A DNA stretch of 37,033 bases. It comes from a virus. This document shows positions 1 through 37,033 of the stretch, piece after piece. The stretch's first letter is position 1; every line of letters begins with the position of its first letter. A program made the position numbers and the translations under genes. The stretch is taken from IMG/VR virus record IMGVR_UViG_3300017917_000358, positions 1 through 37,033 of that record. The stretch is one strand, 5' to 3'. Under the pieces are notes generated by a model. The model saw only the letters and a list, made by a program, of their open reading frames with translations, was not told the DNA's origin and did not search any database.

Positions 1-89
1 AAGCTAGCCTACGAATCTCTCGTTGAGTGGACTGACTTATACTTCCATCGTTGCCACCACAGCATTGACTACTCATATAAGCACTAACT

Positions 90-178
90 TGGTGGAGCGT
101 GATAGAATCGAACTACTTGGCCACCACCCCGCTTAACAATGCCTACCGGGTTACAGCCGGCAACGGGGAACACGCTCC
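90..178 (-). tRNA. Atypical tRNA-Tyr (GTA) candidate
   Basis: The minus strand has a perfect 7-bp acceptor stem (GGAGCGT with ACGCTCC), discriminator A, an encoded CCA and a T-arm with a TTCGATT loop. The best anticodon arm is GCCGG-CTGTAAC-CCGGT, which gives GTA (Tyr). The total of 89 nt fits a type II tRNA with a long variable arm. The odd part is the D region: only about 11 nt lie between the acceptor and anticodon stems, and the CCCCG there can pair with CGGGG located beyond the anticodon arm. It may be a damaged tRNA or an unusual fold. Confidence 0.55.
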
Positions 179-187
179 ATAAATTGT

Positions 188-263
188 TGGTACTCTGTAC
201 GGGAATCGAACCCGTCTTTGCGACTTGAAAGGCCACTGTCCTAAACCGATAGACGAACAGAGT
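188..263 (-). tRNA. tRNA-Glu (TTC)
   Basis: The cloverleaf is clear on the minus strand. Acceptor ACTCTGT pairs with ACAGAGT, the discriminator is A and CCA is encoded. The anticodon loop is CTTTCAA (anticodon TTC) on a stem GTGGC/GTCGC with wobbles. The T-arm is ACGGG-TTCGATT-CCCGT. It sits in a cluster with Gln, Tyr-like and Lys-like elements transcribed in the same direction. Confidence 0.93.
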
Positions 264-274
264 ATGAATTAAAC

Positions 275-336
275 AGGATAGAATTTTTACGTTTTTGATT
301 AAAAGTCAAATGTATAAAGATTGCTGTTACTATCCT
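275..336 (-). other. Armless tRNA-Lys(TTT)-like element
   Basis: This lies between the Glu and Gln tRNAs on the same strand. The ends form a perfect 7-bp acceptor-like stem, AGGATAG with CTATCCT. The middle (294-310) is a perfect anticodon arm, TTTGA-CTTTTAA-TCAAA, with U33, anticodon TTT and A37, as in bacterial tRNA-Lys. There is no pairing D-arm, and only 12 A/T-rich nt stand where the variable loop and T-arm should be. No CCA is encoded. It is either a tRNA-Lys remnant or a retained anticodon mimic. Confidence 0.5.
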
Positions 337-341
337 AAAAC

Positions 342-415
342 TGGCAGAGGTACTAGGGTTCGAACCTAGGCTAACAGAGTCAAAGTCTGTGGTGCTACCA
401 TTACACTATACCCCA
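342..415 (-). tRNA. tRNA-Gln (TTG)
   Basis: Anticodon arm ACAGA-CTTTGAC-TCTGT gives anticodon TTG (Gln, CAA). The T-arm carries TTCGAAC between pairing TAGG and CCTA stems. Pairs 2-7 of the acceptor form, with an unpaired U1-U72 and discriminator G73. A weak 1-72 position with G73 is the known GlnRS identity pattern, which supports the assignment. CCA is encoded. Confidence 0.92.
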
Positions 416-426
416 ACATAATCATG

Positions 427-623
427 TTACTACAGCATAGGCCCGTCAGAGGGGCATATGTAATGTTCATCTGTAGTAAGCATTCTAAAACACACTAAGT
501 TACTTAGGCCGCGATCGGGGCCATTGTTCACAAAGTATGTTTTAGAATGCCGTGTGTTGCCACACGACATGATAGGGTTGATACCCTACCCAGTGATTTT
601 ACAATCTGTGTTATCGCCACAGA
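427..623 (-). ncRNA. Candidate structured non-coding RNA
   Basis: No ORF is visible in 416-706. Instead there is a chain of strong hairpins. They are 427-435/471-479 (9 bp) enclosing a second hairpin 436-460; 480-492/538-550 (13 bp perfect) enclosing hairpins 495-507 and 507-522; 551-556/561-566 (6 bp); 573-578/583-588 (6 bp); and 605-610/618-623 (6 bp). On the minus strand the 551-566 hairpin has a GNRA-type GCAA tetraloop, which favours minus-strand transcription with the tRNAs. A TATAAT box lies just upstream at 655-660. I recognise no known RNA family. Confidence 0.5.
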
Positions 624-654
624 GTTCATCCTACTGTCCGCCCGTTTGCTACTT

Positions 655-660
655 ATTATA
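655..660 (-). promoter_or_regulatory. Possible -10 box for the RNA/tRNA cluster
   Basis: A TATAAT hexamer on the minus strand lies about 30 nt upstream of the first hairpin of the structured RNA. No convincing -35 box is seen at 16-18 nt, so this is tentative. Confidence 0.3.
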
Positions 661-706
661 GTGTGTAGCCTAGTCCTCGTTACTAGCATTTAACACTGTC
701 AATCAT

Positions 707-868
707 TCAAAACCTCACTAGCTTTTTAAGCTGATTCAGTTTTTCGTGATCCTTTTTGGCTCGCTCATACTTGTTACGTATAAGCTGCCTAACTTGTTCT
801 TCTGACAACGTATGATTCTTTAACCAATTCGTTTTGTCAGAAGCACTGAACTTTACTTTACTCTCCAA
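707..868 (-). CDS. Small basic helical protein, TTG start
   Basis: This is an open frame of 53 residues ending in TGA. It has no ATG. The best start is TTG at 868, with a possible ribosome site (GAAAGG) about 10 nt upstream. The product is rich in Lys, Arg, Glu and Gln with a predicted helical second half (for example LSEEQVRQLIRNKYERAKKD), as in small nucleic-acid-binding or regulatory phage proteins. No family is recognised. The composition and sense-strand match with its neighbours argue for a real gene, but the missing ATG lowers certainty. Confidence 0.45.
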   Translation of the reverse strand: MESKVKFSASDKTNWLKNHTLSEEQVRQLIRNKYERAKKDHEKLNQLKKLVRF

Positions 869-917
869 TTCTTGTCAACCTTTCTGTCGTTGTATTTTCG
901 CAACACAAAAACAAAAA

Positions 918-945
918 CCCCTGAGACTTTTTAGTTTCCCAGGGG
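918..945 (-). terminator. Rho-independent terminator
   Basis: On the minus strand CCCCTG and CAGGGG form the base of a hairpin whose inner ACT/AGT also pair. It is followed immediately by TTTTTG and more T (complement of 911-917). It lies 21 nt after the stop of the 55-residue gene at 967-1134. Confidence 0.8.
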
Positions 946-966
946 CTTCTTAGATTCTTGTAGAGA

Positions 967-1134
967 TTAGATTCTTGGAATCTTCTCTCCTTCTATGAAG
1001 CCACCGGGTACCCCTTGGTCTAAGCCGCGAATACTTGGTGTATTATAACCCTCAAAGGCCGCAGACATAGGAGTCACTGGTGCTATTGACCAAGTTCTCT
1101 CATGTTTCAGCGTTTGACAGTTAAAGTTTTTCAT
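967..1134 (-). CDS. Small hypothetical protein, 55 aa
   Basis: ATG at 1134, TAA at 967-969, followed directly by a strong terminator, which supports a real monocistronic gene. The product is 55 residues with a Gly/Pro-rich C-terminal half (GLDQGVPGGFIEGEKIPRI). I do not recognise it. The late-promoter-like CTAAATAG (1142-1149) ends only 7 nt before the ATG, so the transcript would be nearly leaderless; no good ribosome site is seen. Confidence 0.6.
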   Translation of the reverse strand: MKNFNCQTLKHERTWSIAPVTPMSAAFEGYNTPSIRGLDQGVPGGFIEGEKIPRI

Positions 1135-1141
1135 AGTAAAT

Positions 1142-1149
1142 CTATTTAG
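1142..1149 (-). promoter_or_regulatory. Late-promoter-like CTAAATAG
   Basis: A variant of the T4 late -10 motif (TATAAATA) on the minus strand, 7 nt upstream of the ATG at 1134. Confidence 0.4.
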
Positions 1150-1173
1150 TCCTGGTAAAAAAAATTGTCTTTT

Positions 1174-1195
1174 AAAGGCTGTTTTTTGTGCCTTT
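1174..1195 (-). terminator. Weak hairpin after the ten-gene operon
   Basis: AAAGGC and GCCTTT pair around a 10-nt A-rich loop on the minus strand. An eight-T run follows only after about 9 nt, so this is at best a weak terminator for the operon that ends at 1345. Confidence 0.3.
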
Positions 1196-1344
1196 TGTTA
1201 ATTCATGTATGAAGTATAGCAAATCTAGGAATTGTTGTCAACAACTTTTTTCACTAGCTTGCCCAAACCTCAAAGCCTTGCTTGATTTCTCAAGCGATGT
1301 GTGAAGTATATATGCCTTTGTATTTGTTGTCAAATTTTTTGTGG

Positions 1345-1980
1345 TCAGTTGTTTCCCGAGACAACATTCTGTATAAGATCATGTTCTTCCATGCTCATAG
1401 ATACATCGGCGTATCCGTTCTGTACGAACATGGTAGGGTATTGTTCTCTGATGATACTATCATGTAGTAGACCCGACGTAGTACCTTTCCAATGAGTTGA
1501 CACAGATGTTACGGGTTCATTGTGTATCCATTTCTGAAATGACAGTAGACAACAACCTGCAAATCGTTCGCCCGACGGATCATCCCCGTGCATCAATCCT
1601 GCAGGTCTTTTCCAATCTATAGTTCCCCAACGTGTAGACATGTTGTAGTTTTCTTGAGACGGGAACTGTTCGCCGCCGCCAAGCTGCATAGTAATTGTCT
1701 CTACGTTAGGATGACAGTGAGGTCTTACATACAATGCAGGATGTTCTAGATACAACTCTACTTGATACTGACCTCTTCTAAAAATAGATATGGCAGTAAA
1801 ATCATCCCCGCGAATTATATTCGCATTCCATGGAATCATCAATGGCATCTTAGCATCTAATACAAACCAGTTGAAGAAATCTTCTAATGTATTCCATGAT
1901 TCAGGAATCTTGATACCCATGTAATAATCGTTAGGGTTCAAAATTGACTGTGTAGCATTGTCTGGATGTGGTCCTATCAT
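1345..1980 (-). CDS. Cupin-like protein A (211 aa)
   Basis: This is a cupin-fold candidate and the last gene of the ten-gene operon. The segment HCHPNVETITMQLGGG (around residues 86-101) matches the cupin motif 1 pattern HxH(x3)E(x5-6)G, which normally binds a metal. It is a paralogue of the cupin at 3557-4168; both share an N-terminal IPxxWxxxExFxxW block, the MPxMxPWNAxxIR block and a C-terminal WKGxTxGxL block. The start at 1980 was chosen over upstream TTG because it has the phage's standard leader (AGGAAAATAAA-ATG). The P450 stop sits inside that leader. Cupins may be dioxygenases, isomerases or sugar epimerases; the substrate is unknown. Confidence 0.75.
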   Translation of the reverse strand: MIGPHPDNATQSILNPNDYYMGIKIPESWNTLEDFFNWFVLDAKMPLMIPWNANIIRGDDFTAISIFRRGQYQVELYLEHPALYVRPHCHPNVETITMQLGGGEQFPSQENYNMSTRWGTIDWKRPAGLMHGDDPSGERFAGCCLLSFQKWIHNEPVTSVSTHWKGTTSGLLHDSIIREQYPTMFVQNGYADVSMSMEEHDLIQNVVSGNN

Positions 1981-1981
1981 T

Positions 1982-3169
1982 TTATTTTCCTGATTCAATA
2001 ACAATGTTGGATATCATATCGTCATTTCCTGAGTCAGTAATAACATATGTTAAATCCTCATTATTTGTTAGAACTTTATACTTACCAAAATGTTTTAATA
2101 GTATTTCTAGGTAGACTTCCATAACTGCTTTAGCTATAGCAAGAGCAATACAAGCATGCGGGCCTCTTCCAAACGCTAGGCTGCCTGAGGTGTCACGGTG
2201 TATGTCAAACTTATCAGGGTCAGGGAATTTCTCAGGATCTCTGTTGCCAGATTCCAGACACAATGCTACACGTGTACCTGGGGTCAATAACACTCCATGC
2301 ATTGTAATTTCTTTCATCACTGTTCTAGAGAATCTTCCGGTAGATGCATGGAATCTTAAAGATTCGTCTACTGCTTTGGGAATCAGTGAAGGATCTTCCA
2401 TCAATATATCTAATTGATTTTCTCTGTATAAGTCTAATGTCAAGAACTGTAGTGCCCCTGTCAATGAGCTTGCACCTGACAATGTAGGGCCTGACAACAA
2501 TGATCTAGGATCAAAGTCTAATCCAGATTGTTCACGATTATCAAAATATTCTTTGTAGATACCCGGACCATGTGCAGGACATTTTGCAACATTGGATAAA
2601 AAGTGAGAGATGCCATAAGGTGTTTCGGGTTCAAAATTAAACATCTTCATGTAGCCACTATCATAGCTATGATCTGGATTTATTCTCACAGCTAATGGGG
2701 CTCGGCGTTGAATCTCAACAATCAAGTTTTTAATGACTGTTTTATCAAACGGATAATTCAACATCTCAGCAATTGTCCATGCACTAAGATGCTCAACCGT
2801 ATCTGAAATGTTGATTGTCTTTTTGTTTGAAAGATATTCTTCTGCTTTTTCTCTGAAAAGAGTAACAATCCTCTCAATATTGTCTTTTGAGTAAGCTTGT
2901 TTAACAGTATTTTTTAGTTGAGTATGAACGGGGTCATCGCTAGCCCCCAATGTTTTTCCAAATCTTTTAGAGCGTTCAGCTATTAAGTTTCCTTTAGCTG
3001 AAGAAAAGATATCTGGATTGGTTAGAGCGAACAAAATATCATCATATCTAGTTATTACATATAATTGATATCGTTCGCTCCAATATGCGACTTCGCTTGT
3101 GCGGAATGCTTTGTAGACTTCAAATTTGTTTAGTAACCAAGGACCTGCATGTGGGCTGAAGTATTCCAA
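1982..3169 (-). CDS. Cytochrome P450 (395 aa)
   Basis: This is a heme monooxygenase of bacterial soluble (class I) size. Visible motifs are ExxR in the K-helix (DESLRFHA, around residue 268), the PDKFDIHR segment (around 319-326) and the heme-binding loop FGRGPHACIA (around 332-341), with the usual final Gly of FGxGxHxCxG replaced by Ala. The I-helix segment reads SGASSLTG, so the usual acid-Thr pair of (A/G)Gx(D/E)T is Ser-Ser. That loss is seen in some P450s with altered oxygen activation, such as peroxygenases. The start is TTG at 3169 with a good ribosome site (AAAGGTG) 6 nt upstream. No ferredoxin or reductase gene is in the window, so redox partners would come from the host or elsewhere in the phage. 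Confidence 0.93.
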   Translation of the reverse strand: MEYFSPHAGPWLLNKFEVYKAFRTSEVAYWSERYQLYVITRYDDILFALTNPDIFSSAKGNLIAERSKRFGKTLGASDDPVHTQLKNTVKQAYSKDNIERIVTLFREKAEEYLSNKKTINISDTVEHLSAWTIAEMLNYPFDKTVIKNLIVEIQRRAPLAVRINPDHSYDSGYMKMFNFEPETPYGISHFLSNVAKCPAHGPGIYKEYFDNREQSGLDFDPRSLLSGPTLSGASSLTGALQFLTLDLYRENQLDILMEDPSLIPKAVDESLRFHASTGRFSRTVMKEITMHGVLLTPGTRVALCLESGNRDPEKFPDPDKFDIHRDTSGSLAFGRGPHACIALAIAKAVMEVYLEILLKHFGKYKVLTNNEDLTYVITDSGNDDMISNIVIESGK

Positions 3170-3209
3170 TTTTTCACCTTTGTATAAGTATCTATCTCAA
3201 TGAGACAGA

Positions 3210-3217
3210 TATTTATA
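3210..3217 (-). promoter_or_regulatory. Late promoter TATAAATA ahead of P450
   Basis: An exact T4-type late -10 box on the minus strand, 40 nt upstream of the P450 TTG. It overlaps the stop codon of the preceding 105-aa gene, so it would allow separate late expression of P450 and the last cupin. A 9-bp hairpin (3190-3210, with one G-U pair on the minus strand) lies just downstream. Confidence 0.6.
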
Positions 3218-3530
3218 CTGCTTGGTTAAGTTCTACAATTTCTACGATACCGTTTTGTTCTAGATATGCATTTTTGACAGCAATCAAATTCTCTTGAACT
3301 ACCGGGTCTGCTAACATAGCATCAACACTTTCTCTGGAATCCCATATCATAGTGATACTTAATGAAAGATTGTCCTCAGAGGTTTCAGTATGGATATAAA
3401 TTAATTTATCCGATTGCATGTAATTTTCGCGCCAATGTTGTTTGAACTCGTTAGACAATAAATCTGTCTGCATAGAAAAGAACGGTACGTCTACATTGGG
3501 TCTAATTTGTTTTCTGACTATTTGCCACAT
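3213..3530 (-). CDS. Small monooxygenase-like protein (105 aa)
   Basis: The length and pattern (alternating hydrophobic strands, a helix with WDSRESVDAMLADPVVQ, then a final strand GIVEIVEL) resemble the dimeric alpha/beta-barrel group that includes antibiotic-biosynthesis-type monooxygenases. No catalytic residues are certain, so the family call is an inference. It lies between a cupin and the P450 in the same operon, with a standard ribosome site (AAAGGAAACAATT-ATG). A role in tailoring the same product as its neighbours is plausible; a binding or stabilising role is the alternative. Confidence 0.5.
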   Translation of the reverse strand: MWQIVRKQIRPNVDVPFFSMQTDLLSNEFKQHWRENYMQSDKLIYIHTETSEDNLSLSITMIWDSRESVDAMLADPVVQENLIAVKNAYLEQNGIVEIVELNQAV

Positions 3531-3556
3531 AATTGTTTCCTTTAAGGGTGTATCTT

Positions 3557-4168
3557 TTATTTATCAGAAATATGCTTTTTAGGTTCAGAAACGTCTGCAT
3601 ATCCTGATGTTACATCTACTATTAATCCACGGTCTAAGAATGATTTTCTAATTAATTGTTCTTGTAATGGGCCGGCGGTGGGACCTTTCCATTGAATCGC
3701 AGCAGAGGTCATTTCTTCTATGTTTTCCCAACGCTGACATGCTAAGAAACATGTCCCGTTGCCCAATCTAGAACTAGTATCACCACCGTGTTCGTTTCCA
3801 GATGTGACATTGTGAAATACTTTACCCCACGTATATGTTACACCGGTTACATGCTTGCTTAATGGGTTTTTATGTCCTCCGCCCAAATCTACTACGATAA
3901 CTTCCATTCTAGGGTGGCTATGACGTTCTATGCTAAATCCAGGAAATTCCAAATATAGTTCTACTTGATAGTGCCCTTTTCTAAACACACAAATAGCAGT
4001 AGCGTCATCACTTCTAATGACTTCTGCATTCCAAGGCACCATGATAGGCATTCTAGCATCCATGTACCAGTCAACAAATTCTTCTATGTTTGCCCAATCA
4101 TCAGGGATGTCTATGTTAGCAAAATACTCAGAAGGATTGATAACCTTTTTGATTAGTGGGTCGTTCAT
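3557..4168 (-). CDS. Cupin-like protein B (203 aa)
   Basis: This is a paralogue of the cupin at 1345-1980, with the metal-type motif HSHPRMEVIVVDLGGG around residues 82-97. The two differ most in the segment after this motif and at the C-terminus, which suggests different substrates or a heteromer. ATG at 4168 follows the stop of the upstream PP-loop gene by 7 nt. No signal peptide is visible. The pairing of two diverged cupins with a P450 and a small monooxygenase-like protein suggests ring or chain tailoring, but the reaction is not readable. Confidence 0.75.
   Translation of the reverse strand: MNDPLIKKVINPSEYFANIDIPDDWANIEEFVDWYMDARMPIMVPWNAEVIRSDDATAICVFRKGHYQVELYLEFPGFSIERHSHPRMEVIVVDLGGGHKNPLSKHVTGVTYTWGKVFHNVTSGNEHGGDTSSRLGNGTCFLACQRWENIEEMTSAAIQWKGPTAGPLQEQLIRKSFLDRGLIVDVTSGYADVSEPKKHISDK
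3558..3565 (-). promoter_or_regulatory. Late-promoter-like GATAAATA
   Basis: A one-base variant of TATAAATA on the minus strand, 27 nt upstream of the 105-aa gene. It overlaps the end of the preceding cupin gene, so some of the match may be coding constraint. Confidence 0.35.
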
Positions 4169-4175
4169 ATGTTAC

Positions 4176-5465
4176 TCAATTAAAATTAAAATCGCTTGTT
4201 TTAGCAAACGTATATGATTTAAAATAGTTGACAAATCCAGTTCCCGACACGTTCAAGTATCTAGGAGATATAGATTTATACAGTGCAGTTGTCGCACTTA
4301 GAACCATTTCAGAATATCTAGTATTCTCATGTAGTTTATGTAGCCAAGCTTGGTCTCTTGTGAAGAAACCTGCATCTGCATTAACTTTAACACATTGATA
4401 CAAATCTTCTGTATACGTACTAGGATATATCAATGGTACAATAGCACGTTGGTAAAGTGTTTTTGTTGACAAAGCAGGTATTTTAGTATCATCTTTTAAA
4501 TAAGCCATGCATTTCTTAAAGATTTCGTCTTTGCTAGAAGGATCCAAGTTGTTTCTTATCTGATAATCTATTGCATCTTGCAAACTTGATACCATAGCAA
4601 TGTCCATTGTAGGGTTACCACTACCCAAAATATTAAAAATATTTTTAAACTGAGGTAGATGTGCTGCTTTTGCTACAACATGTGCCTGCTTTACCATGAT
4701 TTCTGGTAGATCAGGAGTCCAATAAAATAACACTCGGTCTAAATTAGGATGCTCCCTATCCGCCGGCATATTTAAGTAGTTGATGCCGGCATCACCTAAT
4801 ATGAAATTGATATCACCGTTTTTTGCAATTTTGATATTAGGCTTGTCAGTTCCGTATACTAATCCAACACGCTTGCCTGATTGTAGTAAATCGTCAATAT
4901 GCTTGAACTTTGCGACATTAGTAAAGTGAGATGTAAGTACAGTTACTATATTACCGCAGGCCTGATACGCCCAATACTCATCTTTGTACTTAACAATATC
5001 CTCAAAGAAATCGTTGATTGTAATCTTTATGCTAGGGTCTCTATCTGCAATTTCTGAAAGTATAGGGAACAATGCAAATTTAGTTTCAGAGATAGTATTA
5101 TCTTCATTTGTATTGTTGCGGTCAAAGTTCCAATTTGACAAGCCTGACATAGGTGCCAAAGCCATTACTTCATCTACACGAATTTTATTATTTAAAAAGG
5201 TTCGTATAACGTTATTACTGTCGGCGCCGCCACTACAAAAGACAATGATATAATCATATTGGTCTCTAATTTGCTGCGCTCTAATTCTATAAAGGTTATC
5301 TAATGTAGTTTCTGGCTCTACTGCCCAGTTTACTTTTGACAATTCTTCGTCAAAAAAATTCCATCTTACTGGTTCTTTTCGTTGTTGTGCAGCCATTATG
5401 GCATCAAACTTATTTGAATAGCGGGTGTTTCCTACACTGTAATATCCTAGTTCTGTTTTAATCAT
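4176..5465 (-). CDS. PP-loop ATPase, large (429 aa)
   Basis: The N-terminal third holds a strand followed by SGGADS (around residues 80-85), the ATP-binding PP-loop motif (SGGxDS) of the N-type ATP pyrophosphatase and asparagine-synthase-like superfamily. These enzymes adenylate a carbonyl before attack by an amine, ammonia or sulfur. There is no glutaminase domain. The C-terminal 250 residues are mostly helical and end without a recognisable RNA-binding domain, so a tRNA-modifying role is less likely but not excluded. It lies 11 nt downstream of a second PP-loop gene. Amide or ester bond formation in the operon's product is the working inference. Confidence 0.75.
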   Translation of the reverse strand: MIKTELGYYSVGNTRYSNKFDAIMAAQQRKEPVRWNFFDEELSKVNWAVEPETTLDNLYRIRAQQIRDQYDYIIVFCSGGADSNNVIRTFLNNKIRVDEVMALAPMSGLSNWNFDRNNTNEDNTISETKFALFPILSEIADRDPSIKITINDFFEDIVKYKDEYWAYQACGNIVTVLTSHFTNVAKFKHIDDLLQSGKRVGLVYGTDKPNIKIAKNGDINFILGDAGINYLNMPADREHPNLDRVLFYWTPDLPEIMVKQAHVVAKAAHLPQFKNIFNILGSGNPTMDIAMVSSLQDAIDYQIRNNLDPSSKDEIFKKCMAYLKDDTKIPALSTKTLYQRAIVPLIYPSTYTEDLYQCVKVNADAGFFTRDQAWLHKLHENTRYSEMVLSATTALYKSISPRYLNVSGTGFVNYFKSYTFAKTSDFNFN

Positions 5466-5476
5466 ATGTTCAATAT

Positions 5477-6442
5477 TTAGCTGTGACTTACATCTGTCAA
5501 ATGATCTTCACCTGCATTATGATTAACATATGTCAAATCATTCCGTAGATTTACTATTGATCTAGGGAAATAGTTTCTATAGTTAAGCCCATTGTATTTG
5601 GTACTTAAAAATCTTTCCATTTCAATGACAATTTCGTCTATCTTTTCAAATCCAGTTTGTTTTCTGCGTTCTATAAGATCAGGATGTGCTTCACGATATC
5701 CTATGATTTTAGTAGAATTACAACCGGTCTTGCCATAGTATTCGTCATTGGTTAACTTTGAAAACCAATTGAGATTCATATATGATAATACTAGTCCAGG
5801 AGTCCACTTAAACCATTCAGCAACTGCAGGCTTGTTAATAGCACGTGCAAATTTACTCCAACCTATATCATGTTCCCAGCATAATATTATCCAGTTACCT
5901 AGTTGACCTTGAATATATTCAGGTGTAGTTCTATGTAGTGTCAAATCGCTAGCACCTAATATGGGAAATCCTTCAGCATCTTCTATAAATTTACAATAGG
6001 GCAATGCTCTAGGTCTATCAATTTGCGCTAACTCTGATACTCTTTCAGCATCATTTTCATAGAACTTTGTTAGGTTAAAGTCAATTAAATCATATTCAAC
6101 ATTTAACATTGAACATACAGTAACCGCATAACTTACGTCATATAAGTTATAATCATTTTCATAGCGCATTATCGTGACCTTAGGTTTACATCCTATTTCA
6201 AGATATGACCTAAGCATTATTTCACTGTCAACGCCACCACTAAAGAATATGTTTGGCTTTAATCCCGGATGACATTCCAATGTGCTACGTGCGGCTTCTA
6301 GTAATTCTTCTTTAAATGACTTTACGGGTCTAGTCATTTTACTAAAATTAGTTCTGAACTGTTCTTTATTGGATTGTCTGCCGAACTTAGGACCGTCGCC
6401 GTATTGCCATGAATACCAATTGTTTTCTGATGTGTAAATCAT
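5477..6442 (-). CDS. PP-loop ATPase, small (321 aa)
   Basis: The PP-loop SGGVDS (around residues 68-73) follows a hydrophobic strand (NIFF), as in asparagine-synthase-like amidotransferases and related AMP-forming enzymes. Later conserved-looking segments include GASDLTLHRTTPEYIQG and FKWTPGL. There is no glutaminase domain. The start overlaps the stop of the upstream hydroxylase gene as ATGA, a sign of translational coupling. It is a distant relative of the neighbouring 429-aa protein; two in tandem could form a heteromer or act on two bonds. The substrate is unknown. Confidence 0.75.
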   Translation of the reverse strand: MIYTSENNWYSWQYGDGPKFGRQSNKEQFRTNFSKMTRPVKSFKEELLEAARSTLECHPGLKPNIFFSGGVDSEIMLRSYLEIGCKPKVTIMRYENDYNLYDVSYAVTVCSMLNVEYDLIDFNLTKFYENDAERVSELAQIDRPRALPYCKFIEDAEGFPILGASDLTLHRTTPEYIQGQLGNWIILCWEHDIGWSKFARAINKPAVAEWFKWTPGLVLSYMNLNWFSKLTNDEYYGKTGCNSTKIIGYREAHPDLIERRKQTGFEKIDEIVIEMERFLSTKYNGLNYRNYFPRSIVNLRNDLTYVNHNAGEDHLTDVSHS

Positions 6443-6867
6443 ATTGCACTCTTGTATGTACCAAACACTTTATCCCACAATGCAGTAAACAATCCGTAAT
6501 TTGAATTTGAACGGTGATGAATCATGTGCCATTTACCGCTCGTTAGTATAGGTATGTTGAATGTTTTATTATGCTCTATTGTTTCTTGTATGAATGCTGC
6601 CCATACATAGTAGAATATACTAATCCACCATTGTCCTGTAACTAAACTGAATAGTAACGTGGGAATAACTTCAGATAACCACAGGTCTAATGTGCTTTTC
6701 CAAGTATCATTGAACAGGAACAGATTAGACCAATGCCATCTAGTGTCATTATTTAATATGAATCTATGATGGTCTAAATGTATTTCTCTGAGTACAGGGA
6801 TTGCATGAGCAAATCTATGTATCCAGTATAATAACAGAGTCCAAGAGAAGAAATATACTATTATCAT
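6439..6867 (-). CDS. Compact fatty-acid-hydroxylase/sterol-desaturase-like protein
   Basis: The His motifs of the membrane di-iron hydroxylase superfamily are visible: HRFAH (residues 17-21), HLDHH (around 30-34), a lone His in IEHNK, and HMIHH (around 114-118). Hydrophobic segments lie at the N-terminus and in the middle (LLFSLVTGQWWISIFYYVW). At 142 residues it is short for the family, but the His clusters are complete, so it may be a minimal active form. Its start overlaps the desaturase stop (TGATG) and its own stop overlaps the next ATG. Confidence 0.82.
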   Translation of the reverse strand: MIIVYFFSWTLLLYWIHRFAHAIPVLREIHLDHHRFILNNDTRWHWSNLFLFNDTWKSTLDLWLSEVIPTLLFSLVTGQWWISIFYYVWAAFIQETIEHNKTFNIPILTSGKWHMIHHRSNSNYGLFTALWDKVFGTYKSAI

Positions 6868-7640
6868 CAGGTTTTAATCAATTTGATTATTAAACCAGCG
6901 ATATCAAATTCATACCATTTTTGTGCAAAGGTATAATTTTTAGGATACCTGTGGTGATTGTTATGCCAAGACTCTCCCCAACTAGGTATTGACCATAACC
7001 AATTGTTTGCGCTGGTATCTTTCAAATTGAAAGTTCTATAACCACCTAGCCAATTTGGTTTATGACCTACGAAATTAACTACATTACTCATTAGTGCAGT
7101 AATAACTGCGGGTATCAAATGTAAGAATACCATTAAGTAAAGTCCGCCTACTACATACAACAATAGACTATAGCTAACTAGAATTAGGAAATAGTAACGG
7201 TGTAAAATCTGCTGGTACTTGTCTTTTATAATATGCTTTAAGTAACGAGTTTTATCCTTGACAGTATAATTCAATGTAAAAATCTTTGCCCCGTCAATTG
7301 CAGGACTGTGCGGATCACCGGGTCTATCAGAATATAAGTGATGATTTACGTGAATATTAGCCCAGGCTAATGGGCTTCCTGTTCCTGCAAAAACACCAAA
7401 TAGTGAGAACAATTTAACCAAGTATGGATTTGTTTGATAACCATAATGTGTCAGATATCTATGATATGTCACTACAATACCCAAACAACCATATAAGAAA
7501 TACCCCAATACTATTAATCCAATGGATGCCCACGTTACACCGTAGGACATGATTCCAAAGATAGAAATAATTAATGCAGTAACTAGGAATACTTGTGCTC
7601 CTAATATGCTGCTGGTAGTAAATTGTCTTAGTGTTTTCAT
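6867..7640 (-). CDS. Fatty acid desaturase B (257 aa)
   Basis: This is a membrane di-iron desaturase of the acyl-CoA/acyl-lipid delta-9 type. It has the three His boxes: HRYLTH (around residue 64), HVNHH (around 101) and HNNHH (around 229). There are two hydrophobic pairs, at about 15-60 and 150-190. Its length is near the lower end for the family. The C-terminus (WYEFDIAGLIIKLIKT) matches the end of the second desaturase at 8821-9582, so they are paralogues. A GATAAATA box ends 5 nt before the ATG and no ribosome site is seen, so it may be read from a leaderless mRNA or by coupling to the upstream gene. Confidence 0.93.
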   Translation of the reverse strand: MKTLRQFTTSSILGAQVFLVTALIISIFGIMSYGVTWASIGLIVLGYFLYGCLGIVVTYHRYLTHYGYQTNPYLVKLFSLFGVFAGTGSPLAWANIHVNHHLYSDRPGDPHSPAIDGAKIFTLNYTVKDKTRYLKHIIKDKYQQILHRYYFLILVSYSLLLYVVGGLYLMVFLHLIPAVITALMSNVVNFVGHKPNWLGGYRTFNLKDTSANNWLWSIPSWGESWHNNHHRYPKNYTFAQKWYEFDIAGLIIKLIKT

Positions 7641-7645
7641 ACGTG

Positions 7646-7653
7646 TATTTATC
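7646..7653 (-). promoter_or_regulatory. Late-promoter-like GATAAATA
   Basis: A minus-strand variant of TATAAATA that ends 5 nt before the ATG at 7640, the same spacing as for the desaturase at 9582. It overlaps the stop codon of the upstream fusion gene. Confidence 0.4.
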
Positions 7654-8824
7654 TGTCAACTACCCATGCTAAGGACTCATATTTAATTGAACTGTCAATA
7701 ACAAGACGTTCTAATTCAGGAGAAGGATCTACATATACTTGCACTATTCCCTTACTTACATTTGGATAATAGGGTGCAGAGTGCTGTGTATGATAGTCAA
7801 AATAGTAAAATGTATTGCTATCTTCAGGCAATTCAGGTTTTCTAATTTCATTGTTTCTTCTAAGTATCCAATTTAACTTTGAATTAGTAGTCCACAACAA
7901 TGTTCTAAACTGAGGTTGAGGAGAATCATTATCTGAGTGCAGTGAAACAAATGACTTGTTTTCAATAACACGGATGTATCTAACTATACCCGGAATAGCT
8001 TCTTTGATTTGTCTAACTAAATCAGTTATCACTGGACTTTCAGGTGCTCTTGGACATTCATATACGATATTATCAATTATAGGAGAATTTTCAGTATAAC
8101 GATAGATTTCTAACGATCTCCATTCTGTCTTAATCGGATTATGTGTCTCAAATTTCTTTTTAGCATCACCTGAATATGTGTTCCATATATCCCACCATTC
8201 ATCCCAATTATTGGGTTCAATTCTAGGGACATTTAACGGGGAATACAATATCAATCTCGTTCTAAATTCTTCTTTTAATACACGTTTCTTGACTACGATA
8301 GTATCGGGCTTAACTGCTTTTCCCATTAGTCGCCAATGCAATTCTTGCTCTGGTTGTGTATTGGGAGGAATCGTATCCAATAGTATTAATTCGTATCTGC
8401 CTGTTTCCATGACAGAATTTCTCTGCCACTGACGTTCATATGCATTCATTACACGTTCAGCCACAGTATAGTAGAATTCATAATAGCCCTTGCTTTCAGC
8501 AAACTCAAATGCAGCTTTGAATAATTCAGCCATGTCATTGTTTTTAAAGCTAAAAACTTGTTTGAATTTCTTAGTATAAAGTCCGGGTATTACCCAGAAT
8601 TTGCCTCGCATTTTGCTTTCAAAGAAACCTAAGCATACAAAGCATATTAGTTCATCGTTTTCAAAATAACCAAGGGCAGCACTAGTTTCGTTACCCGTAA
8701 AGTAATGCGTAAAGTTGTCAACAAACTCATCCTTAGTTACTGGTACGGTCCCGCTAGTGCGGGATTTTAATCCAATCATTTCTGAGGCTGCTGGTAAATC
8801 TGCTTCAGTTAATAATCTAATCAT
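7649..8824 (-). CDS. GNAT acetyltransferase-like / 2OG-oxygenase-like fusion (391 aa)
   Basis: Residues 1 to about 150 look like a GNAT domain (N-terminal MIRLLTEADLPAASEMI, later LFKAAFEFAESKGYYEFYYTV). Residues from about 195 on match the separate 200-aa protein at 9608-10210: both begin with an LxxPxxxPxxxPxxWDxxWDIW pattern. The C-terminal half carries an HxD (LHSDND), a distal His in FDYHTQHSA and a basic residue in KGIVQVYV, the pattern of Fe(II)/2-oxoglutarate oxygenases of the Asp/Asn-hydroxylase type. The start overlaps the desaturase stop as ATGA. The fusion suggests acyl transfer and hydroxylation on the same substrate. Confidence 0.72.
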   Translation of the reverse strand: MIRLLTEADLPAASEMIGLKSRTSGTVPVTKDEFVDNFTHYFTGNETSAALGYFENDELICFVCLGFFESKMRGKFWVIPGLYTKKFKQVFSFKNNDMAELFKAAFEFAESKGYYEFYYTVAERVMNAYERQWQRNSVMETGRYELILLDTIPPNTQPEQELHWRLMGKAVKPDTIVVKKRVLKEEFRTRLILYSPLNVPRIEPNNWDEWWDIWNTYSGDAKKKFETHNPIKTEWRSLEIYRYTENSPIIDNIVYECPRAPESPVITDLVRQIKEAIPGIVRYIRVIENKSFVSLHSDNDSPQPQFRTLLWTTNSKLNWILRRNNEIRKPELPEDSNTFYYFDYHTQHSAPYYPNVSKGIVQVYVDPSPELERLVIDSSIKYESLAWVVDR

Positions 8825-9582
8825 GTTTTAAAAATCTTAATAAGCTGCCCGGTAATGTCGTATTCCCACCACTGTTCTTTAGTAGTCCAAGCAGATGCAT
8901 GTTTGTGATGATTGTTATGCCAACCCTCACCCCAAAGTAAAATAGAAAACAACCAACTGTTGGTGCTGTTATCGTCTGTATTGTGAGTTCTATACCCTAT
9001 CTTTGTGCTGTGCCCATAGTACAGAAATGAATTCCAAACAATACTAACAATTGTCACTGGCACGAACCACACAAAGTATGCTAACCAAGGTGAAATCAGT
9101 GCAAGAATAATTACGCTTAATAGAACTATTGCTACGTAATATTTGTTGATATCTAATTGTGTGTCAGTGAGCAAGTCTCTCACTAGTCTTTTGTTGACAT
9201 GTTCGCCGTGATTTGTCAATACAGGAAACAAAACTTTCAGAAAACTCATGTTTTGTATATGAGGATCTTTTTCAGTGTCACTAAATGCATGATGTTCTCT
9301 GTGTACATGCACCCACCCAATGATACTACCACGACATGTCATTAATGCTACCCACGTAAATAGCCATTTGACAAAACTATTTTTAAATTCAAAGCTTTTG
9401 TGAGTCCAATAACGATGTAGCATCATCCCCAATCCAATGCTACTGTAAATGAAGTAGCTGACAAATATTGCAATCAATGCTTGCCATGTAAATTCAAAGT
9501 AGAACAAGCCCGCAATTGTGCCCAATGTAGCAAACAATTGCATAATTCCTACCGTTAAAGCTGATGCCGATAAATATTTCAT
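8821..9582 (-). CDS. Fatty acid desaturase A (253 aa), first gene of the operon
   Basis: Delta-9-type membrane desaturase with HRYWTH (around residue 56), HREHH (around 95) and HNNHH (around 223), and four hydrophobic segments. The ATG at 9582 was chosen. A longer in-frame reading to 9717 would overlap the divergent gene and begin inside it, so it was rejected. A TATAAATA box ends 5 nt before the ATG with no ribosome site between, so the late transcript would be leaderless. It opens the ten-gene operon; desaturase B shares its C-terminal pattern (WWEYDITGQLIKIFKT). Confidence 0.93.
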   Translation of the reverse strand: MKYLSASALTVGIMQLFATLGTIAGLFYFEFTWQALIAIFVSYFIYSSIGLGMMLHRYWTHKSFEFKNSFVKWLFTWVALMTCRGSIIGWVHVHREHHAFSDTEKDPHIQNMSFLKVLFPVLTNHGEHVNKRLVRDLLTDTQLDINKYYVAIVLLSVIILALISPWLAYFVWFVPVTIVSIVWNSFLYYGHSTKIGYRTHNTDDNSTNSWLFSILLWGEGWHNNHHKHASAWTTKEQWWEYDITGQLIKIFKT

Positions 9583-9587
9583 AATCG

Positions 9588-9595
9588 TATTTATA
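9588..9595 (-). promoter_or_regulatory. Late promoter TATAAATA, minus direction
   Basis: An exact T4 late -10 box driving the ten-gene operon. It overlaps by two bases with a second exact copy on the plus strand, so 9588-9601 (TATTTATATAAATA) forms a bidirectional promoter. Confidence 0.7.
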
Positions 9596-9601
9596 TAAAT
9601 A
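9594..9601 (+). promoter_or_regulatory. Late promoter TATAAATA, plus direction
   Basis: An exact T4 late -10 box that ends 6 nt before the ATG at 9608. It is the plus-strand half of the bidirectional promoter. Confidence 0.7.
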
Positions 9602-9607
9602 GCAATC

Positions 9608-10210
9608 ATGGTAATATTTACACCCCTAGACTTCCCCCAATTAGTTCCCGATGACTGGGATGTATTCTGGGATATTTGGGAACGCAAGTCAGGTCCATTA
9701 GTAAAGCGCCTTGTCAATACTGAGTTGTCAACAGTTGAGCCCGGAACTGAGGGCTATTGGAAAGGGCTAGACTTATGGATTACACAATATCCTACAGTAT
9801 GGGATGCACCTGCATATGATGCTAGCAAAGAACTTCCAAACTTCTATAAAACGATTGACAGTTTCAGTAGAAAAATACGCTTGTACAAATTAAGATTGAT
9901 GCAAAGTACATGTGATATCAAAGCACACACTGATAACAATGTTGATAATTGGAATGTACGAGGTTTGATGCATTATACGTCTGACAAATCTCAGTGGTAT
10001 TTTACTAAACCAAATGACGATGAACGACATTATATAAACATGCCAAAAGATACAATGTGGTTTGCTTACAATGACGGAGCAAGTTGGCACGGAACAGACT
10101 TTGACCCAAATCATAAGAAGATATTGATTCAATTGTACTTTGTAGGAGACATGAGCGAAGTTATACAACAGAGCATTTCAAAGTACAAAGACTATACTAT
10201 AGAATTTTAA
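9608..10210 (+). CDS. Asp/Asn beta-hydroxylase-like 2OG oxygenase (200 aa)
   Basis: Probable Fe(II)/2-oxoglutarate oxygenase. It has HTD in IKAHTDNN (around residue 100), a distal His in GASWHGTDFD (around 161), then KKILIQLYF with a Lys suited to bind 2-oxoglutarate. The whole protein is paralogous to the C-terminal half of the fusion at 7649-8824. It is the first gene of the divergent plus-strand operon and has no ribosome site, since the promoter box ends 6 nt before the ATG. The substrate may be a small molecule or a protein side chain. Confidence 0.75.
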   Translation: MVIFTPLDFPQLVPDDWDVFWDIWERKSGPLVKRLVNTELSTVEPGTEGYWKGLDLWITQYPTVWDAPAYDASKELPNFYKTIDSFSRKIRLYKLRLMQSTCDIKAHTDNNVDNWNVRGLMHYTSDKSQWYFTKPNDDERHYINMPKDTMWFAYNDGASWHGTDFDPNHKKILIQLYFVGDMSEVIQQSISKYKDYTIEF

Positions 10211-10211
10211 A

Positions 10212-10778
10212 ATGGAATATTACAAAAGAATAAACTTAAAGTGCGAGAAATTGATAAGGGACTATTTATTAGACTTAGTATTAGTCCCTTCAGAAATTGA
10301 AGATCAGGTTAAGATACCGCATCGTCTACCCAAAGAACTATTACAGACCATCAATGATGAATTAGCCAGTTACGGTGTACCTGAATTACTATACTGTCAA
10401 AGTTACATACGAGCAAAAGGCACTACGCAAGGAATACATGTTGACGGGGTAGACTATTTATGGCATGCTGCTATTAACTTGCCTATACAAAATACCCAAG
10501 ATACTAAATTTACGTGGTATCATGGTGAATATACCATAGAACAGAAAACACAAGAGACGGGTGCTATCAGCGGTACTGCACCAATAACATTTTTTAAATT
10601 AACTGACGTTAAATCATTATACCCTGCAGCATCTATAGAATTAGATCAAGCTTGTTTGGTTAGAGTTGATGAGCCGCACAACGCAGAATCAAATTTTGAT
10701 GGATACAGATGGATATTCACTATGCGATTCAAAGGTAATCCTACATTTGAAGAACTGTACGACAAACTACCTTCATGA
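10212..10778 (+). CDS. 2OG-Fe(II) oxygenase-like protein (188 aa)
   Basis: The pattern is HVD in TQGIHVDGVDYLWHA (around residues 74-88), a distal His in VRVDEPHNAES (around 156) and Arg in GYRWIFTMRF (around 166-175). These fit the Fe(II) triad HxD...H and the 2-oxoglutarate-binding Arg. Short oxygenases of this kind are common in marine T4-like phages. The gene begins 1 nt after the previous stop, and its own stop overlaps the next ATG (ATGA). Confidence 0.7.
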   Translation: MEYYKRINLKCEKLIRDYLLDLVLVPSEIEDQVKIPHRLPKELLQTINDELASYGVPELLYCQSYIRAKGTTQGIHVDGVDYLWHAAINLPIQNTQDTKFTWYHGEYTIEQKTQETGAISGTAPITFFKLTDVKSLYPAASIELDQACLVRVDEPHNAESNFDGYRWIFTMRFKGNPTFEELYDKLPS

Positions 10779-11371
10779 TTAGTATCCAAGTCTACGACAA
10801 ATTAAAACACAAAGAAATTTTCTTTGATTTTTTAAAGTCTATCAATACAACTGACCCTGCAAGTGAAAACATGTGGGACGATGATTGGGAATCTAAGAAC
10901 TATACATTACCGTATATCTTAGAGAATACAAATAGATTTACAAATTCAAACGGAGAATTTCACATTGTCTTTGACGATGATAGAATAATTGCATGTGGTG
11001 GGGTATACATCAGCAATTTCTCACAAAATATTGCATTAGCGGGAGTAAGAACATGGGTAGACAAGAAATATCGCAACAAATTAGTAATGCGTGACATTCT
11101 GTTACCTAAACAAAAACAATGGTGTATTGCTCAGAACTGTAAGATAGTAGCAATAAGTGTCAACGAGTACAATAGAAATCTATTGATGCCGTTTAAAAGA
11201 ATCAGATTGGGTGAAGATAAGAATAGAATGTCAGATAGACAACCCTATCATTTATTCTATAACGGAGCGATAGAAGTAGAATTCCCCGTTACAATTCAGT
11301 ATACAAAGCAATGGGTCTTGTATGAGAAACTTGACCCACGCTTTGATTTTGATTGGTCTATTATTGCTTAG
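10775..11371 (+). CDS. GNAT acetyltransferase-like protein (198 aa)
   Basis: The central segment (FDDDRIIACGGVYISNF, then a strand, then VDKKYRNKLVMRDILL) has the strand-strand-helix order of GNAT enzymes, followed by a helix with IVAISVNEYNRNLL. The acetyl-CoA loop is not a clean RxxGxG/A (YRNKLV), so activity is uncertain. It is coupled to the 2OG oxygenase by ATGA. It ends in TAG, one of only two TAG stops seen among the window's genes. It overlaps the convergent SGNH gene by 11 bp with no terminator between. Confidence 0.55.
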   Translation: MISIQVYDKLKHKEIFFDFLKSINTTDPASENMWDDDWESKNYTLPYILENTNRFTNSNGEFHIVFDDDRIIACGGVYISNFSQNIALAGVRTWVDKKYRNKLVMRDILLPKQKQWCIAQNCKIVAISVNEYNRNLLMPFKRIRLGEDKNRMSDRQPYHLFYNGAIEVEFPVTIQYTKQWVLYEKLDPRFDFDWSIIA

Positions 11372-11783
11372 TACGGCTTGCTATATCTCTATAGCCTTGT
11401 CCCGTTGGATGTATATTGTCCTTACTCAGATGTGTAATGGGTAATACAACATCGCCGTATTGTGCGGCAATATCTTTTACAATAATCTGAATAACTTCTA
11501 TATCTACTCCGCCGGCTTTTAAGTTTCCAGCGGGTAGTATCCAATAGACTTTTGATGCCTTGACTTTGGCTCTAAGTGCTAGTAATTCTTTGTCTGTTTT
11601 AATATGTTTGTGGTCATTGCTACCCAAGCTTATAATAACAGATTTAGCAGTTAAGTCGTTATTTCCAAACTGCTTATTCCACTGCCAAGTGTTGATGCCA
11701 CCTTTTGAATAAGATACGCATTCGTATCGTTGTAAATGTGTGCCAACAGCAATACTATCACCTAGAACGATACAATCAATCAT
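11361..11783 (-). CDS. SGNH/GDSL hydrolase (140 aa)
   Basis: Small esterase of the SGNH family. Block I is GDSIAVG with the catalytic Ser near residue 9, block II is the Gly in SKGGINT, block III is GSND, and block V is DNIHPTGQGY with catalytic Asp and His. There is no signal peptide. ATG at 11783 overlaps the stop of the zinc-ribbon gene (ATGA), so it is translationally coupled to a probable virion protein. Phage SGNH proteins often deacetylate surface polysaccharide; here that is an inference from context. Confidence 0.87.
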   Translation of the reverse strand: MIDCIVLGDSIAVGTHLQRYECVSYSKGGINTWQWNKQFGNNDLTAKSVIISLGSNDHKHIKTDKELLALRAKVKASKVYWILPAGNLKAGGVDIEVIQIIVKDIAAQYGDVVLPITHLSKDNIHPTGQGYRDIASRTKQ

Positions 11784-12718
11784 GCAAAAATCTCCAATGC
11801 AGTACCACATTCAGTACAGAATTTAGCAGTAGCTTTGTTTTGCTTACCGCATGTAACACATTTAGGTTTGTGCTTTGTAGTGACAGGCTTTAGTACGGGC
11901 TTGTTGTCCTCAGTCTCGCCCAACAACTTCAACACAATGGTATGCTTTTCAGGCTCCATTGCATTCATATAAGTTGTTTGAAACTTCTGAGTAGACTTAC
12001 TACCTGGCACAGTGATACCTACATCGTTCTTTGGCATGTATGAATCCATTGTAGACATACCATCATGCAATTCAATCTGATTGATGATGCCGTTATCAGC
12101 ACAATACTTGTCTACCGCGGCACTTGCGGCTGTGGCAGTAGCAGAACCGTTCAAACTATAATCAACACCGCGCAATGCGCCGTTGACATTTACTTGACTG
12201 TAACTGCTTTGTTGATTATAGGTGCCGAAGGTTTTACTGAACTTGTCAGTTGTTCCTGGATACTCACTCGTATTACTACTTCCAACGATACCGCCGTGGT
12301 CTCCAAACATGGGACCAAAGATAGATCGCTTTTGCCATTCAGGTAGATCACTGACACGCATTGGTGGTTTTTCAAATTGAAATTCAATACGGACTAGTCC
12401 GTCCTCCAATTTCACACCACGTGGACCATCTTCAATTGCGGCTGTGCGTTCAATGAACTTGAAACGATTACCTTCCATGAGATTGCCACCTTTGATACTA
12501 CGCTCTAGGTCTACTTCTTGTCCTGCATTAAGTACAAGACCACCAGGAGTCATATCTTCGCCGTCAATAAAGACGTTGACTAGTGCTCTAGTTGTGTTGA
12601 GGTTTTTGAGTAGAAAACTGTATTCTGATCCGAATGGGATATAAACAGTGTCTTTAAATTCGCGGAGAATTTTACCATTGGCTTTTAGGCTGGCCACCAG
12701 CTTTTGATTGTACATCAT
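11780..12718 (-). CDS. Virion-type protein with C-terminal zinc ribbon (312 aa)
   Basis: The first 120 residues have a beta-rich pattern (VYIPFGSEYSFLLKNL, then ALVNVFIDGEDMTPGGLVL, then VDLERS) that resembles conserved phage structural or decoration proteins. The middle is low-complexity (Ser/Thr/Asn/Gly). The C-terminus ends in a zinc ribbon with CVTCGK and FCTECG (around residues 288-307). A strong ribosome site (AAAGGAAAAT) precedes two adjacent ATGs; the first is used here. Function is unknown; DNA or protein binding by the ribbon is inference. Confidence 0.65.
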   Translation of the reverse strand: MMYNQKLVASLKANGKILREFKDTVYIPFGSEYSFLLKNLNTTRALVNVFIDGEDMTPGGLVLNAGQEVDLERSIKGGNLMEGNRFKFIERTAAIEDGPRGVKLEDGLVRIEFQFEKPPMRVSDLPEWQKRSIFGPMFGDHGGIVGSSNTSEYPGTTDKFSKTFGTYNQQSSYSQVNVNGALRGVDYSLNGSATATAASAAVDKYCADNGIINQIELHDGMSTMDSYMPKNDVGITVPGSKSTQKFQTTYMNAMEPEKHTIVLKLLGETEDNKPVLKPVTTKHKPKCVTCGKQNKATAKFCTECGTALEIFA

Positions 12719-12735
12719 ATTTTCCTTTTCTGGTC

Positions 12736-12766
12736 ACACTCTAAGACCATAATATTTAAAGAGTGT
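12736..12766 (-). promoter_or_regulatory. Leader hairpin before zinc-ribbon gene
   Basis: ACACTCT (12736-12742) pairs perfectly with AGAGTGT (12760-12766) around a 17-nt loop. It sits in the leader between the late-type promoter and the ribosome site of the 312-aa gene. Confidence 0.4.
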
Positions 12767-12772
12767 TAGGTG

Positions 12773-12813
12773 AAGCCCCATGCTTCAACTGTATTTAGTG
12801 TAGCATAGGGCTT
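12773..12813 (-). promoter_or_regulatory. 12-bp hairpin with a late-promoter motif in its loop
   Basis: 12773-12784 pairs with 12802-12813 over 12 bp, with one G-U on the minus strand. The 17-nt loop contains ACTAAATA (12792-12799), a variant late -10 box. No T-run follows, so it is probably not a simple terminator. Confidence 0.45.
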
Positions 12814-12815
12814 TG

Positions 12816-12998
12816 TTAATTTAAAGTATTTAGGTCATATTTGAGTATCAGAAAGCTAACAAGTGGGTGTTCATCTATTTCAAATCTCCACCCATTATAG
12901 GTTCTATAGATAGGGTAATATCTTACCCCACTTTGCTTTATATCATCAAATACTTTATGGAACTTCCCGTGAGGTACGGTGAACTTAACTGTACTCAT
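12816..12998 (-). CDS. Small conserved-looking phage protein (60 aa)
   Basis: ATG at 12998 with GAGGA 8 nt upstream was chosen over an upstream start that lacks such a site. It overlaps the end of the preceding gene by 14 nt. The product starts MSTVKFTVPHGKFHKVFDDI and is rich in aromatic residues, with a beta-alpha-beta-like pattern. I recognise no family. The overlap and good ribosome site support it as real. Confidence 0.65.
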   Translation of the reverse strand: MSTVKFTVPHGKFHKVFDDIKQSGVRYYPIYRTYNGWRFEIDEHPLVSFLILKYDLNTLN

Positions 12999-13557
12999 AA
13001 GGTGTATCCTCATCGTGGTAGTCAGCCTGAATTCTACTGCCCTTCACTTCATCATACTGTTTATAGTATCCTTCGTTGGGTTGTAATACTCTAAAACTAT
13101 CATACCTCAATGTAGCAAACGTTAACTCAGCTTTATCTAGTAAGTCACAAATGATAAAGGTAGTCGTACATGCACCTGAGATAGTCTTGAAAGGACTATG
13201 CTTGAACTCTTTAGCTAGTAACGCTTTGTGCATTTCACTGTGAGGCTTGAACATAATTCTAGTTATTCCTAACTTCTGGTTACGTAACCGAACTTTGTCA
13301 AAGATAGTGAGGTTTGTTAGTGTAGCATTGTTATCTGCGTCAATAGTCACTAATGTGTTCTTGACTTTGATACTGCCTTTGGTACTAGGATTATCAGGTG
13401 TCTCTTTAGTAGACCATGGAACATTGCATTCCACATGATTCACATAGTACGTTTCGCCATGAAATTTTAAGACCCACATGGGAATGGTCTGGTCTGTTAA
13501 GTGTGCCTTGTTAAAGTGGAACACTACTTCTTTACATCCAAATTCAATCTATGCCAT
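12985..13557 (-). CDS. Conserved phage protein with in-frame amber at codon 3
   Basis: The best start by the phage's own leader pattern (AAAGGAAAATAAA-ATG) is 13557, but codon 3 is TAG (13549-13551). The frame then stays open for 187 more codons (IEFGCKEVVFHFNKAH and on) to TAA at 12985. The body is beta-rich and contains VPWSTKETPDNPSTKGSIKV, a segment I recall from marine T4-like phage proteins of unknown role. An amber-suppressor-like tRNA lies 30 nt upstream on the same strand. Other readings are reinitiation at GTG 13524 (179 aa) or a mutation or sequencing error. Confidence 0.65.
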
Positions 13558-13577
13558 TTTATTTTCCTTTAAAAAAG

Positions 13578-13585
13578 TATTTATG
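13578..13585 (-). promoter_or_regulatory. Late-promoter-like CATAAATA
   Basis: A one-base variant of TATAAATA on the minus strand, between the suppressor-like tRNA and the amber-containing gene and 20 nt upstream of the ATG at 13557. Confidence 0.4.
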
Positions 13586-13587
13586 AT

Positions 13588-13664
13588 TGGTGCGCTAGAC
13601 AGGAATCGAACCTGCTACACTCTGGTTTAGAATCAGCTGCCCTTACCTTACGGGCTACTAGCGC
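13588..13664 (-). tRNA. tRNA, probable amber suppressor (anticodon CTA)
   Basis: The cloverleaf is complete: acceptor GCGCTAG/CTAGCGC, discriminator A, encoded CCA, D-arm GCCC-GTAAGGTAA-GGGC and T-arm GCAGG-TTCGATT-CCTGT. The anticodon arm is GCTGA-TTCTAAA-CCAGA. The central 3 bp pair; 31-39 is A-C and 27-43 is G-A. In this register the loop has U33, anticodon CTA (13628-13630) and A37, which reads UAG. The alternative register giving TCT (Arg) leaves no anticodon stem pairs. The charged amino acid cannot be assigned by eye. Confidence 0.75.
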
Positions 13665-13667
13665 AAC

Positions 13668-13703
13668 ATGCTATAATTATAGCATATTTTGATTATACAT
13701 CAA
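13668..13703 (-). promoter_or_regulatory. Sigma70-like promoter for the suppressor-like tRNA
   Basis: Minus-strand TTGATG (13698-13703), a 16-nt spacer and TATAAT (13676-13681), ending 12 nt before the tRNA. The -10 box lies in a perfect 18-nt palindrome (13668-13685, ATGCTATAATTATAGCAT). Confidence 0.5.
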
Positions 13704-14239
13704 ATAGATATTTTCCCAATTGCATTTACTACAGATGCAATACGACCAATAGCCATCAATTCTTGGGTAGTCATACCTTCTTTCTTTAGTGTGTCATAGT
13801 GAGCCTTGACACAGAAGTGGCACTTACCAATGATACTAGCAGCCAATGAGTACATTTCAAATTTCTTCTTTGAAACACCACCGTGGGTAGCGTAAGCATT
13901 CATACGCAATCCTGCAGGAAGACCTTTCATGCTTTCGTCTGCTGCCATTTCAGTAAATGGATACCAAACGTTGTTTTGAGCCATTAGAGAAGCCGCAGAC
14001 TTAGCCGCTTCACGCTCTGCTTCTGCGGTGAACAATGGACTATTGTGTTCAATCTCAAATGCTAGACCACCATTGCCTGCGGCAAGTGCTGATACATAAG
14101 CAATAGCGTGTGTATCAACTGGATCTAGACCAGAACGATTGATAACTGTATCAAGGTTTAACTTGATATCTTTAGAGTGATCTGGTATAGAGTCTTTTAC
14201 AGACTGTACCCAGTCTCCGTTAATTGTGATTGGATTCAT
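13700..14239 (-). CDS. ahpD: Alkylhydroperoxidase AhpD-family protein (179 aa)
   Basis: The motif KCHFCVKAH (around residues 141-149) with an upstream Glu fits the AhpD pattern E-x11-C-x2-C-x3-H. AhpD relays electrons to AhpC through its CxxC pair and is itself a weak alkyl hydroperoxidase. The length is typical of full AhpD (about 175). A standard ribosome site (AAGGAAATAAA) precedes the ATG. It is followed by a tRNA and lies in the same cluster as AhpC (15554-16099), so the phage seems to carry a two-part peroxide system. The partner that reduces AhpD is not in the window. Confidence 0.9.
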   Translation of the reverse strand: MNPITINGDWVQSVKDSIPDHSKDIKLNLDTVINRSGLDPVDTHAIAYVSALAAGNGGLAFEIEHNSPLFTAEAEREAAKSAASLMAQNNVWYPFTEMAADESMKGLPAGLRMNAYATHGGVSKKKFEMYSLAASIIGKCHFCVKAHYDTLKKEGMTTQELMAIGRIASVVNAIGKISI

Positions 14240-14248
14240 TTTATTTCC

Positions 14249-14824
14249 TTAAGTTAAATTAAATGCTTGCTTAACAAATGGTTCGTTAATCATCATTTGA
14301 ATAGCAACAATAACTAATACACCAGCGCCGATCCAAATAGTCTTGGGCCAGCGTTGCATGACTTTTGCTACTACAGTGCTACCATAAAGAATGATAGGCA
14401 CACTGACTAATAGACCAAAGATAATTAGCCACCAGTTACCACCTGCGGCTCCTGCAATTGCTAATGCATTGTCTAGACCCATTACAGCATCGGCCCAGAT
14501 GATTGTGCCCATTGCTCCCCAGAAAGTCGTTGCAGATTTTACATCACCATGATCTTCTCCACTGTCTGTCACAAGTTTATATGCGATATACAATAGAGCA
14601 ATACCACCGACTAAACGTAAGCCAGGAATCATCAATAGATATGTCAGTGCCGCAACACTAGCAAAGCGAACTGCTACTGCACCAAACGTGCCCCATAGAA
14701 TTGCTTTCTTGCGTAGATCCTCAGGTAGCTTGTTTGAAGCCATTGCGATAACTAGTGCGTTCTCTCCGCCTAGTACTACGTCAATTAAAATAATAGCACC
14801 TAGTGCCCAAATGAGTTCTAACAT
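14249..14824 (-). CDS. TerC-family integral membrane protein (191 aa)
   Basis: Predicted multi-spanning membrane protein with the duplicated TerC signature: DVVLGGENALVIAMA (around residues 15-29) and DAVMGLDNALAIAGA (around 112-126), each placing an acidic residue and Asn in a membrane helix. About six to seven hydrophobic segments are visible. Short TerC members are linked to metal (Mn) export or to metalation of secreted enzymes. It is 9 nt downstream of the aldolase gene. In a phage it may help the host cope with metal or oxidative stress; that is inference. Confidence 0.9.
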   Translation of the reverse strand: MLELIWALGAIILIDVVLGGENALVIAMASNKLPEDLRKKAILWGTFGAVAVRFASVAALTYLLMIPGLRLVGGIALLYIAYKLVTDSGEDHGDVKSATTFWGAMGTIIWADAVMGLDNALAIAGAAGGNWWLIIFGLLVSVPIILYGSTVVAKVMQRWPKTIWIGAGVLVIVAIQMMINEPFVKQAFNLT

Positions 14825-15445
14825 TTAATATTTCCCCGATGATAATACGATTTGACAAATGTGTTCTAATCGTTCAATGTGCTCAAATGCACGCCATGGG
14901 CTAGTGTCAATAGCAACTACACCATGTCCTTTAATTCCTACAATGTCGTACTTGATATTACCATAATCGTCAAGTTCTAGTTTCTCAAAACATTGATCGG
15001 CAAGTTCTTGACTGATCGGAGGAACATCTCCTACGTTAGGTGCTACCTTTGTATAGCGACTGAGTTCGGGGAAGTCATTAGCAAGTCTGCTTAATTCAAT
15101 TCCGCGATGCATAGCTGCCACGCAATAAGTGGGATGCAAGTGAACTACTACCCTAACATCGTCACTATGTTGTCCCATTGCTCTTTGCAAACCAAAGTGC
15201 AGGGGGATTTCTCCGCTAGGTTTTAAGTTCTTACTGATATCAGTGTAAAACTCTTCCTGCCAAAGCAATCCATGAATGCTGATCTTTTTAAATTGATCAG
15301 GTTGTAGTGTTTGCTTACGCACTCCACTAGGTGTAATGTAGAAATGATTCCTATCATGATGACGAATACTTACGTTGCCATCACGACTGGTAATCCAGTT
15401 TCTTTTATATGCTTCTACTAATGTGTCGCAAATTGTTTCTAGCAT
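14825..15445 (-). CDS. Class II aldolase/adducin-family protein (206 aa)
   Basis: Zn-dependent class II aldolase fold. The catalytic-type SGEIPLH (around residue 75), metal ligands HLHP (around 95-98) and a third His in KGHGVVAID (around 176) are present. The family includes fuculose- and ribulose-phosphate aldolases or epimerases and MtnB-like dehydratases; the substrate cannot be set by eye. ATG at 15445 was chosen because TAGGAT lies 6 nt upstream, not the TTG further up. The ORF starts 2 nt after the stop of a 23-residue gene, suggesting coupling. Confidence 0.88.
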   Translation of the reverse strand: MLETICDTLVEAYKRNWITSRDGNVSIRHHDRNHFYITPSGVRKQTLQPDQFKKISIHGLLWQEEFYTDISKNLKPSGEIPLHFGLQRAMGQHSDDVRVVVHLHPTYCVAAMHRGIELSRLANDFPELSRYTKVAPNVGDVPPISQELADQCFEKLELDDYGNIKYDIVGIKGHGVVAIDTSPWRAFEHIERLEHICQIVLSSGKY

Positions 15446-15447
15446 GT

Positions 15448-15519
15448 TTATCCTATAGAAGGGCAATCTTTACAGCCCTTCTGTTTGCAGTATTCTACAT
15501 AATCAGAAAAATCGTACAT
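15448..15519 (-). CDS. 23-residue Cys-rich microprotein
   Basis: A tiny ORF with a near-ideal ribosome site (AAAGGAGCAATC-ATG) and three Cys in CKQKGCKDC near its end. Its stop lies 2 nt before the aldolase ATG. An 8-bp hairpin (15457-15464 with 15475-15482) falls inside its coding region. It could be a metal- or redox-binding peptide or a leader peptide that controls the aldolase gene. Confidence 0.55.
   Translation of the reverse strand: MYDFSDYVEYCKQKGCKDCPSIG
15457..15482 (-). promoter_or_regulatory. Hairpin in front of the aldolase ribosome site
   Basis: AGAAGGGC and GCCCTTCT pair perfectly over 8 bp around a 10-nt loop. The hairpin overlaps codons of the 23-residue ORF and ends just before the TAGGAT ribosome site of the aldolase gene. 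Confidence 0.5.
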
Positions 15520-15553
15520 GATTGCTCCTTTCTTTATAGTCAATTATAGACGA

Positions 15554-16099
15554 TTATAGTGTCTCGCCACCAATTGGACGACTGCATGGGCATAGTTCGC
15601 CAGTTTGCAATGCGTCAAGGATACGCAATGTTTCATCTGGGTTACGACCAACATCTAGGTTGTTAACTGTAACGTGCTGAATAACGTTGTCAGGATCAAC
15701 AATGAATGTTGCACGAAGTGCCGCTCCTGCTGGACCATAGAAAATGCCAAGCTGATCTGCTAAACTATTTTCATCACGTGCAACATCAGCGAATGACCAA
15801 GACTTGGTCTTCTTTAGGTCTTCGTGTGCGTTACGCCATGCTAGTTTGCAGAACTCGTTGTCTGTAGAACCAATCAATAGAACTGCATCGCGGTCTGCAA
15901 AATCGCCATTGAGCTTGTCATAAGCAACAATCTCAGTAGGACATACGAAAGTAAAGTCCTTAGGATAGTATACAATAACTTTCCATTTGCCTTCAAAGCT
16001 TTTGTCAGTGATAGTTTCAAATGCGCCCTCTGGTGTAAGAGCACCGGGCTTAACGCCTGTTACTGCAAAACTTGTGATTTTATCGCCGATTGTTTTCAT
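15554..16099 (-). CDS. ahpC: Peroxiredoxin AhpC (181 aa)
   Basis: Typical 2-Cys peroxiredoxin. The peroxidatic Cys is in PKDFTFVCPTEI (around residue 53) and the resolving Cys is in the C-terminal GELCPCSRP. The length is close to bacterial AhpC (187). It reduces peroxides and is recycled by AhpF or, in some bacteria, AhpD, which is encoded about 1.3 kb downstream. A standard ribosome site (AAAGGAAATAAA) is present. Phage-encoded AhpC may protect the cell or virion proteins from peroxide during infection. Confidence 0.95.
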   Translation of the reverse strand: MKTIGDKITSFAVTGVKPGALTPEGAFETITDKSFEGKWKVIVYYPKDFTFVCPTEIVAYDKLNGDFADRDAVLLIGSTDNEFCKLAWRNAHEDLKKTKSWSFADVARDENSLADQLGIFYGPAGAALRATFIVDPDNVIQHVTVNNLDVGRNPDETLRILDALQTGELCPCSRPIGGETL

Positions 16100-16124
16100 T
16101 TTATTTCCTTTGTGTGTTAATGAA

Positions 16125-16490
16125 TTATTTTCTCTGTGCCCTACAATTGGGGCATATCAACATTAGATTGTCTTCCTTTGTATTGTAACTGTCACCATCA
16201 CGATACGTTACATCTAGCGGAATAGCGTGTCCGTTGTGTGTTTCACTATTACATGATTCACACTTGTGTCCTCTATTATTAATTAAGTACTGTTTGATCC
16301 AATCGGGAATCTTTGCCCATGCTTGTGGCTCTTTGGCTTCTTTCCATCGTTGAACATTTTCAAATGCTTTGTGGCGTCTTTGATGTTCTTGTTGGCAACT
16401 ATTATTACAGTACTTGTTAGTATATGAGTGACCCTTGATTGGGTTAACCTTTCCGCAATTTAAACAAGTAAAACAACCTAAATTTGACAT
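16125..16490 (-). CDS. HNH endonuclease (121 aa)
   Basis: The N-terminus has a zinc-finger pattern (CFTCLNCGK, later YCNNSC). The C-terminus holds CESCNSETHNGHAIPLDVTY and EDNLMLICPNCRAQ, which form the HNH core: Cys pair, His, Asn and Cys pair. It resembles free-standing phage HNH homing nucleases. GAGG lies 4 nt before the ATG. Two TAGAGCACT direct repeats (16506-16514 and 16519-16527) stand between its promoter and start and could be operators. It interrupts no gene here. Confidence 0.85.
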   Translation of the reverse strand: MSNLGCFTCLNCGKVNPIKGHSYTNKYCNNSCQQEHQRRHKAFENVQRWKEAKEPQAWAKIPDWIKQYLINNRGHKCESCNSETHNGHAIPLDVTYRDGDSYNTKEDNLMLICPNCRAQRK

Positions 16491-16505
16491 TATCCTCTTT
16501 CAATA

Positions 16506-16527
16506 TAGAGCACTTCAGTAGAGCACT
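16506..16527. repeat. Direct repeats TAGAGCACT, 13-nt period
   Basis: Two exact 9-nt copies (16506-16514 and 16519-16527) lie between the late-type promoter and the HNH start. They could be an operator pair. Confidence 0.45.
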
Positions 16528-16536
16528 ATATACTTT

Positions 16537-16544
16537 TATTTAGT
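16537..16544 (-). promoter_or_regulatory. Late-promoter-like ACTAAATA
   Basis: A minus-strand variant of TATAAATA, 46 nt upstream of the HNH gene, back to back with a plus-strand copy at 16557-16564. Confidence 0.45.
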
Positions 16545-16556
16545 GGTCTACACGTA

Positions 16557-16564
16557 TCTAAATA
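16557..16564 (+). promoter_or_regulatory. Late-promoter-like TCTAAATA
   Basis: A plus-strand variant of TATAAATA, 54 nt upstream of the DUF2061 gene. It pairs with 16537-16544 to make a second divergent promoter region. Confidence 0.4.
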
Positions 16565-16618
16565 TGCTACTATTATAACTAGTTTACCCATACTAAGTAA
16601 AGAGATTTGGGAGAAATT

Positions 16619-16792
16619 ATGGAGTCACACACAAGAACGATTGCCCGAGCGGCAAGCTGGAGAATAACTGCAACGGCTGTCACAGCCTTTTTTACTGGCT
16701 TAGAAGGAGCGATAATGATTAACATCGCTATGACAGTGTTTCATTATGTGCATGAAAGAATATGGTTGAAATTTAATTGGGGTAAAACGTAA
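16619..16792 (+). CDS. DUF2061 small membrane protein (57 aa)
   Basis: Matches the DUF2061 pattern: ESHTRTIARAASWRITATAV at the start, a membrane segment (GLEGAIMINIAMTVFHYV), then HERIW near the end. The role is unknown in the family. ATG at 16619 with GGGAG just upstream was chosen over a TTG at 16607. It is a lone plus-strand gene between minus-strand genes, with its own promoter and a terminator right after the stop. Confidence 0.85.
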   Translation: MESHTRTIARAASWRITATAVTAFFTGLEGAIMINIAMTVFHYVHERIWLKFNWGKT

Positions 16793-16818
16793 AAAGGGCA
16801 ACTTAGTTGCCCTTTTTT
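16791..16818. terminator. Bidirectional terminator
   Basis: AAAAAGGGCAAC (16791-16802) pairs with GTTGCCCTTTTTT (16806-16818) around TTA. A and T runs on the two sides let it end transcription both from DUF2061 (plus) and from the outer-membrane-like gene (minus). Confidence 0.9.
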
Positions 16819-16833
16819 ATTAAGTAGTTGCAA

Positions 16834-17382
16834 TCAGAAGCTGAATGTTAAACCTAGACCTACTGCATCTTCTTTGATAGTCTGATAAGACTTGCTAGCA
16901 TTCAAGTTTAGAGAAACTTTCTTTGCTACTGGGATGCTGTATGTAGCGAACGCAACTGTTTGCTTAGTGCGTACAACTTCGTCACTGCCTACACGTGTCT
17001 TAACGCCTAGTAGTGCAAAGCCAGGGCCTACTTTAACACCAGTGGTTGCACCAACTAGACCATATGTGTATTGACCGTTGTTTGCACCATTGAAGCCGTT
17101 GTCATGACCAACACCAACGAATGGGGTGATGCCTGCAACAGAGACCTTGTTGTTAGCAATAGTAGCTTCTAAGCTGTTTAACATACCGCCACCGTCTACA
17201 GTCGCAGTACGTGATTGCAAGTTTAGCTGGTAATCACCAAAGCCTTTACCTGCACGTACATATTGTGCTACGCTGTCCCGTGCGCCCTTAAGACCTTGAA
17301 CATTGTCTACGTCAACAGATACGAAATCTGCGGCGAAGGCAGAACTAGAGGCAAGAGCCAGGATTGCTAAGATTTTTTTCAT
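16834..17382 (-). CDS. Secreted outer-membrane beta-barrel-like protein (182 aa)
   Basis: A clear signal peptide (MKKILAILALASSSAFA, cleavage before ADF). The mature part alternates polar and hydrophobic residues in strand-like blocks and ends in LGLTFSF; a terminal Phe is the sorting signal of outer-membrane barrels. There are no cysteines. The size would suit an 8-strand barrel. Phage-borne proteins of this kind could block adsorption by rival phages or alter the host surface; no family is recognised. It has a ribosome site (AAGGAAAATACA), a late-type promoter 30 nt upstream and a terminator after the stop. Confidence 0.75.
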   Translation of the reverse strand: MKKILAILALASSSAFAADFVSVDVDNVQGLKGARDSVAQYVRAGKGFGDYQLNLQSRTATVDGGGMLNSLEATIANNKVSVAGITPFVGVGHDNGFNGANNGQYTYGLVGATTGVKVGPGFALLGVKTRVGSDEVVRTKQTVAFATYSIPVAKKVSLNLNASKSYQTIKEDAVGLGLTFSF

Positions 17383-17412
17383 TGTATTTTCCTTATAAAA
17401 ATTGTGAATAAT

Positions 17413-17420
17413 TATTTAGT
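17413..17420 (-). promoter_or_regulatory. Late-promoter-like ACTAAATA
   Basis: A minus-strand variant of TATAAATA, 30 nt upstream of the outer-membrane-like gene. Confidence 0.45.
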
Positions 17421-17432
17421 TCTTGAAAAGTA

Positions 17433-17741
17433 TCAAGAATCTTTTTCTAAAGTGACGGACCCATTACTGTGTCTATCTCTTACACTTTCAGTGTCTTGGA
17501 ACAAACGTTTTTCTTGTGCAGTCAGTTTGTCTTTGTGAGTTTTGCGTGGGTTACCGCACAAGAAACATTCAGGATTGCCGCAGTCCATTGCATGATGCTT
17601 TGCGTGGCGATGCGGCTCTTTAATGTGCTTGTCGTTAAAACCTAGTCCATGTTGTTTTGCAATACGAACTTGTCTAGCGATTGCTACGTCAGTTTTATGA
17701 CGACGGCGACTGTTTATAAATTTTGCTGTATCGTTACTCAT
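17433..17741 (-). CDS. Basic Cys/His-rich protein (102 aa)
   Basis: Starts MSNDTAKFINSRRRHKTDVA. It has a His-rich segment (HRHAKHHAMD) and a Cys cluster CGNPECFLCGNPRK (around residues 64-77) that may bind zinc. The N-terminal half is strongly basic, which suggests nucleic-acid binding. The ATG at 17741 lies 5 nt after the stop of the 52-aa gene with no clear ribosome site, so it is likely coupled. I do not recognise a named family. Confidence 0.65.
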   Translation of the reverse strand: MSNDTAKFINSRRRHKTDVAIARQVRIAKQHGLGFNDKHIKEPHRHAKHHAMDCGNPECFLCGNPRKTHKDKLTAQEKRLFQDTESVRDRHSNGSVTLEKDS

Positions 17742-17746
17742 ATATT

Positions 17747-17905
17747 TCAATTAGAAGGTTTTAACGGTGGGAACTTTAAATTCTTTTTCTGTTTGTGTGT
17801 CTCTAATTGTTGCTTAGTAGTTAGTTGCTTGACCTTTGAACAATCATGCAATTCTACTGATTTGATGAGCTTTTGCCCTGAACCAATACGTTTCAAGTCT
17901 ATCAT
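17747..17905 (-). CDS. Small basic protein (52 aa)
   Basis: ATG at 17905 with GGAG 8 nt upstream, TGA at 17747. The product is Lys/Gln-rich (CSKVKQLTTKQQLETHKQKK) and ends PPLKPSN. No family is recognised. An ACTAAATA box lies 18 nt upstream of the start. The good ribosome site and tight coupling to the next gene support it. Confidence 0.65.
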   Translation of the reverse strand: MIDLKRIGSGQKLIKSVELHDCSKVKQLTTKQQLETHKQKKNLKFPPLKPSN

Positions 17906-17923
17906 ATGATATCTCCGATACAG

Positions 17924-17931
17924 TATTTAGT
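17924..17931 (-). promoter_or_regulatory. Late-promoter-like ACTAAATA
   Basis: A minus-strand variant of TATAAATA, 18 nt upstream of the 52-aa gene. It overlaps the stop codon of the 187-aa gene. Confidence 0.45.
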
Positions 17932-18490
17932 CCCTAGAATCCTCGGGTGCAACAATCCATCCTAGCTTTAATAAATCTTCTCTGATTTCATCAGTGACAA
18001 AACTTTCACCTACGAAATTATTTTTCATGTACAGATAGTATTCTTGTTGCTCTTTGGTCAGGTTGTGATATTCTTCATCAGACATATCATTCCTTATACC
18101 AGAACAATACCAATCAATATAATCACCCTTCTCAACCATGTTTGCGACAATGCCGCCTGCACTGCGCCAACTTGCACTCCAACGCTTATCAGTTAGTAAT
18201 GGCCAAACATCATTCCTGATGAATTCGTTGTTACACATTGCGGCATATAGATTTTGTGCGTATGCTTCACTAGCCTTTGCCTTGTCACAAACCCACTGAG
18301 TAGAACGTAGGTCATATTCCATGTTGTCTACTTTCCACTCGTCAGTGGCTTCTTGTTCACGCCTACGCTCTTCCCATGACTTATAGAACTCAATCATTTC
18401 TTCTGCTTGTTCAGCAGTCTTAGAACCTTCTTCTACTTGTTTCATCTCACATTCAATATGAAACGATCCACGATCTGGACTTCTATTCAT
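17927..18490 (-). CDS. Conserved T4-like phage protein of unknown function (187 aa)
   Basis: The central region (DLRSTQWVCDKAKASEAYA, then AAMCNNEF, then WSASWRSAGGIVANM and GDYIDWYCSGI) matches a protein I recall in many marine T4-like phages; the function is not known. The C-terminal part is acidic and ends with a DEIREDLLKLGW segment. ATG at 18490 overlaps the TAG stop of the upstream DUF2452 gene, so it is coupled. There is no signal peptide or membrane segment. Confidence 0.8.
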   Translation of the reverse strand: MNRSPDRGSFHIECEMKQVEEGSKTAEQAEEMIEFYKSWEERRREQEATDEWKVDNMEYDLRSTQWVCDKAKASEAYAQNLYAAMCNNEFIRNDVWPLLTDKRWSASWRSAGGIVANMVEKGDYIDWYCSGIRNDMSDEEYHNLTKEQQEYYLYMKNNFVGESFVTDEIREDLLKLGWIVAPEDSRD

Positions 18491-18959
18491 CTTCAACCTC
18501 TATCCATGTATGATCGCCTAACCATTTAACTCTTGCTAGATATTCGTATTCTTCAGGTGCTCTGCTTGACCAATCATTGGGTCCTTGAATACTCAATCTA
18601 GTAAATTGTTTTCTATGGTCATATAACAACCAATAAGTATTACCATTTGATAACTGAAAATCGTATTTGGCAGCATGAACCATGTCTGTCAAATCAAGTC
18701 TGTGCTTAATCTGTTCGGCTTGCTTTTGCAAAACACTGACTAGTTCCATGATTCTATCATATTCTTGCTTGGCATGCAACCTCGCAACGTTCAACATGAT
18801 ATCTTTATGCTTCTCTACGGGCACTAGATCAAATTTGGGTCCGCTACTTTCTGTCGCATATGGAGTAACATTGCGATTGAAGAAATGGATCAGCGAACCA
18901 GAACTTGTAGAATCATAACTACTTCTTCCGTTCGCTGAATTTAGTTTGTCATCAGACAT
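18483..18959 (-). CDS. DUF2452-like protein (158 aa)
   Basis: Residues from about 42 on match the DUF2452 pattern: FDLVPVEKHKDIMLNVARLH, a helical QEYDRIMELVSVLQKQAEQI segment, then YDFQLSNGNTYWLLYDH. The N-terminus is Ser-rich. The role is unknown. Its ATG shares a base with the metK stop (TAATG), so it is coupled to metK. It is one of only two genes here that end in TAG (18483-18485); suppression would add about ten residues. Confidence 0.8.
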   Translation of the reverse strand: MSDDKLNSANGRSSYDSTSSGSLIHFFNRNVTPYATESSGPKFDLVPVEKHKDIMLNVARLHAKQEYDRIMELVSVLQKQAEQIKHRLDLTDMVHAAKYDFQLSNGNTYWLLYDHRKQFTRLSIQGPNDWSSRAPEEYEYLARVKWLGDHTWIEVEDE

Positions 18960-20059
18960 TAGAACAAATCAACATTTTCCCAAGGGAGATACGATTTACC
19001 AAAATGACCGTAATTTGTAGTTAGACTATAAATCGGTCTGAATAGCTTGAATTTATCAATAATTCCTTTTGGTGTCAAGTCTACATTTTCCCGAACCCAC
19101 TTAGTAAGTTCTCTTGCTTGAGTTGGGTCAGCAGTTTCTATATAGAAACTCATAGGATCTCTTAACCCAATTGCATAACTAACTTGACAAGTTGCCCAAT
19201 CTGCTCTACCGCTTGCCACAATGTTCTTGGCAATATAACGCATCATGTAGGCAGCACTACGATCTACTTTGGTAGGATCTTTGCCACTGAAAGCACCACC
19301 ACCATGAGGGCTATAACCACCGTAAGTATCCACAATAATTTTTCTTCCAGTGAGGCCACTGTCACCATCAGGACCGCCAATAACGAAACGCCCAGTAGGA
19401 TTAATAAAAAACTCAGTACCATTATCAACATACTCCTTAGGTAGTGTAGAACGAATAACTGCTTCAACTCCAACACGCACATCGCTGATACCTAATGTAT
19501 GTGAATGTTGTGTACTGCACACAACTTTAGCGATTCTTTTAGGTGTGCCATCATCGTTGTATTCAAATGTTACTTGTGACTTTGCATCAGGACCTAACCA
19601 ATGCAGCATTCCATTATTGCGTAATCTTGACAATTCTTCAACGATACGGTGAGACCAATATATAGCACTAGGCATATGAGTATCTGTTTCATTACATGCG
19701 TAGCCAAACATTAATCCCTGATCGCCGGCGCCGAATGTATCAGTGCCCAAAGCAATGTCTGCGCTTTGCCCATGCAATAAGTTAGTGATTTCAACTGTAC
19801 GCCAGTCAAAACCTTCTTGCTCATACCCAATATTTTTAATGACTTTGCGTACTGCGCTGTCTACTTCTTCTGTATGGAGTATGCCCTTGTACTCACCTGC
19901 AAGAACAACACGGTTAGTAGTAACTAGTGTCTCACACGCACAACGCAAACTAGGATCCTCTTTAGACATTACCAAATCTAATACTGCATCGCTGATAGCG
20001 TCTGCAACTTTATCTGGGTGCCCTTCTGATACACTTTCACTTGTAAATAGATAACTCAT
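18959..20059 (-). CDS. metK: S-adenosylmethionine synthetase (366 aa)
   Basis: Near full length (about 384 in E. coli). Clear motifs are the N-terminal SEGHPDKVADAISDAVLD, the ATP-binding GAGDQGLMFGYA (around residues 109-120), and the P-loop-like GGGAFSGKDPTKVDRSAAY (around 252-270). It makes SAM from methionine and ATP and could feed DNA or cap-like methylation, or methylation in the oxygenase operon. A ribosome site (AAAGGAAATCA) and a TCTAAATA box 17 nt upstream are seen. Confidence 0.97.
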   Translation of the reverse strand: MSYLFTSESVSEGHPDKVADAISDAVLDLVMSKEDPSLRCACETLVTTNRVVLAGEYKGILHTEEVDSAVRKVIKNIGYEQEGFDWRTVEITNLLHGQSADIALGTDTFGAGDQGLMFGYACNETDTHMPSAIYWSHRIVEELSRLRNNGMLHWLGPDAKSQVTFEYNDDGTPKRIAKVVCSTQHSHTLGISDVRVGVEAVIRSTLPKEYVDNGTEFFINPTGRFVIGGPDGDSGLTGRKIIVDTYGGYSPHGGGAFSGKDPTKVDRSAAYMMRYIAKNIVASGRADWATCQVSYAIGLRDPMSFYIETADPTQARELTKWVRENVDLTPKGIIDKFKLFRPIYSLTTNYGHFGKSYLPWENVDLF

Positions 20060-20076
20060 TGATTTCCTTTGTTGAG

Positions 20077-20084
20077 TATTTAGA
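20077..20084 (-). promoter_or_regulatory. Late-promoter-like TCTAAATA before metK
   Basis: A minus-strand variant of TATAAATA, 17 nt upstream of the metK ATG. It overlaps the stop of the hydrolase gene. Confidence 0.45.
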
Positions 20085-20652
20085 TGTCCTGTTTATGCTC
20101 GTCTTTTTTAGTTTTCTTTGATTTGGAATAGAAAATATGATTCCCAATTTTAGCTACCTGACGATAAGGCCAACTAGGGTCAATATGAATACTGTGGAAG
20201 AACAACGCGGTAGTGGGTACAATTTCTTTGTATCTATCGTATGCTAATACTTGATACGCTACTTCCTCAGATTCTTTATACTTTCTTGAATTCTTATTTG
20301 GTTCGCTTTTACCTTCGCAAACCCAACTAAACTGACAAACTTTGTTTTCTTCAACAGTTATAGATTGGTATATTACATGACAGGGAGTTTTAGCAAAGCC
20401 ATGTGCAACTCTATTCATCACTACTCTAGCTACAGCAGCCTTACCTTCTACTGATTCAGATCCTGCTTCATAGTAGATGTTCTTAGTCATGCATAACAAT
20501 TGTTTAGGATCAATCTCTGCCGCGACTTCTTTTGGTTGTTCAGGTTCTACTTCTGGTAACTCGGGCACTGTTAATTTTATACCACAAATTAATATAAGTA
20601 GGCCCAACACCAATCTGCCACTTATAATGGCACTTTTCCTCAATGAGTTCAT
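20080..20652 (-). CDS. SleB/CwlJ-type cell wall hydrolase (190 aa)
   Basis: The C-terminal domain (from about residue 52) reads LLCMTKNIYYEAGSESVEG, AAVARVVMNRV and FFHSIHIDPSW, matching Hydrolase_2 (SleB/CwlJ) enzymes that cut peptidoglycan. The conserved Glu of YYEA is present. The N-terminus is basic and then hydrophobic (LVLGLLILICGIKL), a membrane or signal-arrest-release anchor, followed by a Pro/Glu linker. It is a likely endolysin or a virion hydrolase. An extended -10 promoter (20669-20674) and a ribosome site (GAAAGGACATT) precede it. Confidence 0.9.
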   Translation of the reverse strand: MNSLRKSAIISGRLVLGLLILICGIKLTVPELPEVEPEQPKEVAAEIDPKQLLCMTKNIYYEAGSESVEGKAAVARVVMNRVAHGFAKTPCHVIYQSITVEENKVCQFSWVCEGKSEPNKNSRKYKESEEVAYQVLAYDRYKEIVPTTALFFHSIHIDPSWPYRQVAKIGNHIFYSKSKKTKKDEHKQDI

Positions 20653-20668
20653 AATGTCCTTTCGGTTA

Positions 20669-20674
20669 ATTATA
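20669..20674 (-). promoter_or_regulatory. Extended -10 promoter (TGTTATAAT)
   Basis: Minus-strand TATAAT with an upstream TG at the extended -10 position, before the hydrolase gene. No good -35 box is seen. Confidence 0.5.
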
Positions 20675-20687
20675 ACACATGAGTCGG

Positions 20688-20704
20688 GGTTATCCTAAAT
20701 TAGG
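20688..20704. repeat. Inverted repeat at the end of the 643-aa gene
   Basis: TATCCTAA and TTAGGATA are separated by one base and overlap the stop codon. It forms a short hairpin without a T-run, so it is only a possible weak transcript end. Confidence 0.4.
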
Positions 20705-22631
20705 ATACCCAACAATCACAGTTACATTTAATTACTTCGTCTATGGCTTCGTTGACGCCATAGTTAGAAGATGTAATTGTGCCACCTGTATATGATGTGT
20801 TGAGGTTAGGTGGCACAAGTTCTTGGTACTCTGAGTCTGCGAGACTGCCCGGAATCATAGGAGAACCAGTTTCTTCTGGAGTACCAGGACCGGTCGGGAT
20901 AATCGGGCCTACTACAACAGGATCTGTACAGTTTGGTACAGTTAGCATATTTCCATAAATAGTGGATGAATTTGCTACTTGATTGACGACATAAAAAGTA
21001 TCATCAACTTGATTATAATAACCATTTGGTAAAGGAACTTCAACACTACCATCTACTATAACTGCCAGTAAGCTAGGAGTAGTATATGGTCCGCAATTTG
21101 TGTCAGCAGGAACACCTGCTAACGGATTTGCTAATGGCACAGTACCGTTAGCTTGAAGAATCTTAGCTGCCACAGGATTCAATTTATCAGGTATGTTATT
21201 GTCTAATTGTATACCTGCTCTTTCTAAACGATCTTGGTTGCGTTCTTGTCTCATTTGTGCGACTAAACTTTGTCCACCGATCGTATCCCAATTACTAATA
21301 GCCTCTAATGTGGGCGCTTGCATGTGTGGCAATGTGTTTTTAGATAAGCTAGGTATAGCGTCTACAAATCCAATTAATGTTATTGGATACTGAGATAAGA
21401 ATTCATCCTTGGGATCGGGTACAGGAGGAAATGCAGTATATCGTGTTCTCTGTTCAATATTCAATTGAACACCTGTTGAATTCCACATGATGTTCAATAA
21501 ATTAACATTTAAGTTACCTGTAGAATAGATAGCACTTATTTCAGTATTAGCTTGGTCAATATAAGCTTGCACAACATCATTCATCGGTGAAGGCCAACCC
21601 GCAGTTCCAGCGATCACTGCACCAACACTGCGATACGTATCGCCGGTAGTATTAGCTCCACCGGTGGCAATTGCGCCGCCTGCAGTTACTGCTAATGTCG
21701 CAGTAGGTGGTGCTTGCACAGTAATAGTTTCTACTGGTGGCGCATTGCCACCAGTCAATGAAGGAGCATTGTTATTTGAACTGTTTGTAACAGTCATGTA
21801 TTTGTACGGTCCACCATTGTTAATGTTAAACCCAGTAACTCTACCAAATGTTCCGCCACTCTGAGAAGCTGCATCATTGTCATTTGTTCCTATACCAGCA
21901 ACTGAAACTGTTGCCCCGCAGTTGTTAGGTGATAATGTTACTGTTGGCGCAGGTGCAGTACCACGACCATAGCCACCTCCCAAATCACCCAATGATATAG
22001 TTACTGTATAATACAAGTCATCTATTCTCGGTTGACATGTTGGATTGGTTGTAGGTGTTCCTGTACCACATTGTAAGTATGGATTAACTGGATCTACTGC
22101 CGGGTAATTAGGGTTGGATGCGTTAGCTATATATTGCTGTACGTTCACATAATAGGGATTCGTAACAATAGTGCAATACGCCTTTTCCCATGTTACAGCT
22201 AAGAACAGTTGATTATAAATGTTAGATAGCTTTGTAGTCTGTAATGTTTGTATAGCACTTTGAATTCTAGACCACGGATAAGGAAGACCAGACATTGACC
22301 CGAACAAGTCAGACATTGTATATGTCCCTTTGGGGCCTGTACCAAGTGCTGCTAGATTTAACCCAGCAGTGTTTAGTGCTTCGTTAGTTGGTACTCCTGT
22401 ACCGTTAACTTGAGATAGACCTTTTGTTGTTTCTAAGTTCGGCACAATTTGTGCAAACTGTTCTATATTCGTTTTACTTAGATTACGAATCTGTTGCATT
22501 GATGCCGAGAACGCGCCTGCAGCTACAGCAACATCAGGCGGTAAAATATTTTGTAAATATGCACCGAAGCCTTCTGCTGCAACTTGTATGTTTAATCCAG
22601 ATCCGGGTGTTGTTCCTGTGTCTTGTGCCAT
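20700..22631 (-). CDS. Large virion-type protein, low-complexity centre (643 aa)
   Basis: The N-terminal 190 residues contain helical and ordered segments (GFGAYLQNILPPDVAVAAGA, later SRIQSAIQTLQTTKLSNIYN). Residues about 215-330 are rich in Gly, Thr, Asn and Pro, like a flexible beta-rich linker (GGGYGRGTAPAPTVTLSPNN). The C-terminus ends in CNCDCW. Coupled to the 579-aa gene (2-nt gap, ribosome site AAGGTGG) and near a PAAR gene, it is probably a tail or baseplate component. No family is recognised. Confidence 0.65.
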   Translation of the reverse strand: MAQDTGTTPGSGLNIQVAAEGFGAYLQNILPPDVAVAAGAFSASMQQIRNLSKTNIEQFAQIVPNLETTKGLSQVNGTGVPTNEALNTAGLNLAALGTGPKGTYTMSDLFGSMSGLPYPWSRIQSAIQTLQTTKLSNIYNQLFLAVTWEKAYCTIVTNPYYVNVQQYIANASNPNYPAVDPVNPYLQCGTGTPTTNPTCQPRIDDLYYTVTISLGDLGGGYGRGTAPAPTVTLSPNNCGATVSVAGIGTNDNDAASQSGGTFGRVTGFNINNGGPYKYMTVTNSSNNNAPSLTGGNAPPVETITVQAPPTATLAVTAGGAIATGGANTTGDTYRSVGAVIAGTAGWPSPMNDVVQAYIDQANTEISAIYSTGNLNVNLLNIMWNSTGVQLNIEQRTRYTAFPPVPDPKDEFLSQYPITLIGFVDAIPSLSKNTLPHMQAPTLEAISNWDTIGGQSLVAQMRQERNQDRLERAGIQLDNNIPDKLNPVAAKILQANGTVPLANPLAGVPADTNCGPYTTPSLLAVIVDGSVEVPLPNGYYNQVDDTFYVVNQVANSSTIYGNMLTVPNCTDPVVVGPIIPTGPGTPEETGSPMIPGSLADSEYQELVPPNLNTSYTGGTITSSNYGVNEAIDEVIKCNCDCWVS

Positions 22632-22633
22632 GA

Positions 22634-24373
22634 TTATCCACCTTGCCCTGGTCGCTTAGTCACGTTTTGATTATACCAATCCATGATTGCTTGATTATTA
22701 TCGTCGCCGGGATTAGTTATTAGAAACTCTATGTTATTCGCCTTCATGTATTCACGAACTATTTTTCTACCTTCTGCGAGGTCTAATTGTTTCCATGCAT
22801 ATAATTCAGGTGATATCCAACTTGACGAACTCTCATCCCAAACCCATCCTGGTTTTGGTGGATTTACTTTATCTAACGGTACTGTCTGAGTAGTTCCTCC
22901 ACCTGTAGTAAATACCGGTGATACTGTAGCACTAGATACATTATATGATTGAGTTGTTATAGCAGCAGGTCTGGTACTAAGAACTGGTGGAGTACCTGGC
23001 AACGGTTGCGGACCAACTTGACCTACAACTGCCGGTGATGTTAATGTTGGATTGACACTACCAGTACCATATATAGGATAATATGTCTTACTGTTCGTTG
23101 GTAAGTTAGGTTGTGAATTATATAGAGGTACTGTCAGTGACTGATAACTGTTAGGGAACAGTTTCTTTGGATTCAACAAATCTGCAAGAGATTCTAATCC
23201 TTTTGTCTTACAGTTAAGAGGTATAAGAATATCAGTTAAGTCAACCCCTACAATAATTAAAAATGCACCGTATATTTTCTGTTCTTGTTCTACTGTTATA
23301 GGTGCTGTGTTATCAATTATGCTTTGAATTTCTTCAGTAGTCAACCCACTAGATAACAGTGCTAAAGTTAATGAAGGTGTTATTGCATTAAATTCTCGTA
23401 TTGTCTGTAACAACACTGACGGTAATCCAAATGTAGAAATCTTCTTTAAGTCAATTGCCTTACCTAATGCTATCAAATCATCACCGAACGGTTTGAGTGC
23501 TAAATTTACACCTGCAACATCTGCACTTATCAAATCATTCATGTTACTGTATGTGCCTTGCAAGAAACCTTTAGATGCATCCATTGCAAATATTGCACTA
23601 TTAGTATATTCTACAAAGCTAGAACCAGTTATGAATGATGAACAGAAATCTTTATAGTAAACAAACGGAGCAGTCTGTTCCCCGTTCCAGTTAAATTCGT
23701 TCCATGCTTGTAATGCAATTAATCTGACATAGCCCCACTGAGTAACTCCATTACTACTGTTATATGGGTTCCATGCGGCTCGTAGTGCTGTTGTAGGACT
23801 TCCGTTGTTTGACGGGCCGGTCCAATCATATGTATACGGTTTGCTATTTCCCAAAGCCGGAATAGACACGCCGTAGAAAATGTTACCTTGAACAACAGCA
23901 GTTCCTAAATTTAGAGAAGATAGTACAGTGAAAGATCCTATACTAGACGTTTCAATTTGCCAATAGCCATTGTAACCTTGCGGATCAGTAATGCTAGGTG
24001 AAGTAACTCCGCTGATTCGTATAAATGATCCCACTGGAAACTGTAGTATAGTTCCAGTGCCATGTGTAACGGTAAAACGAGTTATATCAGAAGTGATACT
24101 AACTGTTGCTATACTGCTAGTAGCAGAGCCGATGCTGATTAAATTATCATATACAGGATCAGTTACGACTCCTCGGTTGTAAGCATCGTTTATTGACCAT
24201 GTCAATAGTCTCAGACAAGTGTTCTGTACAACTGAGCCAAACGTGTAAGATTCATACGTTTTGCTTTGTCCCATGTGGGCAGCAGCAACCGGATTAATAT
24301 TAAGACCAGTATTCTGTAATAATGATCCTAAAACGTTTACACCTAGTGGGCTTTGTTTACCTGTGTCTGCCAT
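22634..24373 (-). CDS. Large virion-type protein (579 aa)
   Basis: The N-terminus (GVNVLGSLLQNTGLNINPVA) echoes the start of the 643-aa protein. Residues about 75-165 form a beta-rich block (VSITSDITRFTVTHGTGTIL and FIRISGVTSP) like a small beta-sandwich. The middle is helical (LLQTIREFNAITPSLTLALL, ITVEQEQKIYGAFLIIVGVD). A Pro/Thr/Val-rich linker follows at about 440-500. It lies between the 643-aa gene and PAAR, which suggests a baseplate or tail-tip protein. Function is not recognised. Confidence 0.65.
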   Translation of the reverse strand: MADTGKQSPLGVNVLGSLLQNTGLNINPVAAAHMGQSKTYESYTFGSVVQNTCLRLLTWSINDAYNRGVVTDPVYDNLISIGSATSSIATVSITSDITRFTVTHGTGTILQFPVGSFIRISGVTSPSITDPQGYNGYWQIETSSIGSFTVLSSLNLGTAVVQGNIFYGVSIPALGNSKPYTYDWTGPSNNGSPTTALRAAWNPYNSSNGVTQWGYVRLIALQAWNEFNWNGEQTAPFVYYKDFCSSFITGSSFVEYTNSAIFAMDASKGFLQGTYSNMNDLISADVAGVNLALKPFGDDLIALGKAIDLKKISTFGLPSVLLQTIREFNAITPSLTLALLSSGLTTEEIQSIIDNTAPITVEQEQKIYGAFLIIVGVDLTDILIPLNCKTKGLESLADLLNPKKLFPNSYQSLTVPLYNSQPNLPTNSKTYYPIYGTGSVNPTLTSPAVVGQVGPQPLPGTPPVLSTRPAAITTQSYNVSSATVSPVFTTGGGTTQTVPLDKVNPPKPGWVWDESSSSWISPELYAWKQLDLAEGRKIVREYMKANNIEFLITNPGDDNNQAIMDWYNQNVTKRPGQGG

Positions 24374-24378
24374 TTTAT

Positions 24379-24660
24379 TTACGGTACAAATACATCAGAA
24401 CTACCTTCAACGATACTGTGACCGCAACTGTTTCCTGATCCTACTTTAAGAACTTGACTACCTTCAGCAATTACAGTATCGCTTGCTGAGGTTGTAGTAG
24501 CTGCTCTATGCTGGTCTGTACGCTTACCATACGGACCGTGATTTGATATTTGACTTACATGTAAGCCGACAGGGATGCCATTGGCAAACACGGTGCCTGC
24601 ACCGCGCATAATTTTGCCACCCATTTGATTTGCATCACCTTGTCTGCTTAACTGTGCCAT
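24379..24660 (-). CDS. PAAR-domain spike-tip protein (93 aa)
   Basis: Short protein with the PAAR pattern: VFANGIPVGLHVSQISNHGP, KVGSGNSCGHSIVEGSSDVF near the end, and the usual GS-rich beta turns and His/Cys metal candidates. PAAR proteins sharpen the tip of phage and type VI secretion spikes. The ribosome site AGGATAAT precedes the ATG. It adjoins the two large tail-type genes, which fits a baseplate cluster. Confidence 0.82.
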   Translation of the reverse strand: MAQLSRQGDANQMGGKIMRGAGTVFANGIPVGLHVSQISNHGPYGKRTDQHRAATTTSASDTVIAEGSQVLKVGSGNSCGHSIVEGSSDVFVP

Positions 24661-24661
24661 A

Positions 24662-24970
24662 TTATCCTAGAATTAATTTCTTGTCTGGTACTTTAATACC
24701 AGTAGTTGCTTCCAAATACTTCATTCTTACAGAATCATCTGTAATTGCATGGATAGCAACACTATTAGTATTTAGCTTGAATTCTTCCTTAGGATCTGCG
24801 GTAAATACGCTAGGGATCATTTGCATACCTTGTTGGGTAGGTGCAATAGATACGGGTTCTTCTAAGATGATCCAATCACCACCTGATTGCTTTACTTTAG
24901 CAATTAATTCTTCGCCTGAGTTGAGTTTAAATGTATATACTTGGTCTGGTTTCAGTGCTAGTTGTGTCAT
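24662..24970 (-). CDS. Small Sm-like-barrel candidate (102 aa)
   Basis: The first 45 residues (YTFKLNSGEELIAKV, then DWIILEEPVSIAP) have the strand pattern of an Sm/Lsm-like small barrel, which I recall in T4-like marine phages with unknown role. The start shares bases with the stop of the glutaredoxin gene (TAATG). RNA binding or a structural role is possible; neither is shown by the sequence. Confidence 0.6.
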   Translation of the reverse strand: MTQLALKPDQVYTFKLNSGEELIAKVKQSGGDWIILEEPVSIAPTQQGMQMIPSVFTADPKEEFKLNTNSVAIHAITDDSVRMKYLEATTGIKVPDKKLILG

Positions 24971-25200
24971 TATGCGCTTTCTGTTAGTTTCTGTCTTAAT
25001 TCATTAAATCCACCAATCAATTCACCTTCTAGAATGATTTGCGGTACTGTACGTGCTGTAGGAATAGCTTCCAGTAGTTCTTCTTTAGTCCAGCCATCTC
25101 CGATCTTACGTTCTTCAAATTGAATACCTTTGCTATTCAATAATGCCTTTGCTTGATCGCAATAGGGACAATGATACTTACTCCATACTATAGTTGTCAT
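24970..25200 (-). CDS. grx: Glutaredoxin (76 aa)
   Basis: The active site is CPYC in WSKYHCPYCDQAKALL (around residues 12-15), with TVPQI (cis-Pro, around 53-57) and GGFNEL near the end that bind glutathione. The length is typical of phage glutaredoxins. It likely reduces the ribonucleotide reductase whose small-subunit gene lies 11 nt upstream. The ribosome site is AAAGGAAATAAT. Confidence 0.95.
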   Translation of the reverse strand: MTTIVWSKYHCPYCDQAKALLNSKGIQFEERKIGDGWTKEELLEAIPTARTVPQIILEGELIGGFNELRQKLTESA

Positions 25201-25211
25201 ATTATTTCCTT

Positions 25212-26312
25212 TTAAATATTTGGTAATTCTTCGTAGTCAAGTGCATCGCTCATAACACCGATTACATAGTTTGTAGATTCATTTTCTTGCAGTGCTGTTT
25301 GTTTCTTGCTTGTATCACTATGCTTGTTGAACCATGGGATAGGCGTTGTCTTTGGTGCAGGGTTGTTATATCTGATGCCGATCTGTTTCAATGCATCATT
25401 GGCAGTATAATCAACAAAGTCTTTCAAAACAGTTGCATTCAAACCAATAACAGGGCCTAGCTTAAACAAATAGTCTGCCCATTCTTTTTCTTCACGAATA
25501 ACATCCATGTACATATTGTATACTTCTTGTTCGCATTCAAGCTTGACTTTAGCAAAGCGACTATCTTCCTTGACTACTTGATTAATCAAATAAGCTGTCC
25601 AGCCCTTGTGTAGTAATTCGTCTTGTAGAATCAAGCTGATGATGTTGCCGTTGCCGATAAAGATTTTGTTCTCAACCATTGCTAGACTTGTAGCGAATGA
25701 CACCATGAAGCGGAAGGCTTCTAGTGCGTAACTAGCATTCAATGCTAACCAAATCGCTTTAATATGTTCTTCTTCAGTAACCTTTTCACCCAACTCTTTG
25801 CGACAGTTAACTAAGTGTAAATCATCGTAATACTTACCAACACTGCTAGCCATATCAACAATCTCTTGTGTATCATGGATGGTGTTGAACACTTCCTTAG
25901 GCACGTTGTAGATATTGCGAATGATGTGACTATAACTGCGACTATGAATGTTAGTCTCAAAGAATGTCCAGTTGTAGACAAGTGCCTCTAGTTCAGGAAG
26001 GCTTACCACTGGTGTAAAGATTTGACTAGGACCGCGACCTTGCAAACTATCTAGTGCAGTTTGTCGTAGTAAGTTACTAGTAAAGATATGCTTGATAGCA
26101 TCACTAGCATCTTTAAAGTCACTAGCATCTTTAGTCAAAGATATTTCTTCAGGGACCCAAAAGAAACCACGTGCTGTAGTTTCAAAGTCTGCAATCTTTT
26201 TATACTTTACTTCTTCAAAACGCTGAATGGTAACTGGACCTGCAGGGTCTAGGAACATTTTGCGATTTAGATAATCTGTTTTTGTTTTTAAATTGTATTG
26301 TTTCTTACTCAT
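25212..26312 (-). CDS. nrdB: Class I ribonucleotide reductase small subunit (366 aa)
   Basis: Di-iron radical subunit. The metal-ligand regions are visible: LDSLQGRG (Asp), FETNIHSRSY (Glu, His and the radical Tyr), ALEAFRFMVSF (Glu) and LQDELLHKG (Glu, His). Compared with the E. coli SETIHSRSY, there is an extra Asn between the ligand Glu and His, so the Glu-His spacing is one residue longer. The C-terminal tail (DALDYEELPNI) would dock to NrdA. It is 3 nt downstream of iscA in one transcript. Confidence 0.96.
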   Translation of the reverse strand: MSKKQYNLKTKTDYLNRKMFLDPAGPVTIQRFEEVKYKKIADFETTARGFFWVPEEISLTKDASDFKDASDAIKHIFTSNLLRQTALDSLQGRGPSQIFTPVVSLPELEALVYNWTFFETNIHSRSYSHIIRNIYNVPKEVFNTIHDTQEIVDMASSVGKYYDDLHLVNCRKELGEKVTEEEHIKAIWLALNASYALEAFRFMVSFATSLAMVENKIFIGNGNIISLILQDELLHKGWTAYLINQVVKEDSRFAKVKLECEQEVYNMYMDVIREEKEWADYLFKLGPVIGLNATVLKDFVDYTANDALKQIGIRYNNPAPKTTPIPWFNKHSDTSKKQTALQENESTNYVIGVMSDALDYEELPNI

Positions 26313-26315
26313 AAT

Positions 26316-26636
26316 TTATACCCTAAAACTCTCCCCACACCCACAACGATCACGTTCATTGGGATTTTTAAATTCAAATCCTTCGTTTAGACCGTTACGT
26401 ACATAATCAATTGTCATACCTTGTAAATATGGGCATGACTTGGGGTCTATGTAAATATTACACCCCATGCATTCAATCTTTGTGTCAGAATCGTTTTCTT
26501 TATCTACGTATTCTAGCACATATGCAAGGCCACTGCAACCGGTAGTTTTAACGGCGACCTTGATGCCCAATCCCTTTTCTCTTCGGGTCAGTTGTTGTTT
26601 TATTTTGTTAGCCGCCTTTTCTGTCAGATAAATCAT
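26316..26636 (-). CDS. iscA: Iron-sulfur carrier of the IscA/HesB family (106 aa)
   Basis: It has the conserved Cys pattern: GCSGLAY (around residues 34-40) and C-terminal RCGCGESF with CGC. The length is typical. It overlaps iscU by 29 nt, a sign of tight coupling. The family carries or inserts Fe-S clusters or iron. Its place between nrdA and nrdB is unusual. Confidence 0.95.
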   Translation of the reverse strand: MIYLTEKAANKIKQQLTRREKGLGIKVAVKTTGCSGLAYVLEYVDKENDSDTKIECMGCNIYIDPKSCPYLQGMTIDYVRNGLNEGFEFKNPNERDRCGCGESFRV

Positions 26637-27012
26637 GTTTTTTCTTATAATCTTCTACTGCGGCTTTGATAGCATCCTCTGCTAAGATACTGCAATGTAT
26701 CTTTACAGGAGGCAATGCTAGTTCTTCTGCAATCTGACTGTTTTTTAATGACGCTGCCTCGTCAATAGTTTTTCCCTTGACCCATTCAGTAACAAGGCTA
26801 CTAGATGCGATAGCAGAACCGCATCCATATGTTTTAAACCTAGCATCAGTGATAATCCCAGTAGTGTTATCTACTTTGATTTGTAATTTCATTACGTCTC
26901 CGCATGCAGGAGCACCGACCATGCCAGTGCCTACGTCAGTGTCACCTTTATCAAATGACCCCACGTTGCGTGGATTCTCGTAATGATCTATTACCTTTTC
27001 ACTGTAACTCAT
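26608..27012 (-). CDS. iscU: Iron-sulfur scaffold IscU (134 aa)
   Basis: The three Cys motifs of the scaffold are present: GAPACGDVM (with the conserved Asp), YGCGSAIASSSL, and PPVKIHCSILAEDAI, which includes an HSP70-contact-type PPVK. The length is typical (about 128). No IscS or HscA is in the window, so the host would supply sulfur. ATG overlaps the nrdA stop (ATGA). Confidence 0.96.
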   Translation of the reverse strand: MSYSEKVIDHYENPRNVGSFDKGDTDVGTGMVGAPACGDVMKLQIKVDNTTGIITDARFKTYGCGSAIASSSLVTEWVKGKTIDEAASLKNSQIAEELALPPVKIHCSILAEDAIKAAVEDYKKKHDLSDRKGG

Positions 27013-29324
27013 AGTTTACATGCCTCACAATCTTCTTGGTCGTCAAAGTCAATAACTTCTAGTGGTTGTTGTGTTTCTTCTTGTTGCTTACTACCTGCTT
27101 TATTAATCAAGCTATAGTAGAACGTCTTGATTCCCCACAGTTGACTTTGCATTAAGTTCTTGGCGATCAATGTTGTAGGAACTTTACGTTCAGGGAAATG
27201 TGCAGGATTGTAGAACGTGTTAGTTGAAATACTTTGGTCTACATAGGCTTGTAGAACTGCGGATGTTTTCAAATATGCATCGCAATCTTTTTGATCCCAC
27301 ATTAACTGATACTTGTTCTTCAACTTGTGATACTCGGGTACAACTTGTACGAATGATCCTGCTTTACTCTCTTTAACAGAAATTAAACTCATTGGCATTT
27401 CAATACCGTTTGTACTATTGATAACAACACTAGATGATTCTACAGGTGCAATTGCCATTTGAGTAGCGTTTCTGACACCATAGCTACGCATCATTGCACG
27501 TAGACCTTCCCAGTTTAATTCAGGAGTGAAGTCTGCTAATTCGTTAACACCCTTTGCTCTGCGCTCCCAAGGGAAGATGCCTTGACCATAATATGTTTTA
27601 TCGCTGTTATCACAACGACCGCGCTCTTGTGCTAACTCAACACTTGATTCAGTCAAGTAATATGCTTGATGCTCCATCCAAGATTTAACTTCTTGAAGTG
27701 CATCTTTGTCACCATACTTGAAGCCACGTTTTGCATGCCAATAAGCTAGGTTAGTAACACCGATACCCAATGGACGAATCTCGTCATTACTTAATTTAGA
27801 CTGAATGCTAAGAAAGTCTTGATAATCCAGGATGTTGTTGAGAGAGCGGTGGAGAATACGACAAGCCCTACGCATATCTTCAGGATTGCGGAAAGCGCCC
27901 CAGTTAATGGACCCGAGGGTACATAGTGCAATGCGTCCATCAGCATCGTCCAAACGTTTAAAGGATTTAGTAGGTAAGAGAATTTCACAGCAGAGATTAC
28001 TTTGGTAAATTGTATGGTACTCAGGGTCAAATGGACCTTGATTCATTACGTTGTCAATGAATACTAGATATATACGTCCAGTGTCAGTTCGTTCTTTGAG
28101 AATACCGCTTTTAAAAACTTCTTCAGCAGCCATTGACTTTTTACGCAAGCCTTGAGTTTTTTCATACTTGACATAAAGTTCTTCAAATAATTCGGTGTTT
28201 GAATAGAAAGCCTCATATAAATCTGGTACTTCGTTGGGGTCAAAGAAAGTTATGTTTTCTTTGTTTTTGAATCGTCTCCAGAAGAAAGCCGACAGCACAA
28301 CCCCATAATCCATATGACGGACTCGGGTTTCTTCTGTTCCTTGGTTGTTCTTAAGGACAATAAGATCATCAAACTGATGATGCCAAATGGGATAAAAAAC
28401 TGTAGCACTAGCATTACGAATACCTCCTTGACTGCAACTACGTAGGTCACCAAACCACTTCTTCAAGAAAGGAATCATTCCAGTGTGCATGATTTCGCCA
28501 CCGCGAATAGGTGAACCTAATGGGCGTAGACGTCCAATCTCTAAGCCGATACCAGCACGTTTGCTAGCATACTTGGCCATCATCTCGCCACTAGCAAAAA
28601 TAGAATCAAGGTCGTCATCGCTACGGATAAGAACGCAACTAGAAAACTGTTTAGTTGGAGTGCCAAGCCCAGCCAGCACAGGAGTAGGAAGAGTGAAAAG
28701 ACCATCACTGGCAGCATTATAGTATTCTTTAATATAACGCATACGTGCTGCCAAAGGCTCTTCTTTGTGGAAAATTGTTGCGGCAGCGACCATGTATCTG
28801 ACTTGTGGTGTTTCATAGATTTCTTTTGTAGAACGATTACGAACAAGATATTTCTCAATCAGTTGCTCAATGGCAGCGTAACTGTATTGTTCGTCCTTAG
28901 CATGGTCAATGAACGTATCCATCTTATTCCATTCTTCTTCTGTATACCAATCTAACAATTCTTTGGTATACAAGCCCACTTCAACGTTTCGTTTTACGAT
29001 AGAATATAAGCTGGGAGGAGTATATTGACCGTATACGTCTTTACGTAGCATAGACAAACGTTGTTTGCCGGCTACATATTGATAATTAGTGTGGCCAACG
29101 TCTGGGTTATTCTCAACGTCAATCAAATCTACAATAGCACGTAGAGTAATCTCGTCAATCTGACGGGTAGAAATACCATCATAAAAATGCAATTGGCTCT
29201 TAATTTCTACCATAGACGGACTGACATCAGCTATTCCTTTACATATTTTTGCAACTTGGGCTTGCCATTTTTCAATCGTTAGTGGCTCTTTAGATCCATT
29301 TCTTTTTATAACGTCAATTTTCAT
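27009..29324 (-). CDS. nrdA: Class Ia ribonucleotide reductase large subunit (771 aa)
   Basis: The N-terminal ATP-cone (DVIKRNGSKEPLTIEKWQ) is followed by the 10-stranded barrel. Key residues are the redox Cys in FSSCVLIRS, the catalytic NLCCE, the partner Cys in IALCTLGSINWG, the radical-transfer Tyr pair in KTFYYS, and the C-terminal CEAC for glutaredoxin. The length is typical (761 in E. coli). It opens the nrdA-iscU-iscA-nrdB-grx series, with coupled starts. Confidence 0.97.
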   Translation of the reverse strand: MKIDVIKRNGSKEPLTIEKWQAQVAKICKGIADVSPSMVEIKSQLHFYDGISTRQIDEITLRAIVDLIDVENNPDVGHTNYQYVAGKQRLSMLRKDVYGQYTPPSLYSIVKRNVEVGLYTKELLDWYTEEEWNKMDTFIDHAKDEQYSYAAIEQLIEKYLVRNRSTKEIYETPQVRYMVAAATIFHKEEPLAARMRYIKEYYNAASDGLFTLPTPVLAGLGTPTKQFSSCVLIRSDDDLDSIFASGEMMAKYASKRAGIGLEIGRLRPLGSPIRGGEIMHTGMIPFLKKWFGDLRSCSQGGIRNASATVFYPIWHHQFDDLIVLKNNQGTEETRVRHMDYGVVLSAFFWRRFKNKENITFFDPNEVPDLYEAFYSNTELFEELYVKYEKTQGLRKKSMAAEEVFKSGILKERTDTGRIYLVFIDNVMNQGPFDPEYHTIYQSNLCCEILLPTKSFKRLDDADGRIALCTLGSINWGAFRNPEDMRRACRILHRSLNNILDYQDFLSIQSKLSNDEIRPLGIGVTNLAYWHAKRGFKYGDKDALQEVKSWMEHQAYYLTESSVELAQERGRCDNSDKTYYGQGIFPWERRAKGVNELADFTPELNWEGLRAMMRSYGVRNATQMAIAPVESSSVVINSTNGIEMPMSLISVKESKAGSFVQVVPEYHKLKNKYQLMWDQKDCDAYLKTSAVLQAYVDQSISTNTFYNPAHFPERKVPTTLIAKNLMQSQLWGIKTFYYSLINKAGSKQQEETQQPLEVIDFDDQEDCEACKL

Positions 29325-29325
29325 A

Positions 29326-29760
29326 TTATATCTTCTTCTTTAGTTCTTGTATGTATAGGGTATCTGTAAATTTAAATTCTTGTAGATTGTTATTTAACAC
29401 CGTGTCAGGCCAGTAATTCATCACATATTTTGCGTTGTCTACCAAGACTAAGGCAACATCTTCGTTATTATCGTCGGTTCCTAAACGAAAGTCAATGTCA
29501 TCTACACCCAATAATAGTAGAGTATATATCATTCCCAATCCACGGGCGATTTGGCAATACTCGTTGTCATTCAACAAGTCCCAAGGGCCGGGCCAAACAG
29601 GAAGATCAATTGGGTGTAAATAGTGGGTGACCAATGGTGCTCGTTGCCACCATTTATCTACTTCTATACATTTAGTTTGTGTATCTGCTTCAACTAGTGA
29701 AGTTCTTAGATCGTACCAGCTTTTCAGTCTAGTATCGTAGTTTAATTGAAATACATTCAT
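29326..29760 (-). CDS. Conserved T4-like phage protein (144 aa)
   Basis: The segment WWQRAPLVTHYLHPIDLPVW and then PGPWDLLNDNEYCQIARGLG is a block I recall from marine T4-like phages (unknown role). The C-terminal half has VALVLVDNAKYVMNYWP. ATG at 29760 was chosen; a longer start at 29781 would overlap the upstream gene's end. It sits between a zinc-type protein and nrdA and overlaps neither. Confidence 0.72.
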   Translation of the reverse strand: MNVFQLNYDTRLKSWYDLRTSLVEADTQTKCIEVDKWWQRAPLVTHYLHPIDLPVWPGPWDLLNDNEYCQIARGLGMIYTLLLLGVDDIDFRLGTDDNNEDVALVLVDNAKYVMNYWPDTVLNNNLQEFKFTDTLYIQELKKKI

Positions 29761-29774
29761 CACGAATGTACTTA

Positions 29775-29948
29775 TCACCACTTGTTAAGAGGACAAACTT
29801 CTTGTTGCTCTGATGTTAATACAGAGATGTTCTTGTCACATAATTGACAATGAGGTGATGGTTCTGGGATATTATTTTCACATACTACGCAAATGCTTAT
29901 GCGTTTAGCTTGTTCTGTTGGATTTATGTTGTTACCTAAAATAGTCAT
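29775..29948 (-). CDS. Zinc-finger-like small protein (57 aa)
   Basis: Two Cys pairs, CVVC (20-23) and CQLC (34-37), spaced like a zinc ribbon, plus one Cys near the C-terminus. ATG at 29948 overlaps the stop of the first LamG-like gene by 4 nt, a sign of coupling. It could assist tail assembly or act as a regulator; unknown. Confidence 0.7.
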   Translation of the reverse strand: MTILGNNINPTEQAKRISICVVCENNIPEPSPHCQLCDKNISVLTSEQQEVCPLNKW

Positions 29949-31153
29949 ACGCCGTATTCTCCCCTAGAGGCTGAAAAGTTTTGAAAAACTTGTGTTGCTG
30001 TCAATGCAGTGCCGTTATATATTGCCAACTGTGATATTGATCCTGCATAATATGCGGCCCAAGAAGCGCCCACCATGTTAACTGGATTGTTGTTTCCGCT
30101 TGTTGAGTTCGGTACATTACTATCAAGGACTCCGTCTACATACATATCCATAGTGCTGTTAGTATAGTTGACCCATGTTAGCATGTGCCATACGTTATCA
30201 TTGACTGTTGTACCGGTTCCTAACTTTTGTGCCCATGCACTATTTTGATAAGTCCAATATACTATTTTACCAGAGTTTACACCCATCATTGAATAGACAG
30301 GTCCTCCGCTACTGTTCGACAATACGGATCCTCCACCTAATACATTGCCTACGTTTGTCGTTGTTTTAATCCATGCACTGACTGTCCATGCAATATTTCC
30401 ATTACCTAATGTAGTGTTAGGGATAGTAATGTAATCTGAGCTACCGTTGAAGCTAAACGTGTTGCTTGTTGAATATGTCAAGCTATTAGTAGTAAGCGTG
30501 TTTGTTGCGGTTAAATCTAAAAGTGATTGTGTATTACTTCTAGAACCGTATGGCCCGGCAAATGGAACAGTAAGATTACTAGTAGAACTAATTACAACTT
30601 GTGGGTTTCTATATAGAATAAATCCGCTAGATGCTAAACTAGTGCCGTTACATGCCCCCGGATATAATAGCATTCTACATGTACCAGTTGATCCTGCCTG
30701 TGAAGTGAATGTAACAGTTTTCCACACCCCAGTTACTGAAGGTGTAGGGTCTGCTGCGCTACCACTTACTACACCTTCAAAGTTAGCTAGATAGTTAGTT
30801 ATCGGATAGCTGCCGGCACCCGGTGATATATAGAAGTCAAACGTGAATGTGGCATATTGCCCGGTATTGATAGTTACATCATTACCGTGATAATAACATC
30901 CACCTGCTGATACCAAATTATATTGATAAACTACGTCATTGTTTGTGATTGTGTATCCACCGTATGTTCCTGAATATACACGTTGAAAGACACCAGTACC
31001 TTGAACTTGAAATGTTACGTTGTTGCTTCCGTCTGGGGCAGGAATAGCAAACTGGTTTGTCACTGGCATTCCGCGCCAGGATCTTGAATTGTTCATGTCA
31101 TACTGTAGTGTCAACCCAGTAACTACGTCATTTGGTCCCGCTGCTATGCTCAT
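29945..31153 (-). CDS. LamG-like adhesin 1 (402 aa, long form)
   Basis: It starts with the array signature (GLTLQYDMNNSRSWRG) and ends QNFSASRGEYGV. Residues about 30-200 form an inserted beta-sandwich, carbohydrate-binding-module-like domain. Residues about 215-400 form a LamG/concanavalin-like domain (FSFNGSSDYITIPN, AWTVSAWIKTTT, MDMYVDGVLD). It is the most 3' of six tandem paralogues (29945-35267), and consecutive genes overlap by 1-4 nt. It is a likely receptor-binding fibre tip. Confidence 0.8.
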   Translation of the reverse strand: MSIAAGPNDVVTGLTLQYDMNNSRSWRGMPVTNQFAIPAPDGSNNVTFQVQGTGVFQRVYSGTYGGYTITNNDVVYQYNLVSAGGCYYHGNDVTINTGQYATFTFDFYISPGAGSYPITNYLANFEGVVSGSAADPTPSVTGVWKTVTFTSQAGSTGTCRMLLYPGACNGTSLASSGFILYRNPQVVISSTSNLTVPFAGPYGSRSNTQSLLDLTATNTLTTNSLTYSTSNTFSFNGSSDYITIPNTTLGNGNIAWTVSAWIKTTTNVGNVLGGGSVLSNSSGGPVYSMMGVNSGKIVYWTYQNSAWAQKLGTGTTVNDNVWHMLTWVNYTNSTMDMYVDGVLDSNVPNSTSGNNNPVNMVGASWAAYYAGSISQLAIYNGTALTATQVFQNFSASRGEYGV

Positions 31154-32475
31154 AGTCCAAACCTCCCGCTTATAGCATTGAAGTTTCTCAAAACTTCAAT
31201 GTCAGATAACGTTCTAGTATACGCAGTTACCATTGCCATATCTCCCTGCCAGAATCCGGCATACCCGTTACCTATTAAAATGTTTGCCGGTGTGTTAGCT
31301 AATACACCATATGGATTGGATGTAGTGCTGCTAAGTACTCCGTTAATATACCACTTGAATTCTGTTGTACTACGTGTAGCACACATCACATTCCATACAT
31401 TTCTGGGTGTTGCTGGACTCGTAACTCCTATATAAGGTGTATTGTCGCCGCCACCATTACCAAAGTATTGATTAATGTTCTCACCGTTTTCATGCGTCCA
31501 TGTTCCGTAACCAGCATACGCTTGATTCCATGGATTACGTCTACCGGTAGTATATGTATGTCTCATTACAATCTGTAGTGTTTGCGCTGATGAAAAATTT
31601 AATGTGCTGTTGTTCACAACAGTCCCGTAGTTTGAAGTACCATTAAATGTGTAGAATCCTGTGCCAGCAGACGGTAGATCGTTGAAAGTGCAATTGTTGT
31701 TATTACCGCTAACATCATACCATGTATTACCTGCGTTCTGTAATAGTTCTTGAATACTAGGTTCAGTACCATCACATACATCTACTCTAGGTTGATAGAA
31801 CTGCAATCTAGTAGTGTTGTCTGCACAGTAGTATAGATATGTTCTATGTATACCTTGAGTTGAGTTAGAACTCCATTTCAAGTCACCTGTACCAATGTTA
31901 CATCCGTTGACGTTACCTGCTCTACCGTTAGTAGTATAATAACCTGTGTCAGGATTTCTTCCAGTAAAAGTAGTATTTGCAGGATATACGTGACCCACCC
32001 ACAAGTACCATTGATTTTGTGTCAGTAAACTAGTGCCACTACATTCCCAATATGCGTTGCCTTCAACAGTACTGTTATCCATTCTACGAGAGCCATCACC
32101 GTTAGCATACATTCCGAAATAAAAAGTTCCGCCTGATGTACTTGATGTTCTGCGAACCCATACAGAATAACGATACATTTTTGTATTATCAATATTAAAC
32201 CAGTCTGTGTTCCAGCCACCGTCATCGTTAGTCTGTGCCAATGGTCTTGCTTCCCACACTACAGCATTGTTTCCCCATGGATTGCCGGCTACTACTCTTT
32301 CATTTTCTGCTGTCTGACCGTTTTGATTATATCCAGTAACGCCACCTGAACCAGTAGTCCAGTTGTTCCAGTTTATAAGCGTACGGTTACCTATATTAGA
32401 CTGAGGATTTGTTGCATCTAACATCAATGCTAAATTGCTAGTAGATGCAAATGATGGACCTGTTGCTACACTCAT
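31150..32475 (-). CDS. LamG-like adhesin 2 (441 aa, long form)
   Basis: It shares the array pattern (LALMLDATNPQSNIGN at the start, RNFNAISGRFGL at the end). The N-terminal 250 residues include a domain rich in Trp, Asn and Tyr (WEARPLAQTNDDGGWNTDWF) that looks like a carbohydrate-binding module. A LamG-like segment follows (YTFNGTSNYGTVVN, then FKWYINGVLSST). It overlaps both neighbours by 4 nt. Confidence 0.78.
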   Translation of the reverse strand: MSVATGPSFASTSNLALMLDATNPQSNIGNRTLINWNNWTTGSGGVTGYNQNGQTAENERVVAGNPWGNNAVVWEARPLAQTNDDGGWNTDWFNIDNTKMYRYSVWVRRTSSTSGGTFYFGMYANGDGSRRMDNSTVEGNAYWECSGTSLLTQNQWYLWVGHVYPANTTFTGRNPDTGYYTTNGRAGNVNGCNIGTGDLKWSSNSTQGIHRTYLYYCADNTTRLQFYQPRVDVCDGTEPSIQELLQNAGNTWYDVSGNNNNCTFNDLPSAGTGFYTFNGTSNYGTVVNNSTLNFSSAQTLQIVMRHTYTTGRRNPWNQAYAGYGTWTHENGENINQYFGNGGGDNTPYIGVTSPATPRNVWNVMCATRSTTEFKWYINGVLSSTTSNPYGVLANTPANILIGNGYAGFWQGDMAMVTAYTRTLSDIEVLRNFNAISGRFGL

Positions 32476-33197
32476 AAACCATATCTCCCTCTGTACGCAT
32501 TGAAGTTTTGCGTAATTTGATCCGAAGTTAATTTTACTCCATATAACTTTACTACACTTAGTTTTCCATTATAAAAGGCTGCTGTACCACCTCTAGAACC
32601 CAAGTATAGTATTGCATTTGCAAAACTTCCACCGGCAGTAGTTATAGTATTAGTAGGATATCCTGGACCCGCATCAAAAGATAATAGATTTCCGTTAACG
32701 TATACTAATCTTCCTGTACTATCAGCAATCTTTGAAAATATATTGACTTGTGTATTCCAGTTAGTTCCTATAGAAAAAAGATAATTTCTAGCACCTTCGC
32801 TGTTGTGATTAGTATGCATTGAGCCAGGTACGTCACTGTTACCATTGCTGTTGATTGCTACACCCCAGCCTCCTGCATTTGTATTCCAGTTGGCTGTGTG
32901 TTCAATAATGATTGAACTGGGGGTTGTTGTGTTTCCAGCAAACCATATCTCTGCTACTACATAGTCGTAAACACTTAGATTAATGTTGTTATTTGATGCT
33001 GCGTAGTCATTTACTCCGTCAAAAGTAAAAAACCCAGAACTATTGTATGCTACCCCGTTGAACAAAGTAAAGTGATTGTTGTTTCCACTAACGTCAAACC
33101 AAGTAGTCCCTGATCCAGGATAACTACGTGGATTAGCTGCATCTAGTAATAATAGTAAACTACCAGTGGAGATAGACGGGGAATGCTGTAGTGCCAT
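32472..33197 (-). CDS. LamG-like adhesin 3 (241 aa)
   Basis: Begins MALQHSPSISTGSLLLLLDA, then ANPRSYPGSGTTWFDVSG, and ends QNFNAYRGRYGL. The middle has the LamG core (FFTFDGVNDYAASNN). The N-terminal type (MALQHSPSI) matches adhesin 5. A 53-bp stretch (33082-33134) is identical to one in adhesin 4. Confidence 0.82.
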   Translation of the reverse strand: MALQHSPSISTGSLLLLLDAANPRSYPGSGTTWFDVSGNNNHFTLFNGVAYNSSGFFTFDGVNDYAASNNNINLSVYDYVVAEIWFAGNTTTPSSIIIEHTANWNTNAGGWGVAINSNGNSDVPGSMHTNHNSEGARNYLFSIGTNWNTQVNIFSKIADSTGRLVYVNGNLLSFDAGPGYPTNTITTAGGSFANAILYLGSRGGTAAFYNGKLSVVKLYGVKLTSDQITQNFNAYRGRYGL

Positions 33198-33850
33198 TAT
33201 AAACCGTACCTTCTACGTATCGCATTAAAGTTTTGCGCTACTTCTGCCGCAGACAGTGCCCTATTATATAATCTATAAACACCTATTCTTGTGGCGGCAT
33301 AAAAGGCGTCAGCATTGCCATTAATTCTACCCAACGCTGTACCTACTCCAGCAGTGCTGGTATTGAGTGCAGGGCCTGTTGTGACTGCTCTAGTTTTAGT
33401 TAATGTTGATTGGACATTATTTATATAGTTGCTGACGTTGGTTGTTTCAACACCAGGACCATTCTTAGTCCATACTATATGATACCAAGTATTCAATACA
33501 TAATCAACACCAGTGTCTAATCTCGTAGAATCATACATATCAAAGTGAATTCTATTTGTGCTTGGTGCCCAACCTTCAAAACTCAAACCTTGCCCTGCGC
33601 CGCCTAATCCCCAGAATCCAGCGTTAGAAAAATTCTGTGGCACTTGTACTACAAATTCAATTGTGCAACTAGGATCTCCGTTAAGCGTAGTAGTTCCTAT
33701 GTTTGCTTGCATATATTGGTTAGTTCCATTAAAACCAATATATCCTGCGGACCCTGAGACATAAGTAGGAGTATTGTATAGAGTACCATTGTTTCCATTT
33801 CCACTAACGTCAAACCAAGTAGTCCCTGATCCAGGATAACTACGTGGATT
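33082..33850. repeat. Exact 53-bp direct repeat in two adhesin genes
   Basis: 33082-33134 and 33798-33850 are identical over 53 bp and encode the same part of the NPRSYPGSGTTWFDVSGN block in adhesins 3 and 4. The flanks differ. It marks a recent duplication or gene conversion. Confidence 0.85.
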
Positions 33851-33913
33851 TGCAGCGTCCATGCATAATACTAATCCATTAGTAGAAATAGAAGAATTAT
33901 AATTTACTGTCAT
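33197..33913 (-). CDS. LamG-like adhesin 4 (238 aa)
   Basis: Begins MTVNYNSSISTNGLVLCMDA, then ANPRSYPGSGTTWFDVSG, and ends QNFNAIRRRYGL. The LamG core is YIGFNGTNQYMQAN. The N-terminal type (MTVNYN) matches adhesin 6, so the two N-terminal types alternate along the array. Its start codon shares a base or overlaps with the next gene. Confidence 0.82.
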   Translation of the reverse strand: MTVNYNSSISTNGLVLCMDAANPRSYPGSGTTWFDVSGNGNNGTLYNTPTYVSGSAGYIGFNGTNQYMQANIGTTTLNGDPSCTIEFVVQVPQNFSNAGFWGLGGAGQGLSFEGWAPSTNRIHFDMYDSTRLDTGVDYVLNTWYHIVWTKNGPGVETTNVSNYINNVQSTLTKTRAVTTGPALNTSTAGVGTALGRINGNADAFYAATRIGVYRLYNRALSAAEVAQNFNAIRRRYGL

Positions 33914-34587
33914 AACCCGTACCTTCCGCGCAATGCGTTGTAATTTTGTGCTATTTGTGCTGAAGTTAGCGCAGTATTATATATGAAAGCAACGGCTATG
34001 TCACCCTGTTGATATTCGCCGGGGTTTGTCTGAGATACTTGTATTGCCGATGATAATACATTATGTCCAGTTGGTGTGTCAGATGCAACTTGAACATTAT
34101 TAACCCATATTGATCTAGTAACGCCATCATACTGTGCTAGAACCATAAACCAATTACCTAGTGTAGCCGAACTAGATGTAGCACTTAAATCGTTTCCCCA
34201 CCAATAGTGATGAAATTGTCCTGCGGTGTTGTTTAATGTACGTAACGCATTTGATTGGTTAGTTGTACCATACCCACCGATAGATATGAAACCGTAGTTG
34301 AGTCCCCATGTTCCTACTTGTCTAGCCCATACTCCTATGCAATACGGGCTATTACCTAAAGGAGTATTTGTACTAGATGCTGCACTAAAAAATCCTGTTG
34401 CACCGGTGCTGAAATATCCACTAGAGTTATAAGTGATACTACCTGAGTTCTGAAAAGCTACATTGTTCTGATTACCACTAACATCAAACCAAGTAGTACC
34501 GGTGCCGGGATAGCTTCTGGGATTTCTCGCATCCACTAAGAATGATAAACCACTAGTAACAATAGAAGGTGAGTGTTGTAGTGCCAT
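33910..34587 (-). CDS. LamG-like adhesin 5 (225 aa)
   Basis: Begins MALQHSPSIVTSGLSFLVDA, then RNPRSYPGTGTTWFDVSG, and ends QNYNALRGRYGL. The central part (FSTGATGFFSAASS and LNYGFISIGGYG) differs from the other members, as expected for receptor-contact surfaces. It overlaps adhesin 4 by 4 nt. Confidence 0.82.
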   Translation of the reverse strand: MALQHSPSIVTSGLSFLVDARNPRSYPGTGTTWFDVSGNQNNVAFQNSGSITYNSSGYFSTGATGFFSAASSTNTPLGNSPYCIGVWARQVGTWGLNYGFISIGGYGTTNQSNALRTLNNTAGQFHHYWWGNDLSATSSSATLGNWFMVLAQYDGVTRSIWVNNVQVASDTPTGHNVLSSAIQVSQTNPGEYQQGDIAVAFIYNTALTSAQIAQNYNALRGRYGL

Positions 34588-35267
34588 TATCTTCCAAACC
34601 TTCCTCTTACTGCATTATAGTTTTGAACAACTTCACTGTCTGATAATGCACGATTATATACTCTCATAAATGCTATGCCGCCGGCAAATTGTCTACTAGT
34701 GCCCTCTTGTCCTATAGTCATACTAGATCCTGTAGCTGCATTGCCAACTGTTGTGGTTCCTGTTGTTTTAGTTCCATTAGTCCACTGATAAATTGAGGAT
34801 GCAGAGTTATTCCATACCGCAGTGAAGCTGTTCCAAGTATTGCGTGAAACTGCTGCTCCTGTTTCCCAATATCCTTCTGTAGGATGACCGTACCAATAAT
34901 TACTCATCTGTAATGTTGATTTATTCCAACTCATGTACCCGCCATTTAATCCTGACATTAATAATAAGCATCCCCTATCATCTGCCTGAACTTCGGCTTC
35001 TGGATATATCCATGTTTCAATAGTCATGTTGGTAGTGGGTTGTGTACCCAAGAACGTACCGGTAAATGACTGCCCTGTAGTAGTAAATCTATAACAACTT
35101 GCACCACCTAAAGTAGTCAATGAAGGTGTACCGTTCTTAGTTAAAACAGTATTAGACCCGGATATGTCAATCCAAAAAGAAGAATTAGATGTACTTCTTG
35201 GGTTAGCTGCATCTACATAGAAGACTAACCCAGAAGTAACAATACTAGCGTTATAGTTAACAGTCAA
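34587..35267 (-). CDS. LamG-like adhesin 6 (226 aa)
   Basis: Begins MTVNYNASIVTSGLVFYVDA, then ANPRSTSNSSFWIDISGS, and ends QNYNAVRGRFGR. It is the first of the array after the tail-fibre gene (10-nt gap). The LamG segments are FTTTGQSFTGTFLG and NMTIETWIYPEAEV. It is likely assembled with the long fibre encoded just upstream. Confidence 0.82.
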   Translation of the reverse strand: MTVNYNASIVTSGLVFYVDAANPRSTSNSSFWIDISGSNTVLTKNGTPSLTTLGGASCYRFTTTGQSFTGTFLGTQPTTNMTIETWIYPEAEVQADDRGCLLLMSGLNGGYMSWNKSTLQMSNYWYGHPTEGYWETGAAVSRNTWNSFTAVWNNSASSIYQWTNGTKTTGTTTVGNAATGSSMTIGQEGTSRQFAGGIAFMRVYNRALSDSEVVQNYNAVRGRFGR

Positions 35268-35277
35268 CTTACACCTC

Positions 35278-37033
35278 TTATGCGTAAGTAGCGTTCATTG
35301 TGTACCACTGTGTTGTAGTAGTTGATATGAACTCAAGTCTACCACCTGCCGGTAACGAATACGCTGCGTTGGTTGACAATGAGTTGATTACGCCACCGCT
35401 TGCAGGGTACACGTTAAGTGCAGTACCACTAGTGTTCATAACGACAATACGCATACCAGGAACAGTTGCGGGCAATATAACGCCTGTACTTGCACTGACT
35501 GTGCTGACCACGTTGATTGGTCTTGTCAATGCTGTTGCCGTACCTTGTGTTGAACCTGCAGCAGTAATACCTGTAGTTACACCAAATGCAACGAAGCCAC
35601 CTGATGCTGCAAAGTAGATATTACCACCTGCGTCAACAGCAATCATTGGGATACCAGATACATCGTTCACACTGAAGATGTTACCTGACATGCTATCAGT
35701 AATACTGAACAACTGACCAGCGTTACCACTCCATGCTAATGTACCGCCGTTCAACATTGTTGATGTAATTGTGTTTGCTGCGTTTGGAGAAACGTATGCA
35801 ATGTTGCTTCGTACAGTTAAGCTAGTTAGTGTACCGACACTAGTAATATTAGGTTGTGCAGCAGTGTATACAGTACCTGCAACTAATGCATTACCAACTT
35901 GACCGCTAACGTTTCCACCAGGGATACCTGTCAACCCAGTAGCTGCACCGTAGTGTGTACCTGTTACGTTTGCACTAGTTGTGATGTTACCAGATGCGGT
36001 TAAGCTAGTTAGTGTGCCAACACTTGTAATGTTTGGCTGAGCCGCAGTATATACAGTACCTGCAACTAACGCATTAGCTACTTGACCACTGATGTTACCA
36101 GCAGGAATATTTGTTAAGCTTGCGCCTGAACCACTGAATGTTCCACCAGTTACAGTACCTGTTACGTTTAAGCTGCTTAGTGTACCAACACTTGTAATGT
36201 TGGGTTGTGCGGCTGCTGTTACTGTACCTGCTACACCTGCAGTAGCTACGTTCAAGTTAGCAACTTGAGTTGTAGAAGTTACAACAAACGGAGCAGAACC
36301 CGTAGCCAATGTACTAGTAATTTGTCCACTTGCACTTACAGTAGTAAATGCGGCTGTATTAGGTGTTGTAGCGCCTACTGTACCGTTAACAGCACCAAAC
36401 AACGGAGCATTTACGTTACCTGCACTTATGTTACCTGTTACAGCTAATGATGTTAATGTGCCGACAGACGTAATATTTGGTTGTGCAGCAGTTGTTACTG
36501 TACCTGCTGTAGTTGCGCTTGTAGCTGCACCACTTAAAGCACCTACGAATGTCGTAGCAGTGATAGAGTTATTTGCTAGGTTAGAACTAATACCAGCACT
36601 TACCCATTCAGCAATATTACCTGATGTTGCGTTAGCAAACATCACATAGCCTGTACCCGTACCAGGAGCAGTTACGTTAACAAAGTCAGCAACGTTAGCA
36701 TAAGCAACGTTCAAGTTACTTACACGTGTTGTACTTGTCACTGTTAATGGAGCAGTACCGGTAGCTACGTTAGAAACTAGAGTAGATGCAGTAACTGCAC
36801 CGGATACACCCAATGATGTTAGTGTACCGACACTAGTGATATTTGGCTGTGCCGCAGTATATACAGTGCCTGCAACCAATGCATTACCAACTTGACCAGA
36901 AACATTACCACCTGCTACTGCATTAGCTGTTGCAGCAAATGATACTTGACCAGTGACGTTAGCACCTGCTAATTGACTTAGTCCAGCGCCATTACCAGTA
37001 ATTAAACCTGAATTCAACGTGATAGTGCCATTG
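35278..37033 (-). CDS. Repeat-rich tail fibre protein, 5' end outside the window
   Basis: The frame is open to the right edge, so the N-terminus is missing; at least 585 residues are seen. The core unit AAQPNITSVGTLTSL occurs six times (one copy reads SSL), often preceded by GQVGNALVAGTVYT and followed by a variable strand and NIS or NV blocks. Such repeats form trimeric beta-helical shafts in phage long tail fibres. The C-terminal 130 residues are different (GIPMIAVDAGGNIYFAASGG and later VVSTVSASTGVILPATVPGM) and probably form the tip or adaptor. The gene ends in TAA at 35278. Confidence 0.88.
   Translation of the reverse strand, partial: NGTITLNSGLITGNGAGLSQLAGANVTGQVSFAATANAVAGGNVSGQVGNALVAGTVYTAAQPNITSVGTLTSLGVSGAVTASTLVSNVATGTAPLTVTSTTRVSNLNVAYANVADFVNVTAPGTGTGYVMFANATSGNIAEWVSAGISSNLANNSITATTFVGALSGAATSATTAGTVTTAAQPNITSVGTLTSLAVTGNISAGNVNAPLFGAVNGTVGATTPNTAAFTTVSASGQITSTLATGSAPFVVTSTTQVANLNVATAGVAGTVTAAAQPNITSVGTLSSLNVTGTVTGGTFSGSGASLTNIPAGNISGQVANALVAGTVYTAAQPNITSVGTLTSLTASGNITTSANVTGTHYGAATGLTGIPGGNVSGQVGNALVAGTVYTAAQPNITSVGTLTSLTVRSNIAYVSPNAANTITSTMLNGGTLAWSGNAGQLFSITDSMSGNIFSVNDVSGIPMIAVDAGGNIYFAASGGFVAFGVTTGITAAGSTQGTATALTRPINVVSTVSASTGVILPATVPGMRIVVMNTSGTALNVYPASGGVINSLSTNAAYSLPAGGRLEFISTTTTQWYTMNATYA
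35820..36870 (-). repeat. Tandem repeats coding the fibre shaft
   Basis: A near-identical DNA unit around ATTAGGTTGTGCAGC-type sequence (coding AAQPNITSVGTLTSL) recurs in this range with synonymous and small changes. It is periodic coding sequence, not an insertion element. Confidence 0.75.

Follow-up and report, generated by a model that had tools for sequence, protein, structure and literature searches.

A candidate biosynthetic gene cluster family in large uncultured phages

The viral DNA analysed here (the window, 37,033 nt, IMGVR_UViG_3300017917_000358) carries a block of genes that very likely forms a dedicated biosynthetic cluster. The block recurs, reshuffled, in related phage genomes, where it occupies one genomic slot beside peroxiredoxin/AhpD, and some relatives also encode a carrier protein and an enzyme for chain building; these phages therefore probably make a small molecule. 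Taken as a whole, the window would hold a member of a family of modular biosynthetic clusters of large uncultured phages, working by the acyl/amide mechanism proposed below, and we put the probability of this reading at about 0.6.

Phages carry single metabolic genes, and temperate phages carry small bacteriocin-type clusters. Public viral contigs contain hundreds of relatives, and one of the enzymes, PPl, is almost absent from bacterial genomes; if the family is real, viruses would hold natural-product chemistry that is still untapped. Some phages would then change their host or surroundings chemically in a way that has gone unmeasured, and the two PP-loop proteins PPs and PPl offer concrete, testable enzymes.

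Organization of the block and predicted expression signals

A sequence-only reading of this DNA had described a ten-gene minus-strand operon at 1345-9582. All ten open reading frames are present, running from 9582 down to about 1345 with tight spacing (junctions of -23 to +43 nt). The features of the block are as follows.

About 905 to 951 (core 915-948), minus strand: intrinsic terminator-like hairpin, -20.4 kcal/mol, z -4.06, followed by a U run
1345 to 1980, minus strand: cupA, second cupin-like paralogue, 41% identical to cupB (reading frame opens at TTG 2004)
1982 to 3169, minus strand: cytochrome P450 related to P450-T2/CYP203A1 (PF00067, 73.5 bits)
3213 to 3530, minus strand: small protein family, 105 aa, 1-3 copies per cluster, recurring near Des2 loci
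3557 to 4168, minus strand: cupB, cupin-like, conserved HSHPRME motif
4176 to 5465, minus strand: PPl, large PP-loop ATPase; its family is unnamed and almost confined to phages (PP-loop core by fold)
5477 to 6442, minus strand: PPs, 321 aa, PP-loop synthetase like the synthetase domain of AsnB/beta-lactam synthetase (SGGVDS, fold)
6439 to 6867, minus strand: FAH, fatty-acid-hydroxylase family (PF04116, 56.1 bits, profile positions 2-132 of 132)
6867 to 7640, minus strand: Des2, membrane di-iron desaturase, anchor of the conserved core (PF00487, 61.5 bits)
7649 to 8824, minus strand: two-part protein, 391 aa, C-terminal half with a 2OG-oxygenase-like HxD...H motif
8821 to 9582, minus strand: Des1, membrane di-iron desaturase of the DesA family, 253 aa (PF00487, 60.8 bits, His boxes, predicted transmembrane segments)
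9583 to 9607, no strand assigned: divergent gap of 25 nt with the palindrome TATTTATATAAATA, which places the T4-late-like TATAAATA on both strands
9608 to 10210, plus strand: 2OGa, 2OG-oxygenase-like by motif (HxD...H invariant), adjoining Des1 in L002 and others
10212 to 10778, plus strand: 2OGb, HxD-containing, 2OG-oxygenase-like by motif only, conserved beside the cluster
10775 to 11371, plus strand: GNAT acetyltransferase (PF00583, 21.7 bits against a cut-off of 20.7)

Des1 starts with the ATG at 9582, and for cupA the ATG at 1980 is a more probable start than the TTG at 2004. The plus-strand genes at 9608-11371 are also part of the block, with 2OGa as its divergent arm. The operon is predicted to start at the palindromic T4-late-like promoter in the gap between Des1 and 2OGa, and the hairpin downstream of its last gene is strong. 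The motif [TAG]ATAAATA was found 5' of Des1 at 14 of 29 loci, compared with 75 of 582 other ORFs; given this enrichment, late expression of the operon from T4-type promoters is probable. The window as a whole has 4 copies of TATAAATA where 4.4 are expected, and its placement alone is notable.

Enzyme families of the cluster

Both desaturases have the profile match (PF00487 cut-off, 29.7 bits), the three His boxes and the membrane segments that characterize their family, and the His boxes are invariant in all 17 aligned sequences. FAH matches PF04116 over its full length (cut-off, 31 bits) and contains the His motifs.

The P450 lies well above its Pfam cut-off (22.8 bits) and has both the heme-cysteine loop FGRGPHAC at 333 (FxxGxxxC) and ESLR at 269 (ExxR). 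An acid-alcohol pair in the I-helix, involved in O2 activation, is common in P450s and is not essential for membership. The phage protein lacks the usual acid of this pair, reading SGASS instead of AG-x-D/E-T/S, whereas P450-T2/CYP203A1 has AGVES. The latter protein (8FBC) is the closest solved relative by a wide margin (156 bits; the next scores 97), and its reported ligand is a small polar amino acid rather than a lipid (PMC11334723). The missing I-helix acid and this non-lipid relative both speak against an acyl-amide reading.

The PP-loop motif was found in both ATPases. The PPs model (AF2, pLDDT 87) gave 1mc1 as its best Foldseek match (E 2e-7), and HMM searches of the PDB matched NAD synthetase and QueC. 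PPs has in common with asparagine synthetase B, beta-lactam synthetase and carbapenam synthetase the fold of the synthetase domain and the SGGxDS motif; it differs from them in its low identity (about 13%) and in lacking the N-terminal glutaminase domain. The Pfam search of PPs returned no match at all, and so neither a class II glutaminase domain nor the Asn_synthase profile, which weighs against the acyl-amide reading. The asparagine/beta-lactam synthetase-like fold of the model, for its part, supports amide formation. A QueC/deazaguanine identity for PPs was rejected, TIGR00364 scoring 12.7 bits against an equivalog cut-off of 150.3. For PPl, the Pfam and PDB HMM searches gave no match; its model resolves a PP-loop core only, and the full-length fold matches solely uncharacterised phage proteins. 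Relatives of PPl number 396 in viral records, with a single match among 84,980 bacterial and archaeal species genomes. Each of the two, PPs and PPl, appears to represent a new synthetase family.

The cupin-like pair has a conserved HxHxxxE motif. Neither cupA nor cupB matched Pfam above cut-off (a Pirin match for cupA fell below threshold), and the PDB HMM search found no match for the cupin family. The halves of the two-part protein are separate genes in one relative (L010). Its C-terminal half aligns with the 2OGa family, in which HxD...H is conserved, and retains the motif itself, with no Pfam match and a weak hhalign result; 2OGa and 2OGb were likewise without a match in the Pfam search. 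A GNAT identity for the N-terminal half is not supported: neither the window protein nor the stand-alone versions matched Pfam and hhalign found no match to the true GNAT family. The 105-aa protein and three relatives had no Pfam match, ABM included, and the PDB HMM search returned nothing useful. Among the family assignments of the sequence-only reading, the P450, the two desaturases and the hydroxylase stand on Pfam matches and the two PP-loop ATPases on motif and fold, whereas its GNAT half and its monooxygenase found no family match; that several products of the block lack a verified family also counts against the acyl-amide reading.

Linkage and recurrence in viral contigs

The genes of the block are linked far beyond chance. 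Among 28 distinct Des2 loci (relatives at at least 50% identity, neighbours counted within 8 kb), Des1 was present in 24, GNAT in 24, PPs in 23, PPl in 19 and the small 105-aa family in 14. At 35 loci of more distant desaturases, examined for comparison, PPl was found 3 times and the small protein once, PPs 15 times and GNAT 18 times. PPs and GNAT therefore occur commonly around phage desaturases as a whole, and their presence marks the cluster less specifically than that of PPl, FAH or P450. The conserved core consists of Des1, a 2OG-oxygenase-like protein, Des2, often FAH, PPs and usually PPl. It is flanked by exchangeable oxidative and transfer enzymes, which in the window are the P450, the cupins, the 2OG enzymes and GNAT. 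Two relatives, L002 and L004, are collinear with the cluster.

L004 lies in a viral contig of 348.7 kb, which carries the same block together with a terminase. Phage backbone genes, including NrdA, NrdB and an endolysin, are common to the window and its relatives, and the window itself has tail-fibre and endolysin PHROGs. When PPl, P450, cupB, PPs and Des2 were searched by tblastn against 50,697 phage records, no match to the cluster was obtained, and positions 1-24000 of the window gave no megablast match to phage isolates. A desaturase match in Acinetobacter phage MD-2021a was set aside, as this record reads like a bacterial chromosome. The earlier statement that no phage system with this set of genes had been described agrees with these records and with the literature searched, which covered subscription papers and preprints in part.

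Some related clusters add an acyl carrier protein (ACP), AcpS, a ketosynthase (KS), an ATP-grasp ligase, a rubredoxin and further desaturases, which places the window cluster within a family of phage-borne biosynthetic clusters. ACP (in two relatives) and AcpS exceed their Pfam cut-offs, the catalytic Cys-His-His of the ketosynthase is intact, and rubredoxin was above cut-off in 6 of 23 records, the window not being one of them. The gene order PPs-AcpS-small protein-RimK-Des-KS-Des array-ACP was seen in three contigs, two of them nearly identical and one at 71%. Neither the window nor the 348.7 kb relative yielded an ACP, AMP-ligase, ketosynthase, ferredoxin or rubredoxin, which counts against the acyl-amide reading, as substrate loading and electron supply would then depend on the host or on genes that are missing. 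Fatty acyl-AMP ligase was detected in none of eight records, the window among them, and in one of 18 further relatives.

The sequence-only reading had called the block a biosynthetic gene cluster in a phage. This is upheld by the conserved linkage and order, by the relatives just described and by purifying selection on the cluster genes (pN/pS 0.12-0.40). It had proposed a search for the gene order in other phages, and many viral contigs proved to hold the linked block. Of the findings that it had named as damaging, scattering of the genes was not seen, the catalytic motifs are intact and the locus is not bacterial contamination.

Proposed product, alternatives and known systems

These viruses probably make a lipid-like or amide small molecule during infection. 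In the proposed mechanism, the di-iron enzymes would introduce double bonds and hydroxyl groups into a fatty-acyl-type substrate at the membrane. The acyl group would be supplied by the host in the window phage, and by their own ACP and ketosynthase in some relatives. PPs, and probably PPl, would activate a carboxylate as the adenylate and then couple it to ammonia or an amine, giving an amide or lactam, after which the GNAT, 2OG, cupin and P450 enzymes would tailor the product. The result would be an oxidised unsaturated acyl amide or amino-lipid, directed at the host membrane or at competitors, or serving as a signal. An acyl-derived product is favoured at somewhat better than even odds, and for amide formation the odds are about level. 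More broadly, large uncultured phages might own a class of natural-product clusters that centre on phage-only PP-loop synthetases and desaturase arrays, in some cases with ACP, AcpS and KS, vary through gene exchange at a recurring slot and yield acyl-derived amides for infection or competition; we hold this tentatively, at slightly under even odds.

The desaturases and hydroxylase could instead remodel the bulk lipids of the host membrane, the other genes being unrelated passengers. Des1, Des2 and FAH do belong to membrane di-iron families of lipid type, and such a role has been proposed for the lipid desaturases known in cyanophages (Roitman et al., as cited in PMC8224337). However, passengers would not stay linked, and the desaturases are linked to AsnB-like PPs (at 50 of 66 loci of PPs relatives, a desaturase lies within 5 kb) and in some relatives to ACP, KS and AcpS. 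Furthermore, related contigs hold up to 10-11 desaturases, more than bulk lipids would be expected to need. Remodelling is for these reasons unlikely.

Slightly less probable again is the modification of a surface or virion glycan, the product being a sugar or tail decoration that carries acyl, sulfate or amide groups. Epimerase, cytidylyltransferase-like, sulfotransferase-like and glycosyltransferase genes lie near PPl or the cluster in several related contigs, and the window has tail-fibre genes; yet no recognised glycosyltransferase or sugar-nucleotide enzyme occurs in the window core, and the labelled genes of L002 and L004 include none either. Very improbable is a hypermodification of phage DNA bases or tRNA by a QueC-like PP-loop protein with oxygenases. 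It draws on weak QueC-like matches of PPs (PHROG 1550, E 0.0016; 3bl5, E 0.0045), against which stand the TIGR00364 score far below cut-off and the AsnB/beta-lactam synthetase fold as the best match, and we know of no role for membrane desaturases, ACP or KS in known base modification. An assembly artefact or bacterial contamination, which the position of the cluster close to the edge of the 37 kb fragment and its slightly lower GC (0.36 against 0.40) might suggest, is negligible in probability, given the same arrangement in independent metagenomes, including inside the 348.7 kb terminase contig, the phage backbone common to the relatives and the near absence of PPl from bacterial and archaeal genomes.

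The biosynthetic reading can be compared with known systems. Bacterial alkyne and polyyne clusters consist of the jamABC cassette with two desaturases, a thioesterase and a rubredoxin, and in some actinobacterial polyyne clusters a P450 stands in for the thioesterase and rubredoxin (PMC8406139). Several membrane desaturases are common to these and the phage cluster, and the phage relatives also share ACP and rubredoxin with them. Unlike the bacterial clusters, the window and 24 of 25 other records tested have no fatty acyl-AMP ligase; the jamABC cassette contains nothing equivalent to the phage PP-loop synthetases or to the 2OG, Rieske and cupin enzymes, and the present genes lie in a phage genome.

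Cyanophages also encode fatty-acid desaturases, but compared with those of Roitman et al., as they are presented in PMC8224337, the present desaturases come from another phage lineage and are part of a cluster of many enzymes that includes synthetases and oxygenases. Rhodobacteraceae prophages carry acpP-fabF-fabG genes (PMC8224337), a phage-borne ACP and ketosynthase as in the relatives of the window. These prophage genes look like a piece of a housekeeping fab operon, whereas ACP, AcpS and KS of the relatives, with no equivalent in the window, are embedded in arrays of desaturases, together with PPs and a RimK-like ligase. Finally, Pelagibacter phage Mosig EXVC030M (MT647606), an isolated phage, has adjacent genes for an Asp/Arg hydroxylase, a fatty-acid desaturase, an aminotransferase, a TauD dioxygenase, a GNAT and a peroxiredoxin, whereas PPl, PPs, P450 and cupB have no match in the phage collection. 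The Mosig desaturase is only distantly related to those of the clusters (29.7%).

Layout and enzyme families of the operon

The ten minus-strand ORFs that the sequence-only reading had joined into a compact operon are present at its positions, neighbouring genes being separated by -23 to +43 nt; the cupin-like gene cupA probably starts at the ATG at 1980, upon which the -23 overlap disappears. The 25-nt divergent gap between the desaturase gene Des1 and the plus-strand gene 9608-10210 contains the palindrome TATTTATATAAATA, which yields the T4-late-like TATAAATA on both strands. Landmarks of the region are as follows.

9582, minus strand: start of Des1, from the sequence
10775-11371, plus strand: true GNAT gene, by Pfam match
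about 905-951: strong hairpin followed by a U run, downstream of the operon
188-415: two tRNAs, further left than the hairpin

Of 29 distinct loci, 14 have the motif [TAG]ATAAATA within 35 nt upstream of Des1; among other ORFs the figure is 75 of 582 (Fisher p 9e-6). Because these loci are related and operon-first genes are expected to carry promoters anyway, this enrichment is suggestive, and not proof, of T4-type late transcription. A CTA-anticodon tRNA, of amber suppressor type, lies at 13588-13664 on the minus strand, and TAG is rare among the stops of the 42 main window ORFs (TAA 25, TGA 15, TAG 2).

Among the families first proposed, the P450, the FA_hydroxylase and the two FA_desaturases were recovered by Pfam. 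The GNAT half and the monooxygenase were left unsupported: the N half of the fusion protein (7649-8824) had no Pfam or profile match to a GNAT domain, and the 105-aa small protein (3213-3530) matched no family. The C half of the fusion is putatively 2OG-oxygenase-like from its HxD...H motif, and cupA and its paralogue cupB are likewise candidate cupins from HxHxxxE. The desaturases have membrane segments, and all three His boxes are intact in 17 of 17 aligned sequences. Both PP-loop ATPases, PPs and PPl, carry the SGGxDS motif and gave good AlphaFold2 models (pLDDT 87 and 85, respectively). By Foldseek, the PPs model most resembles beta-lactam synthetase and asparagine synthetase B (E 2e-7, 13% identity). 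That of PPl matches known structures in the PP-loop core only (LarE, GMP synthetase, carbapenam synthetase; E about 1e-3), its full-length matches being uncharacterised proteins from uncultured phages. The nearest structural relative of the P450 is P450-T2 (8FBC), a CYP203A1 homologue that came from a hot-spring metagenome and for which L-mimosine binding was reported (PMC11334723); the I-helix of the window P450 reads SGASS, without the usual acid.

Linkage, viral origin and distribution

The core genes are linked. Within 8 kb of 28 distinct relatives of the second desaturase, Des2, were found Des1 (24), GNAT (24), PPs (23), PPl (19), the small protein (14), the hydroxylase (8) and the P450 (5). 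Near 35 distant-desaturase loci, PPs (15) and GNAT (18) were still common, with PPl near three and the small protein near one. When PPs was the anchor, a desaturase lay within 5 kb in 50 of 66 distinct loci. Another recurrent neighbour of the core is a radical-SAM protein type with a B12-binding domain (L004 2516-3985, a locus from a 348.7 kb contig, and relatives), near 12 of the 28 Des2 loci.

The collinear relative L002 shares most common core genes with the window at 55-88% protein identity; the figure drops to 30% for the gene standing in place of PPl, and L002 has closer copies of PPl farther on. Between the two, synonymous sites have almost reached saturation, with pN/pS at 0.12-0.40, and the genes are therefore under purifying selection.

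The window is the complete 37,033-base IMG/VR record and also carries tail-fibre and endolysin PHROGs. Its backbone genes (NrdA, NrdB, endolysin and others) are common, in varying subsets, to five other contigs (G003, G008, G010, G011, G026), in most of which the cluster adjoins peroxiredoxin and/or AhpD. The 348.7 kb contig bears a related cluster at about 184-191 kb and a terminase. The terminase contig, the common backbone and the PHROGs mark the cluster as viral, and it is conserved. Six genes in a row, LamG-like or virion structural, occupy 29945-35267 (minus strand), five of them from one paralogous family; this run is possibly a diversified host-recognition array.

The proposed cluster is real, and its spread is wider than the sequence-only reading knew. 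PPl relatives occupy 396 places in viral contigs versus one among 84,980 bacterial and archaeal species genomes, both scans using short degenerate patterns that miss distant members. The single cellular relative (L092) comes from a Methylococcaceae MAG, where its contig is 3.2 kb long, and may be mis-binned phage DNA. Among 50,697 phage records, PPl, P450, cupB, PPs and Des2 had no match, nor did window positions 1-24000 at the DNA level. PPl also accompanies solute-binding proteins in many other contigs of phages (L014, L015, L018 and about 50 further loci), of TctC type in 54 of 85 loci and of DctP type, seemingly without signal peptide, in 40 of 85. One phage-labelled entry, 'Acinetobacter phage MD-2021a' (CAKLQH020000002.1, L201), resembles a piece of bacterial chromosome (trpB, trpC, btuB, baeRS) and is probably mislabelled.

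Relatives with carrier protein and ketosynthase

Related clusters are biosynthetic in content. Contig G009 encodes 10-11 desaturases, a ketosynthase (KS), an ACP, an AcpS-type phosphopantetheinyl transferase, a RimK-like ATP-grasp protein, a Rieske-type protein, rubredoxin and a protein weakly resembling aminotransferases. In the sequences of three ketosynthases the catalytic Cys-His-His can be seen. Three loci, L198, L199 and L200, repeat the order PPs-AcpS-small protein-RimK-Des-KS-Des array-ACP (KS identity 99% for L198/L199, 71% for L200); Des-aminotransferase-Des follows the ACP in L198 and L199, and the available L200 sequence stops soon past the ACP. G010 combines a ketosynthase in the cluster with the window backbone, and G020, with ACP and AcpS, has the Prx, aldolase and AhpD neighbours in common with the window. 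Other phage contigs hold five to nine desaturase genes arrayed almost consecutively (L179 1172-10322; L188 13790-17604).

Neither the window, a fragment, nor the 348.7 kb relative encodes ACP, KS, AcpS, AMP-ligase, ferredoxin or rubredoxin, and, judging by the long relative, the core would function without phage-encoded copies of these. Electron donors for the P450 and desaturases are not encoded within the window, and must come from the host or from genes on missing sequence. The families of the desaturases, hydroxylase and P450 are established, as are the linkage, the constraint and the viral setting. The desaturases and hydroxylase, with the ACP and KS of relatives, point to an acyl substrate, and the predicted PPs fold suggests amide formation. 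Late expression is presumed, as is any biological role.

Comparison with known systems

Bacterial polyyne clusters have the desaturase set in common with the phage cluster, and ACP and rubredoxin with its relatives, but are defined by an acyl-AMP ligase that is absent here (PMC8406139). Parts of the cluster have precedents in phage lipid desaturases and in prophage acpP-fabF-fabG (PMC8224337), and no description of this enzyme combination was found in the literature searched. The cluster is best called a member of the known phage-carried biosynthetic genes; it may represent a class of natural-product clusters peculiar to viruses. The isolated Pelagibacter phage Mosig EXVC030M (L202), with a smaller set of like enzyme types, is a possible cultured model for such clusters. 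Its small block comprises desaturase, Asp/Arg hydroxylase, aminotransferase, TauD and GNAT genes.
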